A stretch of DNA of 64,000 nucleotides. Origin: Candidatus Cloacimonadota bacterium (lineage in GTDB: Bacteria > Cloacimonadota > Cloacimonadia > Cloacimonadales > Cloacimonadaceae). The stretch covers positions 1-64,000 of the forward strand of contig JAKOXG010000003.1 of NCBI GenBank assembly GCA_029781115.1, written 5' to 3'. This document shows, one piece after another, positions 1 to 64,000 of the stretch. Position 1 is the first letter of the stretch. Each line of letters starts with the position of its first letter. Both the position numbers and the translations under genes were made by a program. The notes under the pieces were generated by a model. That model did not search any database and was not told the DNA's origin. It worked only from the letters and a program-made list of their open reading frames with translations.

Positions 1-1
1 C

Positions 2-664
2 TTTTTATTAGGATTGTACAAGCTATGGGAAATGGATATGGTTGACCATGAGCCACGTCTGGTTGCCGAAGATACCCCTGGTGGGTTTGATTACCATAAC
101 TATAAGGTAAGGTCTATTGATATCCTACCCAATGGCAATATCGTGTATACTGGCAGAGCTGACACAGGCGAGATTCTCCATTGCTACAGCCCTGATGGAG
201 TGCATCAATGGAGCAGAGCGTATAACGTTAATGCTTGGGCTAAATACTTTGGGACAGGCTCAAAGAACCTGTTAGTTATGCCGGATGGCAGCATACTCTT
301 CCTGTTGCATGATGGCTATGGAACCTACTCATATTTGATCAAAACTGACTCAGAGGGCAACGTGGTAGCCAATGATGATCCCACTATTCCCGTACCCGTG
401 GCGTCTATTTCAGCCTATCCCCAGCCGGCTAATAACAGATTAACGTTAGCCATCAAAAGTGAACTGCCGGGCGATCTGAGCTATAGCATCTACAATATCA
501 AGGGCCAACGGCTCTACACTGGTGAGATTGACGGGCACCATAGAGAGCAACGCATCGATCTGGATGCGAAGATCGTTGGGAACCTGCCCAATGGCATCTA
601 TCTGGTAAATCTGAAACAAAACAATAGGACTATCGCCTCATGTAAGGCGGTGATAGTGAAATAG
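2..664 (+). CDS. Secreted protein with C-terminal type IX sorting domain (3' part only)
   Basis: The reading frame is open to the left edge of the window, so only the C-terminal 220 residues are visible and the true start lies outside. The first ~120 residues look like beta-propeller blades (repeats of the kind LPNGNIVYTG, MPDGSILFLL, YSPDGVHQW). From about residue 135 there is a sorting domain of the Por/FlgD-like type: ISAYPQPANN, then SIYNIKGQRLYTGEI, then LPNGIYLVNLKQ and a short basic end. In the FCB group such domains route proteins through the type IX secretion system to the cell surface. The function of the exported part is unknown. It is followed by a repeat-filled spacer and has no neighbour on its own strand for almost 2 kb. 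Confidence 0.8.
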   Translation, partial: FLLGLYKLWEMDMVDHEPRLVAEDTPGGFDYHNYKVRSIDILPNGNIVYTGRADTGEILHCYSPDGVHQWSRAYNVNAWAKYFGTGSKNLLVMPDGSILFLLHDGYGTYSYLIKTDSEGNVVANDDPTIPVPVASISAYPQPANNRLTLAIKSELPGDLSYSIYNIKGQRLYTGEIDGHHREQRIDLDAKIVGNLPNGIYLVNLKQNNRTIASCKAVIVK

Positions 665-743
665 TATCAAATGACTATCCTTGTACGGGCGCTTGCCATA
701 GCGCCGCAACTTCACACGGTCTCGCTCAACAAAGATAGCACGC

Positions 744-976
744 GCATCCCCGAAACCAGCGCAGCTGCTAACACCTAACACCTAACACCTGCGGCGAAGC
801 CGCCACTCACAACTGGCAACCTCCGGCTACAGGTGGGTCGCTATGGCAAGCGACCATACAGGGACGAGACTGTGGGAAAAGCCTTTCTGTAGCTGGTCTT
901 GCTTTTGCTCAGAGCATTCGCATCTCTAAACAAAGCGCAGCCCCTAACACCTAACACCTAAAACCTAAAACCTAAC
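744..976 (+). repeat. Two CTAACACC/CTAAAACC tracts, each led by an AACCAGCGCAGC-type motif
   Basis: At 744-790 and 920-976 the motif GAAACCAGCGCAGC (or a close variant) is followed directly by tandem 7-mers CTAACAC and CTAAAAC. The same two-part unit recurs on the plus strand at 42929-42978, 61081-61138 and 61474-61527 and on the minus strand at 29655-29708 and 42799-42862. The degenerate tandem part resembles slippage-prone sequence. The leader is conserved between copies, so this is a dispersed composite repeat and not simple low complexity. Confidence 0.65.
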
Positions 977-1051
977 CGACACAGTCGGTCCAAACACCTA
1001 CCATTTTAGTAGGAAATCCTCACCTACCTCCGGTACCGGAAAACCCAGGCC

Positions 1052-1274
1052 AAAAATCAACAATTGATCTTATTATGCCAAACAGTAACTTATAACCCCT
1101 ATCAAAGACGCTCCTAAAATGCCGATTCCATGCGGCTTGCCAACTCCGCCCCTGCTGCTCTCCTGCTCCTCGAGTAAGCAAGCAGTAGAAAGTCAGGCAG
1201 TTAGGAGGCAGAGCCAAGGGGAAGAAAAAGCTTCCTGCGGAGGGTGGTCAACCGAGGGTGAAAGTCAATATTTG
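1052..1274 (+). repeat. Interspersed ~225-bp element, copy A, with imperfect terminal inverted repeats
   Basis: This segment is closely similar to 22620-22846 (inverted) and 43007-43231. All three share a left end of the type AAATCAAnAATTGAC, a right end of the type GAAAGTCAATATTTG, a core with CCATTCCATGCGG or similar, a central CTCGAG palindrome (here 1169-1174) and the block GGCAGTTAGGAGGCAGAGCC. Left end and reverse-complemented right end match at about 12 of 15 positions. A ~60-codon minus-strand frame through copy A matches one in copy B but is stopped early in copy C, so I do not call it a gene. No target-site duplication is evident. Confidence 0.7.
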
Positions 1275-1321
1275 CGTTGGCGCCAGATATATGCAAGTAA
1301 ATTTGGGGTCATAATGGGCAG

Positions 1322-1490
1322 GATTTTCCACGGATGCACACGGATGAACACGGATCTGTCGAAGAGGGAGAGAGGGAGAGAGGGAGAGAAGCTGACGCAG
1401 GCGTTGGAGAGCGGAACCAAGACTATCCGATAGCGAGATCAAGGGTAAAAGAGAGTTGCCCACGAATTACACGAATTAACACGAATTAAA
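1322..1490. repeat. ATCCGTGG/CACGGATG units, a GAGAGAGG microsatellite and CACGAATT units
   Basis: Three CACGGATG-like units sit at about 1327-1353, a GAGAGAGGGAGAG run at about 1367-1390, and three CACGAATTA units at 1460-1490. Equivalent clusters occur at 29754-29842, 60827-60882, 61006-61040, 61322-61355 and 61430-61466, always in spacers. The two motifs normally occur as neighbours, which suggests that they belong to one repeat family. Confidence 0.6.
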
Positions 1491-1767
1491 GGGGCAGCAG
1501 GATGGCAGTTGTGAGGTAGGGTCGGTCGCTGAAGCGCCGCTTGTATGGTCGCTCGCCGTAGCGACCAAAAGGTAAACGGCGCTTGCCCTTAGCGCCGCAT
1601 GCAGGCGCAGCCTGCAGAGTCGGCAAATGCAGGATTATCCCGTCCTAACTCCACACACCAAAACATACGCATCCCTAGAGCTGTGCTGGTGTTGGAGCTG
1701 GATATATTTTGTGGTAGAGATTGAGGCAGTGGCGGGCTGGAAGGAGCATCAAGCTGCGCTTGATTGC

Positions 1768-1785
1768 GGCGGTTCGGCGACCGCC
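1768..1785. repeat. Hairpin repeat GGCGGT-N6-ACCGCC at the end of the macro-domain gene
   Basis: A perfect 6-bp stem with a 6-base loop is flanked by TTGATTGC on the left and CGTACAG on the right. The macro-domain gene on the minus strand ends only 13 bases to the right, inside the conserved flank. The same arrangement with flanks is found inside the methyltransferase gene at 26560-26594, with about four differences over 35 bases. Confidence 0.65.
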
Positions 1786-1797
1786 CGTACAGCGACC

Positions 1798-2289
1798 CTA
1801 CAGCAACTGCTGATAAAGCCGATAGTTCTCGTCATCAAAGCAACAAAACCACACCTCCATCCCGGGATGGTCGCTCAGGAAGTCCTTGACCGTCTGTACG
1901 GCGATTTGGGCGGCTTCGCTTTTGGGATAACCGTAGACACCGGTGGAGATATTGGGGAAAGCGATGCTCTTGACATCGTGCTGCAGAGCCAGTTTCAGGC
2001 TGTTGGCATAGCAGTTTCTCAGGGCTTCGGGTTCGCCATGTTTACCGTCGCGGTAAATGGGGCCAACGGTGTGGATGACGTATTTGCAGGGCAGCTTGTA
2101 AGCCTTGGTGAGTTTGGCTTCGCCGGTGGGGCAACCGCCCAAGGTCTTGCATTCTTGCAGCAGTTCAGGCCCGGCGGCGCGGTGAATGGCTCCGTCTACC
2201 CCACCTCCGCCCAAGAGGCTGGAATTGGCTGCGTTGACGATGGCATCTCCCTCAAATTTGGTGATGTCACCTTGGATTAGATGGATCAT
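1798..2289 (-). CDS. Macro-domain protein (ADP-ribose / O-acetyl-ADP-ribose hydrolase family)
   Basis: A 163-residue single-domain macro protein. Visible family motifs are [34 protein letters not shown] in shortened terms: [12 protein letters not shown], the [14 protein letters not shown] loop, and the second ligand loop ISTGVYGYP. These bind ADP-ribose. The pattern matches the MacroD/YmdB group, which removes mono-ADP-ribose from targets and hydrolyses O-acetyl-ADP-ribose. I chose the ATG at 2289 because AAAGGAG lies 7 bases upstream and the protein then begins [10 protein letters not shown], as usual for the family; a frame open 20 codons further upstream lacks such support. It is transcribed alone and diverges from the yggS operon. 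Its stop codon falls in the flank of a hairpin repeat. Confidence 0.9.
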
Positions 2290-2337
2290 GGTGTGCTCCT
2301 TTGTCTTTGTTTTGGGTGGTCTATCGTGACCAAGGCT

Positions 2338-2366
2338 ATTGTTTAACACCTGGGTTTGGCTGTCAA
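2338..2366 (-). promoter_or_regulatory. Predicted sigma-70 promoter of the macro-domain gene
   Basis: On the minus strand TTGACA (2366-2361) is followed after 17 bases by AACAAT (2343-2338), 48 bases before the start codon. The -35 is perfect and the -10 matches four of six consensus bases. Read by eye only. Confidence 0.5.
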
Positions 2367-2592
2367 ATACTTTCTGGTTACAGGGTGTAAAAGCTTAAGG
2401 ACTTTGACGCCCTCTATCTGCGGTTCAAACTTTCCCTTGACAGCTTTAGCCTTTGTATTTGTTTGAGAAAATGCTCTATTATTCTGATGTTGAAAGCTTT
2501 AAGGTGGGGTAAGTCTCGCCTTTGCAGAGCCGGAAGATTTGCAGAAATGATGGAGCTAAGTGACTAAATAACACAAATCTTAAGGAGAATAG

Positions 2593-3303
2593 ATGCCCAC
2601 TATTGTGGATAAGGTAAAAGCAGTGCAAGCCTCGATAAATGAGAAGCTTGCACAGATTGGCAGAGAGGCAAACGAGGTGTTGGTGGTTGCAGTCACCAAG
2701 ACGCATCCTGTGGAGATAATTGAAGCTGCGCTCAGAGCCGGAATCAGGCATTTTGGTGAAAACAAGGTTCAGGAAGCGCGGCGCAAGCTGCCCTTTATCC
2801 GTGAGCCCTACGAGGGTTTTCACTACATTGGCAGGCTGCAGACCAATAAGATCAATGCCCTGCTGGAACTGGAGCCCATCCTGATTCACAGCGTGGACAG
2901 CCTGAACTTGGCTCAAAACCTGAATAAACGCTGTGAAGCCAAAGGCCGGGTGCAGGACATATTGGTGCAGGTGAATACCACGGGAGAGCAATCCAAGAGC
3001 GGTTGCGAGCCGGAAGAAGCCATCGAGTTGGTGCAGCAGATCAGCACTTTGCCTCATCTGAGGGTAAAAGGTTTGATGACCATCGGCCTGATGAGTGATG
3101 ATGCGGAAGGGACGCGCCCCAGCTTCAGGCTCTTGAAAGGACTTTTTGAGGAGTTGAAGGCCAAAGAAAACGCAGGCTATGAAATGCGTTGGCTCTCCAT
3201 GGGCATGAGTGGAGATTATCTGACAGCGATCGAAGAGGGCGCCAATCTCGTGAGATTGGGTTCGGTGCTCTTTGGTGAGCGTGACTATGGAGGAGTGAAG
3301 TAA
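2593..3303 (+). CDS. yggS: YggS/PLPBP-family pyridoxal-phosphate-binding protein
   Basis: The 236-residue protein has the full length of the YggS/PROSC family, which binds pyridoxal 5'-phosphate and buffers it in the cytosol, with effects on amino-acid and keto-acid balance but no firmly assigned reaction. The PLP lysine is K36 in VAVTKTHP. Other family blocks are HFGENKVQE, FHYIGRLQTNK, VQVNTTGEQSKSG, VKGLMTIG, LSMGMSGDY and VRLGSVLFGER. The ATG at 2593 follows AAGGAGAATAG. Its TAA overlaps the ATG of the PlsY-like gene (TAATG), so the two are probably translationally coupled. Confidence 0.95.
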   Translation: MPTIVDKVKAVQASINEKLAQIGREANEVLVVAVTKTHPVEIIEAALRAGIRHFGENKVQEARRKLPFIREPYEGFHYIGRLQTNKINALLELEPILIHSVDSLNLAQNLNKRCEAKGRVQDILVQVNTTGEQSKSGCEPEEAIELVQQISTLPHLRVKGLMTIGLMSDDAEGTRPSFRLLKGLFEELKAKENAGYEMRWLSMGMSGDYLTAIEEGANLVRLGSVLFGERDYGGVK

Positions 3304-3947
3304 TGATCTATCTGATTGCCTTCGGAGTATTTGTCTTGGCCTATCTGTATGGTTGTTTTTCCACAGCGCGGCTGGTAGCCAAAAGCTTCCGCTCGTTGAA
3401 TATCTATAAAGTGGGCACAGGGTTGGCGGATACGGAAAACATCTTCAGCAATATCAGCAGGCCTTTGGGTGTGTTGGTAGGCGCTTTGGATGCCGCAAAA
3501 GCGTATCTGTTTCTGGTGATCGTAAAGTTTCTTTTGGACTTGTTGGCCAGCACAGGCTGGATTCCCGGAGTGGAGGCGATCGCCAAGCCTAACTTCCTCT
3601 TGCTCTATGGCTTGGGAGTATTGTTGGGGCACTGTCTGCCCATCACGCACAGGTTCAAAGGTGGGCGCGGTATCTTCACCTACGCGGGCTTCATGTTCTT
3701 TTTTGCGCCCTGGCCGATGATCATCACCTTACTTGTTGCCCTGGTTTTGGTCACCAAATTCAAGCAGGTTCGCTTTGCGCAATATATGATCGTGATCCTG
3801 CCGGTGATCTTTGAAGTATTGCTCTACTCCTTTGTCTCCAATTATCGCAGGGCGCAGCCTCCCTATTTCTTGGGGATGATGCTGGGCGTAGCCCTGTTTA
3901 TGGGGGTGCTCAACTTCTTTGTCTCAAAGAAATTGGACGAGCTGTAA
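3303..3947 (+). CDS. plsY: PlsY-like glycerol-3-phosphate acyltransferase
   Basis: A 214-residue membrane protein with about five hydrophobic segments. It carries the PlsY signature LGHCLPITHRFKGGRG (family form GHxFPxxxxFKGGKG), which binds acyl-phosphate and phosphate. An N-terminal GCFSTARLVAK corresponds to the usual GSIPxGxxxxK loop but is divergent, and the following segment VGTGLADTENIF replaces the usual GSGNxGATN. PlsY makes lysophosphatidic acid from acyl-phosphate and glycerol-3-phosphate in the inner membrane. The divergence in the first two loops leaves open a paralogue with a changed acceptor. It overlaps yggS by one base. Confidence 0.75.
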   Translation: MIYLIAFGVFVLAYLYGCFSTARLVAKSFRSLNIYKVGTGLADTENIFSNISRPLGVLVGALDAAKAYLFLVIVKFLLDLLASTGWIPGVEAIAKPNFLLLYGLGVLLGHCLPITHRFKGGRGIFTYAGFMFFFAPWPMIITLLVALVLVTKFKQVRFAQYMIVILPVIFEVLLYSFVSNYRRAQPPYFLGMMLGVALFMGVLNFFVSKKLDEL

Positions 3948-3993
3948 AGATATGAGATAAACCATTTTCCAAAGCATTAAGGAGAATAAGAAT

Positions 3994-5112
3994 ATGATCC
4001 AAATCAAGAAAGTGAAAAGCTCCAAAGACATCAAAGACTTTGTCATGCTTCCATTCAGGATTTACAAGGATGATCCAAACTGGGTGCCAAACCTGATCGG
4101 GGATGATAAAAAGCACATTTCGCCGAAGCACAATCCCTTCTTTGGGTATGCCGAAGCAGAGCTGTTTCTGGCACTTAAAGACGGGAAGGTGGTGGGCAGA
4201 ATCTCAGCGCACACCAATCCCCGCCACAACGCCAAGCACAACGATAATGCCGGTTTCTTTGGCTTTTTTGAGTGCATCAATGATGTGGAAGTAGCGCGGG
4301 CGCTGCTGGATGAAGCTGTCCGCTGGAACAAGACCAAGGGACGGGATAAGATATTGGGGCCATTCAGCTTTACGATCAACGACGAGTGCGGCTTGTTGGT
4401 GGATGGATTTGACACTCCGCCCATGATTATGAACACGCATGCCAGACCCTATTATCAGAAACTGATGGAAGAAGCTGGCTTTACCAAAGCGATGGATATG
4501 TATGCCTACTTGAGCGAAAAGACAGAGATGCCGGAACGGATCGAGAGGATGGCAGCGGCGATCGAGAGACGCACCGGCGTGAAGATCAAGACCTTGAGTA
4601 AGGATAAAAAGCAGAAGGCGGAGGACATCAAGAGGATCTTCCAAGTCTATGAAAAGGCTTGGGAGGACAACTGGGGCAATGTGCCGCTCACGCAAAAGGA
4701 GCTGGAGCATCTCACCGCACAGCTTTTGCCTCTGGCGGATCCGGAACTGGTTCTCTTGGCGGAAATCGATGATGAGCCGGTAGGCTTTTGCCTTGCCATG
4801 CCAAACTTCAATGAAGTGCTGCATGCCATGCACGGACGGGTCAACCCCATCACCATCGTCAAAGCACTGATCGCCAAAAACAGGATCAGCACCGCCAGAG
4901 TGATCACCATGGGCGTGATCGACGGCTTCCGTCAAAAGGGTATAGACACCGTTTTCTATTACCGCTCCTACAAGCATGGACTTGCCAAGGGCTACTTCCG
5001 CGGTGAATTCTCCTGGGTGTTGGAGACCAACACGATGATGAACAGAGTGGCTGAGATGCTGGATGCAATCAGGTATAAAACCTACAGGATCTATGAGAAG
5101 CAACTCGTCTAA
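3994..5112 (+). CDS. GNAT-fold N-acetyltransferase-like protein
   Basis: The 372-residue cytosolic protein resembles the large GNAT-like family typified by YghO. The start MIQIKKVKSSKDIKDFVMLPFRIYK is followed by an acyltransferase-like half (GKVVGRISAHTN near residues 64-75, FFGFFECIND near 90) and a second GNAT half near residues 240-360 (LAEIDDEPVGFCLAMPN, TMGVIDGFRQKGID, FSWVLETNTMMN). The substrate is not known; the family is common in FCB bacteria and is often near lipid genes. AAGGAGAATAAGAAT precedes the ATG. The PAP2 gene begins inside its 3' end. Confidence 0.75.
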   Translation: MIQIKKVKSSKDIKDFVMLPFRIYKDDPNWVPNLIGDDKKHISPKHNPFFGYAEAELFLALKDGKVVGRISAHTNPRHNAKHNDNAGFFGFFECINDVEVARALLDEAVRWNKTKGRDKILGPFSFTINDECGLLVDGFDTPPMIMNTHARPYYQKLMEEAGFTKAMDMYAYLSEKTEMPERIERMAAAIERRTGVKIKTLSKDKKQKAEDIKRIFQVYEKAWEDNWGNVPLTQKELEHLTAQLLPLADPELVLLAEIDDEPVGFCLAMPNFNEVLHAMHGRVNPITIVKALIAKNRISTARVITMGVIDGFRQKGIDTVFYYRSYKHGLAKGYFRGEFSWVLETNTMMNRVAEMLDAIRYKTYRIYEKQLV

Positions 5113-5998
5113 GGGCAAGCTGTTAAGCCCTATTGATATAATCACATTGCTCTTCACCGCCTGGATCATGGTCTATATGGCGGTGGGACACAAACGGGTG
5201 GAGGATTTTGGTTATCACTTCGCCTGTTACCTCAGCATCTTTGTGGGCGTGATCCTCAGTGCCTACTTAGAGAGGCTCTGGGAGGAAAAAGAAGGATGGT
5301 GGCACCGCGTCTTCCGCTTCCTGAGGGGCTTGTATCCCGTCCTGCTCTTTACTTACTTTTACACCTCAAATCACAGCTTCAACCGGGTGCTGATCACCAC
5401 CTGGCAAGACCCGCTTTTCATTGAGGCAGATAGGGCTATCTTTGGCTATCTTCCCTCACTGGAGTGGGGTATAAAGTATAACCACTGGCTGATCTCGGAG
5501 CTCTTTCACTTTGCCTATTTCTGCTATTATCCCATGATCGTGGGCTTGCCGGTGTATCTGTGGTTTAAGGACAAGAAAGCCTTTGAGGAGCTGATCTTTG
5601 TGCTCACCTTCAGCTTCTATACCTTTTACTTTATCTATAGCCTCCTCCCCACCATCGGCGGCCGCTATTTTGATGAGGCGCTGATCCGCACCAAGCTCTA
5701 CCGCGCCGGTCCTTTCACCCGCATCATGGCCTTTATCTACAACAACAGCCGTCACTGGGGCGGCGCCTTCCCTTCCTCGCATGTGGGCATCGCCGTGGTG
5801 CTCACCGTTGCCGCCCTGGCTTACAAAAACACCCGGAAGATGGGCTATGTATTTGCGGTGGTGACCCTCTTCCTGTCGCTTGCCACCGTCTATTGCCATT
5901 ATCACTGGTTTGTAGATGCTTTGGGAGGTATCGTAGTGGGAATCGGCAGCTTCTATCTGGGTAGATGGGTCTACAACAAAATGCTGGAGAACAGATGA
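5093..5998 (+). CDS. PAP2-superfamily membrane phosphatase / inositolphosphotransferase-like
   Basis: About 301 residues with six or so membrane segments. The second and third PAP2 motifs are visible: FPSSHVGIAVV near residues 215-225 and HYHWFVDALGG near 258-268, giving the catalytic His pair and Asp. The first motif (KxxxxxxRP) is not recognisable, as in the Aur1/IPC-synthase-like branch that transfers phospho-head-groups. It likely acts on lipid phosphates at the membrane. An in-frame ATG at 5063 exists, but the ATG at 5093 gives a 20-base overlap with the preceding gene and the better N-terminus. Its stop overlaps the next start (ATGA). The cluster of PlsY-like, GNAT and PAP2 genes suggests membrane-lipid work. 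Confidence 0.78.
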   Translation: MRSNSSKGKLLSPIDIITLLFTAWIMVYMAVGHKRVEDFGYHFACYLSIFVGVILSAYLERLWEEKEGWWHRVFRFLRGLYPVLLFTYFYTSNHSFNRVLITTWQDPLFIEADRAIFGYLPSLEWGIKYNHWLISELFHFAYFCYYPMIVGLPVYLWFKDKKAFEELIFVLTFSFYTFYFIYSLLPTIGGRYFDEALIRTKLYRAGPFTRIMAFIYNNSRHWGGAFPSSHVGIAVVLTVAALAYKNTRKMGYVFAVVTLFLSLATVYCHYHWFVDALGGIVVGIGSFYLGRWVYNKMLENR

Positions 5999-7035
5999 AA
6001 TACAAGCTTTTAATACTCATGCTGGGAGTGGGGCTCCTGTGGGCGCAGCAATACAAGCTGCCCATCAAGGAATATGACTATGCCACTGCGGAGAACAACG
6101 TCTCGCCCGTCGCTATCGGCGTAGGTGGGATGAATCTGACCTTGGCCAATGACCCATATTGCAGCTACAGCAATCCTGCACTGTTGGCGCATATGAATAA
6201 AGCCCAGCTTTTCACCTCCTTCAGGCTGACAAGCGATAAGCCGATGAGCTTCCTGGAGGTGAGCTCCATCTCCAATGCCCTGAAATCCAAGCAGTTTAAA
6301 TACTTTGGACTCAGCACCAAGCAGATGGGATTTGTCTATCAACCCGTGAGCCGTATCAACGTCAGTGAGATCACCAGCGATAACCACAACCTCTACTACG
6401 ACTACGTTTTGGACAAGGTGCAACTCTCCATTGCGGCGAGCGATGACAAATATGCCAGCTTCAGCGGCGGCCTGAGCTTGAAATACCTGAGCGGCAGGTT
6501 GGTATATCTGAAAGAGCGGCGTTCCAGCTCTGTTACCTTTGTGCGTGAGGAATTTATCGACAACAAGGTGAAGGGCTTTTCTTCTGATCTCGGTTTCCTG
6601 TTGCAGAAGGGCGATTTCCGCTTTGGTGCAGTGGGCTATGATCTGCTCTCCCGTCTGTATTGGGAAAGCTATCCTTCCCGCTCTATCAGCCCCAGATTGG
6701 CCTTTTCCAGCACCTATGTAAATGGGAATATGAGCATGAGCTTGGGCGTGATGGGCAAGCTGAGAAAACAGACCGACAGCACCATCCATCTGGGCTTGCA
6801 AAACAATTGGAACTGGGGACAGAGTAAAACCACATCCGGAGCCATGGTTCAGCACAATATCCCGCTGAGAATAGGCCTCTATTCGCGTGACTTTTACGGG
6901 ACAAACAATATCAACTTCACCTTCGGCAGCGGCTACAGCTACAATATGTTTCTCTTTGACTTCTCCATCAACAGTCCGGGATTGAAGCTGCGCGATAGTG
7001 AATACCTCTTTTCCATCGGAGTAGGCTTGCCCTAA
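5995..7035 (+). CDS. Predicted outer-membrane beta-barrel (PorV/UPF0164-like)
   Basis: The 346-residue protein starts with a signal peptide (MKYKLLILMLGVGLLWAQQ). The mature start has the PorV/UPF0164-like pattern VSPVAIGVGGMNLTLANDPYCSYSNPALLA, in short an IGVGGM turn and a YSNPALL motif. The rest is alternating beta strands ending in an amphipathic final strand (YLFSIGVGLP). It should sit in the outer membrane; cargo or role is unknown. I chose the ATG at 5995, which overlaps the PAP2 stop, because it restores the signal peptide; a start 10 codons earlier does not. Confidence 0.75.
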   Translation: MKYKLLILMLGVGLLWAQQYKLPIKEYDYATAENNVSPVAIGVGGMNLTLANDPYCSYSNPALLAHMNKAQLFTSFRLTSDKPMSFLEVSSISNALKSKQFKYFGLSTKQMGFVYQPVSRINVSEITSDNHNLYYDYVLDKVQLSIAASDDKYASFSGGLSLKYLSGRLVYLKERRSSSVTFVREEFIDNKVKGFSSDLGFLLQKGDFRFGAVGYDLLSRLYWESYPSRSISPRLAFSSTYVNGNMSMSLGVMGKLRKQTDSTIHLGLQNNWNWGQSKTTSGAMVQHNIPLRIGLYSRDFYGTNNINFTFGSGYSYNMFLFDFSINSPGLKLRDSEYLFSIGVGLP

Positions 7036-7041
7036 AAGACG

Positions 7042-8991
7042 ATGTTTCAGATCAGCTTCCTGCATAGCAGCCTGCTATTCTTTACGGCGGCGACGCTGCT
7101 GCCGCTGATAGTGTGGTTGATAGCCAAGCGCAAACCACCCAAGGTGGTGATCCCCTCTTTGCGCTTTGTAAAGCAGAGCCAAGAAGAGCAAAAGAAGCGA
7201 AGTCAGCTCAAAAATATCCTCCTCTTGATCATCCGCATGCTGATCATCCTGCTCGTTACCTTGGCGATAGCGCGTCCGCAGATGTATTCGCCGCGGCTCA
7301 AAGACAGCTCCAAGCACCCGCCCACCGCCCTGGGTATAGTTTTGGACAATTCCTTCAGCATGGACTACTTTCACGAGGGCAAAAGCAATCTGGAGCGCGC
7401 CAAAGAGGCTATCGAGAAGATCAACGGCCTCTGCAAGCCTGCGGATAAGGTGCTGCTGATCAGCCTCGATGAGAGCTGGAACATGCTGCACAGTCAGGTC
7501 TTTGCGGGGAAGCTGCCGCAGGATTTGATCTCACAGATTCAGATCACGCACAATCCCCTCAGCATCAAAGACGCTTTGCAGCAAGCCAAAGACAAGCTGG
7601 CGCTCAGCGGTTTGCCAAATAAGGAGCTCTATCTGCTCACAGACAGGCAAGCGGGAGACTACCCCAAAAGCTTTGAGATGGATGTGCATCTGATCCCTCT
7701 GGAGCTGGATAGGGAGAACGAAAACATCAGCATCAGCGAGCTCAAGCCCCGCAGCCAACTGGTGGATAAGACGCGCCGGCAAAGCCTGGATTTTACCATC
7801 ATCAACCACGGTTCGGAGGATGTGAAAGACCTGCTGATCCGCGCCATACTCAAGGATCAGAGGATGAGCGAGAAGTTCATCGACCTGCCCGCCAAGCAGA
7901 AGCGTCAGGAAAGCATCACCATCGAACTGATGGAGGATGGCTGGCAAACAGGATATGTGGAGGTGGTGGAAGAGCGGCTGCTGCACGACAACCGCAGCTA
8001 CTTCGCCTTCCCGCACAGCCTCTCGCCCAAGCTGGCGGTGGTTTCCACCCAGAGTGCGCTGCCTTTCTACCTGGATAGTGCGCTGAGCGTCTTTGCGGGT
8101 GGAACAGGCAGGTATAAGCTCATCCACCCGGATGCCTTGAGGCTGGCAGATGCGGAAAGCTACTCCCACTTTGTCTTTTATGATCTGGGAAGTTCTGCAT
8201 CCAAGATCCAGGACTTCTTCAATGCGCTCAAAAGCCAGAATCAGGGCGCATTGGTCATCCTAAACGAACATATGTCCGCCGGTGTCAGGAACCTCTGGGA
8301 GAGCATCTTCAGCTGCAAGATTGGCACATTTCATACCGGATACAAAGACCTGAGCAGCTTCAACAGCCATCACTATGTGAGCTCTCTGATAGGCAGTAAA
8401 GACCTGGCAAACCGGAAGAGCAGCCACTTCTTCCCGCTCAAAGCCAATCAGTCGGTGGCGCTGGTCTCCTCCGGCACCGATGCCCTGGTCTTGAGCCGGG
8501 ACAAGAACGTGCTCTTCAGCTTCGACCCTGCCAAGCAGATGAACAACCTCTTCCTGGGGCCTATCTTCCCGCTGCTGAGCTACCGCGCTTTGGAATATAG
8601 CAGCCAGAGCAGTGCGGAGGGGAACAAGCTTAAAGTGGGCGACCTGATCGAGGGAGAGGAGCTCACTTTGCCGGATGGAAGCAAGATAAGAAGCGGCAAC
8701 CGCAGCCACAGGATCAACAGCCCCGGCATCTACTTCAGCACTCAGGGAGCCTCCGTCAACGCCTACGCCGTGGATGCGGACGCCATCGAGAGCCGCAATG
8801 ACAAGCAAGACTTTCAGAAATTGAAATACATCAAGTCCATGAAAAAAGACTGGACAAAACAGATATTCATTTCCAGATTGGGTCACGATATCTGGAAATA
8901 CCTTTTGATGGCTGCTCTGATCCTATTCTTGATAGAGATCATCATCATCAAAAGCTCGGAATTTAAAGCTGGTGACCAGCAAGGACAATGA
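7042..8991 (+). CDS. BatA-domain, VWA-domain membrane protein
   Basis: A 649-residue protein with the double-membrane-helix N-terminus of the Bat family (residues ~11-28 and ~58-78, with the conserved LLPLIVWLIAKRKPP and LAIARPQ), a von Willebrand A domain with a MIDAS start D102-x-S104-x-S106 in LDNSFSMDY, and a C-terminal membrane helix (~615-636). Bat proteins work with MoxR ATPases in Bacteroidetes stress tolerance and envelope maintenance. No MoxR gene lies beside it; the only one in the window is at 27744. The last part (residues ~330-600) is a large periplasmic or cytosolic region without a family that I recognise. Its stop overlaps the dxs start. Confidence 0.82.
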   Translation: MFQISFLHSSLLFFTAATLLPLIVWLIAKRKPPKVVIPSLRFVKQSQEEQKKRSQLKNILLLIIRMLIILLVTLAIARPQMYSPRLKDSSKHPPTALGIVLDNSFSMDYFHEGKSNLERAKEAIEKINGLCKPADKVLLISLDESWNMLHSQVFAGKLPQDLISQIQITHNPLSIKDALQQAKDKLALSGLPNKELYLLTDRQAGDYPKSFEMDVHLIPLELDRENENISISELKPRSQLVDKTRRQSLDFTIINHGSEDVKDLLIRAILKDQRMSEKFIDLPAKQKRQESITIELMEDGWQTGYVEVVEERLLHDNRSYFAFPHSLSPKLAVVSTQSALPFYLDSALSVFAGGTGRYKLIHPDALRLADAESYSHFVFYDLGSSASKIQDFFNALKSQNQGALVILNEHMSAGVRNLWESIFSCKIGTFHTGYKDLSSFNSHHYVSSLIGSKDLANRKSSHFFPLKANQSVALVSSGTDALVLSRDKNVLFSFDPAKQMNNLFLGPIFPLLSYRALEYSSQSSAEGNKLKVGDLIEGEELTLPDGSKIRSGNRSHRINSPGIYFSTQGASVNAYAVDADAIESRNDKQDFQKLKYIKSMKKDWTKQIFISRLGHDIWKYLLMAALILFLIEIIIIKSSEFKAGDQQGQ

Positions 8992-10856
8992 CAATGTTAA
9001 GCAAAATAAATGATCCCATGCAAATCAAGGAGCTGAAGCTCCCCGAACTGAAGAAACTGGCCTCGGATGTGCGCAAGCGCATGATCGAGGTGGTGTCTAA
9101 GACGGGTGGGCATATAGCGCCGAGCTTGGGAACCGTGGAGCTCACCATCTCGCTGCTCTACACCTTCGATCCCTTAGTGGACAGGATAGTGTGGGATGTG
9201 GGACACCAAAGCTATGCCTGGAAGATACTTACCGGGCGCAATGACCGCTTTGACACCCTGCGCAGCTTGGGCGGCATCAGTGGCTTTACCAATCGGGATG
9301 AAAGCCCTTATGATGCCTTCACCACAGGGCATAGCAGCACCAGTATATCAGCTGCTTTGGGACTCGCCTGTGCTGCTGAACTAAAGGGAGAAGAGGAACC
9401 GCATCACATCGCCGTGATCGGTGATGGCGCCCTCACGGGAGGGATCAGCTTTGAAGCGCTGAACCATACCGGCCACCTGCAGATGGACCGCTTTATCGTG
9501 GTGCTCAACGACAACGCCATGAGCATCAGCAAAAACGTGGGCGGACTGCAGAAACATATGGCACACCTGATGGCTTCCCGCTCTTATAACACGCTCAAGC
9601 AACAGATTTGGGCCCTCAGCGGAACGCTGCCGGATTCCATCCGCCGCCGCTTTATCTACGGAGCGCAAAAACTGGAAGAATCCATGATGAATATCCTGGT
9701 TCCCAATATCCTCTTTGAAGACTTGGGCTTCAAGTATGTGGGCCCAATCGACGGACACGACCTCAAACAGCTCAATTCCATCTTCAAGAGAGTGAGGGAC
9801 AATATGGTGGGGCCGGTTTTGGTGCATGTAGTCACGCAAAAAGGCAAGGGCTACAAACCCGCAGAGAAGGATGCTGCGCTCTTTCATGGAGTGGGACCCT
9901 TTGAATTCAAGAGCGGTAAGCAGACCGGGCACCATGAAAAAGGCTGGAGCGAGGTCTTTGGCGAGCAGCTCTGCCACTTGGCGGTGAAGAATCAGGACAT
10001 CGTCGCCATCACAGCGGCCATGAGTGCCGGCACGGGCTTGAGTGGCTTTGAAGAGCAGTATCCGGAGCGATTCTTTGACGTTGGCATCGCAGAACAGCAT
10101 GCTGTGACCCTGGCAGCAGGAATGGCCTGCCGCGGGCTCAAGCCCTTTGTGGCGATCTACAGCACCTTCCTGCAAAGAGCCCTGGATCAGGTGATCCACG
10201 ATGTGGCTTTACCGCGCCTGCCGGTGGTCTTTTGCATCGATAGAGCCGGAATCGTTGGCGAAGACGGAGCCACGCATCAGGGCGCATTTGACATCGCCTA
10301 CCTCCTCAGTGTGCCCAACCTGGTGATGCTCGCCCCCTCCAGTGCAGAGGAGCTGAAGAGCATGATGAATTGGGCTGCCATGTATAAACAGGGCCCGGTG
10401 AGCATCCGCTATCCCAGAGGCATGGTGCATTGCGCCAATGAAGCGATCACGCCCTTCAAGCCTGGTAAAGCGCATGTGCTGGAACCGGAAGGAGACATCG
10501 CACTCGTCTCCGTGGGCGATACCCTCACCATGGTGGAGCAAATCCACGAGACTTTGGCCGCAAGCAAGGTCAAAGCCCGCATCATAGACCTGCGCAGCAT
10601 CAAGCCCATGGATGAAGAGCTGCTTCACACCCTGGCGGAAGAATGCACGCATATCTTTACCTTTGAGACAGGAGCTGTGATCGGAGGCGCAGGCTCCAGA
10701 ATCACTCAGCTGCTGTGCGACAAAGCCTGCAAGGTGATCAACTTCGGCTATCCGGATCGCTTCATCCCGCACGGGAAGATCGAGCAGCTCAACCAAGAGA
10801 TAGGCTTCACCGCGGAAGCACTCAGCAAGAGGATATTAGAGACGATAAAGCCATGA
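8988..10856 (+). CDS. dxs: 1-deoxy-D-xylulose-5-phosphate synthase
   Basis: The 622-residue enzyme condenses pyruvate and glyceraldehyde 3-phosphate in a thiamine-diphosphate-dependent way, the first step of the MEP isoprenoid pathway. Visible motifs: WDVGHQSYAWKILTGR, TGHSSTSISAALG, the ThDP motif GDGALTGGISFEALN, DNAMSISKNVGG, GPIDGHD, the transketolase block FFDVGIAEQHAVTLAAGMA and the C-terminal VPxx-like GYPDRFIPHGK. The ATG at 8988 follows AAGGAC and overlaps the BatA stop (ATGA). A second ATG two codons on is possible. It overlaps mnmE by four bases. A polyprenyl synthetase homologue lies at 23.2 kb. Confidence 0.97.
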   Translation: MTMLSKINDPMQIKELKLPELKKLASDVRKRMIEVVSKTGGHIAPSLGTVELTISLLYTFDPLVDRIVWDVGHQSYAWKILTGRNDRFDTLRSLGGISGFTNRDESPYDAFTTGHSSTSISAALGLACAAELKGEEEPHHIAVIGDGALTGGISFEALNHTGHLQMDRFIVVLNDNAMSISKNVGGLQKHMAHLMASRSYNTLKQQIWALSGTLPDSIRRRFIYGAQKLEESMMNILVPNILFEDLGFKYVGPIDGHDLKQLNSIFKRVRDNMVGPVLVHVVTQKGKGYKPAEKDAALFHGVGPFEFKSGKQTGHHEKGWSEVFGEQLCHLAVKNQDIVAITAAMSAGTGLSGFEEQYPERFFDVGIAEQHAVTLAAGMACRGLKPFVAIYSTFLQRALDQVIHDVALPRLPVVFCIDRAGIVGEDGATHQGAFDIAYLLSVPNLVMLAPSSAEELKSMMNWAAMYKQGPVSIRYPRGMVHCANEAITPFKPGKAHVLEPEGDIALVSVGDTLTMVEQIHETLAASKVKARIIDLRSIKPMDEELLHTLAEECTHIFTFETGAVIGGAGSRITQLLCDKACKVINFGYPDRFIPHGKIEQLNQEIGFTAEALSKRILETIKP

Positions 10857-12211
10857 GCTTCAGCCTCATTGAGCCCATCGTGGCTCAGATCACCCCTCCA
10901 GGTATGGCCGCCATCGCCGTGATCCGCATCAGCGGCAAGGACTGCATTGAACTGGTGGCCAAGCACTTCAGCCAGCCGGGAAAGCTCATCCAAGCCCCCG
11001 GCAACAGCATCCTGCATGGCTACTTCCTGGACGAACAGCGTGAGGCGATAGATGAAGTGCTGCTCTACATCTACAGAGCACCCGCAAGCTATACCGGCGA
11101 CGACACGGTGGAGATTTCCTGCCATGGCAACCCCCGCTTGGCGGCTCGCATCCTCAAGACACTACTGCTGAGCGCCCGCCTGGCCAACCCGGGTGAGTTT
11201 ACCCTCAGAGCCCTGCATAACGGCAAGCTGGACTTGATCCAGGCAGAAGCCGTGAACGACCTGATCAATGCCCCCACACGTAAGGGTGAAACGGCCGCTC
11301 TATCTCAGCTCCGAGGCGGCTTATCCGACACCATCAACGAGCTCTTGGAACAAATCATCAACCTGAGGATGCGCTGTGAGATGGGCATCGACTTTGCCGA
11401 CCAAGACCTCCCCCCTATCGACGAACAGGTCTTGGCGCAGGATTTGGCCTCACTGCTGGGCAGACTGCGGCAGATGATAGCTTCCGCACAACATGGACGC
11501 CTCATCCGGGAAGGTTTCAGACTCTGCCTTGCCGGTGCACCCAACAGCGGCAAAAGCTCACTGTTCAACGCCTTCCTCAAGCAAAACCGCGCCATCGTCA
11601 CCCCGCACCCCGGCACCACCAGAGACTATCTGGAAGAAAGCATCTCCCTGGAAGGCTACTGGATCATCCTCTTTGATACCGCCGGTCTCAGGGAAAGCAC
11701 CGACCTGATCGAACAGGAAGGCATCAAGCTGAGCAAGCAGTTGATGAGAGAGGCAGACCTGGTTCTGTATCTCGTGGATGCGAGCACCTGTGAGGGTCTT
11801 CCGCAGCCGGATAATGCAGACAAAACCCTCATCGTGCTCAGCAAGGCAGACTTGGTGAGCCCGCAGAAGCTCGCAGAACTCAAGAGCAAGGCAGCTCATG
11901 ATGTGGCAGCCTCCAGCGTGAAGGCTGAGGGTGGCCTGGACGAGCTTTACTCCGCAATCCTTTCCCGCTTGGAACAAAATAAAGAAGACAGCGACACACC
12001 TTTGGTGACCAACACCCGTCACTTGGCAGCCCTGCAGGTATGTGCAGAAGCGCTCAGCAACGCCCAGGAAGCCCTCAAGCAGGCCATGGGTTTTGAATTT
12101 GTGGCTTTTGACCTGATCGCCGCCAGTGCCGCTTTGGAAGAAATCATCGGACTGGTGAGTCCGGATGACATTTTAAACCGTATATTCTCAGACTTTTGCA
12201 TAGGCAAGTAA
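10853..12211 (+). CDS. mnmE: tRNA uridine-5-carboxymethylaminomethyl modification GTPase MnmE
   Basis: The 452-residue length is normal. MnmE works with MnmG to make the cmnm5 modification at wobble U34. The N-terminal tetrahydrofolate-binding domain has TPPGMAAIAVIRISG and the block GEFTLRALHNGKLDLIQAEAV. The G domain has GAPNSGKSS near residue 227, TPHPGTTRD, DTAGLRE and SKADL. The protein ends in the obligatory FCIGK with the catalytic cysteine. The start overlaps the dxs stop (ATGA); the frame is open upstream, but the first 46 codons lie in dxs and are not family-like. Confidence 0.97.
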   Translation: MSFSLIEPIVAQITPPGMAAIAVIRISGKDCIELVAKHFSQPGKLIQAPGNSILHGYFLDEQREAIDEVLLYIYRAPASYTGDDTVEISCHGNPRLAARILKTLLLSARLANPGEFTLRALHNGKLDLIQAEAVNDLINAPTRKGETAALSQLRGGLSDTINELLEQIINLRMRCEMGIDFADQDLPPIDEQVLAQDLASLLGRLRQMIASAQHGRLIREGFRLCLAGAPNSGKSSLFNAFLKQNRAIVTPHPGTTRDYLEESISLEGYWIILFDTAGLRESTDLIEQEGIKLSKQLMREADLVLYLVDASTCEGLPQPDNADKTLIVLSKADLVSPQKLAELKSKAAHDVAASSVKAEGGLDELYSAILSRLEQNKEDSDTPLVTNTRHLAALQVCAEALSNAQEALKQAMGFEFVAFDLIAASAALEEIIGLVSPDDILNRIFSDFCIGK

Positions 12212-12221
12212 GGGAGGTAAG

Positions 12222-12989
12222 ATGAGCTCTTGGTTTTATTCCAAGGATGGCCGCAACAAAGGCCCCTTGAGCAGTAAGAAGATAGCCAAAAAGGTCTTGG
12301 ACCAGGAACTGGAGATGGACGACTACGTGCTCTGCACCAAGACGCAGCTCTGGAAGCGCATCCGTGAGATCAAGGAAATCGTGGATCTGGTACATAGTCC
12401 CATACAGGGACACGTCTTCCGGGACATCGACATCCAGCAGTTTGAAGAGGAGCTGGGGATTCAGGCGATGGAGGAGGAGAAACCCTTTATCCACTTTACG
12501 ATCGCTGAAGTGATCTTCTGGCAGCTGATCACCTTGGGAATGTTTGGCGTTTACTGGCTGGTAAAGCAAAACCACTACCTGAAGTATCAGGTGGACACCG
12601 GTACCACCCAATACAGCCGGCTAAAACGCTTCGCTTTCGGGCCGATAAACCCCTTTTTGAACGTGATCAAGGGGATAGAAAACCACAAGACACTCAATAA
12701 AGCGCAGGTGCCTTCCAATTCCCTTGTGGGCATCTTCATCCTCTGGATCATCCTGATGCTGACAGGCGTCTTGATGGTGTTGCTCACGGTCACGAGCCTC
12801 TTTATCCCCACTTTGTTTGTTGCATCGATCAGCTTCCTCGCAGTGATTATCCCCACGCAAACCTACATCAATAACTGCCACGAAAAGCTGGAGATCCCGC
12901 GCACCAAGCGCCCTGTCAGCTTTTATGTGTGGATGATCTTCATGGGAGCCGCAGCCTGGCTGTTCCTGATATTCATCGGCAGATTGTAG
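12222..12989 (+). CDS. GYF-like-domain inner-membrane protein
   Basis: A 255-residue protein. Residues ~4-50 form a GYF_2-like domain (WFYSKDGRNKGPLS, then DDYVLCTKTQLWKRI), a peptide-binding fold common in membrane proteins of the FCB group. The rest holds four hydrophobic segments, the first being VIFWQLITLGMFGVYWLVKQNHYL in part, which resembles DUF4234-type proteins. GGGAGG precedes the ATG by five bases. It is probably the last gene of the long operon that contains dxs and mnmE. Its function is unknown. Confidence 0.75.
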   Translation: MSSWFYSKDGRNKGPLSSKKIAKKVLDQELEMDDYVLCTKTQLWKRIREIKEIVDLVHSPIQGHVFRDIDIQQFEEELGIQAMEEEKPFIHFTIAEVIFWQLITLGMFGVYWLVKQNHYLKYQVDTGTTQYSRLKRFAFGPINPFLNVIKGIENHKTLNKAQVPSNSLVGIFILWIILMLTGVLMVLLTVTSLFIPTLFVASISFLAVIIPTQTYINNCHEKLEIPRTKRPVSFYVWMIFMGAAAWLFLIFIGRL

Positions 12990-13027
12990 CGGCAGCTTTG
13001 CTTCGACAGTAATCCGGATAAATCAAA

Positions 13028-13043
13028 ACGGGACGAATCCCGT
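13028..13043 (-). terminator. Possible minus-strand terminator downstream of the small secreted-protein gene
   Basis: ACGGGA and TCCCGT form a 6-bp hairpin with a 4-base loop. On the minus strand it is followed by TTTTGATT. The distance from the end of the minus-strand gene (13270) is over 200 bases, so the assignment is weak. Confidence 0.35.
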
Positions 13044-13098
13044 GTCATAAAAGGCTTACGTCCAATTTATGTGGGCAGAAGCTCGTCACCTGCTTGTC

Positions 13099-13188
13099 CC
13101 TTACTTACCCGCAGGGAGATGCCGTGGAGATACTCGGGTTTTTCCCGGGAGGCTCCGAGGGATCACCGGGAGGCTCAGTAAGGAAGGG
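13099..13188 (+). repeat. ~90-bp structured repeat, copy 1
   Basis: The segment matches 29910-29998 throughout. Both share CCTTACT(T/C)ACCCGC at the left, GGAGATACTCGGGTTTTT, CGGGAGGCTCCG and ATCACCGGGAGGCT in the middle and an AAGGAAG end. Left CTTACT and right AGTAAG or CTAAG-like ends are roughly inverted, and the internal CGGGAGGCT is repeated directly. This suggests a folded element of the REP or small-RNA kind. Confidence 0.6.
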
Positions 13189-13269
13189 GCGCTCGCCGCG
13201 CACCGAAGCTACCGATGAAGCCGCACCTGCCCAGAAGCATGTACCGGTGCCGGATTAAGCAAGGGGGAC

Positions 13270-13818
13270 TTAGGGCTCAGTTGGCGGCGGAGGGTTGAAC
13301 TCCGGCGGCACGTCTTCCTCTTCTGCGGGCTCTTCCGGCTCCATCCTGTGCAGTTTATTCACCTCAAACAGCTCATCATACCTGGAATCTGCATAGAGCA
13401 CGCAGAGGCTGCCATCGCCCACAAAGAGCAGATGGGCACTACGATCCAGGTTGAAGACCCAGATCATCTGGTCTGTATCCTTATCATACATGGTGGGTTC
13501 TTTGTGCATGTCGGCCATGGTTCTGATCACCAGCTCGTTCATCTCATCGGTATTCTCAGCCCAATGCTTTACAAACCAACCTGCCACCGTCTTGGTATCG
13601 GGTTTGACAAACAGGATCACCGCCTCCACCATGGGGTCGTTTTTGGAGTAGTATTTCACCATATAACCATCTATCATACCCGCTTTGAAGCTGAACTGAG
13701 TGAGCAGTGAGTCAGCTTTATTGATGGGGTCGTCATATGAGATGTCAAAGAGCCCCTTTTGAGCGCTCAAGCTTATGCTAATTGCCACCAAGGCAAGGAG
13801 AAAGACATATCTTTTCAT
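13270..13818 (-). CDS. Secreted protein of unknown function with a proline-rich tail
   Basis: 182 residues beginning with a clear signal peptide (MKRYVFLLALVAISISLSAQ). The mature part has no motif that I recognise. It contains aspartate-rich turns and ends in an acidic and proline-rich tail (EEPAEEEDVPPEF, PPPPTEP). AGGAAACAACA precedes the ATG. It may be exported to the periplasm. It lies downstream of, and on the same strand as, the 5'-nucleotidase gene, but a hairpin in the 153-base gap suggests separate transcription. Confidence 0.65.
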   Translation of the reverse strand: MKRYVFLLALVAISISLSAQKGLFDISYDDPINKADSLLTQFSFKAGMIDGYMVKYYSKNDPMVEAVILFVKPDTKTVAGWFVKHWAENTDEMNELVIRTMADMHKEPTMYDKDTDQMIWVFNLDRSAHLLFVGDGSLCVLYADSRYDELFEVNKLHRMEPEEPAEEEDVPPEFNPPPPTEP

Positions 13819-13917
13819 TGTTGTTTCCTATCTTTTGTTGTGGACTGGGAACTCCCGAGCCCTGTAATCCTTAATACAAATCGCAACCGCTTTTCCTGCA
13901 TACTCTTTCACAAAGTC

Positions 13918-13944
13918 AAAGAGAAGAGCCAAGCCCTTCTCTTT
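13918..13944 (-). terminator. Hairpin after the 5'-nucleotidase gene
   Basis: AAAGAGAAG and CTTCTCTTT make a perfect 9-bp stem with a 9-base loop, 27 bases beyond the stop codon at 13972. The following U-tract is weak, so this could be a poor terminator or an mRNA-end stabiliser. Confidence 0.45.
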
Positions 13945-13971
13945 GTTATATGTTATACAGTCCAAAACGGT

Positions 13972-15630
13972 TTATTGCAGCATCTCCGCAGTAGGCTGAG
14001 CACCATCCTTGCGCTGCCATCTATCGTCGATCTTGGTCTTGATGGGGCTATTCTTGCGGAAGTAATTTACGATGGCATCACGCAGGTTTATCTCATGGCG
14101 GATGATATCCTCTTCCGGCACCTGCGTGAGCAGGGTGAGTCCAGCGTTTCCTTGCAGGAGGAAGTCTGTAGTTACGCAGGTGTAGATCTTGTTTTTATCC
14201 CAAGGTTCTCCACCTATTTTGAGGGATGTAACCCTGTCGAAATTGGGGCGTTTCTTGCTGTAGATCACGTTCACGCCGGAGACCACCAAGCCATGGCGAC
14301 CGCCTTCCACACGTGTTTCGATGATCCTGCGCAAAAACTCTCCCGTGCACCTGAAGGATACCAGCATGTTGTCAAAGGGCATCACCTCAAAGATGTTGCG
14401 GTAGGTGACGGGGCCGCTCTTGATGTCCGAGCGCACTCCACCCAGATTGAGGAAGGCAAAATCCGCATCCACTTCGTGCCGCATCGCATCAGTGATCGTG
14501 TTTCCCATCAGGCTTTGTGCATCCACGTTTATCCTGGAGAGATACACTGCGCTATGCCCCACGATCTCGTCCATGCCCTGTTCGGCGATGGCCACTTGTG
14601 CTTCGATGGTGGCGCCAATCTCGGGATCCGGGATAAACTGATCTTCAAAGAGCGTGATCATCATGCCTTCTCTTATGGCTGGCAATTCATAGCCGCAGAC
14701 GGTGCGGGTTTCGGGGTCGATAAGCAGCGTGATCCAGCCAAGGTTTGTGCCGTTGGCATAGCCTTGCACCACCAGGGTATGCGTGTATGGATCGACCCAG
14801 GGACCGGGGAAGCCTTTGTGGATATGACCGGCGATAAAGAAATCTATGCCGCTTACCTCGCGTGCCAGTTCCTGAGCGTCATAACCCCAGACAGCGTTAC
14901 GCTCCTCAAAGAGTGGCGTGCCTTTATTGTCGTAGCGGCTCAGATAGCCCGCCACGGGATCGTAGGGAATGCCTGCATGCCCGAGCACGATCACCACATC
15001 CGCCTTCTCTTCGGTGCGCACCACGTCCACCCAATGTTGCAGCACCTCTGCGCCTTCTATAAAATCAAAGTTCTTGATGTTTTCCGGGAAACTCATCAGC
15101 TTGGTATCCGTGGTGGTATAGCCAACCACGGCGATGCGCACTCCCAGGCGGTTGAACATGTAGTAAGGGTAGAGAAACCAGGGGATTTCGCCGGTGCGTT
15201 TGTCGATGATATTACAGCTCAAAAGCGGGAAATCTGCCAGACGCAGGGTCTCGACCAGTTCTTCGCCGGAGATGTCAAATTCGTGATTCCCGAGTGCCAG
15301 CGCATCATAGCCGATGGCGTTCATATATTCCACCACCGCACGTCCGTTGGTCACGGTTCCCACGGGTCTGCCCTGGAAGAAGTCGCCGGCATCCAAGAGC
15401 ATGTGGTCTCTGGTCTCATTTGCCAGCGAGCGCACGTGTTTGATCAGCGTGGCAGCCGATGCTGCACCTCCCAGTTGCGGCGGAAAATCAGGGTTCATGA
15501 AGGTGGCTTTGGTTCTGTCTATACCTCCATGAATGTCGTTTGTAAACATGATATCCAGCCTGAGGTTTTCCGCGCATGTAAGCACCGGAAAGACCAGGCA
15601 CAGGATGAGGATGAGTCTAAAGTGTTTCAT
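13972..15630 (-). CDS. Secreted 5'-nucleotidase / UDP-sugar hydrolase family protein
   Basis: 552 residues with a signal peptide (ending near LTCAEN). The metallophosphatase domain shows FTNDIHGG, LLDAGDFFQG, LGNHEFD, VLGHAG and AGHIHKG, all metal ligands present. The C-terminal 5'-nucleotidase domain follows from about residue 350 (NTITDAMR, LNLGGVRSDI, FEVMPFDNMLVSF). Members remove phosphate from extracellular nucleotides, and some also cleave UDP-sugars or act on other diesters. It starts six bases after the preceding barrel gene and probably forms an operon with it and the HhH-barrel gene, which would fit scavenging of nucleic acid derivatives. Confidence 0.9.
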   Translation of the reverse strand: MKHFRLILILCLVFPVLTCAENLRLDIMFTNDIHGGIDRTKATFMNPDFPPQLGGAASAATLIKHVRSLANETRDHMLLDAGDFFQGRPVGTVTNGRAVVEYMNAIGYDALALGNHEFDISGEELVETLRLADFPLLSCNIIDKRTGEIPWFLYPYYMFNRLGVRIAVVGYTTTDTKLMSFPENIKNFDFIEGAEVLQHWVDVVRTEEKADVVIVLGHAGIPYDPVAGYLSRYDNKGTPLFEERNAVWGYDAQELAREVSGIDFFIAGHIHKGFPGPWVDPYTHTLVVQGYANGTNLGWITLLIDPETRTVCGYELPAIREGMMITLFEDQFIPDPEIGATIEAQVAIAEQGMDEIVGHSAVYLSRINVDAQSLMGNTITDAMRHEVDADFAFLNLGGVRSDIKSGPVTYRNIFEVMPFDNMLVSFRCTGEFLRRIIETRVEGGRHGLVVSGVNVIYSKKRPNFDRVTSLKIGGEPWDKNKIYTCVTTDFLLQGNAGLTLLTQVPEEDIIRHEINLRDAIVNYFRKNSPIKTKIDDRWQRKDGAQPTAEMLQ

Positions 15631-15636
15631 GATGGC

Positions 15637-17073
15637 TTACCAGGTAAATGATAGAGCGGCTCTGAGTGTGATGTCGTTTTCTCTGATCTTATCCGGATTG
15701 CTCCAATCCCTATCTGCCAGATCGATGTAGGAATTTGGCCACAGGGCATAGGAGGAGCTGCCGCTGTATACTTTGTCGTTGTAATAGGAATCTTTGAAGA
15801 GGTCTTGTGCCTCATATTCACGCCAGCTATAGCCAAAGCCCAAGTCTACATCCATAAACTTGGTGATGGGGAAGCTGCTGCCTGCGGATACTTTGGGGGT
15901 GAGGATGCGTTTGAGGATCAAGCTGCCATCTGCTTCCACCTCTCTGAGATAGCTTTGTGTGGCAGAAAAGCCCAAGCGCAAAGGCAGACGGTTTTCCACC
16001 CAGTGTTCCACGCCGGCATAAAAGTTGAATTGATCGTCGTAGTGGTCTGAAATATCGCTAAATCTCACATACTCGAGGTCGAGATTGAGCCAGGTGCGCA
16101 TGATATTGCGCGGCTGATAGAGCACTCCCAGCCTGTAGGCGGAGGGGATGGTATACTCTTCATCTATCGGAGTGGTCTGATCCAATTCAGCTGTGTTGCG
16201 ATAGGCATCTTTATGTTCACGCGTGTTACCCGTTCTATCCAAAACCGCCATAGGCGTCATGGTTGCAGCCACGCCAAAGCGTTCGTTCATTCTGAAAGCC
16301 AGGCCGATCTTCATCTGCTCGCCTTTCAGCTCGGCGTCAGTGGTGAGGCTGTAGTTGGGCAGCACCTTATTAGGGTCATTCCCGGTGGCTTTGGCAAAGG
16401 TATCGATCGCCCACTGGCTCCAGCGGATCGTCTTGGCATATTCTTGTTTACCGTCCAGGAAGCCATATTGGAAGCCCACGTTGAGCTGCGTCACTTCACC
16501 AAAATCGTAGCCAAAGCAGAAGATGGCAGCCTTTTGATTCAGCGTGCCTCTGTTTTCGATGCGGTTGGTGGCCAGCTTTTCGGGGTAGCCGTCGTTATCG
16601 GTATTGCGGTTGTTGCGGATTTCCTCGATGTAGTCACCATCAAAGCTTAGCATGGGTGCGTAGAAACCGCCCAATCCGAGGCGGGCGCCACCCAGCTCAA
16701 AGGCTCCAAATCCTGCAGCCGCATAGTAGTCGTAAATATCGATATTGGAGGCATAGACAGCGTCATCAATATAGCTATCAAAGGAGTTGTATAGCGGTAT
16801 GTGGCGGTTGTCTTCATTGCGGTCCATCAGCATGGTTACGGCCACCCCCACCCTGGTTTTCATGAGTGTGAGGTTGGCGGGGTTTGATGCAATGCCAAAG
16901 GGACGCAGGTCGTTGAAAGTGCCTGCAGATCCCATGCCAAAATTGCGGGCATCATAGCCATTGATGGGATTGCCAAAATAATCATCGGTGATCGAGCTTG
17001 CCACCATCTGCACCGCCAAGACAGCCATGAGACAGACAAGCATCAGGTGTTTGAAATATTTATGGTTACGCAT
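15637..17073 (-). CDS. Predicted FadL/PorV-like outer-membrane barrel
   Basis: 478 residues with a signal peptide (cleavage near VQMVASS). The mature start resembles FadL/PorV proteins: YDARNFGMGSAGTF, then GIASNPANL. The remainder consists of alternating strands and ends in TLRAALSFTW, a typical C-terminal barrel strand with a final aromatic residue. The ATG at 17073 follows GGAGGAAT; the frame is open further upstream but this start alone has a ribosome site and signal peptide. The cargo is not known. It sits between the HhH-barrel protein and the 5'-nucleotidase. Confidence 0.8.
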   Translation of the reverse strand: MRNHKYFKHLMLVCLMAVLAVQMVASSITDDYFGNPINGYDARNFGMGSAGTFNDLRPFGIASNPANLTLMKTRVGVAVTMLMDRNEDNRHIPLYNSFDSYIDDAVYASNIDIYDYYAAAGFGAFELGGARLGLGGFYAPMLSFDGDYIEEIRNNRNTDNDGYPEKLATNRIENRGTLNQKAAIFCFGYDFGEVTQLNVGFQYGFLDGKQEYAKTIRWSQWAIDTFAKATGNDPNKVLPNYSLTTDAELKGEQMKIGLAFRMNERFGVAATMTPMAVLDRTGNTREHKDAYRNTAELDQTTPIDEEYTIPSAYRLGVLYQPRNIMRTWLNLDLEYVRFSDISDHYDDQFNFYAGVEHWVENRLPLRLGFSATQSYLREVEADGSLILKRILTPKVSAGSSFPITKFMDVDLGFGYSWREYEAQDLFKDSYYNDKVYSGSSSYALWPNSYIDLADRDWSNPDKIRENDITLRAALSFTW

Positions 17074-17083
17074 TATTCCTCCA

Positions 17084-19708
17084 TTAGAAACGGTAATCCA
17101 AGGATAGACGGATGGTATTTTCTTTGCGTTCCACTCTTGGGAAGTAGCTTTCTCCATCCACGGGAACGTTGTATTTGCGGATGGAGTATTCCTTTGTTTG
17201 ATAGGTCTTATTGCGGAATTTGATGCTGAGGTTCATGTTGTCTGAGATGCGGCTGTGCAGTGCCACCCAGGCTTTTGCGCCTTTGTCACCCATAAAGTCG
17301 ATCTCCATATCTTCCCAATCCCAGTGGGAGATACCGTGGCTGAACCAATAGATGAAAGAACCTTGCAGCTTCAGATTGTCGTTGAAATTGTGGGTATAGT
17401 TCACGCCTATGTAGTCTCCGGTCATCAGCGTCATAGCAGCAGCCATGGAGTTGTTCCCCGGCTGCGCCGGGTTGGTGAGCGAAGTGTAAGGCGGGCTGAG
17501 CACCGTGTTGTAACGATATTCAAACTCGAGGAAGTCACGGTTTGAGAGGAAAGTCCTGGCCACCAGAGTGTATTCATTGGTCTTGGATACTCCTCTTTCG
17601 GCCATATCGTCCATACGGTTCACCTGGTTTTTATATCTGAGGCGCAGGGCAAGCTGATAGAGCGGCCTGAACTCCAGTTCACTCTGGAATCTGGCGGTTT
17701 TGCGTCCATCTGTCTTGCGCTCAAAGAGGTCAAGATAGCTGCGCCCGATGGTGAAGAAGTTGTTGAATTTGTATCTGGTTTCAAAGTAGACACCGCGCTC
17801 AGGTTGAGCCTGTGTGCTGCCCAGATAGATATCTGAAAGCAGTGTATTGGTGAGCGTGTAGACGTTTTTCTCCAAGATGGTGTCGTCAAACTTCTCATGC
17901 TCACTGAAGGCGTTGCTGTAGGGATTGTCAAAACCTACGTCATAATCCCGATAGAGCGTGATGAAATACAGGTTGTCAAACAAGGTGTGAGCACTGACCA
18001 ACAGCGCATGCGGATCATCGCCCAGCTTGTAATCTTTGCCACTGACGGTCAGCTCGGCATATTCGCCTTGGATGCTGGTATTGCCGATCACGGTTCCACC
18101 GTCAAAGCCTATCACCCTGCGGTAGTCTCTCTCATATTGACCCGGCTTGTAAGTGCTGTAGAGGCCGGCAATTTCGGCATCCAACATCTTGAATTTGGGG
18201 TAGTAATAACTGTCTCTCACCAGGAGTGAGCGCAGGTCGTTGTATCCCGGCACCACAAAGTGGGCATCATCATATAGAGCGGTATAGGTGGTGAAACCCA
18301 ACCTGGTTCCGATCCAGGGATTTATCTGCAGGTGTGTGCCCCAAAGCTTTTCCCTGAAAGCATCTTTGCGATAGGCGAGGTTGATATATGGCACAGCGTA
18401 GACGCTACCGGAGGCAATCTCGGTATTGAACTTGGCCTCCGCCGCACGCATATCGTCATTATCAAAGCGGATGGTCGGCACCACATAGCTGAAGATCTTG
18501 TTTTTGCCGTTTACCTGGACGGGATCGCCACTTTGATCCACATAGACGATGGCGTCTTTATCATCCACGGAAGCCCAGGCGCTTGCCGTGAAGAGTGGAT
18601 GCGAGATCTCCAGCGCTCCACCTCGCAGCGCATATTCCTGCGTGCGGGAAAGGTCTGGAGTGATGCCCAGGATGCGTTTGCTAAAGCCAAATCCAGTCTT
18701 CCTGGCGCTGTAGTAATCCGTATTTTCCATCACCAAGCCTTCGCCATAGGTGGCTCGATAGTGACCCGCATACAGCTTCACGCGTGTGTTTTTGAGGAAG
18801 GGCAGCGAGTTGTTTTCATAGCCGGCGTAGTATTTGGAATCCTTGATGATCTCTTCAGCTGTCTTATCTTGAATCCCCCGCTCGCCTTTGCCGCTGTAGT
18901 TCATCCAGCCCAGCTTGAAGTTGTTGCCCCAGCGGGCACGCAGCTTCATCACGATATCTGGATCCACTTTGTCCAGGTTGAAGTGTCCCCAATAGCTGAG
19001 GTCTTTTTTGTGCGGGACGGTTATGCTGCTGTTGCCGTAACTGCTACGCAGGAAGGGCTCATGCAGCATGTCGTGGCTGCCTTCTTCAAAGTAGCGCGTA
19101 TAATATTGCAAAGAGGCATCAAAAAAGAGGCGGTCTTTCACCGGTGGCTCTTTGTAATACACGTAGTTGCGCAGGTTTGTATAACCGTAGTGAGTAAGCC
19201 CCACCGTGTTGCGGAGGTCTCTCATCTCAGCGATGGTATCCCCTCTGGCGGTGCGCTTGAGAATCGCTACGGCTTCCATGGCGGAGACGTTTGGCAAACT
19301 CACAAAATCATCAAAATGCATGCGGTTGACGTTGTGAGGCGTCATCAGATAATCCTCCCAAACATCCGCCATCCCTTCGGAAGCACCTTCATTGCTATCC
19401 AGACGCTCGATCAAGTAGCGAATCTCGTTTCTCCGAGCTTGCGCCTCGTCTGTCTGAATGTGCATTGAAACCACCACCTTGTCCTTGATCCGCAGCAGAG
19501 TCCGCTGATCAATGGAAGGAATCTGGCGTAGCTGGAAGATATCCGTGAACAGGCTCACGTAGTCCCGATATTCCAGGATGTCACGCGCTTGCTTCTCGGT
19601 CAAATTGAGCTGTCTCAATTCGTCGTAATCTGCCGTGTTGAGATCAACCTTGGCAGCGAGCAACCCCACGCATAAAAGCAGGGGCAGCAAGATCAGAAGT
19701 TTTCTCAT
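17084..19708 (-). CDS. Helix-hairpin-helix domains fused to a large predicted outer-membrane barrel
   Basis: An 874-residue exported protein. After the signal peptide (MRKLLILLPLLLCVGLLAAK), residues ~20-85 form a ComEA-like helix-hairpin-helix pair (VDLNTADYDELRQL, FQLRQIPSID). A second HhH-like segment follows near residues 105-160 (LMTPHNVNRMHFDDF, MRDLRNTVGL). From about residue 175 to the end the sequence is beta-strand rich and ends in IRLSLDYRF, the pattern of an outer-membrane barrel of 20 or more strands. ComEA-type HhH domains bind double-stranded DNA non-specifically, which makes a surface or periplasmic DNA-contact role possible. AAGGAAAAGCA precedes the start. It is first in an operon with a FadL-like barrel and a 5'-nucleotidase. 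Confidence 0.75.
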   Translation of the reverse strand: MRKLLILLPLLLCVGLLAAKVDLNTADYDELRQLNLTEKQARDILEYRDYVSLFTDIFQLRQIPSIDQRTLLRIKDKVVVSMHIQTDEAQARRNEIRYLIERLDSNEGASEGMADVWEDYLMTPHNVNRMHFDDFVSLPNVSAMEAVAILKRTARGDTIAEMRDLRNTVGLTHYGYTNLRNYVYYKEPPVKDRLFFDASLQYYTRYFEEGSHDMLHEPFLRSSYGNSSITVPHKKDLSYWGHFNLDKVDPDIVMKLRARWGNNFKLGWMNYSGKGERGIQDKTAEEIIKDSKYYAGYENNSLPFLKNTRVKLYAGHYRATYGEGLVMENTDYYSARKTGFGFSKRILGITPDLSRTQEYALRGGALEISHPLFTASAWASVDDKDAIVYVDQSGDPVQVNGKNKIFSYVVPTIRFDNDDMRAAEAKFNTEIASGSVYAVPYINLAYRKDAFREKLWGTHLQINPWIGTRLGFTTYTALYDDAHFVVPGYNDLRSLLVRDSYYYPKFKMLDAEIAGLYSTYKPGQYERDYRRVIGFDGGTVIGNTSIQGEYAELTVSGKDYKLGDDPHALLVSAHTLFDNLYFITLYRDYDVGFDNPYSNAFSEHEKFDDTILEKNVYTLTNTLLSDIYLGSTQAQPERGVYFETRYKFNNFFTIGRSYLDLFERKTDGRKTARFQSELEFRPLYQLALRLRYKNQVNRMDDMAERGVSKTNEYTLVARTFLSNRDFLEFEYRYNTVLSPPYTSLTNPAQPGNNSMAAAMTLMTGDYIGVNYTHNFNDNLKLQGSFIYWFSHGISHWDWEDMEIDFMGDKGAKAWVALHSRISDNMNLSIKFRNKTYQTKEYSIRKYNVPVDGESYFPRVERKENTIRLSLDYRF

Positions 19709-19972
19709 TGCTTTTCCTTGCAGTGCTTTATCACATTAAAATAGTCTAATTGTATCACTGATTGCCAGTGTATTTTTGCCCCTAAATCTGTAAAGTCTTT
19801 TTTTGAACTCAAAGCCAAGGAACCCCATTTTCAGCCCTTTTACAGCAATAAAAAAGAAATGCTTACACATCGAATGCAAGAATCTGGCTTTGGCACGCTA
19901 AAAACCCTTGCCAACCGTCAAATAATGATTACCATATATCCCACAACAAACTATCTCTGGAGGTTAATACGG

Positions 19973-22429
19973 ATGCCGAAATACCTGATCATAGGCGGAG
20001 TGGCAGGCGGTGCTTCTACCGCTGCCCGGCTCAGACGCCTGGACGAACAATCCCAAATCATCATGTTTGAACGCGGCGACTACATTTCCTACGCAAATTG
20101 TGGCCTGCCATACTACATCGGAGGCGTAATCACAGAGCGCGAGCGTCTCTTTGTGGAAACACCCGAAAGCTTCAAAGCCAAACTCAATGTGGACGTGCGC
20201 GTGCAGGAAGAGGTCACCTCTATCAACCGTGAGGCCAAAGAGGTTACCATCACACGCAGAGATGGCAGCACCTACACCGAAAGCTACGACAAGCTCATCC
20301 TGGCTCCCGGAGCGGAACCCTTAAGACCGCCCATCCCAGGCATTGACAACGAGCGAATCTTCACTCTGCGCAACGTTCATGATACCGATAAAATCAAAGC
20401 TTTTGTAGATAAGCACAATGTGCATCACGTGACCGTCGTGGGTGCAGGTTTCATCGGCCTGGAAATGGCGGAAAACATGCATCATCTTGGCATGAAGGTC
20501 ACCATCGTCGAGATGGCTGATCAGGTGATGGTGCCGCTCGATTTTGAGATGGCCGCCCCTGTGCATCAACACCTCAAGACCAAAAACGTGGAGCTTTACC
20601 TCAGCGATGGAGTGAAATCCTTTGCCAGCGAGAAGGATAAGCTCACAGTTACCTTGGGCAGCGGACGCTCCCTCACTACCGATATGGTGATCCTCTCCAT
20701 CGGCGTGCGTCCGGACAGCAAATTGGCTGCCGATGCCGGCCTGGAGCTGGGCATCAACCGCGGCATCAAGGTAAACGAATATCTGCAGACCAGCGATCCG
20801 GACATCTATGCCCTGGGCGACGCCGTGGTATTTACCCACCCCATCACCGGCGAGGAAGCCAATACCTACTTGGCTGGGCCGGCCAACAAACAGGGTCGCC
20901 TCTTGGCAGACAACCTGGCAAAGGGCAATGTGCGCAAATATAAAGGCAGCATCGCCACCGCAGTAGCCAAGGTTTTCGATCTCACCGTCGCCTCCACCGG
21001 AGTAAACGAAAAGACACTCAAGAAACTGGGTATCGCCCACGAGTCGGCCATCATCCATCCCGCCAATCATGCGGATTATTACCCGGACTCCTCGCCCCTA
21101 TCCCTCAAGATCATCTTTGATCCCAAAAGCGGCAAACTCTTGGGTGCTCAAGCCGTGGGTTATGATGGCGTGGACAAGCGCATCGACGTGCTGGCCAGCA
21201 TTATCACTCGCGGTGGAGATATCTGGGATATGCAGGATTTTGAACAAGCCTACGCACCTCCATTTTCCAGCGCCAAGGACCCCGTCAATATGGCCGCCTT
21301 GGTGGCAGAAAACATCATCAACGGCTTGGTGAAAGTCATCCATTGGCATCAAATCCCCGAGCTTGACCTAAACGAATATGCAATCATCGACGCCCGCACC
21401 CCTGAAGAATATCAGCTTGGCAACATCCCGGGCAGCGTCAATATCCCCTTGCAGCAGATCCGCAATCGCTTGGACGAAGTTCCCAAAGACAAAAAGATCG
21501 TGGTCAACTGTAAAACCGGAACACGCTCCTACTTTACCACAAGAATCCTGGTGCAAAACGGCTATCAGGAAGTCTACAACCTCAGCGGTGGCTATACCAC
21601 TTACAAGATGGTTAATCAAAAACAAAGCAATGAAGACATATTTGGAGACGATCAGATGAAGAGCGAAGACACCACCCCCAAAGCAAACACCCCCACTCCT
21701 GCGGGAGTCACCATAGAAGCGGATGCCTGTGGCCTGCAATGCCCCGGCCCCATCATGAAACTCAAGACAGAGATGGATAAACTCAATGATGGCGATATCC
21801 TCCGCATCACCGCCACCGATCCCGGCTTTGCCACCGACGCTCCCTCCTGGAGCAATGTCACCGGAAACAAGCTGCTCAGCCTGGAAACCAAAGGCAACAA
21901 GATCGTCGCCACCATCCAAAAAGGCGCAGCAGATCTCCCCGAAAAGAGCGCAGCTGCGGGCGATGACAAGACCTTCGTGGTCTTCAGCAACGACCTCGAC
22001 CGCATCCTGGCTGCCTTTGTGATCGCCAACGGAGCTGCCGCCCTGGGCAAGAAAGTGACCATGTTCTTCACCTTCTGGGGACTCACCGCCATCAAAAAAC
22101 CCAACGCCCCCAAGGTGGAGAAAGACGCAATGGCAAACATGTTTAGCATGATGCTGCCCAAGAGCTCACTGGGCTTGGGACTCTCCAAGATCAACTTCGG
22201 CGGCATGGGCCCCAAAATGATGCGCAAACGCATGAAAGACAAAAACGTAGACTCCATCGAAACCATGATCAAACAAGCCATCAAGGCCGGCGTAAAACTC
22301 ATCGCCTGCCAGATGAGCATGGACGTGATGGGTGTGAGCCCCGAAGAGCTCATCGATGGCGTAACCATCGGCGGCGTAGCTACCTACCTGGAAGCTGCCG
22401 AAAAGAGCAACGTAAACCTGTTCATCTGA
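19973..22429 (+). CDS. Four-domain CoA-disulfide reductase / rhodanese / TusA / DsrE fusion
   Basis: 818 residues. Residues 1-~450: FAD/NAD(P)H disulfide reductase of the CoA-disulfide reductase group, with GGVAGGASTAARLRR and the single redox cysteine C43 in YANCGLPYY. Residues ~460-550: rhodanese with IIDARTPEEY and active-site loop NCKTGTRS. Residues ~578-650: TusA/SirA-like with GLQCPGP. Residues ~665-818: DsrE/DsrF-like (FVVFSNDLDR). The order is that of a persulfide relay: reduction, sulfur transfer by rhodanese, TusA and DsrE. Such fusions occur in anaerobes handling polysulfide or CoA-persulfide. The ATG at 19973 follows GGAGG and gives the proper FAD motif. It is monocistronic with a strong terminator. 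Confidence 0.93.
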   Translation: MPKYLIIGGVAGGASTAARLRRLDEQSQIIMFERGDYISYANCGLPYYIGGVITERERLFVETPESFKAKLNVDVRVQEEVTSINREAKEVTITRRDGSTYTESYDKLILAPGAEPLRPPIPGIDNERIFTLRNVHDTDKIKAFVDKHNVHHVTVVGAGFIGLEMAENMHHLGMKVTIVEMADQVMVPLDFEMAAPVHQHLKTKNVELYLSDGVKSFASEKDKLTVTLGSGRSLTTDMVILSIGVRPDSKLAADAGLELGINRGIKVNEYLQTSDPDIYALGDAVVFTHPITGEEANTYLAGPANKQGRLLADNLAKGNVRKYKGSIATAVAKVFDLTVASTGVNEKTLKKLGIAHESAIIHPANHADYYPDSSPLSLKIIFDPKSGKLLGAQAVGYDGVDKRIDVLASIITRGGDIWDMQDFEQAYAPPFSSAKDPVNMAALVAENIINGLVKVIHWHQIPELDLNEYAIIDARTPEEYQLGNIPGSVNIPLQQIRNRLDEVPKDKKIVVNCKTGTRSYFTTRILVQNGYQEVYNLSGGYTTYKMVNQKQSNEDIFGDDQMKSEDTTPKANTPTPAGVTIEADACGLQCPGPIMKLKTEMDKLNDGDILRITATDPGFATDAPSWSNVTGNKLLSLETKGNKIVATIQKGAADLPEKSAAAGDDKTFVVFSNDLDRILAAFVIANGAAALGKKVTMFFTFWGLTAIKKPNAPKVEKDAMANMFSMMLPKSSLGLGLSKINFGGMGPKMMRKRMKDKNVDSIETMIKQAIKAGVKLIACQMSMDVMGVSPEELIDGVTIGGVATYLEAAEKSNVNLFI

Positions 22430-22449
22430 TAAAGCTGGTACATTACTAC

Positions 22450-22479
22450 AAGGCACCCTCATCCACAGGGTGCCTTTTT
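22450..22479 (+). terminator. Rho-independent terminator of the CoA-disulfide reductase fusion gene
   Basis: AAGGCACCC and GGGTGCCTT form a 9-bp GC-rich stem with a 9-base loop, followed by a T-tract, 20 bases after the stop codon. Confidence 0.85.
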
Positions 22480-22572
22480 GTGTACGGGCGCTCTGTACGG
22501 GCGGTCGCTGAACCGCCGTTGTCTGGTCGCTTGCCATAGCGACCGTCCTCATGGCGAGTCAGCTACAAATCT

Positions 22573-22598
22573 CCTACTGTTTCAGTAGGCGTTTTTTT
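22573..22598 (+). terminator. Hairpin with T-tract next to copy B of the ~225-bp repeat
   Basis: CCTACTG-TTT-CAGTAGG followed by GCG and seven T. It has the form of an intrinsic terminator, but no gene ends directly before it. A related CCTACC/AGTAGG hairpin lies near copy A at 997-1013, so it could be part of the repeat neighbourhood. Confidence 0.55.
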
Positions 22599-22619
22599 AT
22601 TTGCATAAAACCGATGCTC

Positions 22620-22846
22620 AAATCAAATATTGACTTTTGGCAGTGGTTGACCCCTTGCCGCAACCTCTTTTTCGCTCCCCTTGGCTCTGCCTCCTAACTG
22701 CCTGCTTTCCTACTCCTTACTTACTCGAGGAGCAGGAGAGCAGCAGGGGCGGAGTTGGCAGGCCGCATGGAATGGGCATTTAAGGAGGGTCTTTGATAGC
22801 GGTCATAAGTTACTAATTTATATATTGCACTCAAACGTTGATTTTA
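22620..22846 (-). repeat. Interspersed ~225-bp element, copy B (inverted)
   Basis: Reverse-complement match to 1052-1274 and 43007-43231. Its terminal segments, AAATCAAATATTGACTTT at 22620 and GTTGATTTTAG at the other end, give the clearest inverted-repeat pair. The central CTCGAG lies at 22734-22739. Confidence 0.7.
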
Positions 22847-23118
22847 GCCCCGCTTTTTCGCTGTCCGCAAAGAGGGCAAAATATCGGGTAATCGAGTTTT
22901 GTTTTTGCGTCAAAACAGCTTCACGGATATTCCACCAAGGTAACCGGCGGTTGCTATACCGCCAGCGATGAGAGTACAGCTTCGCAGATATGGTGAACAC
23001 AATTTCAAATCATTATCGTAATCCACCAGTATATTTTTAATTGCGGTTTTCTGCCCATCTGTAGCCGAATTTAGGGGAAGTGACAACAACATCACCTATC
23101 GTCAAGAACGGATTTTAC

Positions 23119-23146
23119 TTGACAATTTTAGCCCATTTTGTAGGAT
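23119..23146 (+). promoter_or_regulatory. Predicted promoter of the polyprenyl synthetase operon
   Basis: TTGACA (23119-23124), a 16-base spacer and TAGGAT (23141-23146), about 50 bases upstream of the TTG start. A second TTGACA at 23164 has no -10 at usable distance. Confidence 0.45.
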
Positions 23147-23197
23147 AGACCGTGATTTGTAGTTTGACATTCTATATTCTATTAAGGGAGTGATATC

Positions 23198-24085
23198 TTG
23201 TTAATACAGAAGTATTTTGAAACTCGGCTCGATCTCATTGAGAAAGGCCTTGACAGCTATCTCAGCTTTGAGGACGATCACGCTTCAGAGCTGAAAGAGG
23301 CGATGCGTTATGCCGTGATTCCGGGCGGAAAGCGCTGGCGTCCCTTGATGCTTCTTGCCGTATTTGAGATGCTTACCGGCATGAAGAAGACCAAGGTTTT
23401 AAACGATGCCGTTTTGGCAGCGGTAGCCGTGGAATTGTGTCATAATGCCGCATTGGTTCATGATGATCTTCCCAGCGTGAAGAATCGTGCGCTGCGTAGG
23501 GACATCCCTGCGGTGCATCAGAAATATGGCAATGCCATAGCCATCCTGGCCGGAGATGCGCTTTATACCTTGGCGTTTGAGGTGGTAGGCAATATCTCAA
23601 ACAAGGAACATGCCATCCAGGCCACGCGTCTGCTTTCCAATTACACCAAGTCCTATGGTCTGATAGGGGGACAGTTGGTGGATTTGGAGATGAAGCGTAA
23701 GGTGATGAAGATCAATTCTTTGCGTTTTATAGATATGAAGAAGGTGGGTGCGTTGCTTCAGGCTGCGGCAGATATCGCCTGCGTCTTGGCGGAAGCTGAA
23801 GAAGAAGACAGAATGGTGATGAACACCTACGCATCCAATCTGGCACTATGTTATCAGATGATAGAGAACATCGCATCGGATTATAATCGTGGTGGCGAAG
23901 GTTTGGATTTTGACGAGGAATTTGTTCCTTCCAGCCGCCGCACTTATACTGGCATTTTAGGATTTGATAAGGCACGCAGTCAGGTGGAAAGAATGCTTGA
24001 TGAATGTGACAGGATGCTCAAGCCATATTCCAACCGCAATGTTTTGGACGAGTTTGTCCAGATGTTGCGCGACACACTGCCGTAA
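23198..24085 (+). CDS. Polyprenyl synthetase homologue with altered aspartate-rich motifs
   Basis: 295 residues, normal length for a farnesyl/geranylgeranyl diphosphate synthase. The fold markers are present: GGKRWRP near residue 43-49, HDDLPS near 88-93, RRDIPAVHQKYG, AGDALYTLAFE, GQLVDLE and the C-terminal TYTGILGFDKAR. However, the first motif reads DDLPSVKN, without the third aspartate, and the second reads MIENIASD in place of QxxDDxxD. Both motifs bind the Mg-diphosphate. It may be a poor or altered synthase or a non-catalytic partner. The start is the TTG at 23198, with GGGAG eight bases upstream; no ATG fits. First gene of a seven-gene operon. Confidence 0.8.
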   Translation: MLIQKYFETRLDLIEKGLDSYLSFEDDHASELKEAMRYAVIPGGKRWRPLMLLAVFEMLTGMKKTKVLNDAVLAAVAVELCHNAALVHDDLPSVKNRALRRDIPAVHQKYGNAIAILAGDALYTLAFEVVGNISNKEHAIQATRLLSNYTKSYGLIGGQLVDLEMKRKVMKINSLRFIDMKKVGALLQAAADIACVLAEAEEEDRMVMNTYASNLALCYQMIENIASDYNRGGEGLDFDEEFVPSSRRTYTGILGFDKARSQVERMLDECDRMLKPYSNRNVLDEFVQMLRDTLP

Positions 24086-24100
24086 GGGTAAATAGGCAAA

Positions 24101-24889
24101 ATGATAGACACACATTGTCACATCATCTATGGTATAGATGATGGCAGTAGAGACTTTGACAGCTCGATTAAGCAGCTGTTGGCGATGGATGCGGGCGGAA
24201 TCACGCACGCATTCCTGACTTCGCACTATTTCAAAGGGCACTACGAATATAGTAGGGAAGATTATCTGCAAAAGCTGGAGGCATTGCAGCAAGGCGTCAG
24301 GGAAAGAGGTGCAAAGATAGAATTGATCCCCGGTTTTGAGGTCTTTCTTTCACCTTCAGTATCGGAAGATATCCAAAAGAAAAACCTTACCATGGGCGAT
24401 TCCAAATATGTGTTGGTTGAGACGGAGCTCAATGGCCTCTACGATGATTTTGACCACCATGTCTTTGGGCTCCTGCGGGCAGGTTACAAGCCGATTTTGG
24501 CACATGCGGAACGCTACGTGAGCGTGATGAGAAAGCCGAGCTCGGTGCGCAGCCTGATCGAGAGAAATGTTTATATCCAGATAAATGCCGGCTCCCTGAC
24601 GGGGCTGTATGGCGAGAAGGTGCGTCAAACCGCCTGGATTTTGGTGGATAATGGCTGGGCTCACCTGCTCGGTTCGGATGATCACGTGCGCGGGACTTAC
24701 AAAAACTATTTTGAAGCCGTGAATCTGATCAAAGAGCGCATTGATGAGCACACCGCCCGGTTGCTGAGCCGCGAACATCCGCAGATGCTCATCGAGGGCA
24801 AAAACATCCCCTACAAATATGTGCATGTAGAGAGACACCATCACGATCACTCCAGACGTAGAAGCATATGGAGGAGGATTTTCGGCTGA
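24101..24889 (+). CDS. PHP-domain phosphatase (CpsB/YwqE tyrosine-phosphatase family)
   Basis: 262 residues. The PHP metal site is visible: MIDTHCHIIYGIDDGSRD at the N-terminus, SHYFKGHYE, PGFEVF, LAHAERY and GSDDH. In Firmicutes and other bacteria CpsB/YwqE dephosphorylates tyrosines of kinases that control exopolysaccharide synthesis. Bacteroidetes have similar proteins in polysaccharide loci. The C-terminus is histidine- and arginine-rich (ERHHHDHSRRRS). It lies 15 bases after the polyprenyl synthetase and overlaps the epimerase gene by one base. No tyrosine kinase is in the window. Confidence 0.85.
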   Translation: MIDTHCHIIYGIDDGSRDFDSSIKQLLAMDAGGITHAFLTSHYFKGHYEYSREDYLQKLEALQQGVRERGAKIELIPGFEVFLSPSVSEDIQKKNLTMGDSKYVLVETELNGLYDDFDHHVFGLLRAGYKPILAHAERYVSVMRKPSSVRSLIERNVYIQINAGSLTGLYGEKVRQTAWILVDNGWAHLLGSDDHVRGTYKNYFEAVNLIKERIDEHTARLLSREHPQMLIEGKNIPYKYVHVERHHHDHSRRRSIWRRIFG

Positions 24890-25860
24890 TGACGCGCTCC
24901 ATCCTCATCACGGGGATTACCGGCCTGATCGGCGGTAATGTGTTGAGGGCGATTTTGGCTCTGGATGCCGGCTATGAGATCACAGCTTTGGTGAGGCCGG
25001 GAACATCCAGAAGCAGATATGCGGAATTTGGCTCCAAGGTGGAGATTGTGGAGCTGGACTTGGCGGATACCAAGGGGATCAATGCTTGGCTTGAGGGGCG
25101 CAATTTTGACGTAGTGATGCACATCGGCGCACTTCGGGGTGGCAGAAAGTTCAGCAAAAACATCTATCTCAAAGCCAATCTCCACAGCACGCAGGCATTT
25201 TGTGAGTATTGCCTCAAGACGGGTGCACAACTGCTCTTTTGCTCCTCGGTGGGCGTATTTGGTGCCATTCCCAGCGAGCTGCCAGCGCAAAACCTTTCGC
25301 CACGCAATGCGGATAACTACTATCACTTTACTAAGATTCAAAGCGAAAACTATATACAGCAAGCGGTGTTGCGGGGCTTGAAGGCGGCGATCCTCCGCCC
25401 GGCGATCACCTACGGCCCGGGCGACAACGGCTTCCCGCAGACCTTGGTCAAAATGGTGGAGAAGCGCATCTTCCCGCTCATCAAGAAGCGGGTTTGGATC
25501 CATCTTTGCCACATTCGTTTGATCACAGATGCCTTTGTGTGGCTGCTGCAAAACGATTGGGAGAGCGGTCTGGCGCTCAATGTGGCGGATCGGGAACCGG
25601 TGCAACTGCATGCCTTGGTGAACTTTATCTATCGGCAGAGATATAGCAGAAACTATCCCTCCCGGCTGCAGGTGGATGAACGCTGGTTCAGCTGCGGTGA
25701 GAAGATAGCCAGGCTGTTTAAAAACGAACTGTGGATCAGCCGCTTTGAGCTGATCTCCAAAAGCTGGTTTTATATGGTGACAGATACCTTTGAACTGATG
25801 CAACTGGAGCCCATCTACACCATCCCCAGCTTCAAGATTTTGATGACGGGCAGGGAGTAA
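24889..25860 (+). CDS. NAD-dependent epimerase/dehydratase (extended SDR)
   Basis: 323 residues. The nucleotide-binding motif is SILITGITGLIGG and the active site is a Ser (CSSVG) with YYHFTKIQ (Y-x-x-x-K). RPAITYGPGD is the usual substrate-side block. Members act on nucleotide sugars or isoprenoid-type lipids; which applies is not visible. I chose the ATG at 24889, overlapping the previous stop, because it puts the Rossmann motif at the very N-terminus; an ATG at 24868 is an alternative, but the GGAGGAGGA just after it looks like the ribosome site. Confidence 0.85.
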   Translation: MTRSILITGITGLIGGNVLRAILALDAGYEITALVRPGTSRSRYAEFGSKVEIVELDLADTKGINAWLEGRNFDVVMHIGALRGGRKFSKNIYLKANLHSTQAFCEYCLKTGAQLLFCSSVGVFGAIPSELPAQNLSPRNADNYYHFTKIQSENYIQQAVLRGLKAAILRPAITYGPGDNGFPQTLVKMVEKRIFPLIKKRVWIHLCHIRLITDAFVWLLQNDWESGLALNVADREPVQLHALVNFIYRQRYSRNYPSRLQVDERWFSCGEKIARLFKNELWISRFELISKSWFYMVTDTFELMQLEPIYTIPSFKILMTGRE

Positions 25861-25865
25861 AACCG

Positions 25866-26750
25866 ATGGCCATCCCCATCATCAACAACTGGCACAGCTA
25901 TTTTGAGCATGGCGATGAGGGGCTTGGTTCCAGCTATGAACGCATCATTTTAAACAATGTCCTGCTGAACCTCGTGGCAAAATATGAGGTAAAAAGCGTG
26001 TTGGAGAGCCCCAGCTTTGGCTTTACGGGCTTGAGCGGCATCAACTTGGTAGCTTTGGCCAAAGAGGGAGTAAAGGTGCAGCTGGAAGACCACGACCAGC
26101 AGCGCATCCAGATGATCAAAGAGCTCTGGGACAGCCTCGGGCAAAGCATGGAAATCAGATACAATGCGGATTATCGCGTCTTGGACTATCCGGACAAGAG
26201 CTTTGACCTCACTTTCAGCTTTTCTGCCCTGTGGTTTTGTCAGGATCTGCGTCTTTACCTTTCGGAGCTGGCCAGAGTGAGCAAAAAGTGCATCCTGATC
26301 AGCGTGCCCAACCGGAGTGGCTTGGGCTACAAATCGCAATTGCAGGACTACAGCCCCGAGCGTTACCCTTACCTGCAGATTTCGCACATAGACTCCCCCT
26401 CCTTCATCTATCTATTGGACAAACTGGGCTGGACTTTAAAGGAAAGCAAGCTCTTTGACTGCCCCCTGTGGCCGGATATCGGGATGAGTAAAGAGGATTT
26501 TCTAAAGAATAAGCTGGGTATCAAATTGAAGGGTAAGAAGCAGAGTGGAGATGCGGCGGTTGATTGCGGCGCTTCGGCGAGCGACCGTACAGAGAAAGAG
26601 CCGCTATCCATCTTGGGTTATTATCGGGGTGAGGATGAAGGCTTTGCCAGGCGCATGATGCAGTACTCTCTGCTGGAGCGTCATGCAACGCAAGCCTTTA
26701 AGCGCATCTGGGCACATCACGAATACTTCCTTTTCGAGCCGAAGCCGTGA
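25866..26750 (+). CDS. SAM-dependent methyltransferase with a repeat inserted in frame
   Basis: 294 residues with a class I methyltransferase core: VKSVLESPSFGFTGLSGIN (motif I position), VQLEDHD, and YPDKSFDLTFSFSALWF (motif IV region with the UbiE-like pattern). The substrate is unknown; the operon suggests a lipid or glycan. Between residues ~226 and ~242 lies a low-complexity stretch, GDAAVDCGASASDRTEK, encoded by 26550-26600. That DNA matches the hairpin repeat at 1760-1794 with about four differences over 35 bases. The frame is kept, and the downstream part still looks coding. GGGAG precedes the ATG. The stop overlaps the next gene's GTG. Confidence 0.8.
   Translation: MAIPIINNWHSYFEHGDEGLGSSYERIILNNVLLNLVAKYEVKSVLESPSFGFTGLSGINLVALAKEGVKVQLEDHDQQRIQMIKELWDSLGQSMEIRYNADYRVLDYPDKSFDLTFSFSALWFCQDLRLYLSELARVSKKCILISVPNRSGLGYKSQLQDYSPERYPYLQISHIDSPSFIYLLDKLGWTLKESKLFDCPLWPDIGMSKEDFLKNKLGIKLKGKKQSGDAAVDCGASASDRTEKEPLSILGYYRGEDEGFARRMMQYSLLERHATQAFKRIWAHHEYFLFEPKP
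26560..26594 (+). repeat. Hairpin-repeat copy inside the methyltransferase coding region
   Basis: The sequence TTGATTGCGGCGCTTCGG followed by CGAGCGACCGTACAGAG corresponds to the intergenic copy at 1760-1794. Stem pairing is poorer than in the intergenic copies (GGCGCT facing AGCGACC). The frame reads through without a stop. Confidence 0.65.
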
Positions 26751-27751
26751 ATAAAAGGCAGTCACTATTCTTGATCCTGGGGCTGATTTTGGGCATCCTG
26801 TTAGTCCTCCTGTGGTTGAGAATGGTGGATCTGGACGAGCTTTGGCAGACCATCCAAGGGGTCAAGGTTCCCACGCTGGTATTGGCTTTATGCTTTTATA
26901 TGTTGGCCTATTTTGTGCGCAGTGTCAGGTGGCATCTGCTCATGGATAAAGCCCGCAGGCCCACGTTGCTCAAGGTATGGGGCTACAGTCTGATCGGCAA
27001 TTTTATCAATTACCTCATCCCCATCCGCGCCGGTGAAGTGGCGAAGGCGTGGCTCTTGAAAAAGCAGGACGGCATCCCCATGAGCTCAAGCCTTTCCATC
27101 ATCTTTATAGATAAGAGTTTTGATACCTTCGGCATCTTCTTAGCCTTGGCGTTGCTGCCCTTCTTGGCGTTGACGCTGACCCCGGCCATGTATATTTTAA
27201 TGGGGGGTTTGGCTTTGGTGTTTGTATTATCAGTAGGATTGGTGCTTTTGGCGATGTTCAATCAACAAAAGGTGATCCTGGTGCTCAGAAAGCTATTGTT
27301 TTGGCTGCCCAAGCGTTTCCATGCCAAGCGGGATGAGTTTATCCGGCTCTTTATCGGCGGCATGGATATGTTCAGGTCGCAGCCGCTTAAGCTGTTCTGG
27401 GCTTTGGGATTTACCATCCTGGGAGTGATCTTGGATGGCCTTTACTTTTGGCTCATCTTCAGAGCTTTTGAGATGGTGTATCCTTTTGCAATGGTGCTAT
27501 TTGGCTATACGCTGATCAACCTCAGCTATGCACTGCCGCAGCCACCGGCGCAACTGGGATCAAACCAATGGATGATGATCATCATCTTCAGTTTGGGATT
27601 TGGCTTGACAAAAGCGAGCGCATCCGCGGTTATGGCTCTGGCGCACGTGTTGACCGCTGTGCTGATCACCATCAGTGGCGGCATAGCACTCAGCATCACG
27701 GGAAGCCAGATCCTCAAGAAGATTTTTACAGGAGAAAACTTATATGACTAA
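26747..27751 (+). CDS. YbhN/AglD-like flippase-domain integral membrane protein
   Basis: 334 residues with seven or eight hydrophobic segments. The family (lysylphosphatidylglycerol synthase transmembrane region, UPF0104) is recognised by [26 protein letters not shown] and the LGSNQWMMI region. Members transport or flip lipid-linked molecules; the substrate here is not known. The start is GTG, overlapping the methyltransferase stop (GTGA). The 3' end overlaps the MoxR gene by eight bases. Placement beside an epimerase, a methyltransferase and a polyprenyl synthetase supports lipid-linked glycan handling, by inference. Confidence 0.82.
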
Positions 27752-28727
27752 CGAACAAATGATAGAGCGCATCGAACAATTGAAGGTAGCCAAAGAAGAG
27801 CTGCTGCAACAGATACACAAGGTGATCATTGGCCAGGATGAGGTGATAGAGCAGCTGTTGATCGGGCTTTTTGCGGGTGGACACATGCTCATCGAAGGCG
27901 TGCCCGGCTTGGCTAAAACTTTGCTTATCTCCACGCTTGCCAAAGCTCTGAACCTCAGCTTTGGACGCATCCAGTTTACGCCCGACCTCATGCCCTCAGA
28001 CATCACGGGCTCAGACATCTTGGTAGGCTCTTCCACCGAGCGGGAATTTCGCTACATCAAAGGCCCCATCTTTGCCAATATCATCCTGGCAGACGAAATC
28101 AACCGCACCCCGCCCAAAACACAGGCAGCTCTCCTGCAAGCCATGCAGGAATATAGCGTCAGCAGCGGCAATCAAACCCGAGCTCTGCCTCTGCCCTTCA
28201 TCGTGATGGCCACGCAAAACCCCATCGAACAGGAAGGCACCTATCCCCTGCCGGAAGCGCAACTTGACCGCTTTATGTTTCATGTGCAGATAGATTATCC
28301 TGATCGGGAGACAGAGCTGCAGATCGTGAAAAGCACAACCACAGACCAAAAGGTGGAAATCCAGAGCCTCCTGGACGCCGAGAAAATCCTCGCAGCGCAG
28401 GCAGCGGTGAGAGGCTTGCCTTTGGCGGATCATGTGCTGCAATATGCGGTGGATTTGGCTCGTTCCACCAGACCCAACAGCCCCGAAGCCTCAGAAAGCG
28501 TGCGCAAATGGATCAGCTGGGGCGCCGGACCCAGAGCCTCGCAAAACCTCATTTTAGCCGCCAAGGCAAGAGCAGCCCTGGATGGAAGGCTCAGCCCCTC
28601 AGAAGAGGATGTGCGCCAAGTGGCAAAACCTGTGCTCAGTCATCGCATCCTGCTTTCCTTCACGGCGGAAGCGGAAGGCGTCAGCACCCGTGACATCATC
28701 CAAGAACTCATCGGAGCAAAGTCATGA
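27744..28727 (+). CDS. MoxR-family AAA+ ATPase
   Basis: 327 residues, the normal MoxR length. Walker A is GVPGLAKT (52-59), Walker B is IILADEINR (near 112-120), followed by [14 protein letters not shown], sensor [22 protein letters not shown] and the C-terminal lid. MoxR ATPases chaperone VWA/Bat proteins. The only VWA gene in the window is at 7042, 19 kb away, not adjacent as in most genomes. AGGAGAAAACTTAT precedes the ATG. The stop overlaps the next gene's ATG. Confidence 0.93.
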
Positions 28728-29656
28728 AAAAACTCGTCCTTTTCCTTATCGTCTTCAGCTGCATATTTGGCCTAAATGCAGTAGATGACAAGTTTTTGCA
28801 ACCCATCGTCAGGGTGGAGGGAGGCCAAGCCTTAGGCATCCAAGTATTTGATGATCAGGTGATCACCCGAAATCAAAACCAGATCTGGATCTACAACATC
28901 TTCAACCTCTTCAGGCCTTCCATCGAGGCATCTTTCCTCTCCGGAGCACAGATCGAGGACATTGACCTCGTGGGAGACAACTACCTCTATGTGGTCACCC
29001 GTGAGCCGGCAAATATCATCGTGCCGGTGGATTCGCTCAATTCCTACGCACGCATCTACTTCACCGAACACCTGCCGGGCGATAAGATCACTCGCGAGGG
29101 GAGCACGGTCTATATCGCCGATCGCTTCAAAGGCATAGATATCGTCAACATCGGCAAAGGCGGGCTCAGGGAGATCATCTCCACCTTCTCCACCAACTGG
29201 GGCATCAAAGATTTTGAAGCCATCTACCCAAACCTCTATGCACTCAACGACTTTGGCCTCGTAACCGTGGATATTTCAGACCAGCAATTCCCGCAAGCCA
29301 GAGGCCAAAACTACCAGATACCGGAATCACGCTGCCTGGTGAAAAACAAAGACACCGTGTGGGTGGCTGCCGGGAAAAACCTGCTGGGCATCAATATCCG
29401 AGACCTCAAAAACCCTTACCTCACCACGCAATACCGGATGCCAAACGAAATCCTGGACCTCGAAGTGCAGGACGATCGCCTCTACCTGGCTTTGGGACGT
29501 GGCGGAGTGAAGATCTTGGACGTGAAAAACCCCTTGCAGATCGAGGATATCAATACCATCAATACACCCTACAGCGTCTATGACGTAGCCCTGAGCGAGG
29601 ATTTGGTGTTTTTGGGCTTGGGCAGAGACGGCTGGGCGATATATCAGTATAAGTAG
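28724..29656 (+). CDS. Exported beta-propeller protein with LVIVD-like repeats
   Basis: 310 residues with a signal peptide ([19 protein letters not shown]). At least five repeats have the pattern of LVIVD propeller blades: [72 protein letters not shown] and [14 protein letters not shown]. Such proteins occur at the surface of FCB bacteria with unclear roles. No sorting domain is present, so it should remain periplasmic or outer-membrane associated. It is the last gene of the operon. Confidence 0.8.
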
Positions 29657-29842
29657 GTGTTAGGGGTTAGGTTTTAGAGGTTAGGAGCTGACGCTGGCTT
29701 CGGGGATATGTGTATTCTTTGCAGGGATACATACGGCTCTGAGGCTTTCTTTTTGTCCACGAATTGCACGAGATAACACGAATCTGGCCAGCTAACGCTG
29801 GATATACTTTCCACGGATGAGCACGGATAATCGCGGATTAAA
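29655..29842 (-). repeat. Composite CTAACACC repeat followed by CACGAATT/CACGGATG units
   Basis: The first 54 bases are GTGTTAGGGGTTAGGTTTTA-type units ending in GAGCTGACGCTGGCTTC, the reverse complement of the leader seen at 744 and 61081. CACGAATT-like units follow at 29757-29786 and CACGGAT units at 29812-29840. Confidence 0.6.
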
Positions 29843-29909
29843 CCCAAATGGCATAATGGGATTTTCCTCTTATACTTGCCTTCATTCGTAGATACGACAC
29901 CTGCATCGC

Positions 29910-29998
29910 CCTTACTCACCCGCCCGGTAATCCCCCGGAGATACTCGGGTTTTTCACGGGAGGCTCCGGGTAATCACCGGGAGGCTAAGCAAGGAAGA
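29910..29998 (+). repeat. ~90-bp structured repeat, copy 2
   Basis: Matches 13099-13188 end to end, with conserved ACTCGGGTTTTT, CGGGAGGCTCCG and CACCGGGAGGCT blocks. Differences are scattered and several keep base pairing of the CGGG/CCCG arms. Confidence 0.6.
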
Positions 29999-30045
29999 AG
30001 CAGGGTTTGGCGATGGCTGTTTGTGAGAGGATGCTAACGATGCGG

Positions 30046-30190
30046 CTCCTCCGGTATTTCACCTTCGACCAAAAGGGATAAACCTTTGACCCTTTCGTAT
30101 CGCTAATACTTACAGGCAGTTACACGCTTGGATTTTTGGTTTTTGGAAAGTCAAAGTGGGATCGTCAGTGTATATTATAGAGGGACGTTT
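30046..30190 (+). repeat. ~145-bp repeat, copy 1
   Basis: Corresponds to 61145-61288 in inverted orientation. Shared blocks are GGTATTTCAC, the TTTTTGG run, and GATCGTCAGTGTATATTATAGAGG, of which the last is the best conserved (over 20 identical bases). Intervening parts are diverged. Confidence 0.55.
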
Positions 30191-30332
30191 TATCTGAGGG
30201 TGCAAACGAGGTGTGAACGGTTGATGATCTGCGGTTGTCAATCACTTAGAACCCCTGATTGAAAAAAGCTTGGCGGGTATTTCACGAACACAATTCAACT
30301 TAGGTTGACAGGTGATGAGTGGTTTTTCACGG

Positions 30333-30375
30333 GGAAAAGAAAAGCGGTTCATCCACAGTAAGGGGACAAACCGCT
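30333..30375 (-). terminator. Rho-independent terminator of the flavodiiron gene
   Basis: On the minus strand AGCGGTTT and AACCGCT pair (7-8 bp), followed by TTTTCTTTTCCCC. It begins 20 bases after the stop codon. Confidence 0.75.
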
Positions 30376-30395
30376 ATGTAGTGTGTCTTGCGACC

Positions 30396-31574
30396 TTAAG
30401 CTTGGATTCTTTCTTTATGTTTGGCGGCGATGGTCTCTGCGAGCTGTGTCAGTTCATCCAAGGTTGATGCTTTGGGGAGGCCTTTGCAGAGGATTGCGCC
30501 AAGGTATTCGGGTTTGAGGTTGGACATCAGCTCCAGCAGCTTTTTCTCTGCCTGGGTAGCCCAGCCATAGCTGCCGATGATGGCTAAAAAGGGTGCTTTG
30601 GGTTTGAGGGCGTTTGCCAGGATAGCTGCATAAGCCACCAAGGGATGCGGACCCACCAGCAATGTGGGGGCACCGATCACGATGGTAGCGGCATCCACCA
30701 TGGCCATGGCGAGCTTGCCGGTGTCAGCCACGGTGAGGTCAAAGAGTTCCACGTCCACGCCGCGTTTTACCAGTTCGGTGGTGAGGTGCTGCACCATCTG
30801 TTCCACGCTTCCGTGCATGGAGACGTAGGGCAGCAGCACTTTGTTTTCCACCCTGTCGGATGTCCAGTCTTCGTAGGCGGAGATGATCCTTTCGGGATTG
30901 TTCCAGATGGGACCGTGGCTGGGCGCCACAAACTCGATGTCCAGCTCACGCACCTTTTGCAGATGGCCTTTGATAGCGCTTTTGAAGGGCATCATAATCT
31001 CGGCATAGTAGCGTTTGCCGGATTCCATGATGCAGGGATCGTTGTCGTCAAAGAGGGAGCTTCCGGCGGAGTGCGAGCCCAAAAAGTCGCAGGAAAAGAG
31101 TATCTTCTGCTCGGGCATATAGGCGACCATGGTCTCAGGCCAGTGCACCCAGGGCATGTGGAAAAACTTGAGGCTCTTGTCTCCCAAAGAGAGCACCTCG
31201 CCATCTTCCACGGGACGGAGCTTGTCTGCCGGGAGCCCAAGATGGTCGATGAGCAGCGCTTTTGCTTTGGTGGAGCAAATGATGGGCGCATCCGGGAAAA
31301 GCCGGTGCAGGTGCGGGATGCTGCCGGAGTGATCCTGCTCTGTATGTAAAGAAATGAGGTAATCCACTTTCTTGAAGTCTTTGATCTTGTCCAAGTAGAC
31401 ATCCGCAAAGGCGGGATCAACGCTGTCGATAATGGCTGTCTTTTCTGAACCTTGGATCAGGTAAGAGTTGTAACTGGTTCCATCAGGAAGCGGGATGAGA
31501 GAATCAAACAGGCGACGCCCCCAATCCTGAACTCCGATGGCGTATGTGCCGGGACGAAATTCTCTGGGATTCAT
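30396..31574 (-). CDS. A-type flavodiiron protein (FprA family)
   Basis: 392 residues in two domains. Residues 1-245 are a metallo-beta-lactamase domain with the diiron ligands H77, E79, D81 and H82 (HTEQDH), H144 (WVHWPE), D163 (SCDFLG) and H220 (PSHGP). Residues ~246-392 are a flavodoxin domain starting YVSMHGSVEQM. The protein reduces O2 to water or NO to N2O and protects strict anaerobes. There is no rubredoxin fusion; the electron donor must be separate. The ATG follows AAGGAG at a slightly long spacing. It is transcribed alone, divergent from the M6 protease gene. Confidence 0.95.
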   Translation of the reverse strand: MNPREFRPGTYAIGVQDWGRRLFDSLIPLPDGTSYNSYLIQGSEKTAIIDSVDPAFADVYLDKIKDFKKVDYLISLHTEQDHSGSIPHLHRLFPDAPIICSTKAKALLIDHLGLPADKLRPVEDGEVLSLGDKSLKFFHMPWVHWPETMVAYMPEQKILFSCDFLGSHSAGSSLFDDNDPCIMESGKRYYAEIMMPFKSAIKGHLQKVRELDIEFVAPSHGPIWNNPERIISAYEDWTSDRVENKVLLPYVSMHGSVEQMVQHLTTELVKRGVDVELFDLTVADTGKLAMAMVDAATIVIGAPTLLVGPHPLVAYAAILANALKPKAPFLAIIGSYGWATQAEKKLLELMSNLKPEYLGAILCKGLPKASTLDELTQLAETIAAKHKERIQA

Positions 31575-31709
31575 ATAGTTATCAGTCTCCTTAATGTATC
31601 TTTTTATAGTGTCTTATGAAATAGTAAATCAGTTGGTGAGGAAAGCAAGAGAAAAAGGATGCTTGCCAATCTACAAAGATTCCTTATCTTTTGGAACAGA
31701 ACTTGCTAA

Positions 31710-31715
31710 TATAAT
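31710..31715 (+). promoter_or_regulatory. Possible -10 box upstream of the M6 protease gene
   Basis: A perfect TATAAT lies about 110 bases before the ATG at 31826. The -35 region is poor (TCTTTT at 17 bases), so only the -10 is supported. Confidence 0.3.
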
Positions 31716-31825
31716 AGGATAACACATGAAAGATGGCTGACTGCAGTGGGATTTTAGGCTCTGTGGCAGTGATCGGAGTAGTGGCAGAACAATCGACATG
31801 TAAAATAAAGAGATATAGAGGAACA

Positions 31826-34519
31826 ATGAGAAAAGTCTTAAACTTGACGATCCTAACCCTGATGGTGATTGTCAATGGCTTAGTGGCCGCACCCCATAGC
31901 TTTCTGCCCATCGAGGCGACGCAGCCGGATGGAACGCAGATAAGCATCTTTGCCAGCGGTGATGAATTTCACAACTGGCTGCATGATGGGGACAACTATA
32001 CTATAGTAAGAGACGATAGCGGAGCCTACGTCTATGCAATGCAAGAGCGTGGCAGCTTGGTGCCATCAGACCTGCTGGTGGGAAGAGACTTGCCAAACGT
32101 GAAAGGCATAGCTCCGGGGCTGAACTTGAGCCAGGCAGAAATCAAGGCCAAGTATGACCGCTACGCACAGATGCGGGACTATTCCAATGGGCGCAGTCCG
32201 CATGTAGGTCAATTCAACAACATCGTGATCTTCATCAAGTTTGCCGACAGTCCGGAATTCAGCGCTTCCTTCGACTATTATGAACAGATCTTCAATGCGC
32301 CGAATGATGGGGACAACTCGATGAAACGCTATTTCCAGGCAGCTTCCTATGGCTTGCTGAATGTGGATTCGTTCTACTATCCTGCACCCAATGGGAATAC
32401 GGTGGTTTCCTATACGGATACCCAACCGCGCAGCTACTTCCAGCCCTATAGCAACTCCAATCCCAATGGCTATTCCGGAGATGACGAGCGCACGCAGCGC
32501 GAACAGCAGATGCTGGCGAGGGCAGTGGCTGCGGTGGGACCACAGATTCCCACCAGCTTGGTAATCGACGGCGATAACGATGGCTATGTGGACAACGTTT
32601 GCTTCATCATCCAAGGCAGACCGGATGGATGGGCAGAACTGCTCTGGCCGCATCGCTGGGTTCTCTATGCCGCAGATGCCTATATCCATGGCAAGATGGT
32701 GTGGGACTTCAACTTCCAGCTGGACACTTCATTGGGCAGCTCCGGTGCCAGCGTGTTGGCGCACGAGATGTTCCACAGCTTGGGAGCACCTGACCTTTAT
32801 AGATATCATGACGATACCATCACCCCCATTGGAAATTGGGACCTGATGGCCGGCAACCAGAACCCACCCCAACATATGAGCGTCTGGATGAAATACAGAT
32901 ACGGACAGTGGATCGATAACGTGCCCACCATCACCACTTCTGGAACCTATACGCTGCATCCCGTGGCATCTTCCTCCACAAACAACATCTACCGCATCAA
33001 TAGCTGGCGCAACAACGAATACTTTGTCTTGGAATACAGGAAACCTCATGGAATGTACGATGGCAACCTGCCGGGCAGCGGGCTGCTGGTCTACAGATTG
33101 GATACCAGGGAAAACGGCAATGCCTCCGGTCCACCGGATGAGCTGTATATCTATCGGCCAGGTGGAACAAACTCTGTGAATGGATACCTGAATCAAGCCG
33201 CACTTTCTCAGCAAGCTGGACGCACGGAGATCAGTGAAGCGACAGCGCCAAACGGCTTTTTGGGCAATGGCGCATCTGGAGGTTTGAACCTCTTTGACGT
33301 GGGCGAAGCGGGCGATACCATCAGCTTTAAAGTGAAGATATCCGGCATACAGCTCACCTACCCGCATGGTGGCGAGGTATTGTTCAGCGGCACCAGCAAA
33401 CAAATCACCTGGAAGTGCAGATTCATCAACGGCACCGTGAAGCTCGAGTATAGCGCAGACGGGGGACAGTCTTGGAGTCTGATCGCCAACAACGTGCACA
33501 ATACGGGCAGCTACACTTGGACAAACATCCCTCATATGAACAGTGAAAACGTGCATGTGCGCGTGAGCTTCAACGGCACCGACCACACTGATTCAAACTA
33601 CTATCCCTTCACGGTGATCAATGAATTGGTGGCACCGGTAGCTATCTTCCCGGAAGACCAGGCTACAGACGTGCCCACCAATCCCCGCATCTGCTGGCAA
33701 AGAGTGCCGGGAGCAACTGCCTACTACTTCCAGCTGGCTTTGGACGACGCTTTTACGGTTCTGTTGGAAGATATAGATGGCTTGCCGGTCAACTTCTTCC
33801 AGGCAAGCCGCCTGAACTCCGATACACAATACTATTGGAGAGTGGCAGCTTCTGCACCGGATATGGGACATGGCCCCTTTACAGATACACACACCTTCAC
33901 CACCGGCGCACCAAGCGAACTGCCCCTGGCTCCAAGTCTGATTTCACCGGCGCATATGAGCCAAAATGTGAGCATACCCGTCACCTTCAACTGGACGAGA
34001 AGCGATATCGCAACCGGCTATAAGCTGCAGATATGCACCAATGCTTACTTCAGCAGCGGCGTGATAGAGCACGATGACGTTCCGGATATCCTTATCAACG
34101 TCTCAAATCTAAGACCCTTTACCACCTATTACTGGAGAGTGGCAGCCAAAAACTCGGTGGGTAGCAGCAACTACTCACAGGTCTATAGATTCAAGACCGG
34201 AGATGTGACGGATGCGGATGATTCGCAAGCTCCTGTTCCGACCAACGCCCTGAAGACGATCTTCCCCAATCCTTTCAAGCAATTCACCTCCATCCCCGTG
34301 AGTGTGAAGGATGCAAATCAATCTTTGAGCGTGAAGATTTACAACCTGCGCGGTCAGCTGGTGCGCACGCTGCATCAGGGCAGAGCCACGCAGAACAGTC
34401 TGACGCTGAAATGGGACGGAAGAGATGACCTGGGCAGACCGATATCTGAAGGCGTTTACTTCTGCCGCATGGAGACTGACGGTTTTATGGAGACTCGCAA
34501 GGTCTTGTTTATGCGTTAG
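31826..34519 (+). CDS. Secreted M6-family metalloprotease with type IX sorting domain
   Basis: 897 residues. Signal peptide at residues 1-~21. The immune-inhibitor-A-like M6 peptidase domain spans about 100-500 with the zinc site HEMFHSLGAPD near residue 313 (HExxHxxGxxD, intact). An Ig-like segment (TYPHGGEVL) follows near 510-600, then two fibronectin-III-like domains (FPEDQATDVPTNPRICW and SPAHMSQNVSIPVTFNW starts). The sorting domain covers about the last 85 residues (IFPNPFKQFTS, KIYNLRGQLVRTL, ISEGVYFCRM). It is predicted to be exported by the type IX system and to digest proteins outside the cell. I chose the ATG at 31826 (AGAGGAACA upstream), which begins the signal peptide; an in-frame ATG 31 codons earlier does not. 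Confidence 0.92.
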   Translation: MRKVLNLTILTLMVIVNGLVAAPHSFLPIEATQPDGTQISIFASGDEFHNWLHDGDNYTIVRDDSGAYVYAMQERGSLVPSDLLVGRDLPNVKGIAPGLNLSQAEIKAKYDRYAQMRDYSNGRSPHVGQFNNIVIFIKFADSPEFSASFDYYEQIFNAPNDGDNSMKRYFQAASYGLLNVDSFYYPAPNGNTVVSYTDTQPRSYFQPYSNSNPNGYSGDDERTQREQQMLARAVAAVGPQIPTSLVIDGDNDGYVDNVCFIIQGRPDGWAELLWPHRWVLYAADAYIHGKMVWDFNFQLDTSLGSSGASVLAHEMFHSLGAPDLYRYHDDTITPIGNWDLMAGNQNPPQHMSVWMKYRYGQWIDNVPTITTSGTYTLHPVASSSTNNIYRINSWRNNEYFVLEYRKPHGMYDGNLPGSGLLVYRLDTRENGNASGPPDELYIYRPGGTNSVNGYLNQAALSQQAGRTEISEATAPNGFLGNGASGGLNLFDVGEAGDTISFKVKISGIQLTYPHGGEVLFSGTSKQITWKCRFINGTVKLEYSADGGQSWSLIANNVHNTGSYTWTNIPHMNSENVHVRVSFNGTDHTDSNYYPFTVINELVAPVAIFPEDQATDVPTNPRICWQRVPGATAYYFQLALDDAFTVLLEDIDGLPVNFFQASRLNSDTQYYWRVAASAPDMGHGPFTDTHTFTTGAPSELPLAPSLISPAHMSQNVSIPVTFNWTRSDIATGYKLQICTNAYFSSGVIEHDDVPDILINVSNLRPFTTYYWRVAAKNSVGSSNYSQVYRFKTGDVTDADDSQAPVPTNALKTIFPNPFKQFTSIPVSVKDANQSLSVKIYNLRGQLVRTLHQGRATQNSLTLKWDGRDDLGRPISEGVYFCRMETDGFMETRKVLFMR

Positions 34520-34553
34520 ATATGACCGTTTAACTTCGGAGGGCTCGGTTTAA

Positions 34554-34585
34554 TTAGCAGTCTGCACGTCAGACTGCTAATTTTA
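34554..34585 (+). terminator. Rho-independent terminator of the M6 protease gene
   Basis: TTAGCAGTCTG and CAGACTGCTAA form a perfect 11-bp stem, extendable to 13, with a 5-base loop, followed by TTTTA. Located 35 bases after the stop. Confidence 0.85.
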
Positions 34586-34588
34586 TGC

Positions 34589-34616
34589 TTGCCTTTCTAA
34601 CAAATCCGATTATCAT
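34589..34616 (+). promoter_or_regulatory. Predicted promoter of the Hsp20 gene
   Basis: TTGCCT (34589-34594), a 16-base spacer, TATCAT (34611-34616). The same layout, TTGCCT-N16-TATCTT, occurs upstream of ribH at 52674-52701. No CIRCE-like inverted repeat is seen. Confidence 0.45.
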
Positions 34617-34660
34617 ATCTACAGAAACAAAACAATAAACCAATATAAGGAGCTGAAACA

Positions 34661-35098
34661 ATGATACTTACACCTTACAGACGTAACCACCCACTACGCA
34701 GAAGTAACATGATCAGCCTCTTCGATGAGTTCTTCAACCGTGCTTTCGAAGAGGAAAGCAATGATGATGCAAACTTCAGAGCCATGGCCATGGACATCAT
34801 GGAACATGAGAAAGAATACGAAATCCTGGCAAACCTGCCCGGGTTCAAGAAAGACAACGTCAAAATATCCATTCACGACAACCAACTGCTGATCGAAGCC
34901 AATGTGGAAAGCAAGAGCGAAGAGCAGGAAGGCACCATGTATCGCTGCGAGCGTTACAGTGGCAACTACCGTCGCAACCTCTTGCTGCCCGACAATGCCG
35001 ATCATGCAAAGATAAGTGCCAAGATGGAAGATGGCATCCTGCGCTTGGTGATCCCCAAGAAGGAGGCCTCTCCCCAAAAGGAAATCGTGATTGAGTAG
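34661..35098 (+). CDS. Hsp20 / alpha-crystallin small heat-shock protein
   Basis: 145 residues. N-terminal arm with RRSNMISLFDEFFNRAF, alpha-crystallin domain at about 45-135 (MDIMEHEKEYEILANLPGF, NVKISIHDNQLLIEA, YRCERYSGNYRRNLLLP, KISAKMEDGILRLVIPKKE). It binds unfolding proteins in the cytosol and passes them to ATP-driven chaperones. AAGGAGCTGAAACA precedes the ATG. Transcribed alone between two terminators. The I-x-I tail motif is not obvious after the domain (KEIVIE). Confidence 0.95.
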   Translation: MILTPYRRNHPLRRSNMISLFDEFFNRAFEEESNDDANFRAMAMDIMEHEKEYEILANLPGFKKDNVKISIHDNQLLIEANVESKSEEQEGTMYRCERYSGNYRRNLLLPDNADHAKISAKMEDGILRLVIPKKEASPQKEIVIE

Positions 35099-35122
35099 CT
35101 CATAACTCTCCCTTATGTGAAC

Positions 35123-35152
35123 AAGCGCACCTCAAGCGGGTGCGCTTTTTTT
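35123..35152 (+). terminator. Rho-independent terminator of hsp20
   Basis: AAGCGCACC and GGTGCGCTT form a 9-bp stem with a 7-base loop and a run of seven T. Confidence 0.88.
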
Positions 35153-35271
35153 GCCTAAATTCCAGGGGACTCCCTGGCAAGAAACTTGGCTCAATCGCAT
35201 CTTTCAAGAGGCATGCTGCAGTGCTTGCCGAGCACAGTTTTGCTTTTGTTTGCAGAAATTGAATTTCTTGC

Positions 35272-35299
35272 TTGACAAAAAAGGCGATGTCTACTTAAT
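35272..35299 (+). promoter_or_regulatory. Predicted promoter of the giant repeat-protein gene
   Basis: TTGACA (35272-35277), 16 bases, CTTAAT (35294-35299). It would give a 5' leader of roughly 125 bases. Confidence 0.4.
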
Positions 35300-35430
35300 T
35301 GGCTTAGCTTGGATTCCAAGCTCAAATGTATAGATTGACCTATGGGTCTCGTGGCACCTTAGCTGGTTTGTGTGCTGCAAAGCCCGTATTCAAACTAAAT
35401 GTTAGATAAACAAAAACAAAGGAGAACCTT

Positions 35431-38400
35431 ATGATGAAACGTCTATCATTACTCCTCGTAGTGATGTTCATGCTTGGTTTGATGGTACCCTCTTTCGCAG
35501 AGACCATCACCATCGGAACAGGCGATCAGACCGCCCGTTATCCAATGGACTTCTTCTGGAAGACATCATTGTATCAATCATTGTACTATCCAGATGAGTT
35601 AGGATTTACAAGCGGAACGATTACTGCGCTCGAGTTTTACAACAACTTCCCCAATGCCCTGACTGGGAAACCCACCAAGATTTGGCTTGGCACTACAAGC
35701 CAACCAAACCTGAGTACCGGTTTCATCCCAGCAAACCAGCTTACCTTGGTCTTTGATGGCATGGTAGACTACCCTGAAGGGGAAAACAACATTTCTATCA
35801 CATTGCAGACGTCCTACACGCACACACCGGGCAACTTGGTGTTGCTGGTGCAACGTCCCATGGACACTGAATATTTCAGTTCTTCAAGCTATTTCAAATG
35901 CCAGACGATCGGCACTGACCGTGCCCGCTATCACAGAGCTGACAGTGGAGAAGTTGATCCCAACAGCCCTCCTGGAGGAACTGCTACGGGTCAATTCCCA
36001 ATGATCAAAATCACCTACACACCTGTTACTATTGTGAATGACCTTGGTGCTATTTCCATTAGCGGAAACACCACACCCACCGCGGGAACTTCTTACAACT
36101 ACACAATCGGCGTCAAAAACAACGGCAGCGCAACTCAAAGCACCTACCAAGTGAAGCTGATGAGCGGCACCACCGAGTTGGCAAGCGTTGCAGGCCCTAC
36201 CCTCACCAGCTTGGAAACCGCAGAAGTTATCATTCCTTGGACTCCCACCACTGCTGGCGCAATGAGCATTTATGGCAAAGTGGTGTTGGCAGGAGATGAA
36301 TTTGAAGTCAACAACGAAACCGCACCTTTAGATCTGATGGTGCAGCCCACAGGCACAAGTGCTGTTACTATCGGTGCAGGTAATGAACTTGCACGCATAC
36401 CCATGGACTTCTACTACAAGAACTCACTCTATCAATGCTTGTACTATCCGGATGAGCTGGGTATCTTGAGCGGAACCATCAACAGTATCGCATTTTACAA
36501 CCAATTCTCATCCAACAGCCCCACCGGTGCCACCAAGATCTGGATGGGCAATACCAACCTCTTGGACCTCAGTGCCGGCTGGATTCCTTCCACAGAGATG
36601 ACGCTGGTATTTGACGGAAACGTCGATTACCCTGCAGGTCAAAACACCATTACCATCGCCTTGCAGACTCCCTTCAACTACACCACCGGAAACCTGGTGA
36701 TGATGGTGCAGCGTCCTACAGACACACAGTGGTGGTCTTCCTCTGACCACTTCAAGTGTCAGACCATTGGCAGCAGCCGTGCTCGTAACTACATGAACGA
36801 CAGCACTGCAAACGATCCTGCCAACCCCACCGGTGGAAGCCTCACTGGTCAATTCCCTCAGACAACATTCTTCTACACCGGCGTTGCTATTCAGAATGAT
36901 CTCGGTGTGCTTTCCCTTACCGGTAACACCACTCCCTCTGTTGGCAATGCTGAAAACTACATTGTCACCGTGAAAAACAACGGAGCAAACACTGAGAACA
37001 CCTATCAGGTAAAACTGATGGCAGGAGATGTTGAGCTCGCAAGCGTGAATGGCCCCGCCATCCAAAGTCAGCAAGTCTTGGAAATCGCTCTTCCATGGAC
37101 TCCCGCTACCGCTGGCGTAGTAGAGCTCTACGGCAAAGTCATCATGACTGGAGACCAGATCGAAACCAACAACCAATCCCTGCCCCTGACTGTTGCTGTC
37201 CAAGCTGCTGGCGTGGTAACTGTGACCGTTGGTGCGGGTGGCTCAAGCGATCGTTATCCCTTCGACTTCTACTGGAAGAACTCCATGTTTGAGACCATCT
37301 ACCAGGCATCTGAGATGAACATTGGTGGCGTGATCACTGGAATCCAGTTCTACAACACATTTACCCAGGACGTTGGCAGCAAGCCCGTCAAGGTCTGGTT
37401 GGCAGAAACTGCTCAGACAGAACTCTCCGCCGGCTTTATCAACGCAACTGAGTTGGATCTGGTATTTGACGGCAATATCGTCTTCCCCAACGGAAGCAAC
37501 GATATCTTTATCCCCATTGATCCACCTTGGGTTTATGGCGGTGGAAACATCGTGATGCTGACCAACCGCGTCATGGACACCCAATATTACAACTCAACCA
37601 ACCACTTCGTTACGCAGTCTGGCCCTGTTACCGGCCGCTCCCGTTATCTCAGAGCCGACTCCACTGAATATGACCCCAACAACCTGACTGCAGGTACCGT
37701 TACAGACGCATTCCCCAAGACCACCTTCTTCGTGGTAACTGAAGGAATGGGTGCCTTGAACGGAACCGTCTACGGCCCCGCTAACACTCCCATCGAAGGA
37801 GCTACCGTGTCCGTCGCCAACAGCTCTCTGGTTTACACTACCGGTGCTGACGGAACCTACAGCTTCCCCTACATTTATGAGGGAGCCCAGACTATATCTG
37901 CCACCAAACATGGCTACACCGTGGACACCCACACCGTGACCATCGTGGAAGATCAGACCACTACCCAAAACTTCAATATCACCCTGCTGCCTCAGGTGAC
38001 AGTGACTGGGCGCATCGTAGGAAGCGACCAACCCACCGTGGGTCTCGCTGATGCTACCATTTCCCTCAGCGGTTATGAGCCCTACAGCGCCACCACCAAC
38101 GCCCAAGGCCAGTTTACCATCCCCAACGTCTTTGCCAGCCAGACATATCAATATGTGGCAGTTGCTACTGGTTACCAAGTGGCAACCGGTGAAGCAGTGG
38201 TTGGCACAACCGATCTCAACATGGGCGATATCACCGTAAACGAAGTTGCATTCCCTCCATTTAACGTGGTCGCAGTTGAGAACGACGCAGCAACCCAAGT
38301 TGCCGTAACCTGGGAAGCTCCGGATCCAAACGCCATCACCATTACCGAAGGCTTTGAAGACGAGACCTTCCCTCCCACAGATTGGAGCCAGGTCATCAAC

Positions 38401-41400
38401 GACACAGCCACTGGTGGTTTCGATGTGCCCTGTTCCTGGGCTCGCATTGGAACCGTTGCCCTTGATCCTCCAGTCTCAGCACCAGAAGGCGATTGGCATG
38501 CCGGTATGTGGTGGTCATACAACGATCAAGACGAGTGGCTGATCACACCTCAGTTTGCCTGTCCTCCCAATGCCGCACTCACCTTTGACACCTATGCCTT
38601 CTATGGAAGCACACAAAACGAGCACTACTATGTCAAAGTGAGCACCGACAACGGAGCCACCTGGACCGTCCTTTGGGACGCCTCAACCCTCACCGGTGGA
38701 TGGAACAACTACAATGTCCCTGTCAGCATCCCCTTGACTGATTACACCGGACAGCAGATCAAGCTGGCTTGGCACGCTCTGAGCGCACCCGGCGGATTGT
38801 ATTATGTCTGGTTTATCGATAACGTCAACATCGGCAACCCCGATATGACCATCAAGTTCAATAGCAGCGACCTCACCGTCAAGAGTCTCTCAAAGACAGA
38901 CAACCGCAGCTATGCAATGAACCAAACCGGCGCCATGCTTCCCACCAGCAAAGCCAAGATGTTGAACCCTGACATCGTGGAAGGAAGCCTCAACGTCCCT
39001 GAAACCCGTAACAACGATCGCGTGATGACGGGCTACAGAGTCTGGCGCTTGCTCCAAGGACAAGAGAACAACGAAGCTGAATGGACTTCTCTGACACCCT
39101 CAAATATCACAGCTACAAACTACACTGACACCGCCTGGCAACCTCTGCCCTCCGGTGTTTATAAATTCGCAGTTAAAGCTGCTTACACAAACAACGTATA
39201 TTCCGCCCCCGCCTTCTCTAACGAGATTCACAAAGGCATGATGGGAACACTGACCGGAACCGTTACTGATTTTGGCACAAACCAGCCAGTCGAAGGTGCA
39301 GTCATCACCGCTGGCGAATACAGTGGAACCAGTAACGCCCAAGGCGTATTCAGCTTCAGAGTCTATGCTGGAACATATGATGTTACCTGCTTCAAGGCTG
39401 AATATCAAGTCGCAGTCGAAACCGGAGTGGTAATAGTCGGAACACAAACAACTACTCAGAACTTTGTGCTCACCGAAATTGCCTTCCCTCCATATGGCGT
39501 AGAGGCTGTTGAAAACGACGCAGCAACCCAAGTTGCCGTAACTTGGCAAACTCCCGATCCAAGCGCCATCGCCATTACCGAAGGCTTTGAAGATGAGACC
39601 TTCCCTCCCACAGATTGGAGCCAGGTCATCAACGACACAGCCACTGGTGGTTTCGATGTGCCCTGTTCCTGGGCTCGCATTGGAACCGTTGCCCTTGATC
39701 CTCCAGTCTCAGCACCAGAAGGCGATTGGCATGCCGGTATGTGGTGGTCATACAACACTCAAGACGAGTGGCTGATCACACCTCAGTTTGCCTGTCCTCC
39801 CAATGCCGCACTCACCTTTGACACCTATGCCTTTTATGGAAGTACACAAAACGAGCACTACTATGTCAAAGTGAGCACCGACAACGGAGCCACCTGGACC
39901 GTCCTTTGGGACGCCTCAGCCCTCACCGGTGGATGGAACCACTACGATGCCCCAGTCAGCATCCCCTTGGCTGATTACACCGGACAGCAGATCAAGCTGG
40001 CTTGGCACGCTCTGAGCGCACCCGGTGGATTGTATTATGTCTGGTTTATCGATAACGTCAACATTGGCAACCCCGATGTGACCATCAAGTTCAATAGCAG
40101 CGACCTCACAATCAGAAGTCTGTCAAAACCGGAAAGCCGCAGCTATGCAATGAACCAAACCGGCACCATGCTTCCCACCAGCAAAGCCAAGATGTTGAAC
40201 CCTGACATCGAGGAAGGAAGCCTCAACATCCCCGAGACCCGTAGCAACGATCGCGTGATTATCGGCTACAGAGTCTGGCGCTTGCTCCAAGGACAAGAGA
40301 ACAACGAATCCACCTGGACTTCTCTGACCTCTTCAAATATCACAGCTACAAACTACACAGATACCGCTTGGCAACCTCTGCCCTCCGGTATTTACAAATA
40401 TGCAGTTAAAGCTGTTTATACAAACAACGTATTCTCTATCCCCGCCTTCTCCAACGAGATCCACAAAGGCATGATGGGAACCCTTAACGGAACAGTCACC
40501 GAATTCGGTACAAACCTGCCCATCGCTGATGCGGTCGTCACCGCTGGAGAATATAGCGGAACCACCAACGCACAAGGCCAGTATAGCTTCAGAGTATATG
40601 CTGGAACCTACAACGTCACCTGCACCAAACCCAATTATCAACCTGCCAGCCAAGCTGGTGTGGTGATAGTCGGAACGCAGATCACTACTCAGGACTTTGT
40701 GCTCACCGAACTGACCAATCCACCCGTTGGCGTGGTTTCTGAAATTGCCCCTGACAACGAAGCCGTCAACATCACCTGGAACGAACCCGGAGCTGGTGGA
40801 GTGGGCTTTGAAGAAGGCTTTGAAGCCGAAACCTTCCCGCCCACAGATTGGAGTCAGATCATCAACGACACAGCCACCGGCGGTTTCGATGTACCCTGCT
40901 CATGGGCACGCATTGGAACCATTGGCCTTAATCCTCCCGTCGCAGCACCTGAGGGTCAGTGGCATGCCGGAATGTGGTGGTCATACAACACCCAAGATGA
41001 ATGGCTGATCACTCCTGAATTCAACTGCCCCTACGATGGCCAGCTTTCCTTCAATTCATACGTATTCCTGGGAAGCCAACACAACGAGCACTACTATGTA
41101 AAAGTAAGCACGGACGACGGTAACACCTGGAACGTCCTTTGGGATGCCTCGACCATCATGACTGGAGACTGGAGCGACTACAACATTCCATTCACCGTAT
41201 CCCTGGCAGATTATGCCGGACAATCAATCAAGCTGGCTTTCCACGCTCTGAGCGCACCCGGCGGATTGTATTATGTCTGGTTTGTCGACAACGTAATCGT
41301 CGGCAGCCCCACCAAAACCATCACATTCAATATCGATGACTTCGCAACCAGAAGCGGTGTCCAACGTGCAGATGCCGGCATGACCAGAACCATGCCCACC

Positions 41401-42738
41401 AAGGCTGACGAAGGCAACCGTGCCCTTATCGGCTACAAGGTCTGGCGCTTGATGCAAGGACAGGAGACCAACGAGTCCTCATGGACTTCTCTCACTCCCG
41501 AACCAATCAACGCTACTGCATATCAGGACTTCGACTGGACCACAATTCCCGATGGAACCTACAAATGGGCTGTGAAAGCTATCTACACCGGTGGAGCCAC
41601 CTCCCCCGCAGCTCTTTCCAACCCTCAGATCAGGATCTCTCAGATCGGAACCGTGGCCGGACTGGTTCTTAACCTTGAAAACGCAGCCGTCGCTGGTGCA
41701 ACAATCACCTGTGCTGGTGTCACCGCTACCTCAAACAGTATCGGTGCCTATGTCATGCAGGTGCCTGCCGGTACTTACACCGTGACCGCTTCACACCCGA
41801 ACTACATCCCATCAGTCAAGGAAGTGACTGTGGTTCACCAGCAAACAAGCACGGTGAACTTTGTCCTGAGCCCTGTTGTGGAAATCTTTGCGGATGGATT
41901 TGAGGGTCATGATGACTTCTCAATCAACTTTGCCCCCTGGACACTCGTGGACGTGGATCAATCCACAACCTACGGTTTCCAAGATGGTCAAGGCAATCCC
42001 ATCCAATTCCCCCACACCGGTGAAGCACAAGCGTTCATCATCTTCAACGGTAGCGCAACAGTTCCTCCGATGAATGTGCCCGCCCATGGCGGAGACAAGT
42101 TCGCAGCCTGTATCGCCGCAACACAACCCCCGAACAACGACTGGATGATCACTCCTCAATTGGAGAACGCAACCGCCATCGAGTTCTGGGCAGCAGCAAT
42201 CTCAGGCGGCTATACGGAGAAATTCAACGTAGCCGTTTCCACCACAGGAACCGACCCTGCAGACTTCACAGTCATCAGTGGAACTACTCCTGTCGTGCCC
42301 ACGACCAACTGGACCAAATACACCTATGATCTGGGCTCCTACATCGGAACCCCCATCTACGTGGGAATCCAGTGCGTCTCCAACAACGCATTCATGTTCA
42401 TGGTTGACGATGTGAGAGTGACTGGCGGAACAGACGAAGACGATCCCGTCATCCCTGTCTTCACCACCACTCTGAACAACAACTATCCCAACCCCTTCAA
42501 CCCCGAGACCACGATCTCTTACAGCCTGAGCGAAAGCCAGAACGTGAAGATCGAGATCTACAACGTCAGAGGACAGCTCGTCCGCACCCTCGTGAATGAA
42601 AACAAGGCTGCCGGAAACCACAAAGTGGTCTGGACTGGCGTTGACAACAACAACCGTTCTGTATCCAGCGGAATCTACTACTACAAGATGACCGCCGGTA
42701 AATACAGCAGCTCCAAGAAGATGGTTCTGATGAAGTAA
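35431..42738 (+). CDS. Giant secreted multi-repeat adhesin-like protein with type IX sorting domain
   Basis: 2435 residues. Signal peptide 1-~23. Three related N-terminal units start near residues 25, 311 and 597 (pattern YPMDFFWKTSLYQ). Carboxypeptidase-regulatory/Cna-B-like domains start near 774, 856, 1273, 1684 and 2074 (GTVYGPANTPIEGATV type). Three long units start near 970, 1380 and 1791 with a choice-of-anchor-J/cleaved-adhesin domain (EGFEDETFPPTDWSQ) followed by a WRLLQGQEN segment. A fourth, divergent J domain starts near 2151. The sorting domain begins near 2345 (YPNPFNPETTISYSL, VRGQLVRTL). The long units repeat with a period of 1233 bases. Likely surface-displayed and binding matrix or carbohydrate. 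AAAGGAGAACCTT precedes ATGATG. It has its own promoter and terminator. Confidence 0.9.
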   Translation: MMKRLSLLLVVMFMLGLMVPSFAETITIGTGDQTARYPMDFFWKTSLYQSLYYPDELGFTSGTITALEFYNNFPNALTGKPTKIWLGTTSQPNLSTGFIPANQLTLVFDGMVDYPEGENNISITLQTSYTHTPGNLVLLVQRPMDTEYFSSSSYFKCQTIGTDRARYHRADSGEVDPNSPPGGTATGQFPMIKITYTPVTIVNDLGAISISGNTTPTAGTSYNYTIGVKNNGSATQSTYQVKLMSGTTELASVAGPTLTSLETAEVIIPWTPTTAGAMSIYGKVVLAGDEFEVNNETAPLDLMVQPTGTSAVTIGAGNELARIPMDFYYKNSLYQCLYYPDELGILSGTINSIAFYNQFSSNSPTGATKIWMGNTNLLDLSAGWIPSTEMTLVFDGNVDYPAGQNTITIALQTPFNYTTGNLVMMVQRPTDTQWWSSSDHFKCQTIGSSRARNYMNDSTANDPANPTGGSLTGQFPQTTFFYTGVAIQNDLGVLSLTGNTTPSVGNAENYIVTVKNNGANTENTYQVKLMAGDVELASVNGPAIQSQQVLEIALPWTPATAGVVELYGKVIMTGDQIETNNQSLPLTVAVQAAGVVTVTVGAGGSSDRYPFDFYWKNSMFETIYQASEMNIGGVITGIQFYNTFTQDVGSKPVKVWLAETAQTELSAGFINATELDLVFDGNIVFPNGSNDIFIPIDPPWVYGGGNIVMLTNRVMDTQYYNSTNHFVTQSGPVTGRSRYLRADSTEYDPNNLTAGTVTDAFPKTTFFVVTEGMGALNGTVYGPANTPIEGATVSVANSSLVYTTGADGTYSFPYIYEGAQTISATKHGYTVDTHTVTIVEDQTTTQNFNITLLPQVTVTGRIVGSDQPTVGLADATISLSGYEPYSATTNAQGQFTIPNVFASQTYQYVAVATGYQVATGEAVVGTTDLNMGDITVNEVAFPPFNVVAVENDAATQVAVTWEAPDPNAITITEGFEDETFPPTDWSQVINDTATGGFDVPCSWARIGTVALDPPVSAPEGDWHAGMWWSYNDQDEWLITPQFACPPNAALTFDTYAFYGSTQNEHYYVKVSTDNGATWTVLWDASTLTGGWNNYNVPVSIPLTDYTGQQIKLAWHALSAPGGLYYVWFIDNVNIGNPDMTIKFNSSDLTVKSLSKTDNRSYAMNQTGAMLPTSKAKMLNPDIVEGSLNVPETRNNDRVMTGYRVWRLLQGQENNEAEWTSLTPSNITATNYTDTAWQPLPSGVYKFAVKAAYTNNVYSAPAFSNEIHKGMMGTLTGTVTDFGTNQPVEGAVITAGEYSGTSNAQGVFSFRVYAGTYDVTCFKAEYQVAVETGVVIVGTQTTTQNFVLTEIAFPPYGVEAVENDAATQVAVTWQTPDPSAIAITEGFEDETFPPTDWSQVINDTATGGFDVPCSWARIGTVALDPPVSAPEGDWHAGMWWSYNTQDEWLITPQFACPPNAALTFDTYAFYGSTQNEHYYVKVSTDNGATWTVLWDASALTGGWNHYDAPVSIPLADYTGQQIKLAWHALSAPGGLYYVWFIDNVNIGNPDVTIKFNSSDLTIRSLSKPESRSYAMNQTGTMLPTSKAKMLNPDIEEGSLNIPETRSNDRVIIGYRVWRLLQGQENNESTWTSLTSSNITATNYTDTAWQPLPSGIYKYAVKAVYTNNVFSIPAFSNEIHKGMMGTLNGTVTEFGTNLPIADAVVTAGEYSGTTNAQGQYSFRVYAGTYNVTCTKPNYQPASQAGVVIVGTQITTQDFVLTELTNPPVGVVSEIAPDNEAVNITWNEPGAGGVGFEEGFEAETFPPTDWSQIINDTATGGFDVPCSWARIGTIGLNPPVAAPEGQWHAGMWWSYNTQDEWLITPEFNCPYDGQLSFNSYVFLGSQHNEHYYVKVSTDDGNTWNVLWDASTIMTGDWSDYNIPFTVSLADYAGQSIKLAFHALSAPGGLYYVWFVDNVIVGSPTKTITFNIDDFATRSGVQRADAGMTRTMPTKADEGNRALIGYKVWRLMQGQETNESSWTSLTPEPINATAYQDFDWTTIPDGTYKWAVKAIYTGGATSPAALSNPQIRISQIGTVAGLVLNLENAAVAGATITCAGVTATSNSIGAYVMQVPAGTYTVTASHPNYIPSVKEVTVVHQQTSTVNFVLSPVVEIFADGFEGHDDFSINFAPWTLVDVDQSTTYGFQDGQGNPIQFPHTGEAQAFIIFNGSATVPPMNVPAHGGDKFAACIAATQPPNNDWMITPQLENATAIEFWAAAISGGYTEKFNVAVSTTGTDPADFTVISGTTPVVPTTNWTKYTYDLGSYIGTPIYVGIQCVSNNAFMFMVDDVRVTGGTDEDDPVIPVFTTTLNNNYPNPFNPETTISYSLSESQNVKIEIYNVRGQLVRTLVNENKAAGNHKVVWTGVDNNNRSVSSGIYYYKMTAGKYSSSKKMVLMK
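38342..41640 (+). repeat. Three tandem ~1233-bp intragenic repeats
   Basis: Units begin near 38342, 39575 and 40808. Between units 1 and 2, 162 consecutive bases (38362-38523 against 39595-39756) are identical, including all third codon positions, and much of the next 350 bases differ at only a few sites. Unit 3 is clearly more diverged. This points to recent duplication or gene conversion between units 1 and 2. Confidence 0.85.
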
Positions 42739-42768
42739 TCGGCTTCCAAAGAGCTGAATAAATCTCAA

Positions 42769-42800
42769 AGCCCCGCGGGTATATCCTGCGGGGCTTTTTA
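42769..42800 (+). terminator. Rho-independent terminator of the giant repeat-protein gene
   Basis: AGCCCCGCGGG and CCTGCGGGGCT pair over 11 positions with one mismatch and a 5-base loop, followed by TTTTA. Confidence 0.88.
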
Positions 42801-42896
42801 GGTTCCTAGGTTTTAGGTGTTAGATGTTAGGTGTTAGGGCTGACGCAGGTTTCGGAGCTTAGTGTGTTTTCTCGGGAAGCGAGATCATGTGAGGTT

Positions 42897-42916
42897 GGTC
42901 GGTTCAGCGACCGACC
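42897..42916. repeat. Hairpin repeat GGTCGGT-N6-ACCGACC
   Basis: Perfect 7-bp arms with a 6-base loop and the flank CTACAAGAG, as at 60948-60975. It belongs to the same family as 836-855, 1547-1566, 22525-22544 and 60979-60998. Confidence 0.65.
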
Positions 42917-43006
42917 CTACAAGAGCACACGCATCTCTGAAACCAGCGCAGCGACTCACAACTCACAACTCACAACTGGACGACGCAGTCGGCCTTGGCG
43001 CCACCC

Positions 43007-43231
43007 TAAAATCAATAATTGACCCTTGAATATAAAACAGCAACATAAAACCGCCTGCATCTACCCCTCTCAAATGCCGATTCCATGCGGGCTCCCAACC
43101 CCGCCCTTACTACCCTCCTGCTCCTCGAGTAAGTAAGCAGTAGAAAATCAGGCAGTTAGGAGGCAGAGCCAAGGGGAGCAAAAAAGAGGTTTCGGGAGGT
43201 GGTCAACCGGGGCTGAAAGTCAAATGTTTCG
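43007..43231 (+). repeat. Interspersed ~225-bp element, copy C
   Basis: Same orientation as copy A. Ends AAAATCAATAATTGAC and GAAAGTCAAATGTTTCG. The core with CCGATTCCATGCGGG, CTCGAG (43124-43129) and CAGGCAGTTAGGAGGCAGAG is kept; the region between left end and core differs from A and B. Confidence 0.7.
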
Positions 43232-43242
43232 CAAACCTCCGG

Positions 43243-43270
43243 TTGTTGCAAACAAAATAAGGCTGATAAT
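43243..43270 (+). promoter_or_regulatory. Weak promoter-like site upstream of efp
   Basis: TTGTTG, 16 bases, GATAAT preceded by TG. It lies just right of repeat copy C, so the repeat insertion bounds the efp upstream region. Confidence 0.3.
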
Positions 43271-43376
43271 GCGCAGTGATTTTGGGATGCCTGGGAGATC
43301 TCCAAAATACTTCTTGCCAAAAAAGCCTGTGTCAAAATCATGGTATCTCAAGTCTAAATATCTGAGGTAAAGATTT

Positions 43377-43940
43377 ATGGCTAAGATAGCCGATATAAGA
43401 AACGGAATGGTCATCGACTTTAGAGACGAGCTCTTTGAAGTGGTGGAATTTCTGCATGTAAAACCCGGTAAAGGCCCGGCTTTCATGAACACCAAGCTGC
43501 GCAACATCCGCACCGGCAAGGTGTTGGAAGTCACCATGCGTGACAGCGATACCTTCAGCGAGGTTCGCATCGAGCGCCTGAAGATGGAATACCTTTACCA
43601 CGACGGCCAGTTCTATGTTCTCATGGACGTGGAGACCTTTGAGCAGATTCACGTAGACTCAGAAGTGATCGGCGACAAGGCACAGTTTATGATGGAGAAC
43701 ATGGAAGTGACGATGGTGCGCACTCCGGATGGCGAGATTATCGACATCGAGCTGCCGCTCACCGTGATTCAGACGATCGCCGAATGTGAACCCAACGTCA
43801 AAGGAAACACCGCTTCCGGTGGGGGTAAAACCGCCTTTACGGAGACAGGCCTGCGCCTGACGGTTCCCTTCTTTGTGGAAGCCGGTGAGAAAGTAAAGAT
43901 AGATACCCGCAACGGTGAATACATCGAGCGGGCCAATTAA
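43377..43940 (+). CDS. efp: Translation elongation factor P
   Basis: 187 residues, the normal length of three beta-barrel domains. It relieves ribosome stalling at polyproline. The loop lysine is K32 in VKPGKGPAF, so the site of post-translational modification is present; no EpmA/EpmB or YmfI gene lies in the window, so the modification type is open. Other blocks: TGKVLEVTMRDSD, MDVETFEQIHV, and the family-typical C-terminal GLRLTVPFFVEAGEKVKIDTRNGEYIERAN in short form (VPFFVEAGEKVKIDT). The start is preceded by TGAGGTAAAGATTT. It is followed at 36 bases by a small zinc-finger gene. Confidence 0.96.
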   Translation: MAKIADIRNGMVIDFRDELFEVVEFLHVKPGKGPAFMNTKLRNIRTGKVLEVTMRDSDTFSEVRIERLKMEYLYHDGQFYVLMDVETFEQIHVDSEVIGDKAQFMMENMEVTMVRTPDGEIIDIELPLTVIQTIAECEPNVKGNTASGGGKTAFTETGLRLTVPFFVEAGEKVKIDTRNGEYIERAN

Positions 43941-43976
43941 GCAAACAATAATAAAGACATACGATAAGAGGAAACA

Positions 43977-44183
43977 ATGGGAAAAGTAAAGAGTTTCGCC
44001 GCCAAAACTGCACACGGTCGCACCAGTGAAGGCCACATCATGTGTCCGGTCTGCAATGTTGAGATCAAAAGAGTGAAAGTGATCGGCAACAAGAAAGGCA
44101 ACGCCGGCTGGTCCCCCCGCTACAGTTACATCAAGGTCTGCAAATGCAATGAGAATGATTTTGCAGCCGGCAAGATTCAATAA
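43977..44183 (+). CDS. Small protein with CxxC...CxC zinc-ribbon-like motif
   Basis: 68 residues, basic, with MCPVC near residue 22 and VCKCNEND near 54, which would make a zinc ribbon. The N-terminus (GKVKSFAAKTAHGR) and the glycine- and lysine-rich middle (NKKGNAGWSPRYSY) resemble RNA-binding basic proteins. I do not recognise the family. It follows efp in the same direction after 36 bases with AGAGGAAACA as ribosome site and ends before a strong terminator, so it is probably co-transcribed with efp. A role in translation is an inference from position only. Confidence 0.75.
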   Translation: MGKVKSFAAKTAHGRTSEGHIMCPVCNVEIKRVKVIGNKKGNAGWSPRYSYIKVCKCNENDFAAGKIQ

Positions 44184-44226
44184 CACAGCGCTTACTGGCT
44201 TGTTCATCAGTCAATAAGAAGAAATT

Positions 44227-44258
44227 CGCTTGCTCCATTAGTCTGGGCAAGCGTTTTT
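44227..44258 (+). terminator. Rho-independent terminator after the efp pair
   Basis: CGCTTGC and GCAAGCG form a 7-bp stem with a 13-base loop, followed by five T. Confidence 0.75.
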
Positions 44259-44355
44259 GTGTGGATATTGTCTTGCCCTCGGACTTGCCTAAGTTTTGCC
44301 TTGGGCTCGTTTTTTGCATGTCAGATAAGGCAAAGAGAGTCAAAGGAGAAAACAT

Positions 44356-44382
44356 ATGTTTGGGAGCCTGATATATGCGTAA
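44356..44382 (+). CDS. Nine-codon upstream ORF overlapping the M6-like gene
   Basis: ATG at 44356 has the best ribosome site of the region (AAAGGAG, 8 bases upstream). The frame reads MFGSLIYA and stops with TAA at 44380-44382, seven bases inside the M6-like gene whose ATG is at 44375. The M6-like start has its own weaker site, TGGGAG. This arrangement would allow translational coupling or a leader-peptide control. There is no other evidence that it is translated. Confidence 0.4.
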   Translation: MFGSLIYA

Positions 44383-47300
44383 CTACAGATCAATCATAGC
44401 CGCAGCTCTGCTGAGCTTGATGGCTTGCTCTGCATTGGCTTTGGTGCCCGCACATCCCATGTATCGCCAAGTTCCGGCTGCCTGGTCTGCATCCAATCTG
44501 GAGCTTTCGCAGCGCGGGCTGAAGGGCTGGGGCAGAAACCAGAGCGAGATCCCCAACAACATCCTGGTTTTGAGGGTGGAATTTAGCGATGTCACCTTCA
44601 TCTCAGAACCTCAATATCCGGATTATCTGGCACATGATGATGCGTTCTTTGAGCGCTGGATGCTGCATCTGGGCGATTTCTATGCCGATGCCTCGCACTA
44701 TCAATATGAGCTGCAACATTATCTCTACCCGCAGGTGATCCGGCTAAACAAGCCTATGAGCTATTATGGAGGCGATTCCTCCTCCAAGATAGATGTGCGC
44801 GTGGCACAGATGGTCAAGGATGCGGTCGATGCTATTGATGAGGATTTGGACTTCACTCAGTATGGAGGCATGATCGTCTTTCATGCGGGCGCAGGTCAGG
44901 AATCGGATATTGAAGGCAAGCGCACGGATCAGATCTGGAGCACCTTCCTTTCACGCAAGAGTTTTCAGGCGGCATTTGATCCTGAAAACGACGACTACCC
45001 CGGGCTGGTGACCGATGACGGTGCCGTGCTTACCAATATCGTGATAGTGCCCGAGCATGAATTTCAGGACTACTTCCCGGGCGAAGACGATCCGGATGCA
45101 GGTGTGTATCACTTTAGCTTGTATGGAGTTTTGGCACATCAATTTGGGCATGTCTTGGGTCTGCCCACCCTGTTTGACAACGATAGCTCCAATGGCACTT
45201 CACAGGGTATAGGAAATTGGGGTTTGATGGGCACAGGTGTTTGGAATGCCAGCGGTTACGTCCCTGCTCAGTTGAGTGCTTTCAGCAGAGTGTTTATGGG
45301 TTGGGAAGAGCCCATTGTGATCGAAGATGACGCTGTCGACCTGCAGGTGGATCACTTTTTGGAACACGACCCCGAGGCGATGCGGGTCTACAAGCTACCC
45401 ATCTCCGAAACCGAGTATTTCCTGATCGAAAACAGGCAGCAAAACCCCGATGGCAGCCTCGATCCCTACAACTATCAACCCAGCTACACCTTCAAGCTTT
45501 TGGCAGAGGGCGAGCAGGATTATTACGAAGAACTTCCACTGCTGCCTTACTTTAACTTTATGAAAAACCGCTATGTGGGCTCTGAATGGGACTTCTTTTT
45601 GCCGGGGCTGGGCGGGCCGCTTGCACCGGGTAAACCTTTCCCGGATGATGGTTCCGGCCTCTTGATCTGGCACATCGATGAACGGATCATAGAGCAAAAC
45701 TTCACGCCCAATTTTGATCGAAATCGTATCAACGCCGATGCCAGGCATAAGGGTGTGGATTTGGAGGAGGCAGACGGCATTCAGCATCTTGATACAGCCC
45801 TGGTAGACATCTACAAATGGGGCAGCCCCTTTGACTCTTACAGAGCAGGCAACAACGACTACTTTGGCCATTCCATCCACAATGGACTCATGCATCTTCC
45901 CAGTGCAGAAAGCTATTATGGCGGCACTCCTCTGGAGGTTTACGATATCAGCTACAGCAGGAACAGGATGAGCTTCAGTGTGAGCTTCGGGTGGAAGCTG
46001 ACCACCGATTACGATGGAGTCACGCCCTTCAACGCTGCCTTTGTAGACCTCGATCAGGACGGCGAAGATGAGCTGTTTATGGCTTTGCCGGACGGTCAGC
46101 TGTATGCTTGGAAAGATGAAGCACCCATGGCCGGATTTCCCAGACATGCCACTCCCGTGGCGCAAAACTTCGTCTGGGATGGCGAATACGTCTATCTGCC
46201 CATGCAGGTTCCGGGCGGTATCCGCTTGCACCGCATGAATGCAGAAGGTGGCACATACGTGCTCAATAAAGCGGGTCGCACCTGGGCTTCGCATCCCGTG
46301 AGTGTGGGCAGCAAACTCTATCTGCCCCTCAATACACCCGGCGGGTCTGAACTGCTGATCTATGATAAAGAGCTGAAGAATACACAGCAGCTCCATGAAT
46401 TTTCTGAGCCGATAAGCTCAAACGTGGTAGGCTTCCGTCAACATCTCTTCCTCCTCACTAAAGAAGAAGGAGCCTACCACTCTCTTTGGAAGATGGACAT
46501 TCAATCCAAATCCATCACCGATATTACGCTGGACATCCCCGCAGACTCCACCATCGTGGCCATGGCTATGGCACCCATCACTACCGATATCAACCAGATC
46601 AACCTCATCATCCAAGGCTTGAGCAGCATCTACGTCTATGATGAAGAGTTTCAGCTTTTGCCCGGCTTCCCCTACATCCATGATCACACCTGCACTGCGC
46701 CACTAACCCTGGCTGATATGGATGGCAACGGCACGCTGGACATCATCTTGGGCTGTGAAAACGGCGTGCTGGTGGTGGACTATTCCGGGCAGAATATGAG
46801 TCCTCCGGTCTTGGCAGGCGAAAGCGATGCAGCAGGTGGTTTCAGTGCGGGAGCCATTGCGCTGGATATCGATGGTGACGGCAGAAAGGAGCTTTTGGGC
46901 AGCTTTGCCTTAAATCAGTTGAGAGTGTGGGACGATAGTTTCAGGCTCAAGAGAGGCTTCCCGGTCTCTTTTGCCGAACGCAGCCGCACCATACCTCTTC
47001 TGGCACGGGCATCCGATGGCGATTGCTACATCTGGTCTGCCACGGATAATGGCAAGGTCTTCCGCACCATGATCGGCAACCTGCCCGCTACGACTGGCAA
47101 CCTCTGGCTGCATGAATTTGGCAATCTGGAGCGCAATGCCAGCCTGGATCCCCCGGCTTTGCCCAATAGCTACACTTCAGATACGTTCTTTGTGCCTGGC
47201 GAGGTCTACCTCTTCCCCATTCCGGTAAAATCCATCTACGACAAAGTGCTCACGCTCAACGTGATGACCAGCCAAGATGCGCTGCTGGAGGCATCCATCT

Positions 47301-47470
47301 ATGATGCAGGCGGCAAGCTGATCTACAGGCAAAAGCATCAGGTGAGCGCTTATGTGAGAAATAGAGAAAGTTTTAGCTTCCCGGTGGAGCGTTTGGGCTC
47401 CGGAGTATACTTTATGGTAGTGAAAGCAGGGAAGCACTCAAAGACCCTCAAATTTATCGTGGAAAACTAA
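44375..47470 (+). CDS. M6-like secreted protein with HQxxH in the zinc site and type IX sorting domain
   Basis: 1031 residues. Signal peptide 1-~24. The M6-like domain spans about 60-480. The zinc motif reads AHQFGHVLGLPTLFD, with H255, Q256, H259: the catalytic glutamate is glutamine (codon CAA at 45140). The rest of the M6 pattern (GIGNWGLMGTGVW, LLIWHIDERII) is intact. From about 540 there are FG-GAP/VCBS-like propeller repeats (DLDQDGEDELF, DMDGNGTLDIILG, DIDGDGRKELLG). The last ~85 residues are a sorting domain (LFPIPVKS, SIYDAGGKLIYRQ, LGSGVYFMVV). It is probably a surface-exported pseudo-protease or a binding protein. It heads an operon with a PorV/PorQ-like protein and a subtilase. 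Confidence 0.88.
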   Translation: MRNYRSIIAAALLSLMACSALALVPAHPMYRQVPAAWSASNLELSQRGLKGWGRNQSEIPNNILVLRVEFSDVTFISEPQYPDYLAHDDAFFERWMLHLGDFYADASHYQYELQHYLYPQVIRLNKPMSYYGGDSSSKIDVRVAQMVKDAVDAIDEDLDFTQYGGMIVFHAGAGQESDIEGKRTDQIWSTFLSRKSFQAAFDPENDDYPGLVTDDGAVLTNIVIVPEHEFQDYFPGEDDPDAGVYHFSLYGVLAHQFGHVLGLPTLFDNDSSNGTSQGIGNWGLMGTGVWNASGYVPAQLSAFSRVFMGWEEPIVIEDDAVDLQVDHFLEHDPEAMRVYKLPISETEYFLIENRQQNPDGSLDPYNYQPSYTFKLLAEGEQDYYEELPLLPYFNFMKNRYVGSEWDFFLPGLGGPLAPGKPFPDDGSGLLIWHIDERIIEQNFTPNFDRNRINADARHKGVDLEEADGIQHLDTALVDIYKWGSPFDSYRAGNNDYFGHSIHNGLMHLPSAESYYGGTPLEVYDISYSRNRMSFSVSFGWKLTTDYDGVTPFNAAFVDLDQDGEDELFMALPDGQLYAWKDEAPMAGFPRHATPVAQNFVWDGEYVYLPMQVPGGIRLHRMNAEGGTYVLNKAGRTWASHPVSVGSKLYLPLNTPGGSELLIYDKELKNTQQLHEFSEPISSNVVGFRQHLFLLTKEEGAYHSLWKMDIQSKSITDITLDIPADSTIVAMAMAPITTDINQINLIIQGLSSIYVYDEEFQLLPGFPYIHDHTCTAPLTLADMDGNGTLDIILGCENGVLVVDYSGQNMSPPVLAGESDAAGGFSAGAIALDIDGDGRKELLGSFALNQLRVWDDSFRLKRGFPVSFAERSRTIPLLARASDGDCYIWSATDNGKVFRTMIGNLPATTGNLWLHEFGNLERNASLDPPALPNSYTSDTFFVPGEVYLFPIPVKSIYDKVLTLNVMTSQDALLEASIYDAGGKLIYRQKHQVSAYVRNRESFSFPVERLGSGVYFMVVKAGKHSKTLKFIVEN

Positions 47471-47482
47471 GTGGAGAACATC

Positions 47483-48388
47483 ATGAAACTCTCTAAAATC
47501 ATCTTCCTGGCAATGCTGTTAAGTGTTGCCGTCAGCTGCTTTGCACTCCATCCGGATGCGGGTGAATATAGCTATCAATTCCTCAATGTGCAAGGCGATC
47601 CCGCCATGATGGCTTTAGGTGGCAGAGGCGTGCATTCTCTGATGACCGAAGCTGCCTTTTCCCTGCAACCGGCTATCGGTGCGGTGAAAACGCATCAAAG
47701 CGTGGGTGTATCCTATACAGCATGGCTGGATGACAGCAGCTTCAACCAGATCTATTATACTTCTTCGGATAGATTCAGTCACTTTGGTGTCGTGCTGCGC
47801 AACCTGGATTTTGGCAAGGTGGAAAGCAGGGATGACACAGGCGTGTTTCTGGGATACTACCATCCCCAAGATGTGAGCGTGATGGGAAATTATGCCCGCC
47901 GCATCACACCCAGCCTCTATGCGGGTGCAAACCTGGGAGTGCTCTATGAGAAGCTGGCAACCGCGTCATCAATCGGTCTCCACTCGGATTTGGGCATCAC
48001 CTACCTGCCGCCCATCCACAACAGCAGCCTTTCAATGACCGTGCGCAACCTGGGCTTGGCTACCAAAGTCAACGAGCAGAGCAGTAAACTGCCGATTTCC
48101 TTTGAAGCAGACCTGGGCAAGCACTGGGAGTTTGAAAACGCCTCCTTTGGCTTGGAAGTAGCGGCTGTGAAAGCGATGGACGAGCATCTCAAGTTCTCTG
48201 TGGCCAACCAGATAACGGTGATGGACATTCTCTACCTGCGTGGCGCATACAAGATCAAGCAGGAACCGAAATCCTTGAGCGCAGGCTTGGGTATCAAGCT
48301 GCGAAATTTGAATATAGACTATGCATGGACAGACTTCAGCTCCGGACTCAACGACGTGCATAGCTTTGGCATCAAATGGAACTTTTAG
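47483..48388 (+). CDS. PorV/PorQ-like outer-membrane protein
   Basis: 301 residues with a signal peptide (ending near VSCFALHPD). The mature start, SYQFLNVQGDPAMMALGGRGVHSLM, has the PorQ/PorV pattern of FLNVPGDARxxALGG. The rest is beta-strand rich and ends DVHSFGIKWNF with a terminal aromatic. PorV and PorQ belong to the type IX secretion shuttle and attachment complex. I chose ATG 47483 over an in-frame GTG at 47471 because GTGGAGAACATC before it serves as the ribosome site. It sits between two genes for sorting-domain proteins, which suggests a dedicated partner. Confidence 0.85.
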   Translation: MKLSKIIFLAMLLSVAVSCFALHPDAGEYSYQFLNVQGDPAMMALGGRGVHSLMTEAAFSLQPAIGAVKTHQSVGVSYTAWLDDSSFNQIYYTSSDRFSHFGVVLRNLDFGKVESRDDTGVFLGYYHPQDVSVMGNYARRITPSLYAGANLGVLYEKLATASSIGLHSDLGITYLPPIHNSSLSMTVRNLGLATKVNEQSSKLPISFEADLGKHWEFENASFGLEVAAVKAMDEHLKFSVANQITVMDILYLRGAYKIKQEPKSLSAGLGIKLRNLNIDYAWTDFSSGLNDVHSFGIKWNF

Positions 48389-48403
48389 GTTAAAGATATA
48401 TAG

Positions 48404-51400
48404 ATGAAAAAAGCGGCATTGCTCCTGATACTGACAGTCTTGATTGCGTCTGCCATGGCTATGGATATCACGCCAAGGCAATTGATATTCAAGACTTCCC
48501 AGCCGGCACAAGTGCTTAGAAACGGGCGCATCGGCCTCAGTGCATTCGATAATTACCTCGACACCTTGGGTGCCCAGAGCGTCAGACAGATCACCGGCAT
48601 GCCCGGCAACCAATACTTCATGGTGGATTTGGCTCAGGAACCGGATTATAATGCGCTCACCTCCGGCAAACTGCGCTTTGATGGCATTGAGTATGTGCAG
48701 CCAAACTACATCAATAAGATGTATATCGAGCCCAACGACCCTCTCTATGGCCAGCTCTATCACTATGTGGTTTCCTGCCCGCAGGCTTGGAATATCACCA
48801 CCGGAAGCGACCAGGTGCTGGTGGCTCTGGTGGACTCCGGCATCAATTTCGAGCATCCAGACCTCATCCCCAATATCTATATCAATCCCGGTGAAATACC
48901 CGATAACGGCATCGATGACGATGGCAATGGATATATCGACGATTGGTGCGGCTGGGACTTTGTGCATGCACCGGAACTGGCGGATATCGCACTGGGAGAC
49001 TATCTGGAGCAAGACAACGACCCCACCGACGAAAACTATCACGGCACCCACTGTGCCGGCATCATCGGTGCAGTTGGAAACAACGGCATCGGCGTCTGTG
49101 GTGTGAATTGGAACGTGAAGCTGCTTGCCGTGAGAGCCGGTTTTAGAACCGTCTCCGGAGACGGCTTCCTGCAGGATGATGACTGCGCTGCGGGCATTGT
49201 CTATGCGGCGGATATGGGAGCGCAGGTGATCAATCTGAGCTGGGGCGACAACGTGTATTCCCCCATCATCGCTGATGCCTGCCAATATGCCTACAACAAA
49301 GGCGCAATACTGGTGGCTGCTGCGGGCAACACGCCGCTTCCTTACTTGAGTTATCCCGCCAAATTGGGAACCACCATCAGCGTGGCCGCCGTGAACCGCA
49401 ACCGCAATATCGCCGGTTTTTCCAGCTTTGGGCCGGATCTTGACCTCGTGGCACCCGGCGAAGAAGTGCTCAGCACCTATGAAGCGAAAGCTCCAAACCA
49501 ATATGTCCGCATGAGCGGAACTTCCATGGCTGCGCCCTATGTGACCGGCGCCATTGCTCTGCTTTTGGGGCTCAATCCGGGCTTGAGCCAGCATGAAGTG
49601 AGGTCTCGCCTCCTGGACTCCTGCGATGATCTGGGCACACCCGGCTACGACATGTATTACGGACACGGGCTCCTCAATGTGCGCAAGCTCTTGGAAAGCA
49701 CCAATCCACCGCTCATCCACGTCGCCTCGCCGCTGGAAATGCAGGGAATGGACGGCAGCTTTGACATCACCGGCAGCATCCAGGCGGATGACTTCTTCCG
49801 CTATAGCGTGATGTATGCCATCAAAGACGTCCCTGCCACCATCATCGACTGGCTGGACGTTCAGACTCATACCAACCAACCAAACTACCTGACCAACCCT
49901 GTGGATAACGGCGTCCTGGCTCAATTTTATATACCCGATTTCTTTGAGGAAAGAACCTATCTGGTGCGCATCCAATACGAAAACAAGCAGGGCAAAAAGT
50001 ATAACAAATACTTCAACTTCCGCTACGATAAAACCGCTCCCCAGATGAAAGAGGGGACCCTGGAATCTCACTTCCGCTATGATAAGCATGAGAAGCGCTA
50101 CTACGTGACCGCAGCCTTCGATGAAACAGTATCCGCCAGGTTGAAGATTTGGGACTCGCTGGGTCAGATCAGCTATTGCTACAGCGCCATCGAGGATACC
50201 CTCGTCTTTTGGGCTTTGCCAAAGACTCTCGCCGAAGGGAAGATCAAGGTGCAAGTCCAAGCGCACAACTCCTCCGGCCTCAGCTATGAATCGGAGGCTG
50301 TTGAAAACTTCCTGGATATCCGGTATGAGATGGTGGGCGATCACGATTATGAATATGAAGTGGTAGGCCCGGCACGGGTAGCTTTGCCCAAGCTCTTTGA
50401 TTTTGATGGTGATGGAAACGAGGAATACATCGCCATGACACTCACCACCAGCGGCTATGGAAACGTCCAGGTTTACCAACCCGCTGCGGGACCACACATC
50501 GTGACCCACGATTTTCAGGATGGCTTCCGACCCTTGGGAATTACCACCGGAAGCAACGGCAAGCCCGAACTGATCTACAATAAAGCCGATACAGTCCGCC
50601 TGCAGATCTGCCCAGCAGATAGCGACTATCCAAACCTCGCCATCTGGGAAGAATCAGCCAGCATCAGCGGTGCCTATGGTGACTACGATGGAGACGGTGT
50701 AGACGATATCCTCTTGATCAAAAACTTGGCGCTTGAGCAGGTGATTCAAGTTTTCAAAAGAGGGCAAGACGCAGTGATTATGCCCAAAAACATCCTGCAA
50801 AACACCACTGCCACCACTACGAGAAACTCCTTCGTGCCCACCATCATCGTGGAAGACCTCGATGGAGACCGCTTCCCGGACATCCTGTGCGCTGACGCAG
50901 ATGGCGACGTGATGATCTATGAGATCAAGAGCGACCAATTGGCCGAACTCAGCTGGCATCACCGCCTTCCCGTGCGGGATACACACACCTTCACCGTGGG
51001 CGATTTTGATGGAGACGGACGCAAGGAATTCTTCATCGGTGGCTATATAACTGACGTGGCCAACCCCTACCGTAACTTCTGGTTCTTTGAAGGCTTTAAG
51101 AGCACCGGAAACAATACCTACACCTCCATGGGCAGCATATTTTTCAACAACGTGATGCAACAGAATGGCATCAACACCATGGATATAGACGGTGACGGCG
51201 CCGATGAGATCATCCTCGGCATCAACCCAAACTTATATGTAATCAAGTATGTAAATGGCGAATTCAAACCCATCTTCAGAAGCGAATGCAGCCGCAGCTA
51301 TGGCATCCTCACCTATAGAGACAGCAACAACCGCCCCTATTTCGCCACCAACAAGAGCATCGAAGACTCGCTCTACTACGTCCAATACTCACCGGCAGCG

Positions 51401-52579
51401 CCTTTCACCGGCCCCGCCACTCCCAAAAATCTCAATATCGAACCCCTCAACGAGAGCTCAGTGAGGCTCACTTGGATCGATAGCGGCGCAGATTCCTATC
51501 TCGTCTACCGCCAGGATGAAGACGGTAACATCATCCAGGTCTGCAACTGCACCCAAACCTCCTACGTGGATACAGACCTCGTCTCCGGGCACAACTACCG
51601 CTACTCCATCAAAGCAGTGGATGCAAACTTCTCTCCACCGGAGAGTAGAAATACCGCTTGGGTAGATGCCATCCCGCTGCCACCACCTCAATTGGAATCC
51701 ATCAGCATGGTCTCCAGCTCTGAGGTAAAGCTGATCTTCGATTCCGTGATGCAGCCAGAAATCCTGAATACCGGCCTTTACAGCCTCAACCACGATATGG
51801 GACTCCCGATGTCGGTTAACAATATTGCCGCTCAAAGAGGGGCGCTTTTGCGCTTCAGGAAGCCACTGCCGGCCACTGACCAACCTTATATCCTCACAGC
51901 GGAAAATATGAGGGGCAGCAGCGGCGTGCTCTGCACTACCAACAGCTTCTCCTTTGCCTATGAGCCGGATACGCAAGCTCCCATGGTGCAAGAGGTAAGG
52001 ATTGCCAAAGACCGCAGCAGCCTGCAAATCATCTTCAGCGAGCCCATCGCTTCCTCGCCAGACCCGCTCTTCAGGGGCAATTACACCTTCCATACCACTG
52101 CCACCGATCCGGATAACGACATCCTCGGCATCGCTCACGATACCGATACCATCACCATCAGCTTTATCCACCCACTCAGAGTCAGCAACCAGCCCTACGG
52201 TATCCGGATTCAAAACATCCAAGACCTTGCCGGCAATACCATTTCACCTCAGCACAACCTCGCCAGAATCTCGCTGACCGACACCAAAAACCTTTCCGCC
52301 CTCAAGGTGTATCCAAACCCGGTCTACGCCACACAACAAGGCTGGGTGGCCATCCACAACTTCCCTATGGACAAGAAGGGACGCATCGCCATCTACGACA
52401 GCAGCGGCAACCTGGTTCACAAAGCCAAGCTCGGCCCCTATAAAGCAGAGCTGGGCAACAACACCTTCCGCTGGCATCTGACCAATGATGATGGCCAGAA
52501 AGTGGCATCCGGCGTCTATTTCTACGTGGTAACCATGGGCGGTGAGACGGCCAGAGGCAAGTTTATCATCCTCAGGTAA
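48404..52579 (+). CDS. Secreted subtilisin-like serine protease with FG-GAP repeats and type IX sorting domain
   Basis: 1391 residues. Signal peptide 1-~19. An inhibitor-I9-like propeptide region follows (~25-105). The S8 domain (~110-430) has Asp in ALVDSGINFEHPD (near 144), His in NYHGTHCAG (near 212) and Ser in SGTSMAAPY (near 372), all intact. Then come Ig-like segments, FG-GAP-like repeats with calcium-loop signatures (DFDGDGNEE, DYDGDGVDD, DLDGDRFPD, DFDGDGRKE, DIDGDGADE), a fibronectin-III domain near 1015-1090, another Ig-like region and the sorting domain (VYPNPVYAT, AIYDSSGNLV, VASGVYFYVV). A digestive or processing surface protease is likely. Upstream ribosome site is weak. Confidence 0.92.
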   Translation: MKKAALLLILTVLIASAMAMDITPRQLIFKTSQPAQVLRNGRIGLSAFDNYLDTLGAQSVRQITGMPGNQYFMVDLAQEPDYNALTSGKLRFDGIEYVQPNYINKMYIEPNDPLYGQLYHYVVSCPQAWNITTGSDQVLVALVDSGINFEHPDLIPNIYINPGEIPDNGIDDDGNGYIDDWCGWDFVHAPELADIALGDYLEQDNDPTDENYHGTHCAGIIGAVGNNGIGVCGVNWNVKLLAVRAGFRTVSGDGFLQDDDCAAGIVYAADMGAQVINLSWGDNVYSPIIADACQYAYNKGAILVAAAGNTPLPYLSYPAKLGTTISVAAVNRNRNIAGFSSFGPDLDLVAPGEEVLSTYEAKAPNQYVRMSGTSMAAPYVTGAIALLLGLNPGLSQHEVRSRLLDSCDDLGTPGYDMYYGHGLLNVRKLLESTNPPLIHVASPLEMQGMDGSFDITGSIQADDFFRYSVMYAIKDVPATIIDWLDVQTHTNQPNYLTNPVDNGVLAQFYIPDFFEERTYLVRIQYENKQGKKYNKYFNFRYDKTAPQMKEGTLESHFRYDKHEKRYYVTAAFDETVSARLKIWDSLGQISYCYSAIEDTLVFWALPKTLAEGKIKVQVQAHNSSGLSYESEAVENFLDIRYEMVGDHDYEYEVVGPARVALPKLFDFDGDGNEEYIAMTLTTSGYGNVQVYQPAAGPHIVTHDFQDGFRPLGITTGSNGKPELIYNKADTVRLQICPADSDYPNLAIWEESASISGAYGDYDGDGVDDILLIKNLALEQVIQVFKRGQDAVIMPKNILQNTTATTTRNSFVPTIIVEDLDGDRFPDILCADADGDVMIYEIKSDQLAELSWHHRLPVRDTHTFTVGDFDGDGRKEFFIGGYITDVANPYRNFWFFEGFKSTGNNTYTSMGSIFFNNVMQQNGINTMDIDGDGADEIILGINPNLYVIKYVNGEFKPIFRSECSRSYGILTYRDSNNRPYFATNKSIEDSLYYVQYSPAAPFTGPATPKNLNIEPLNESSVRLTWIDSGADSYLVYRQDEDGNIIQVCNCTQTSYVDTDLVSGHNYRYSIKAVDANFSPPESRNTAWVDAIPLPPPQLESISMVSSSEVKLIFDSVMQPEILNTGLYSLNHDMGLPMSVNNIAAQRGALLRFRKPLPATDQPYILTAENMRGSSGVLCTTNSFSFAYEPDTQAPMVQEVRIAKDRSSLQIIFSEPIASSPDPLFRGNYTFHTTATDPDNDILGIAHDTDTITISFIHPLRVSNQPYGIRIQNIQDLAGNTISPQHNLARISLTDTKNLSALKVYPNPVYATQQGWVAIHNFPMDKKGRIAIYDSSGNLVHKAKLGPYKAELGNNTFRWHLTNDDGQKVASGVYFYVVTMGGETARGKFIILR

Positions 52580-52620
52580 GCAAGCGGGATAGCCCCTCTG
52601 AGCACAACAGCTTTCGCTGT

Positions 52621-52657
52621 AGCAAAAGACAGGGACTGAAGCTCCTTGTCTTTTGCT
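52621..52657 (+). terminator. Long hairpin after the subtilase gene
   Basis: AGCAAAAGACAGGGA and TCCTTGTCTTTTGCT pair at 14 of 15 positions with a 7-base loop. The T-tract lies within the stem and not after it, so it may work as terminator or as an mRNA-end stabiliser. Confidence 0.6.
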
Positions 52658-52673
52658 TATCCAAAGATTTCCC

Positions 52674-52701
52674 TTGCCTGATTTTGGGCTTCTATTATCT
52701 T
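52674..52701 (+). promoter_or_regulatory. Predicted promoter of the ribH-nusB operon
   Basis: TTGCCT (52674-52679), 16 bases, TATCTT (52696-52701), 43 bases before the ribH ATG. Matches the layout upstream of hsp20. No FMN-riboswitch-like element is visible. Confidence 0.45.
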
Positions 52702-52744
52702 GGTTCATCAGTAGAAGAATAGCCCTTAAAAAGGAGCATAGAAA

Positions 52745-53224
52745 ATGAAGATTATAGAAGGAAAACTGGTTTCCAAGGGATACCGTTTTGCGCTGGTGGT
52801 GAGTCGGTTCAACGAATTCATCAGCAACAAGCTCTTAGGCGGAGCTTTGGATTGCCTCAAACGGCATGAAGTCAAGGACGAGGATATTGAGGTGATCTGG
52901 GTACCCGGTGCCTTCGAGATCCCCTTGGTAGCCAAGAAAGTAGCCCAAGACCCTAAGATCGATGGCGTGATCTGCTTGGGAGCCGTGATTCGCGGTTCCA
53001 CACCTCACTTTGAATATGTGAGTGCGGAAGTGAGCAAGGGCATTGCCCAGGTAGGCTTGAAAGCGGGCAAACCCGTGATCTTTGGCATTCTCACCACAGA
53101 CACCGTGGAGCAAGCCATAGAGCGTGCCGGCACCAAGAGTGGCAACAAAGGCTTTGCTGCCGCAGCATCAGCCTTGGAGATGGTAGATTTGATGAAGGAG
53201 CTTGGCCATGGGCATGAGACGTAA
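52745..53224 (+). CDS. ribH: 6,7-dimethyl-8-ribityllumazine synthase
   Basis: 159 residues. It condenses 5-amino-6-ribitylaminouracil with dihydroxybutanone phosphate, the penultimate step of riboflavin synthesis. Visible: VSRFNEFI (substrate aromatic F22), VPGAFEIP, the catalytic H88 in [11 protein letters not shown], and [34 protein letters not shown] precedes the ATG. No other riboflavin genes are here. nusB overlaps its 3' end by 17 bases, an arrangement common in bacteria. Confidence 0.97.
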
Positions 53225-53675
53225 GGCTCGCGAGGTTGCTGTTCAGACGCTTTATGCGCTGGATTTTGTGGATACCAATGAGCATTTTCAGGAGTATTCC
53301 CTCCTCAATCAGTATCAGGAAATCCTGTCTCAGATCGCCGAAAGTGATAACATAGACCCCTACAGCTCGCTTTACGCCTTTGCGGAAGAGCTGGTCAAAA
53401 ACGCTATCATCAACCTGGAAGAGATCGAGCTCAAGATCGACAACCACGTGGTAAACTGGAGCTACGATTGCCTGGCTCGCCTGGACCGCAGCATCCTGCA
53501 CATTGCTGTCTATGAGCTTTTATATACGGACACGCCTCCTGCGGTGATCATCAACGAAGCCATAGAAATCTCCAAGAAGTTTTGCAGTGAAAGCACCGGT
53601 AAGTTTGTCAACGGCATCCTGGATGCCATCAACAAAGAGATCAAGGAGGATGCTCATCCCTATCGTCCCTCTTGA
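53208..53675 (+). CDS. nusB: Transcription antitermination factor NusB
   Basis: 155 residues, mostly helical. NusB with S10/NusE binds boxA of rRNA leaders and prevents premature termination. Motifs: [17 protein letters not shown] at the N-terminus, then [18 protein letters not shown] and [32 protein letters not shown] in shortened form ([20 protein letters not shown]). AAGGAG lies eight bases before the ATG at 53208; an ATG two codons on and a TTG two codons earlier are alternatives. Confidence 0.95.
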
Positions 53676-53703
53676 CTTCTGCAACCCTTGATAGGAAAGA
53701 CCC

Positions 53704-54603
53704 ATGAAAAGCAAGATAACCTGCTCGGTGGGCGTCTTTGCCCACAATGAAGCGGCAAATATCGCAGCCTTGTTGGACGCTTTGATCCAGCAAGAACTGA
53801 CTAAAGCCTCTATTGCTCAGATCATCGTGGTTTCCAGTGCCAGCACGGATGGCACCGACGAGATCGTGAGAGAATACTGCCAAAAGGATGAGCGCATCCA
53901 GCTCATCACCCAAGCCAAGCGGGAAGGCAAATCCGCCGCCATCAACCTCTTTATCAGTAGTGCCAGTGAAGACATCTGCGTGGTGATCAGTGGCGATGTG
54001 ATCCCTGCCCCGCGCACCATCGAGCTTCTGGTCTCCGCCTTTGCAGACCCCAAGGTGGGAGCCACCGGTGGCCGCCCCGTTCCCGTCAACGATCCCGGCA
54101 GCCTGATCGGTTACAGTGTGCATCTTTTGTGGAGATTGCACCACAGAATGGCCATGCTCAAGCCCAAGTTGGGTGAAATGATCGCCTTCCGCAAGATCAT
54201 GGATTCCATCCCGGCTGAATCCGCAGTGGACGAAGCCAGCATCGAAGCCATCATCCGCGATGCCGGCCTCAGATTGCGCTACATCCCCCAAGCTATCATT
54301 CACAACAAAGGCCCGCTCAATTGGAAGGACTTTATCAAGCAAAGACGCCGCATCCAAAACGGACACCTCTGGTTGATCCAAAACCAAGGCTACAAGGTGG
54401 TTTCACAAGATAAAGGCACCCTGCTTTGGATCATGCTGGACGAAGTCATGGAACGCCCCAAAGACATCTTCAAGATGATCTTCGTGATGAAGGTGGAGAT
54501 GTGGAGCAGATTGCTGGGCACCTGGGATTACCGCGTCAAGAAACGCAACCCCTTCGCCTGGGAAATAGCCAAAAGCACCAAAGACCTCAAAGGCGAGCAA
54601 TAA
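53704..54603 (+). CDS. Family 2 glycosyltransferase
   Basis: 299 residues. GT-A fold with SVGVFAHNEAANIAALL at the N-terminus, VVSSASTDGTDEI, REGKSAAINL, the DxD position as SGDVIP near residue 97-102, GATGGRPVP, and an acceptor-side DEASIE near 177. It has one or two amphipathic C-terminal helices. The sugar donor and acceptor are unknown. The TAA overlaps the ATG of the radical SAM gene (TAATG), so the two are likely made together and may act in one envelope pathway. Confidence 0.9.
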   Translation: MKSKITCSVGVFAHNEAANIAALLDALIQQELTKASIAQIIVVSSASTDGTDEIVREYCQKDERIQLITQAKREGKSAAINLFISSASEDICVVISGDVIPAPRTIELLVSAFADPKVGATGGRPVPVNDPGSLIGYSVHLLWRLHHRMAMLKPKLGEMIAFRKIMDSIPAESAVDEASIEAIIRDAGLRLRYIPQAIIHNKGPLNWKDFIKQRRRIQNGHLWLIQNQGYKVVSQDKGTLLWIMLDEVMERPKDIFKMIFVMKVEMWSRLLGTWDYRVKKRNPFAWEIAKSTKDLKGEQ

Positions 54604-55691
54604 TGTCAATGATCTGGCTGATGATCCACATGGTGGGCTTCTGGTTTATGAAGCACTTCCGCTTCCCGCGCCTTTTGCCCATCAATTACACCGTGAGCCT
54701 TCTGTATTCCTGCAATTCACGTTGCGCCACCTGCAACGTCTGGAAGAAGAAGGCACGCAATCTCACCGTCGACGAATACAAGAAGATCTTCTCCTCCATC
54801 GGCCGCGCCCCCTATTGGCTCACCTTCAGCGGTGGAGAGCCCTTTCTCAGACAGGATATAGACGATGTGGTGATCAGCATCTACAAGATCAGCCGTCCCC
54901 GCATCATCAATATCCCCACCAACGGCATCCTCACCAACGCTATTCTGGATAAAATACCCAAGATCGCCAAAGCCTGCCCCAAAGCCCAGATCATCGTCAA
55001 CGTCTCCATAGACGGCATAGAAGAGCAGCATGACGACATCCGCGGCGTGCCCGGCAACTACAAAAAAGCGGTAGCCACCGTGCAAAAGCTGAAAGCACTC
55101 AAACTCCCCAATCTCAGCGTGGGCATCCACACCGTGATCTCCATCCACAACGTCGACAGCTTTGCCTCCGTTGCCACAGGCCTGATGAAGCTGAATCCGG
55201 ATAGCTACATCACCGAAATCGCTGAAGAGCGTGTGGAGCTGGATACCATCGGCACCAACATCACCCCCGGCCTGGTCCCTTACAAGAGTGCGGTCGACTT
55301 CCTCATCCACCGCATCAAAAGAACCCACTTCAAGGGCATGAACAAGATCACCATGGCCTTTCGCATCGAATATTACAACCTCGTGAAGAGGATCATGCGG
55401 GACAAAAGGCAGATCCTCCCTTGCTACAGCGGCGTAGCTTCCGCCCAGATCTCTCCCGATGGACACGTCTGGAGCTGTTGCGTCAAAGCCAACAGCTTGG
55501 GCAACCTCCGTGAAAACGGCTACAAGTTTTCCAAAATCTGGTGGTCTCGCAAGGCCAAACAGGAACGCCGCAGCATCCACAAAAAGGAGTGCTGGTGCCC
55601 CCTGGCCAACGCCGGCTATACCAATATGCTAATGAATTTACCTACCCTGATCCGCGTCTTCTACCGCTCTCAGATCAAATGGTGGAGTTGA
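54603..55691 (+). CDS. Radical SAM protein with SPASM-like C-terminus
   Basis: 362 residues. The [4Fe-4S] motif is YSCNSRCATCNVW (CxxxCxxC) near residues 37-44, preceded by an N-terminal hydrophobic helix (MIWLMIHMVGFWFM) that could attach it to the membrane. SGGEPFLR and VNVSIDGIEEQHDDIRG are core radical SAM blocks. The C-terminus has cysteines in ILPCYSG, VWSCCVKAN and KECWCPLAN, as in SPASM/twitch auxiliary clusters. The substrate is unknown. It is translationally coupled to a GT2 gene and lies one base before the next gene. The start at 54603 removes an open frame inside the GT2 gene. Confidence 0.9.
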   Translation: MSMIWLMIHMVGFWFMKHFRFPRLLPINYTVSLLYSCNSRCATCNVWKKKARNLTVDEYKKIFSSIGRAPYWLTFSGGEPFLRQDIDDVVISIYKISRPRIINIPTNGILTNAILDKIPKIAKACPKAQIIVNVSIDGIEEQHDDIRGVPGNYKKAVATVQKLKALKLPNLSVGIHTVISIHNVDSFASVATGLMKLNPDSYITEIAEERVELDTIGTNITPGLVPYKSAVDFLIHRIKRTHFKGMNKITMAFRIEYYNLVKRIMRDKRQILPCYSGVASAQISPDGHVWSCCVKANSLGNLRENGYKFSKIWWSRKAKQERRSIHKKECWCPLANAGYTNMLMNLPTLIRVFYRSQIKWWS

Positions 55692-55692
55692 C

Positions 55693-57105
55693 ATGATATC
55701 CCTCAAAAGAACAGTTGCGTCTCTGCCCAGTTCCCTGTGTGAATACTGGGCTTCTCAGGATGGCCGCTTCGGCTGGTTTCTCTGCACCTGGCATCCCGAA
55801 AATCACGTCGCTTTGGAAGAAATCCAGGCAGAGATCAAGCTCACTATCCTCAATTCAGACATCCAGCGCATCAGCAAGCTGGAAGCCGGCAAATGGCTCA
55901 AGGAGTTCTTTGCCGAGTTCCACTGGAAGCTGCATGCGCTCTTCAATAAAACCGAGATCAAAGAAAAGGGTATCTCCCTCTTTTTGGCTCTCATGTATGA
56001 CAACGAGCTGCACTTTGCCCAGTTTGGACGGCTCTTCTGTGCTCTTGGCAATGCCAAATCCATCAAGCCCGTGGGCCTCAAGTGGGAAAACTACCACGTC
56101 AAAAGCCTCAAAGAGCTCAATCTCCTGGGCATGAACGCCGAAGAGATCCGCTTCAAGGTGCAGAAGGTAGCCATCCCGGAAAAGCACTACTTCCTCGTCC
56201 TGCCCGGTCCCATCACCCGCAAGCTTTTTGCCGATCACTTTGACCCCGGCAGCGTGAAGGTATTGCTGGATTCCATGAGTCAAAGCCCAGACGCTCACTG
56301 GCTGCTGCTCTCGCATGAACCCGAGCTCATCAAGACCAAGAAACGCAGGTTCAACACCCTCCATGTTGCCACCTTCGCCCTCATCTTTTTCACCATCCTC
56401 GCCATCCTCTACGTGATCTTTGGCAATCGATTCTTTGAAGGCGCCTGGCACAACCTGCGCACCCTGTTCCAAGGCAATAAACGCATCTCCATCCACGAGA
56501 TACCGGATCGACTCAAGATCGAAAACGACAAGATCCGCGGCTATCTGGAGCAAGCCCTCAAAAGCCCGCTCCGTGATGTGGAGATCAACCTGAGCTGGAA
56601 TTCAGACCTCCCCTACCAGGTGACCGCCGCCCCCTGCTTTGACCTTGAAAACATCTATATCGCCGGCGACAAGCTGCTCATGGCCTACAGCAAGAGGAAC
56701 CAGAGAGCCCTAAAATGGAAGAAGGAATTTGATTCCAGGATCCTGGGAGTCAGCCACATCAATGGCAACATCCTGGTCAGCCTCGAGGACAGCAAGGTCT
56801 GCAACCTCAATTCCAAAGGCGAAGAGCTCTGGACTCAAGATATGGAAGGGCAGGTCAAGCTCTACCACTCACTGCGCCCCATAGAGCTCACCAATGCAGA
56901 CAACCCCCGCATCGATGGCAGCATCATCATCCTCCCCTCAGAGCATGGAATCATGGTGATAGACGCACTCAGCGGCGAAGTCATGCACCAGGTCACCTTC
57001 AAACAAAGACTGCAATTCCTCTCGCAATATGACAGCTTCCAATCCTGCTTCTACGCAGTGGTTCAGGACGCCATGCTATGTTTGGATCTAAAAATCTTAA
57101 ACTGA
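55693..57105 (+). CDS. Unknown single-pass membrane protein with C-terminal PQQ-like blades
   Basis: 470 residues. An N-terminal soluble region (1-~225) has strand-rich sequence such as FLALMYDNELHFAQFGRLFCAL, in part reminiscent of a PP2C fold but without its metal-binding aspartates, so I do not assign it. A basic stretch (KTKKRRFN) leads to one membrane helix (~228-250). From ~300 there are PQQ/WD-like blades (NIYIAGDKLLMAYS, NILVSLEDSKVCNLNSKGEELW, IMVIDALSGEV). It fits a signalling or assembly protein with a periplasmic propeller. It follows the radical SAM gene by one base and overlaps the DUF4159 gene by 28. Confidence 0.7.
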   Translation: MISLKRTVASLPSSLCEYWASQDGRFGWFLCTWHPENHVALEEIQAEIKLTILNSDIQRISKLEAGKWLKEFFAEFHWKLHALFNKTEIKEKGISLFLALMYDNELHFAQFGRLFCALGNAKSIKPVGLKWENYHVKSLKELNLLGMNAEEIRFKVQKVAIPEKHYFLVLPGPITRKLFADHFDPGSVKVLLDSMSQSPDAHWLLLSHEPELIKTKKRRFNTLHVATFALIFFTILAILYVIFGNRFFEGAWHNLRTLFQGNKRISIHEIPDRLKIENDKIRGYLEQALKSPLRDVEINLSWNSDLPYQVTAAPCFDLENIYIAGDKLLMAYSKRNQRALKWKKEFDSRILGVSHINGNILVSLEDSKVCNLNSKGEELWTQDMEGQVKLYHSLRPIELTNADNPRIDGSIIILPSEHGIMVIDALSGEVMHQVTFKQRLQFLSQYDSFQSCFYAVVQDAMLCLDLKILN

Positions 57106-57755
57106 CCCTCATCCTGCTCTGCTTTTGCGGCCTGCTCTTTTCCGTGACGGGAAACCTCACCAAAACCGGATTTGCCCGCCTGCAATATGATGGCGGTGGC
57201 GATTGGTACAACGATCCCGAAGTGCTGCCCAACCTGGCCACCTTCGTCAATGCCAGCCTGGGCACCCAATTCCCCACCGACCAAGCCGTGGTCAAAGCTT
57301 CCGAAGTCCGGCTCTTTGATTACCCCTTTGTCTACCTCACCGGCCATGGCAACATCCGCTTTTCAGACAAGGAGATAGACAACCTCCGGCAGTGGATGAA
57401 GCGTGGTGGCTTTCTCTATGCCGATGATGATTATGGCATGGACGCCTCCTTCAGACGCGAGATCAAGAGGGTATTCCCCGAATATGAACTCACGCCGCTC
57501 TCCGCTTCCCATCCACTCTTCACCGCTTTTTATGACTTCTCGGAGGGAGTTCCCAAGATCCACGAACACGACGCCAAGCCACCCCAAGCCTTTGGCATCT
57601 TTGATGATGAAGGCCGTATGCTCTGCCTCTACACCTACGAAACCAATATCAGCGACGGCTGGGCAGACCCCGGCACGCACAACAACCCGCCCGAAGTGCG
57701 TGAAACTGCTCTCCGCTTTGGCGTGAACATCATCCAATACATCACCCACCAATGA
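57078..57755 (+). CDS. DUF4159-family exported protein
   Basis: 225 residues with a signal peptide (ending near LLFSVTG). The family pattern is visible: FARLQYDGGGDWYNDPEVLPNLA in short form (RLQYDGGGDWY), VYLTGHGNIRFSDKEIDNLRQWMKRGGFLYADDDYG (TGHGNIRFS, GGFLYADDD) and FGVNIIQYITH at the end. DUF4159 domains have a ThuA/glutamine-amidotransferase-like fold and are common in FCB and Planctomycetes, often near MoxR/BatA genes. No reaction is known. It overlaps the preceding gene by 28 bases and the next by four. Confidence 0.85.
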   Translation: MFGSKNLKLTLILLCFCGLLFSVTGNLTKTGFARLQYDGGGDWYNDPEVLPNLATFVNASLGTQFPTDQAVVKASEVRLFDYPFVYLTGHGNIRFSDKEIDNLRQWMKRGGFLYADDDYGMDASFRREIKRVFPEYELTPLSASHPLFTAFYDFSEGVPKIHEHDAKPPQAFGIFDDEGRMLCLYTYETNISDGWADPGTHNNPPEVRETALRFGVNIIQYITHQ

Positions 57756-58507
57756 AAATCTGCATCGTCTCTGACGTTCACTACAAATACCACAGCGTTG
57801 ATGCCACTGACCTCGAAGTGCAGAAACGCTTCCTCAGCTTCCTGGATTTCGCCATCGGGCGCTACGATATACTCGTTCTCTGTGGTGATATCTTCGACCT
57901 CTACAACGAGTATAAACACGTGATCATCAGAGAGTATTTTGGCATCTATCACCGGCTGGCCAAGATCTCAGAAGCCGGCTGCCGCATCGTCTACCTCAGC
58001 GGCAATCACGACTTTTGGTTTGATAGCTTCCTCTCAGGCGAACTGGGCGTGGAGCTGTATCCCGACAATTTTACCCTCAAGGCGGATGGCAAAACCATCA
58101 TCTTCACGCACGGCGACCTCTATACCGTCAACGACCTGCGCTACCAGCTCTTGCGCAAGGTGCTCCGCTTGAGGATCACCCGCACCATTTTCAACCTCAT
58201 CCACCCGGATTGGGCTCTGGTCTTGGGCGCCCGCCTCTCCCGTTCCAGCCGCCAGCGTCCTGCCTCAACAGCGCTCCAGCAGAAGCGTAGCCGCGGTCTC
58301 AAGGCTTGGGCAAAGAAAAAAATAATGCAGGGAGCGGCTGACATCGTGGTAATGGGTCATAGTCATGAAGCGGAAATCTTACCCATTGGCTCCGGCTTTT
58401 ACGCCAACGCCGGCGAGTGGATCAAGTGCCCTTCATACCTGGAAATAACCGATGGCAACATCACACTCAAACACTTTAAAACAAACAACAAGGAGAATAC
58501 ACAGTGA
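57752..58507 (+). CDS. LpxH-like metallophosphoesterase
   Basis: 251 residues. Calcineurin-like metal motifs are SDVHY (D8, H10), CGDIFDLY, SGNHDFWF, THGD and GHSHEAE. The layout matches UDP-2,3-diacylglucosamine pyrophosphatase relatives (LpxH/LpxI-replacing group), which act in lipid A synthesis at the cytosolic membrane face. A basic insert (SRSSRQRPASTALQQKRSRG) precedes the last motif and could serve membrane binding. The assignment to LpxH itself is uncertain because no other lpx gene is in the window. Overlaps on both sides are ATGA and GTGA. Confidence 0.8.
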   Translation: MKICIVSDVHYKYHSVDATDLEVQKRFLSFLDFAIGRYDILVLCGDIFDLYNEYKHVIIREYFGIYHRLAKISEAGCRIVYLSGNHDFWFDSFLSGELGVELYPDNFTLKADGKTIIFTHGDLYTVNDLRYQLLRKVLRLRITRTIFNLIHPDWALVLGARLSRSSRQRPASTALQQKRSRGLKAWAKKKIMQGAADIVVMGHSHEAEILPIGSGFYANAGEWIKCPSYLEITDGNITLKHFKTNNKENTQ

Positions 58508-59370
58508 GAAACACAAATCGCATGTTAATGGTAGCTTTGATTATGCTGTTGAGCCTCTCAATGCTAAATTGCAACAACACGCTCTCCAAATCCAAGTCAC
58601 CTGCTGCAAGTAAGGAGGAAGCAGTGAAAACCGAAAAAGAAACACCCAAACAGAACGTGGTGAAAGTCACCTTGGAAACCACCTATGGCAACATCAACCT
58701 CGAGCTCTGGCCTGACATTGCCCCCAAAACGGTGGACAACTTCGTCAAGCTTGCCAGCAAGGGCTTTTACAATGGCATCTATTTCCACAGGGTCATCCCG
58801 GATTTCATGATCCAGGGCGGCTGCCCCAACACCAAGGATGGTGATCGCAGAAACGACGGCCAAGGCGGCCCCGGTTACACCTTTGAAGACGAATGCTACG
58901 ATGTCAACAACCCCATCACCGGCGAGATTCCCAACGACGACATCGCCAGACAGGTGTGGGAAAAGCTCATCATCCCCTACATGAACTCCGGTCAAAACCC
59001 TCAAGCTGAGATCTTTGAGATCGTGAAAGCTGTGCAGCAGCAGAACAGCATGGAACCCCTCAAGGCTCACCCCGTCAGCTACTACCAAAAGCGCACCGGC
59101 ATCGATACACCCATCTGCGCCCTCGGTGCCAAAAACCTCTACGCAAGCATCTCCATGGCCAATGCCGGCCCCAACACCAACGGCTCCCAATTCTTCATCA
59201 TCACCAAAAAGGATGGAACCCCCTGGTTGGACGGCAAGCACACCGTTTTTGGGAGAGTAACCTCCGGAATGGAAGTGGTGCACAAGATCGAAAACCTTCC
59301 CCGGGATCGCTCCGACAATCCCAACGTGGAAAATCAGGCTTTCATCAACGCCGTGACCTTCCCCAAATAA
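58504..59370 (+). CDS. Cyclophilin-type peptidyl-prolyl isomerase, probable lipoprotein
   Basis: 288 residues. The N-terminus is hydrophobic and has a cysteine in LSMLNCNN, a non-standard lipobox with Asn at -1. A linker rich in Lys and Ser follows. The cyclophilin domain starts near residue 54 (VTLETTYGNINLELWPDIAPKTVDNF in shortened form: ELWPDIAPKTVDNF, FHRVIPDFMIQGG). A ~55-residue insertion (about 133-195, FEDECYD to YQKRTG) separates it from SISMANAGPNTNGSQFFI and GKHTVFGRV. It should fold exported proteins. The start is GTG, with AAGGAG eight bases before it, overlapping the previous stop. Confidence 0.88.
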   Translation: MRNTNRMLMVALIMLLSLSMLNCNNTLSKSKSPAASKEEAVKTEKETPKQNVVKVTLETTYGNINLELWPDIAPKTVDNFVKLASKGFYNGIYFHRVIPDFMIQGGCPNTKDGDRRNDGQGGPGYTFEDECYDVNNPITGEIPNDDIARQVWEKLIIPYMNSGQNPQAEIFEIVKAVQQQNSMEPLKAHPVSYYQKRTGIDTPICALGAKNLYASISMANAGPNTNGSQFFIITKKDGTPWLDGKHTVFGRVTSGMEVVHKIENLPRDRSDNPNVENQAFINAVTFPK

Positions 59371-59385
59371 ATCAAGGAGTATCAG

Positions 59386-59829
59386 ATGGCCCGCACCTCA
59401 GATTCTGAATTGATGCAGGAAATGCTTACCTGGATACGTCAAAACCAGTATGTCTATTTAGCCACGGTGGATAAAAACCAAGCCCGCGTTCGTCCCATTG
59501 TGATGTTTGAATACGACGAACGCTACTTTTTTACCACCTACAGTGGCGATGCCAAGGTGGGCCAGATTAGCTCCAATAAAAGGGTGGAAGTTTGCGTGCC
59601 CATCAGCGAAGACGGCCAAAATGGCTACATTCGCCTCATGGGTAGCGCGAAGATCGTCACCAACAACGATCTGCGAGCCGAAGCAGCCGAATATTGCTAC
59701 TTCTTTGATCAGTATTATTCCGGCTGGGACGATCCAGATTATACCCTGATCGAATTCTACCCCGAATATGCCGAATATTTGCGCCCCGGTGAAAACCATA
59801 GCCGGGGCTGCACTTTCAGGCGCTACTAA
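59386..59829 (+). CDS. Pyridoxamine-5'-phosphate-oxidase-fold flavin-binding protein
   Basis: 147 residues with the PNPOx-like split barrel: YVYLATVDKNQARVRPIVMFEYDERYFFTT in short form (YLATVDKNQARVRP, YFFTTYSGDAKVGQI), then VEVCVPISEDG and YIRLMGSAKI. Members bind FMN, FAD or F420. The substrate is unknown. The end, RGCTFRRY, lacks the R-x-E-x-W signature of true PdxH, so PNP oxidase is unlikely. AAGGAGTATCAG precedes the ATG. Confidence 0.82.
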   Translation: MARTSDSELMQEMLTWIRQNQYVYLATVDKNQARVRPIVMFEYDERYFFTTYSGDAKVGQISSNKRVEVCVPISEDGQNGYIRLMGSAKIVTNNDLRAEAAEYCYFFDQYYSGWDDPDYTLIEFYPEYAEYLRPGENHSRGCTFRRY

Positions 59830-59841
59830 AGGCACCCCACC

Positions 59842-60048
59842 ATGAAATCAATCTACAGCTACCACGATCCCCACCTCGGATCCTGCCACATCGTCATCCC
59901 CAAGATACGCCAAGTGGGCTCCGCACTGGGAAACCTGCTCATCACCTTTGACAATGGAGAAAAGGTAGACGTCTACACAAACGATCTGAAGGCCACCACC
60001 CAAGAACTGCTGGAAGCCATCGAAAGATTCTATGAATCCTGCGATTGA
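59842..60048 (+). CDS. 68-residue conserved-looking protein of unknown function
   Basis: The sequence has beta-strand then helix character: HIVIPKIRQVGSALGNLLITF, in short HIVIPKIRQ and NLLITFDNGEKVDVY, then the helix QELLEAIERFYES. It has a plausible start (AAAGGCACCCCACC upstream), sits 12 bases after the PNPOx-fold gene and overlaps the ZIP gene by 17 bases. I do not recognise the family. It could be a small regulatory or partner protein, but nothing in the sequence says so. Confidence 0.6.
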   Translation: MKSIYSYHDPHLGSCHIVIPKIRQVGSALGNLLITFDNGEKVDVYTNDLKATTQELLEAIERFYESCD

Positions 60049-60823
60049 CAACCCCATACTCCTGGCATTTCTGGCCACCTGCTTCACTTGGCTGATGACC
60101 GCCATCGGCTCCGCCTTTGTGCTCTTCTTCAAGACCATCAAAGAAGGAGTCTTGGACATTATGCTGGGTTTTGCCGCCGGGGTGATGATCGCCGCCAGCT
60201 TCTGGTCGCTGCTCGAGCCCGCCATCCAGATGAGCGATTCCGCCTTCCCTGCCGCCATCGGCTTCCTCTTGGGCGGCGCCTTCCTGCGCTTGATAGACAT
60301 GCTGCTGCCCCACGTTCATATCAGTGGCGACCAAGTAGAACACGAAGGCATCAAAACCCCTTGGGGAAAATCCACCCTCATGTTCCTGGCTGTGACGCTG
60401 CACAACTTCCCGGAAGGCATGGCTGTGGGCGTGGCATTCGGCGCTTTGGCCCACGGAGTCCCCTCCGCCACTCTGGCGGGCGCCCTCTCCCTCACTTTGG
60501 GCATCGGCATCCAAAACCTCCCCGAAGGTGCTGCGGTCTCCATCCCCCTGCGCCGCGAAGGACTCTCACGCTGGAAGAGCTTCTTCTGGGGTCAATTTTC
60601 CGGCATGGTGGAACCCATCGGAGGTGTATTGGGCGCGCTCCTGGCACTCTCCGCCAAATCATTTCTACCCTACACCCTGGCCTTCGCCGCCGGCGCCATG
60701 ATCTTTGTGGTGGTAGAAGAAATGATCCCAGAAATCCAGCGCGGCAAACACAGCCACTTGGCAACTGCAGGTGTGATGCTTGGCTTCGTAGTGATGATGA
60801 TCCTGGATGTTTCTTTAGGATGA
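60032..60823 (+). CDS. ZIP-family divalent metal transporter
   Basis: 263 residues with eight hydrophobic segments, the usual count. The metal-site helices are TLHNFPEGMAVG (TM4) and IQNLPEGAAVSIPL (TM5). The cytosolic loop has HVHISGDQVEHEG, a possible metal-binding loop. GufA-like ZIP proteins import zinc or iron. The start at 60032 lies within the previous gene and has a weak ribosome site, so coupling is likely. The last gene of the operon that starts at ribH. Confidence 0.92.
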   Translation: MNPAIDNPILLAFLATCFTWLMTAIGSAFVLFFKTIKEGVLDIMLGFAAGVMIAASFWSLLEPAIQMSDSAFPAAIGFLLGGAFLRLIDMLLPHVHISGDQVEHEGIKTPWGKSTLMFLAVTLHNFPEGMAVGVAFGALAHGVPSATLAGALSLTLGIGIQNLPEGAAVSIPLRREGLSRWKSFFWGQFSGMVEPIGGVLGALLALSAKSFLPYTLAFAAGAMIFVVVEEMIPEIQRGKHSHLATAGVMLGFVVMMILDVSLG

Positions 60824-60947
60824 TTCTTTCCACGGATGAATACGGATGGAAATAAAAGTCCACGAATTGACACGAATTATGGAGTGTAGGGGCGGTCGCG
60901 GTGCCTGCGGCAAGGTGTTAGGTGTTAGGCTTTAGGTGTTAGTTTGC

Positions 60948-60998
60948 GGCGGTTTGGCAACCGCCGGCTACAAGAGAAGGTCGCTATGGCAAGTGACC
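60948..60998. repeat. Two hairpin repeats in tandem
   Basis: GGCGGT-N6-ACCGCC (60948-60965), then GGCTACAAGAGAA, then GGTCGCT-N6-AGTGACC (60979-60998, one G-T or mismatch pair), then ATACA. A similar pair is at 22500-22544. Confidence 0.65.
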
Positions 60999-61144
60999 AT
61001 ACATCTCCCATCCGTGATCATCCGTGTGCATCCGTGGGAAAACAAAGAGCTTCAGAGCCGCGCGTATTCCAGGAAAGAGCATACGTATCTCTGAAACCAG
61101 CGCAGCCCTAACACCTAAAACCTAAAACCTAACACCTCGCCAAA

Positions 61145-61288
61145 GGCCCCTCTATAATATACACTGACGATCTCACCTCGACGCAAAAAAACCAAAAAAA
61201 TAATCCCGTAACACCTTGGCACTTATACCTATACAAAACGGGCAAATATTATCACACTCTGATGGAAAGTGAAATACCAGGAGACTCC
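61145..61288 (-). repeat. ~145-bp repeat, copy 2 (inverted)
   Basis: Reverse complement matches 30046-30190, with CCTCTATAATATACACTGAC at the left (the best conserved block), a run of A in the middle and GAAATACC at the right. Confidence 0.55.
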
Positions 61289-61648
61289 TAACACCTAAAA
61301 CCCAAAATCTGCGGCGAAGCCGCCCCATCCGTGAAATTCATGTAATTCGTGGGGAAACACATAGCCTGGAACCATATGGATCGCAGCAAAGAATACGCCC
61401 AGCCCAGCATGACCTACCCCTTAATTCCTATTCATCCGTGAAATCCGTGTATATCCGTGGAAAAATCAGAAAGCCCCAGAGCCAGCGCAGCTCCTAAAAC
61501 CTAACACCTAACACCTAAAACCTAAAAAAGTCATTGACAATTACCAAGGGTCACCAAAAGCTTAGACTCAGCACTGCGTTGATAGGAACACCGCCCGCCT
61601 GATAAGCACCTATCCCTTTGCCAGTATGGATTATAGGAAAGCTCAAGC

Positions 61649-64000
61649 ATGAACGTATTTGAACTCAGAGACAAGCTCATCACAGATTACCGTGACTATG
61701 TGAAAGGTTTTATCAAGATCAAAGACCCCGCCATCCGCGAGCTGGTGGATGCAGAGATGGACAGCGGCCTGCTTTGGCCGAATCCTCTCATCCAGCTCAG
61801 CCCCTTCTTTGCACCCGGCGGTTCCATCGAAGAGCTTGTGAAAGCAGGCACACTCCATCCCCAATGCAGCGAGATCTTCAGGATTGGCAAAAGCGAAGAC
61901 AATCCCGGCCACCAGATGCAGCTGCATCGCCACCAAAGAGACGCCATCGAGTGCGCCGCCCAGGGCCACAACTACGTCCTCACCACCGGCACCGGTTCCG
62001 GTAAAAGCCTGGCTTACATCATTCCCATCGTAGACCACATCCTCAAGACCGGCAGCGGCAAAGGCATCAAAGCCATCATCGTCTACCCCATGAACGCCCT
62101 GGCCAATAGCCAAGAAAACGAACTGGACAAATTCATCAACCGTGGCCCAAACACCGGCTCCCAGCGCATCACCTTCAAACGCTACACCGGTCAGGAATCT
62201 GAAGCGGAAAAGCAGGCTGTCTGCCAAAATCCGCCCGACATCCTCCTCACCAACTACGTGATGCTGGAGCTCATCCTCACCCGCCCCAACGAAGCCCCTC
62301 TGGTCGCCGCCTGCCGCCAGCTCAAATTCTTGGTGCTGGACGAACTCCACACCTATCGAGGCAGACAGGGCGCAGACGTCGCCATGCTCATCCGCAGAAC
62401 CATCAACGCCACCAAGGCGGAAAATGTGATCCGCGTGGGCACCTCAGCCACCTTATCCAGCGCCCTGGATCCAGTTCAACAGAGCCGGGAAATCGCCCGC
62501 GTCGCCTCTCTCCTCTTCGGTAGCGAAGTAAAGCCGGAAAACGTGATCGGCGAAACCCTGCAACGCCTCACCCATGCTTTTGATTTTGACGAGCCAGAGA
62601 CCAGAAAACAGCTCCAAGAATCCATCACCAGCATCAAAAACCACTCCCCCAGCTTTGATGAGATCAAAAGCAACGTCTTTTTCTCCTGGATTGAGACCAA
62701 CTTCGGCATTGACACCTATCCCAATACAGACCAGTTCAAGCGCGCCGAAGCCAAGAGCATCTCCGGCACTGAAGGCGCAGCGGAAAAGCTCAGCCACCTC
62801 ACCGGCCTGGACGCCGATACCTGCAGCGAAGCCATCCAGCACGCCCTCATGCTGGGTTACCAAACCAAAAATCCCGCCAACGGCTTCCCCGCCTTTGCCT
62901 TCAAGGTCCACCAGTTCATCAGCCGTGGCGACGCCGTCTATGCCTCTCTGGATGCCACTGAAGATAGATACATCACCGTGCAGGGGCAGGTCTACGTCCC
63001 CGGCAGCAAGAAGGATAGAATCCTGCTCCCTCTGGTCTTTTGCCGCCACTGTGGTCAGGAATATTACATCGTTTTCCGCAAGAAAATCGAGCAATCAAGC
63101 GTCGAATACTTCACCCCCCGGGATCTGAATGATACCATCTCAGATGACTGTTCTGAAGCTGGCTATCTGACTTCTCTGGATGAACAAGAATGGTCAGACA
63201 CAGACTCAGAAAATGCAGACAAACTGCCCGAGGAATGGAAAGACCAAAACGACAAGATTATAAGCACATTCAGCAAACATCTGCCCAAGCCGGTCAATGT
63301 AAACCCCGCCGGCATGATTGATGCTTCTGGCCGCAAAATGCTCTATCTCAAGGCTCCCTTCATCCTTTGCCCCTACTGCCTGGTCTCTTACAACGCCCGG
63401 CAACAAAGTGACTTTGCCAAGCTCACCGCCTTGGGCACAGAGGGCAGAAGCACCGCCACCACCATCCTGTCCCTCTCCGCCATCAGGCATATCCGCAAAA
63501 TGGATTTGCCTGCCGAAGCCCGGAAGCTGTTGAGCTTTACAGACAACCGTCAGGACGCCTCCCTGCAATCCGGCCACTTCAACGACTTTATCCAGGTCAG
63601 TTTGATCAGAGGCGCCCTCTATCAAGCTTTGAAAAGCAAAAAAGCAGCAGGTGCCCGCCACAATGAGCTCACCCAATTGGTCTTTGACAGCCTGGATTTA
63701 TCTTTTGAGGAATACGCCTCCAACCCCGATGCCACCAAAGGTGACGCCAAAACCAGAACTGATAGCGCACTCAAGGACGTGCTCGGCTATCACATTTATC
63801 ACGACCTGCGCAGAGGCTGGCGCGTCACTGCTCCCAACCTGGAACAAACCGGACTCCTGAAGATCGGATATTCTCACCTGGACAAATTGGCTGCCGATGA
63901 ATCTGAATGGCAGAATTGCCATGAAGCCTTGGCCAAAGCGGATCCCGAAACCCGAAAAGAGATATTGGAGACGCTGCTGGATTGGATGCGCCGCGAACTG
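61649..64000 (+). CDS. Large DEAD/DEAH helicase of the DUF1998/MrfA-DruE-like type (5' part only)
   Basis: 784 codons are visible and the frame is open at the right edge. Helicase motifs: HRHQRDAI (Q-like), Walker A TTGTGSGKS near residue 112-120, YPMNALANSQ, TNYVMLE, DELHTYRG (motif II as DELH, near 230), GTSATLSS (motif III). Between the RecA lobes there is an insert with CRHCG near 465 and CPYC near 574, a probable zinc site, then LLSFTDNRQDASLQSGHFNDF near 628. This set is typical of very large helicases carrying a C-terminal DUF1998, as in MrfA/YprA relatives, DISARM and Druantia proteins. Its role (repair or phage defence) cannot be settled without the rest. The ATG follows AGGAAAGCTCAAGC. 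It is isolated from the previous operon by a repeat-dense spacer. Confidence 0.85.
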   Translation, partial: MNVFELRDKLITDYRDYVKGFIKIKDPAIRELVDAEMDSGLLWPNPLIQLSPFFAPGGSIEELVKAGTLHPQCSEIFRIGKSEDNPGHQMQLHRHQRDAIECAAQGHNYVLTTGTGSGKSLAYIIPIVDHILKTGSGKGIKAIIVYPMNALANSQENELDKFINRGPNTGSQRITFKRYTGQESEAEKQAVCQNPPDILLTNYVMLELILTRPNEAPLVAACRQLKFLVLDELHTYRGRQGADVAMLIRRTINATKAENVIRVGTSATLSSALDPVQQSREIARVASLLFGSEVKPENVIGETLQRLTHAFDFDEPETRKQLQESITSIKNHSPSFDEIKSNVFFSWIETNFGIDTYPNTDQFKRAEAKSISGTEGAAEKLSHLTGLDADTCSEAIQHALMLGYQTKNPANGFPAFAFKVHQFISRGDAVYASLDATEDRYITVQGQVYVPGSKKDRILLPLVFCRHCGQEYYIVFRKKIEQSSVEYFTPRDLNDTISDDCSEAGYLTSLDEQEWSDTDSENADKLPEEWKDQNDKIISTFSKHLPKPVNVNPAGMIDASGRKMLYLKAPFILCPYCLVSYNARQQSDFAKLTALGTEGRSTATTILSLSAIRHIRKMDLPAEARKLLSFTDNRQDASLQSGHFNDFIQVSLIRGALYQALKSKKAAGARHNELTQLVFDSLDLSFEEYASNPDATKGDAKTRTDSALKDVLGYHIYHDLRRGWRVTAPNLEQTGLLKIGYSHLDKLAADESEWQNCHEALAKADPETRKEILETLLDWMRREL

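What the first reader, a model, noticed from the sequence alone, without database searches (positions are those of the whole stretch)
17084..19708. DNA-binding HhH domains joined to a large outer-membrane barrel, in an operon with a 5'-nucleotidase
Two HhH segments of ComEA type at the N-terminus of a protein whose remaining ~700 residues look like a barrel would place a DNA-binding unit at the outer membrane. The operon also has a second barrel and a nucleotide phosphatase. A DNA-scavenging or uptake system is a reasonable hypothesis; direct proof is absent.
Basis: partly seen in the sequence, partly recalled or inferred. Interest (0 to 1): 0.6.

Follow-up and report, generated by a model that had tools for sequence, protein, structure and literature searches.

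The report
Conserved five-gene outer-membrane nucleic-acid locus
The protein is real and belongs to an undescribed set of five genes, kept together across many bacterial phyla, that builds a large outer-membrane barrel complex which probably handles nucleic acid or nucleotides, but its helix-hairpin-helix units have lost the residues that normally grip DNA.

Summary
In detail: an 874-aa protein with a signal peptide, two HhH units (residues 20-82 and 126-186) and a predicted barrel of about 24 strands, in a tight operon with a 14-strand FadL-type barrel and a 5'-nucleotidase-superfamily enzyme. The genome is a Cloacimonadota MAG.

The three-gene cassette occurs in 47 of 62 related Cloacimonadota loci; most of the rest end at contig edges. 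In other phyla, and in another Cloacimonadota lineage, it is the 3' part of a five-gene locus. The two extra genes encode a secreted protein (OB-fold, LTD and DUF5689 domains in varying combinations) with an unusual type IX-like tail, and a small PorV/PorQ-like barrel. In the window genome these two lie on contig C13. The C13 protein resembles the OB part of ExeM/NucH DNases without their catalytic domain.

Nucleic-acid links recur: ComEC nearby in two distant genomes (in one the genes overlap), and a deoxynucleoside kinase and a purine nucleoside phosphorylase elsewhere. But the G-h-G hairpins are missing (1 intact among roughly 290), and the lysine ComEA needs is glutamine in 39 of 40. The genome also has a PilQ-type secretin, ComEA and ComEC.

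DNA binding by this HhH is therefore not supported. A nucleic-acid or nucleotide role for the locus is likely, not proven.

The parts
17084..19708 (-). HhH-barrel gene, 874 aa: signal peptide, two HhH units, ~24-strand outer-membrane barrel
19463..19651 (-). HhH unit 1 (residues 20-82), hairpins LNLTEKQA and IPSIDQRT, no G-h-G
   Evidence: Pfam HHH_3 43.4 bits; residue counts in 40 homologues
19151..19333 (-). HhH unit 2 (residues 126-186), hairpins LPNVSAME and VGLTHYGY, degenerate
   Evidence: alignment with homologues in which Pfam detects it
17087..19141 (-). predicted barrel domain (residues ~190-874), C-terminal YRF
   Evidence: AlphaFold2 model, C-terminal aromatic in 39/40
15637..17073 (-). 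FadL/BamG-like 14-strand barrel, 478 aa (true start probably 17073, not 17157)
   Evidence: BamG 49.3 bits, below cut-off 250; pLDDT 87.8; FadL, TodX and BamG structures
13972..15630 (-). 5'-nucleotidase-superfamily phosphohydrolase, 552 aa, with signal peptide
13917..13945 (-). 10-bp inverted repeat CAAAGAGAAG...CTTCTCTTTG just after the nucleotidase; possible operon end (inference)
   Evidence: sequence read; no long T tract, and the 9-nt loop is outside the scan

Best explanation
The gene is the core of a conserved five-gene outer-membrane system. Shown by sequence: (1) a secreted protein, with an OB fold in most loci, carrying a type IX-like C-terminal tail of an unusual type (ending PIVVGTxL or similar); (2) a small PorV/PorQ-like barrel; (3) the HhH-fronted large barrel; (4) a FadL/BamG-like barrel; (5) a secreted 5'-nucleotidase-family enzyme with an intact metal site. 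Inferred mechanism: protein 1 is exported by the type IX system and held at the surface by its own shuttle, protein 2. It binds extracellular nucleic acid (OB fold) next to the large barrel. Fragments or nucleotides enter through the large barrel, whose HhH units act as a plug or as a periplasmic docking domain rather than as a classical DNA clamp. The nucleotidase removes phosphate in the periplasm so that nucleosides can be salvaged. The FadL-like barrel is a structural partner or second conduit. That these genes form one system is about 90% likely, a nucleic-acid or nucleotide role about 50%, DNA binding by this HhH about 15%.
For: The cassette order is kept in 47 of 62 Cloacimonadota loci while outer neighbours change. 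Among 32 loci from other phyla, 26 have the tail protein then the PorV-like gene immediately upstream, about 25 the FadL-like gene downstream and 16 also the nucleotidase. The full set sits in one run in Cloacimonadota G109 and G111. In the window genome the first two genes are on C13, and the tail protein is found in 44 of 44 family genomes. The C13 protein matches the OB part of ExeM/NucH DNases (NF033681 positions 1-145, 52.7 bits) without the catalytic part; related proteins carry tRNA_anti OB, LTD and DUF5689 domains. The ExeM OB-like region is needed for nuclease activity (PMC6085458), and a DUF5689 protein is among the genes essential for transformation in Riemerella (PMC8459023). ComEC is two genes downstream in G314 and overlaps the barrel gene in G182. 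A deoxynucleoside kinase precedes the barrel gene in G309. A purine nucleoside phosphorylase lies near the C13 pair in several genomes. Nucleotidase metal ligands and base-stacking F419/F490 are conserved. A type IX sortase is present.
Against: HhH hairpins lack G-h-G and the region is not basic. OB folds also bind sugars and proteins. The ExeM match is far below the family cut-off. The ribose-binding Asp of CD73 is mostly Ala here (45 of 58), so the substrate may not be an ordinary ribonucleotide. ComEC, kinase and phosphorylase linkages are single cases or housekeeping neighbours. The genome has its own PilM-Q/PilB/C-type cluster, ComEA and ComEC, so DNA entry does not require this barrel. 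No nuclease is linked in the window.
Confidence: 0.5

Rival explanations
1. A dedicated surface-display complex of the type IX system: PorV/PorQ-like, FadL/BamG-like and the large barrel export, anchor or fold one surface protein. Its OB domain binds sugar or protein, and the nucleotidase-like enzyme acts on another phosphate ester, such as a UDP-sugar.
For: Unusual tail always next to its own PorV-like gene. In Flavobacterium johnsoniae type B tails need cognate shuttle barrels encoded next door (PMC12618676). FadL-type BamG anchors a surface lipoprotein in Bacteroidota BAM (PMC12611786; fold match). UshA-family enzymes include UDP-sugar hydrolases. HhH without G-h-G suits a protein-docking role.
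Against: Does not explain the recurrent nucleic-acid domains of the surface protein, or the ComEC linkages.
Confidence: 0.25
2. Outer-membrane gate for DNA in transformation: the barrel passes DNA to periplasmic ComEA and to ComEC.
For: Barrel and ComEC genes overlap in the complete genome G182 and are near each other in G314. The surface partner shares domains with a Riemerella transformation protein.
Against: The HhH protein essential in Riemerella has three HhH (HhH at 236-301) and fits the small HhH proteins (319 and 364 aa, one GIG hairpin each) that G309 and G182 hold besides the barrel, not the barrel. The barrel HhH lacks the DNA grip. The window genome has a PilQ-type secretin.
Confidence: 0.12
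3. Accessory outer-membrane protein assembly factor, the FadL-like gene being a BamG paralogue.
For: Fold and weak sequence match to BamG.
Against: A better BamG candidate lies at C1:87648-88787 (130 against 46 bits). Nucleotidase and OB protein do not fit.
Confidence: 0.06
4. Uptake of a hydrophobic or other small nutrient through the FadL-like barrel, with the large barrel as a porin.
For: Best structural matches of the FadL-like model are FadL and TodX transporters.
Against: Does not account for the OB surface protein or the nucleotidase.
Confidence: 0.07

Closest known systems
ComEA (competence HhH DNA receptor)
   Same: Same HhH_3 fold; position of ComEA R71 kept as R48 (40/40)
   Different: Joined to a barrel; no G-h-G; K63 position is Q; scores 23.7-24.5 bits against ComEA cut-offs of 152 and 53
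ExeM/NucH/Xds extracellular DNases (LTD + OB + EEP)
   Same: The surface partner has the OB and, in other phyla, LTD parts
   Different: No catalytic EEP domain found; separate outer-membrane partners
Type IX substrate plus cognate shuttle pairs (type B tail + PorP/SprF; PorZ + PorQ)
   Same: Tail protein adjacent to a small FadL-fold barrel
   Different: Different tail ending and PorV/PorQ-like rather than PorP-like shuttle; joined to a large HhH barrel and a nucleotidase
BamG / FadL / TodX
   Same: 14-strand fold with an N-terminal tail
   Different: Below the BamG cut-off (49.3 against 250 bits) and in a different gene setting
UshA / CD73 5'-nucleotidases
   Same: Metal ligands and base-stacking aromatics
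   Different: CD73 Asp506 (ribose contact) is mostly Ala; below the UshA equivalog cut-off

Membership tests
ComEA DNA receptor | HHH_3 domain above Pfam cut-off | tested here: met
   43.4 bits vs 27
ComEA DNA receptor | G-h-G hairpins and the DNA-contacting lysine (K63 of V. cholerae) | tested here: not met
   0 of 4 hairpins; K63 position is Q in 39/40
ComEA DNA receptor | score above TIGR00426 / TIGR01259 cut-offs | tested here: not met
   24.5 vs 53.1; 23.7 vs 152
ComEA DNA receptor | binds DNA in vitro or in vivo | not testable with these tools
   needs a binding assay
Outer-membrane beta-barrel | signal peptide, amphipathic strands, C-terminal aromatic, predicted barrel | tested here: met
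   closure not checked on coordinates
TonB-dependent receptor | TonB plug and barrel Pfam domains | tested here: not met
   no such match in 40 homologues
FadL family | 14-strand FadL fold | tested here: met
   14 strands, Foldseek E 1e-17 to 1e-14, TM up to 0.72 by target length
BamG | NF053685 above cut-off | tested here: not met
   49.3 vs 250; better candidate elsewhere in the genome
5'-nucleotidase superfamily | Metallophos and 5_nucleotid_C domains, metal ligands | tested here: met
UshA/CD73 nucleotide specificity | ribose-binding Asp (CD73 Asp506) | tested here: not met
   Ala in 45/58; base clamp F419/F490 kept
PorV/PorQ family (partner on C13) | NF033709 above cut-off | tested here: inconclusive
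   83.9 in the window genome and 89.3 in G111, cut-off 90
ExeM/NucH nuclease (partner on C13) | EEP catalytic domain | tested here: not met
   only profile positions 1-145 of 546 matched

The most novel reading that the evidence does not exclude
The five-gene locus is an outer-membrane DNA (or nucleic-acid) import gate, old and widespread in the Bacteroidota-Cloacimonadota part of the tree and beyond, and the missing outer-membrane step of pilus-independent DNA uptake there. A type IX-exported OB protein captures DNA, a 24-strand barrel with an HhH plug passes it, and ComEC or periplasmic salvage takes over.
Probability: 0.15. Interest if true: 0.9.

Novelty: new variant of a known kind. Interest (0 to 1): 0.62.

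Why it matters
The screen in Riemerella left the outer-membrane DNA channel of Bacteroidota as a speculative model (PMC8459023). A barrel with HhH units, translationally coupled to ComEC in one probable Bacteroidota genome and tied elsewhere to an OB surface protein and a nucleotidase, is a concrete candidate for outer-membrane handling of DNA or nucleotides. Even if it only scavenges nucleotides, it would be a conserved, undescribed outer-membrane nutrient system. I found no paper describing the locus.

Tried and rejected
HhH as a canonical DNA clamp: rejected on hairpin counts. TonB-dependent receptor and SusC: no domain match. FadL-like gene as the BamG orthologue: rejected. The 182-aa gene downstream (13270-13818) as part of the operon: rejected, seen only in two close relatives and separated by an inverted repeat. 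Defence system: no PADLOC match. Riemerella RA0C_RS02645 as a homologue of the barrel: rejected, it resembles the three-HhH small proteins. phmmer against PDB sequences for the barrel: only a weak hit to the HhH of EEPD1. My worry that a base-stacking Phe of the nucleotidase was lost proved wrong once it was aligned to UshA and CD73.

Full report
What is there. The ORF at 17084-19708 on the minus strand encodes 874 aa. Pfam finds one HHH_3 domain at residues 19-78 (43.4 bits, cut-off 27) and nothing in the remaining 790 residues. All 40 aligned homologues carry HHH_3 and none matches a known barrel family above cut-off. A second HhH unit at 126-186 is below threshold here, but Pfam detects it in homologues from other phyla and it aligns in nearly all. 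AlphaFold2 on 40 sequences gives pLDDT 79 and pTM 0.75: helices to residue 180, then about 24-25 long strands. Foldseek returns large barrels (FimD, MtrB, TonB-dependent receptors) with low TM-scores, so no specific structural relative. The chain ends in F or Y in 39 of 40 homologues.

Operon. The FadL-like gene starts 11 nt after the barrel stop behind a GGAGG, and the nucleotidase starts about 6 nt after the next stop. The FadL-like model has 14 strands at pLDDT 87.8 and matches FadL, TodX and BamG structures. It is not the BamG orthologue: 49.3 bits against a cut-off of 250, and a better candidate (130 bits) lies elsewhere in the genome. The nucleotidase keeps every metal ligand (D32, H34, D83, N115, H218, H269 and H271 in at least 57 of 58 sequences) and both base-stacking aromatics (F419 in 58/58, F490 as F or Y in 58/58). 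The position of CD73 Asp506, which contacts the ribose (PMC8677862), is Ala in 45 of 58. Its real substrate is therefore open.

Conservation. A scan of 84,980 species genomes returned 62 loci, nearly all Cloacimonadota. The FadL-like gene follows in 56 of them and the nucleotidase in 47. Five of the six loci without the FadL-like gene end at a contig edge; L047 is the real exception. The genes around the cassette differ between genera. By whole-genome search the barrel, or its HhH part, is found in 78 of 92 high-quality relatives (weak matches to HhH alone are included in that tally). Full-length relatives occur in about 25 families of other phyla.

The locus is larger than the window shows. 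In 26 of 32 loci from other phyla, two genes precede the barrel gene: a secreted protein ending in an unusual type IX-like tail (PIVVGTxL or similar), then a small PorV/PorQ-like barrel. The same five genes run together in the Cloacimonadota genomes G109 and G111. In the window's own genome these two genes sit together on contig C13. The tail protein is present in 44 of 44 genomes of the family. So the window holds three fifths of a system whose other part has moved.

What the surface protein says about function. In other phyla it carries OB-fold, Lamin Tail and DUF5689 domains in varying combinations. The 479-aa protein of the window genome matches the OB part of ExeM/NucH extracellular DNases (positions 1-145 of 546, 52.7 bits, cut-off 300) and lacks the catalytic part. 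Deleting the matching region of ExeM abolishes nearly all nuclease activity (PMC6085458). A DUF5689 protein is one of the genes without which Riemerella anatipestifer is not transformable (PMC8459023). The genome encodes a type IX sortase above cut-off, and in Flavobacterium johnsoniae tail proteins pair with shuttle barrels encoded next door (PMC12618676).

Links to DNA. In G314, comEC lies two genes downstream of the FadL-like gene. In G309 a deoxynucleoside kinase precedes the barrel gene. Near the C13 pair lies a purine nucleoside phosphorylase, in a housekeeping neighbourhood. Each alone is weak; together they lean one way.

The HhH units are not DNA clamps of the known kind. In V. cholerae ComEA, K63 and an unperturbed GIG hairpin are needed for DNA binding (PMC3879209). 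In the barrel family hairpin 1 is one residue shorter and reads LPI(T/S); the K63 position is Q in 39 of 40; hairpin 2 is PSID. Over 74 barrels I found one intact G-h-G among the HhH hairpins, in L104 (two other regex matches lay outside the HhH units, and a few sequences, such as L092 and the second units of L109 and L110, did not align). Net charge is slightly negative. The separate ComEA-like protein on C15 has GIG in all four hairpins. A PilM/N/O/Q and PilB/C-type cluster on the same contig and a ComEC on C10 show that the genome has the usual set for DNA entry without this barrel. The HhH fold is conserved (57% identity to the window sequence in unit 1, 66% in unit 2, 62% in the barrel), so it has a function, more likely docking or plugging.

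Conclusion. Shown: one conserved five-gene outer-membrane locus with two FadL-type barrels, one large HhH barrel, a type IX-tailed surface protein and a secreted nucleotidase-family enzyme. Inferred: capture and processing of nucleic acid or nucleotides. Not supported: DNA binding by this HhH domain. The main rival is a surface-display complex with no nucleic-acid role. The counts of loci depend on contig lengths and on homologues chosen by their similarity to the barrel; co-occurrence was not tested against a phylogenetic null.

Noticed in passing
window 767-1003, 29658, 42811-42838, 60916-61527: Short tandem arrays of the heptamer CCTAACA (and CCTAAAA) scattered over the window on both strands: 21 matches to two units with up to 2 mismatches, 0.12 expected in shuffles. 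Function unknown.
   Followed up: partly
window 44375-52579: A PorV-like gene (47471-48388) lies between two large secreted proteins that look like a peptidase and a subtilase with type IX-like tails, a second tail-protein/shuttle neighbourhood in the same window.
   Followed up: no
window 19859-22429: Divergent neighbour: a large protein that looks like a CoA-disulfide reductase fused to rhodanese, TusA-like and DsrE-like parts (read from sequence only).
   Followed up: no
L079 4832-6369: In G127 two genes, one confirmed as a CAP/SCP-domain secreted protein, are inserted between the FadL-like gene and the nucleotidase.
   Followed up: no
L110 2220-2783: A small secreted protein with a phospholipase-D-type HxK motif (possible nuclease) lies upstream of the locus in G314.
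   Followed up: no
G000:C1:87648-88787 (L125 7589-8866): Best BamG candidate of this Cloacimonadota genome, 130 bits, below the Bacteroidota cut-off of 250.
   Followed up: no
L216 and L217: Probable Bacteroidota genomes also carry 319-364 aa proteins with about three HhH units, only the middle one keeping GIG; they look like the transformation-essential HhH protein of Riemerella.
   Followed up: partly
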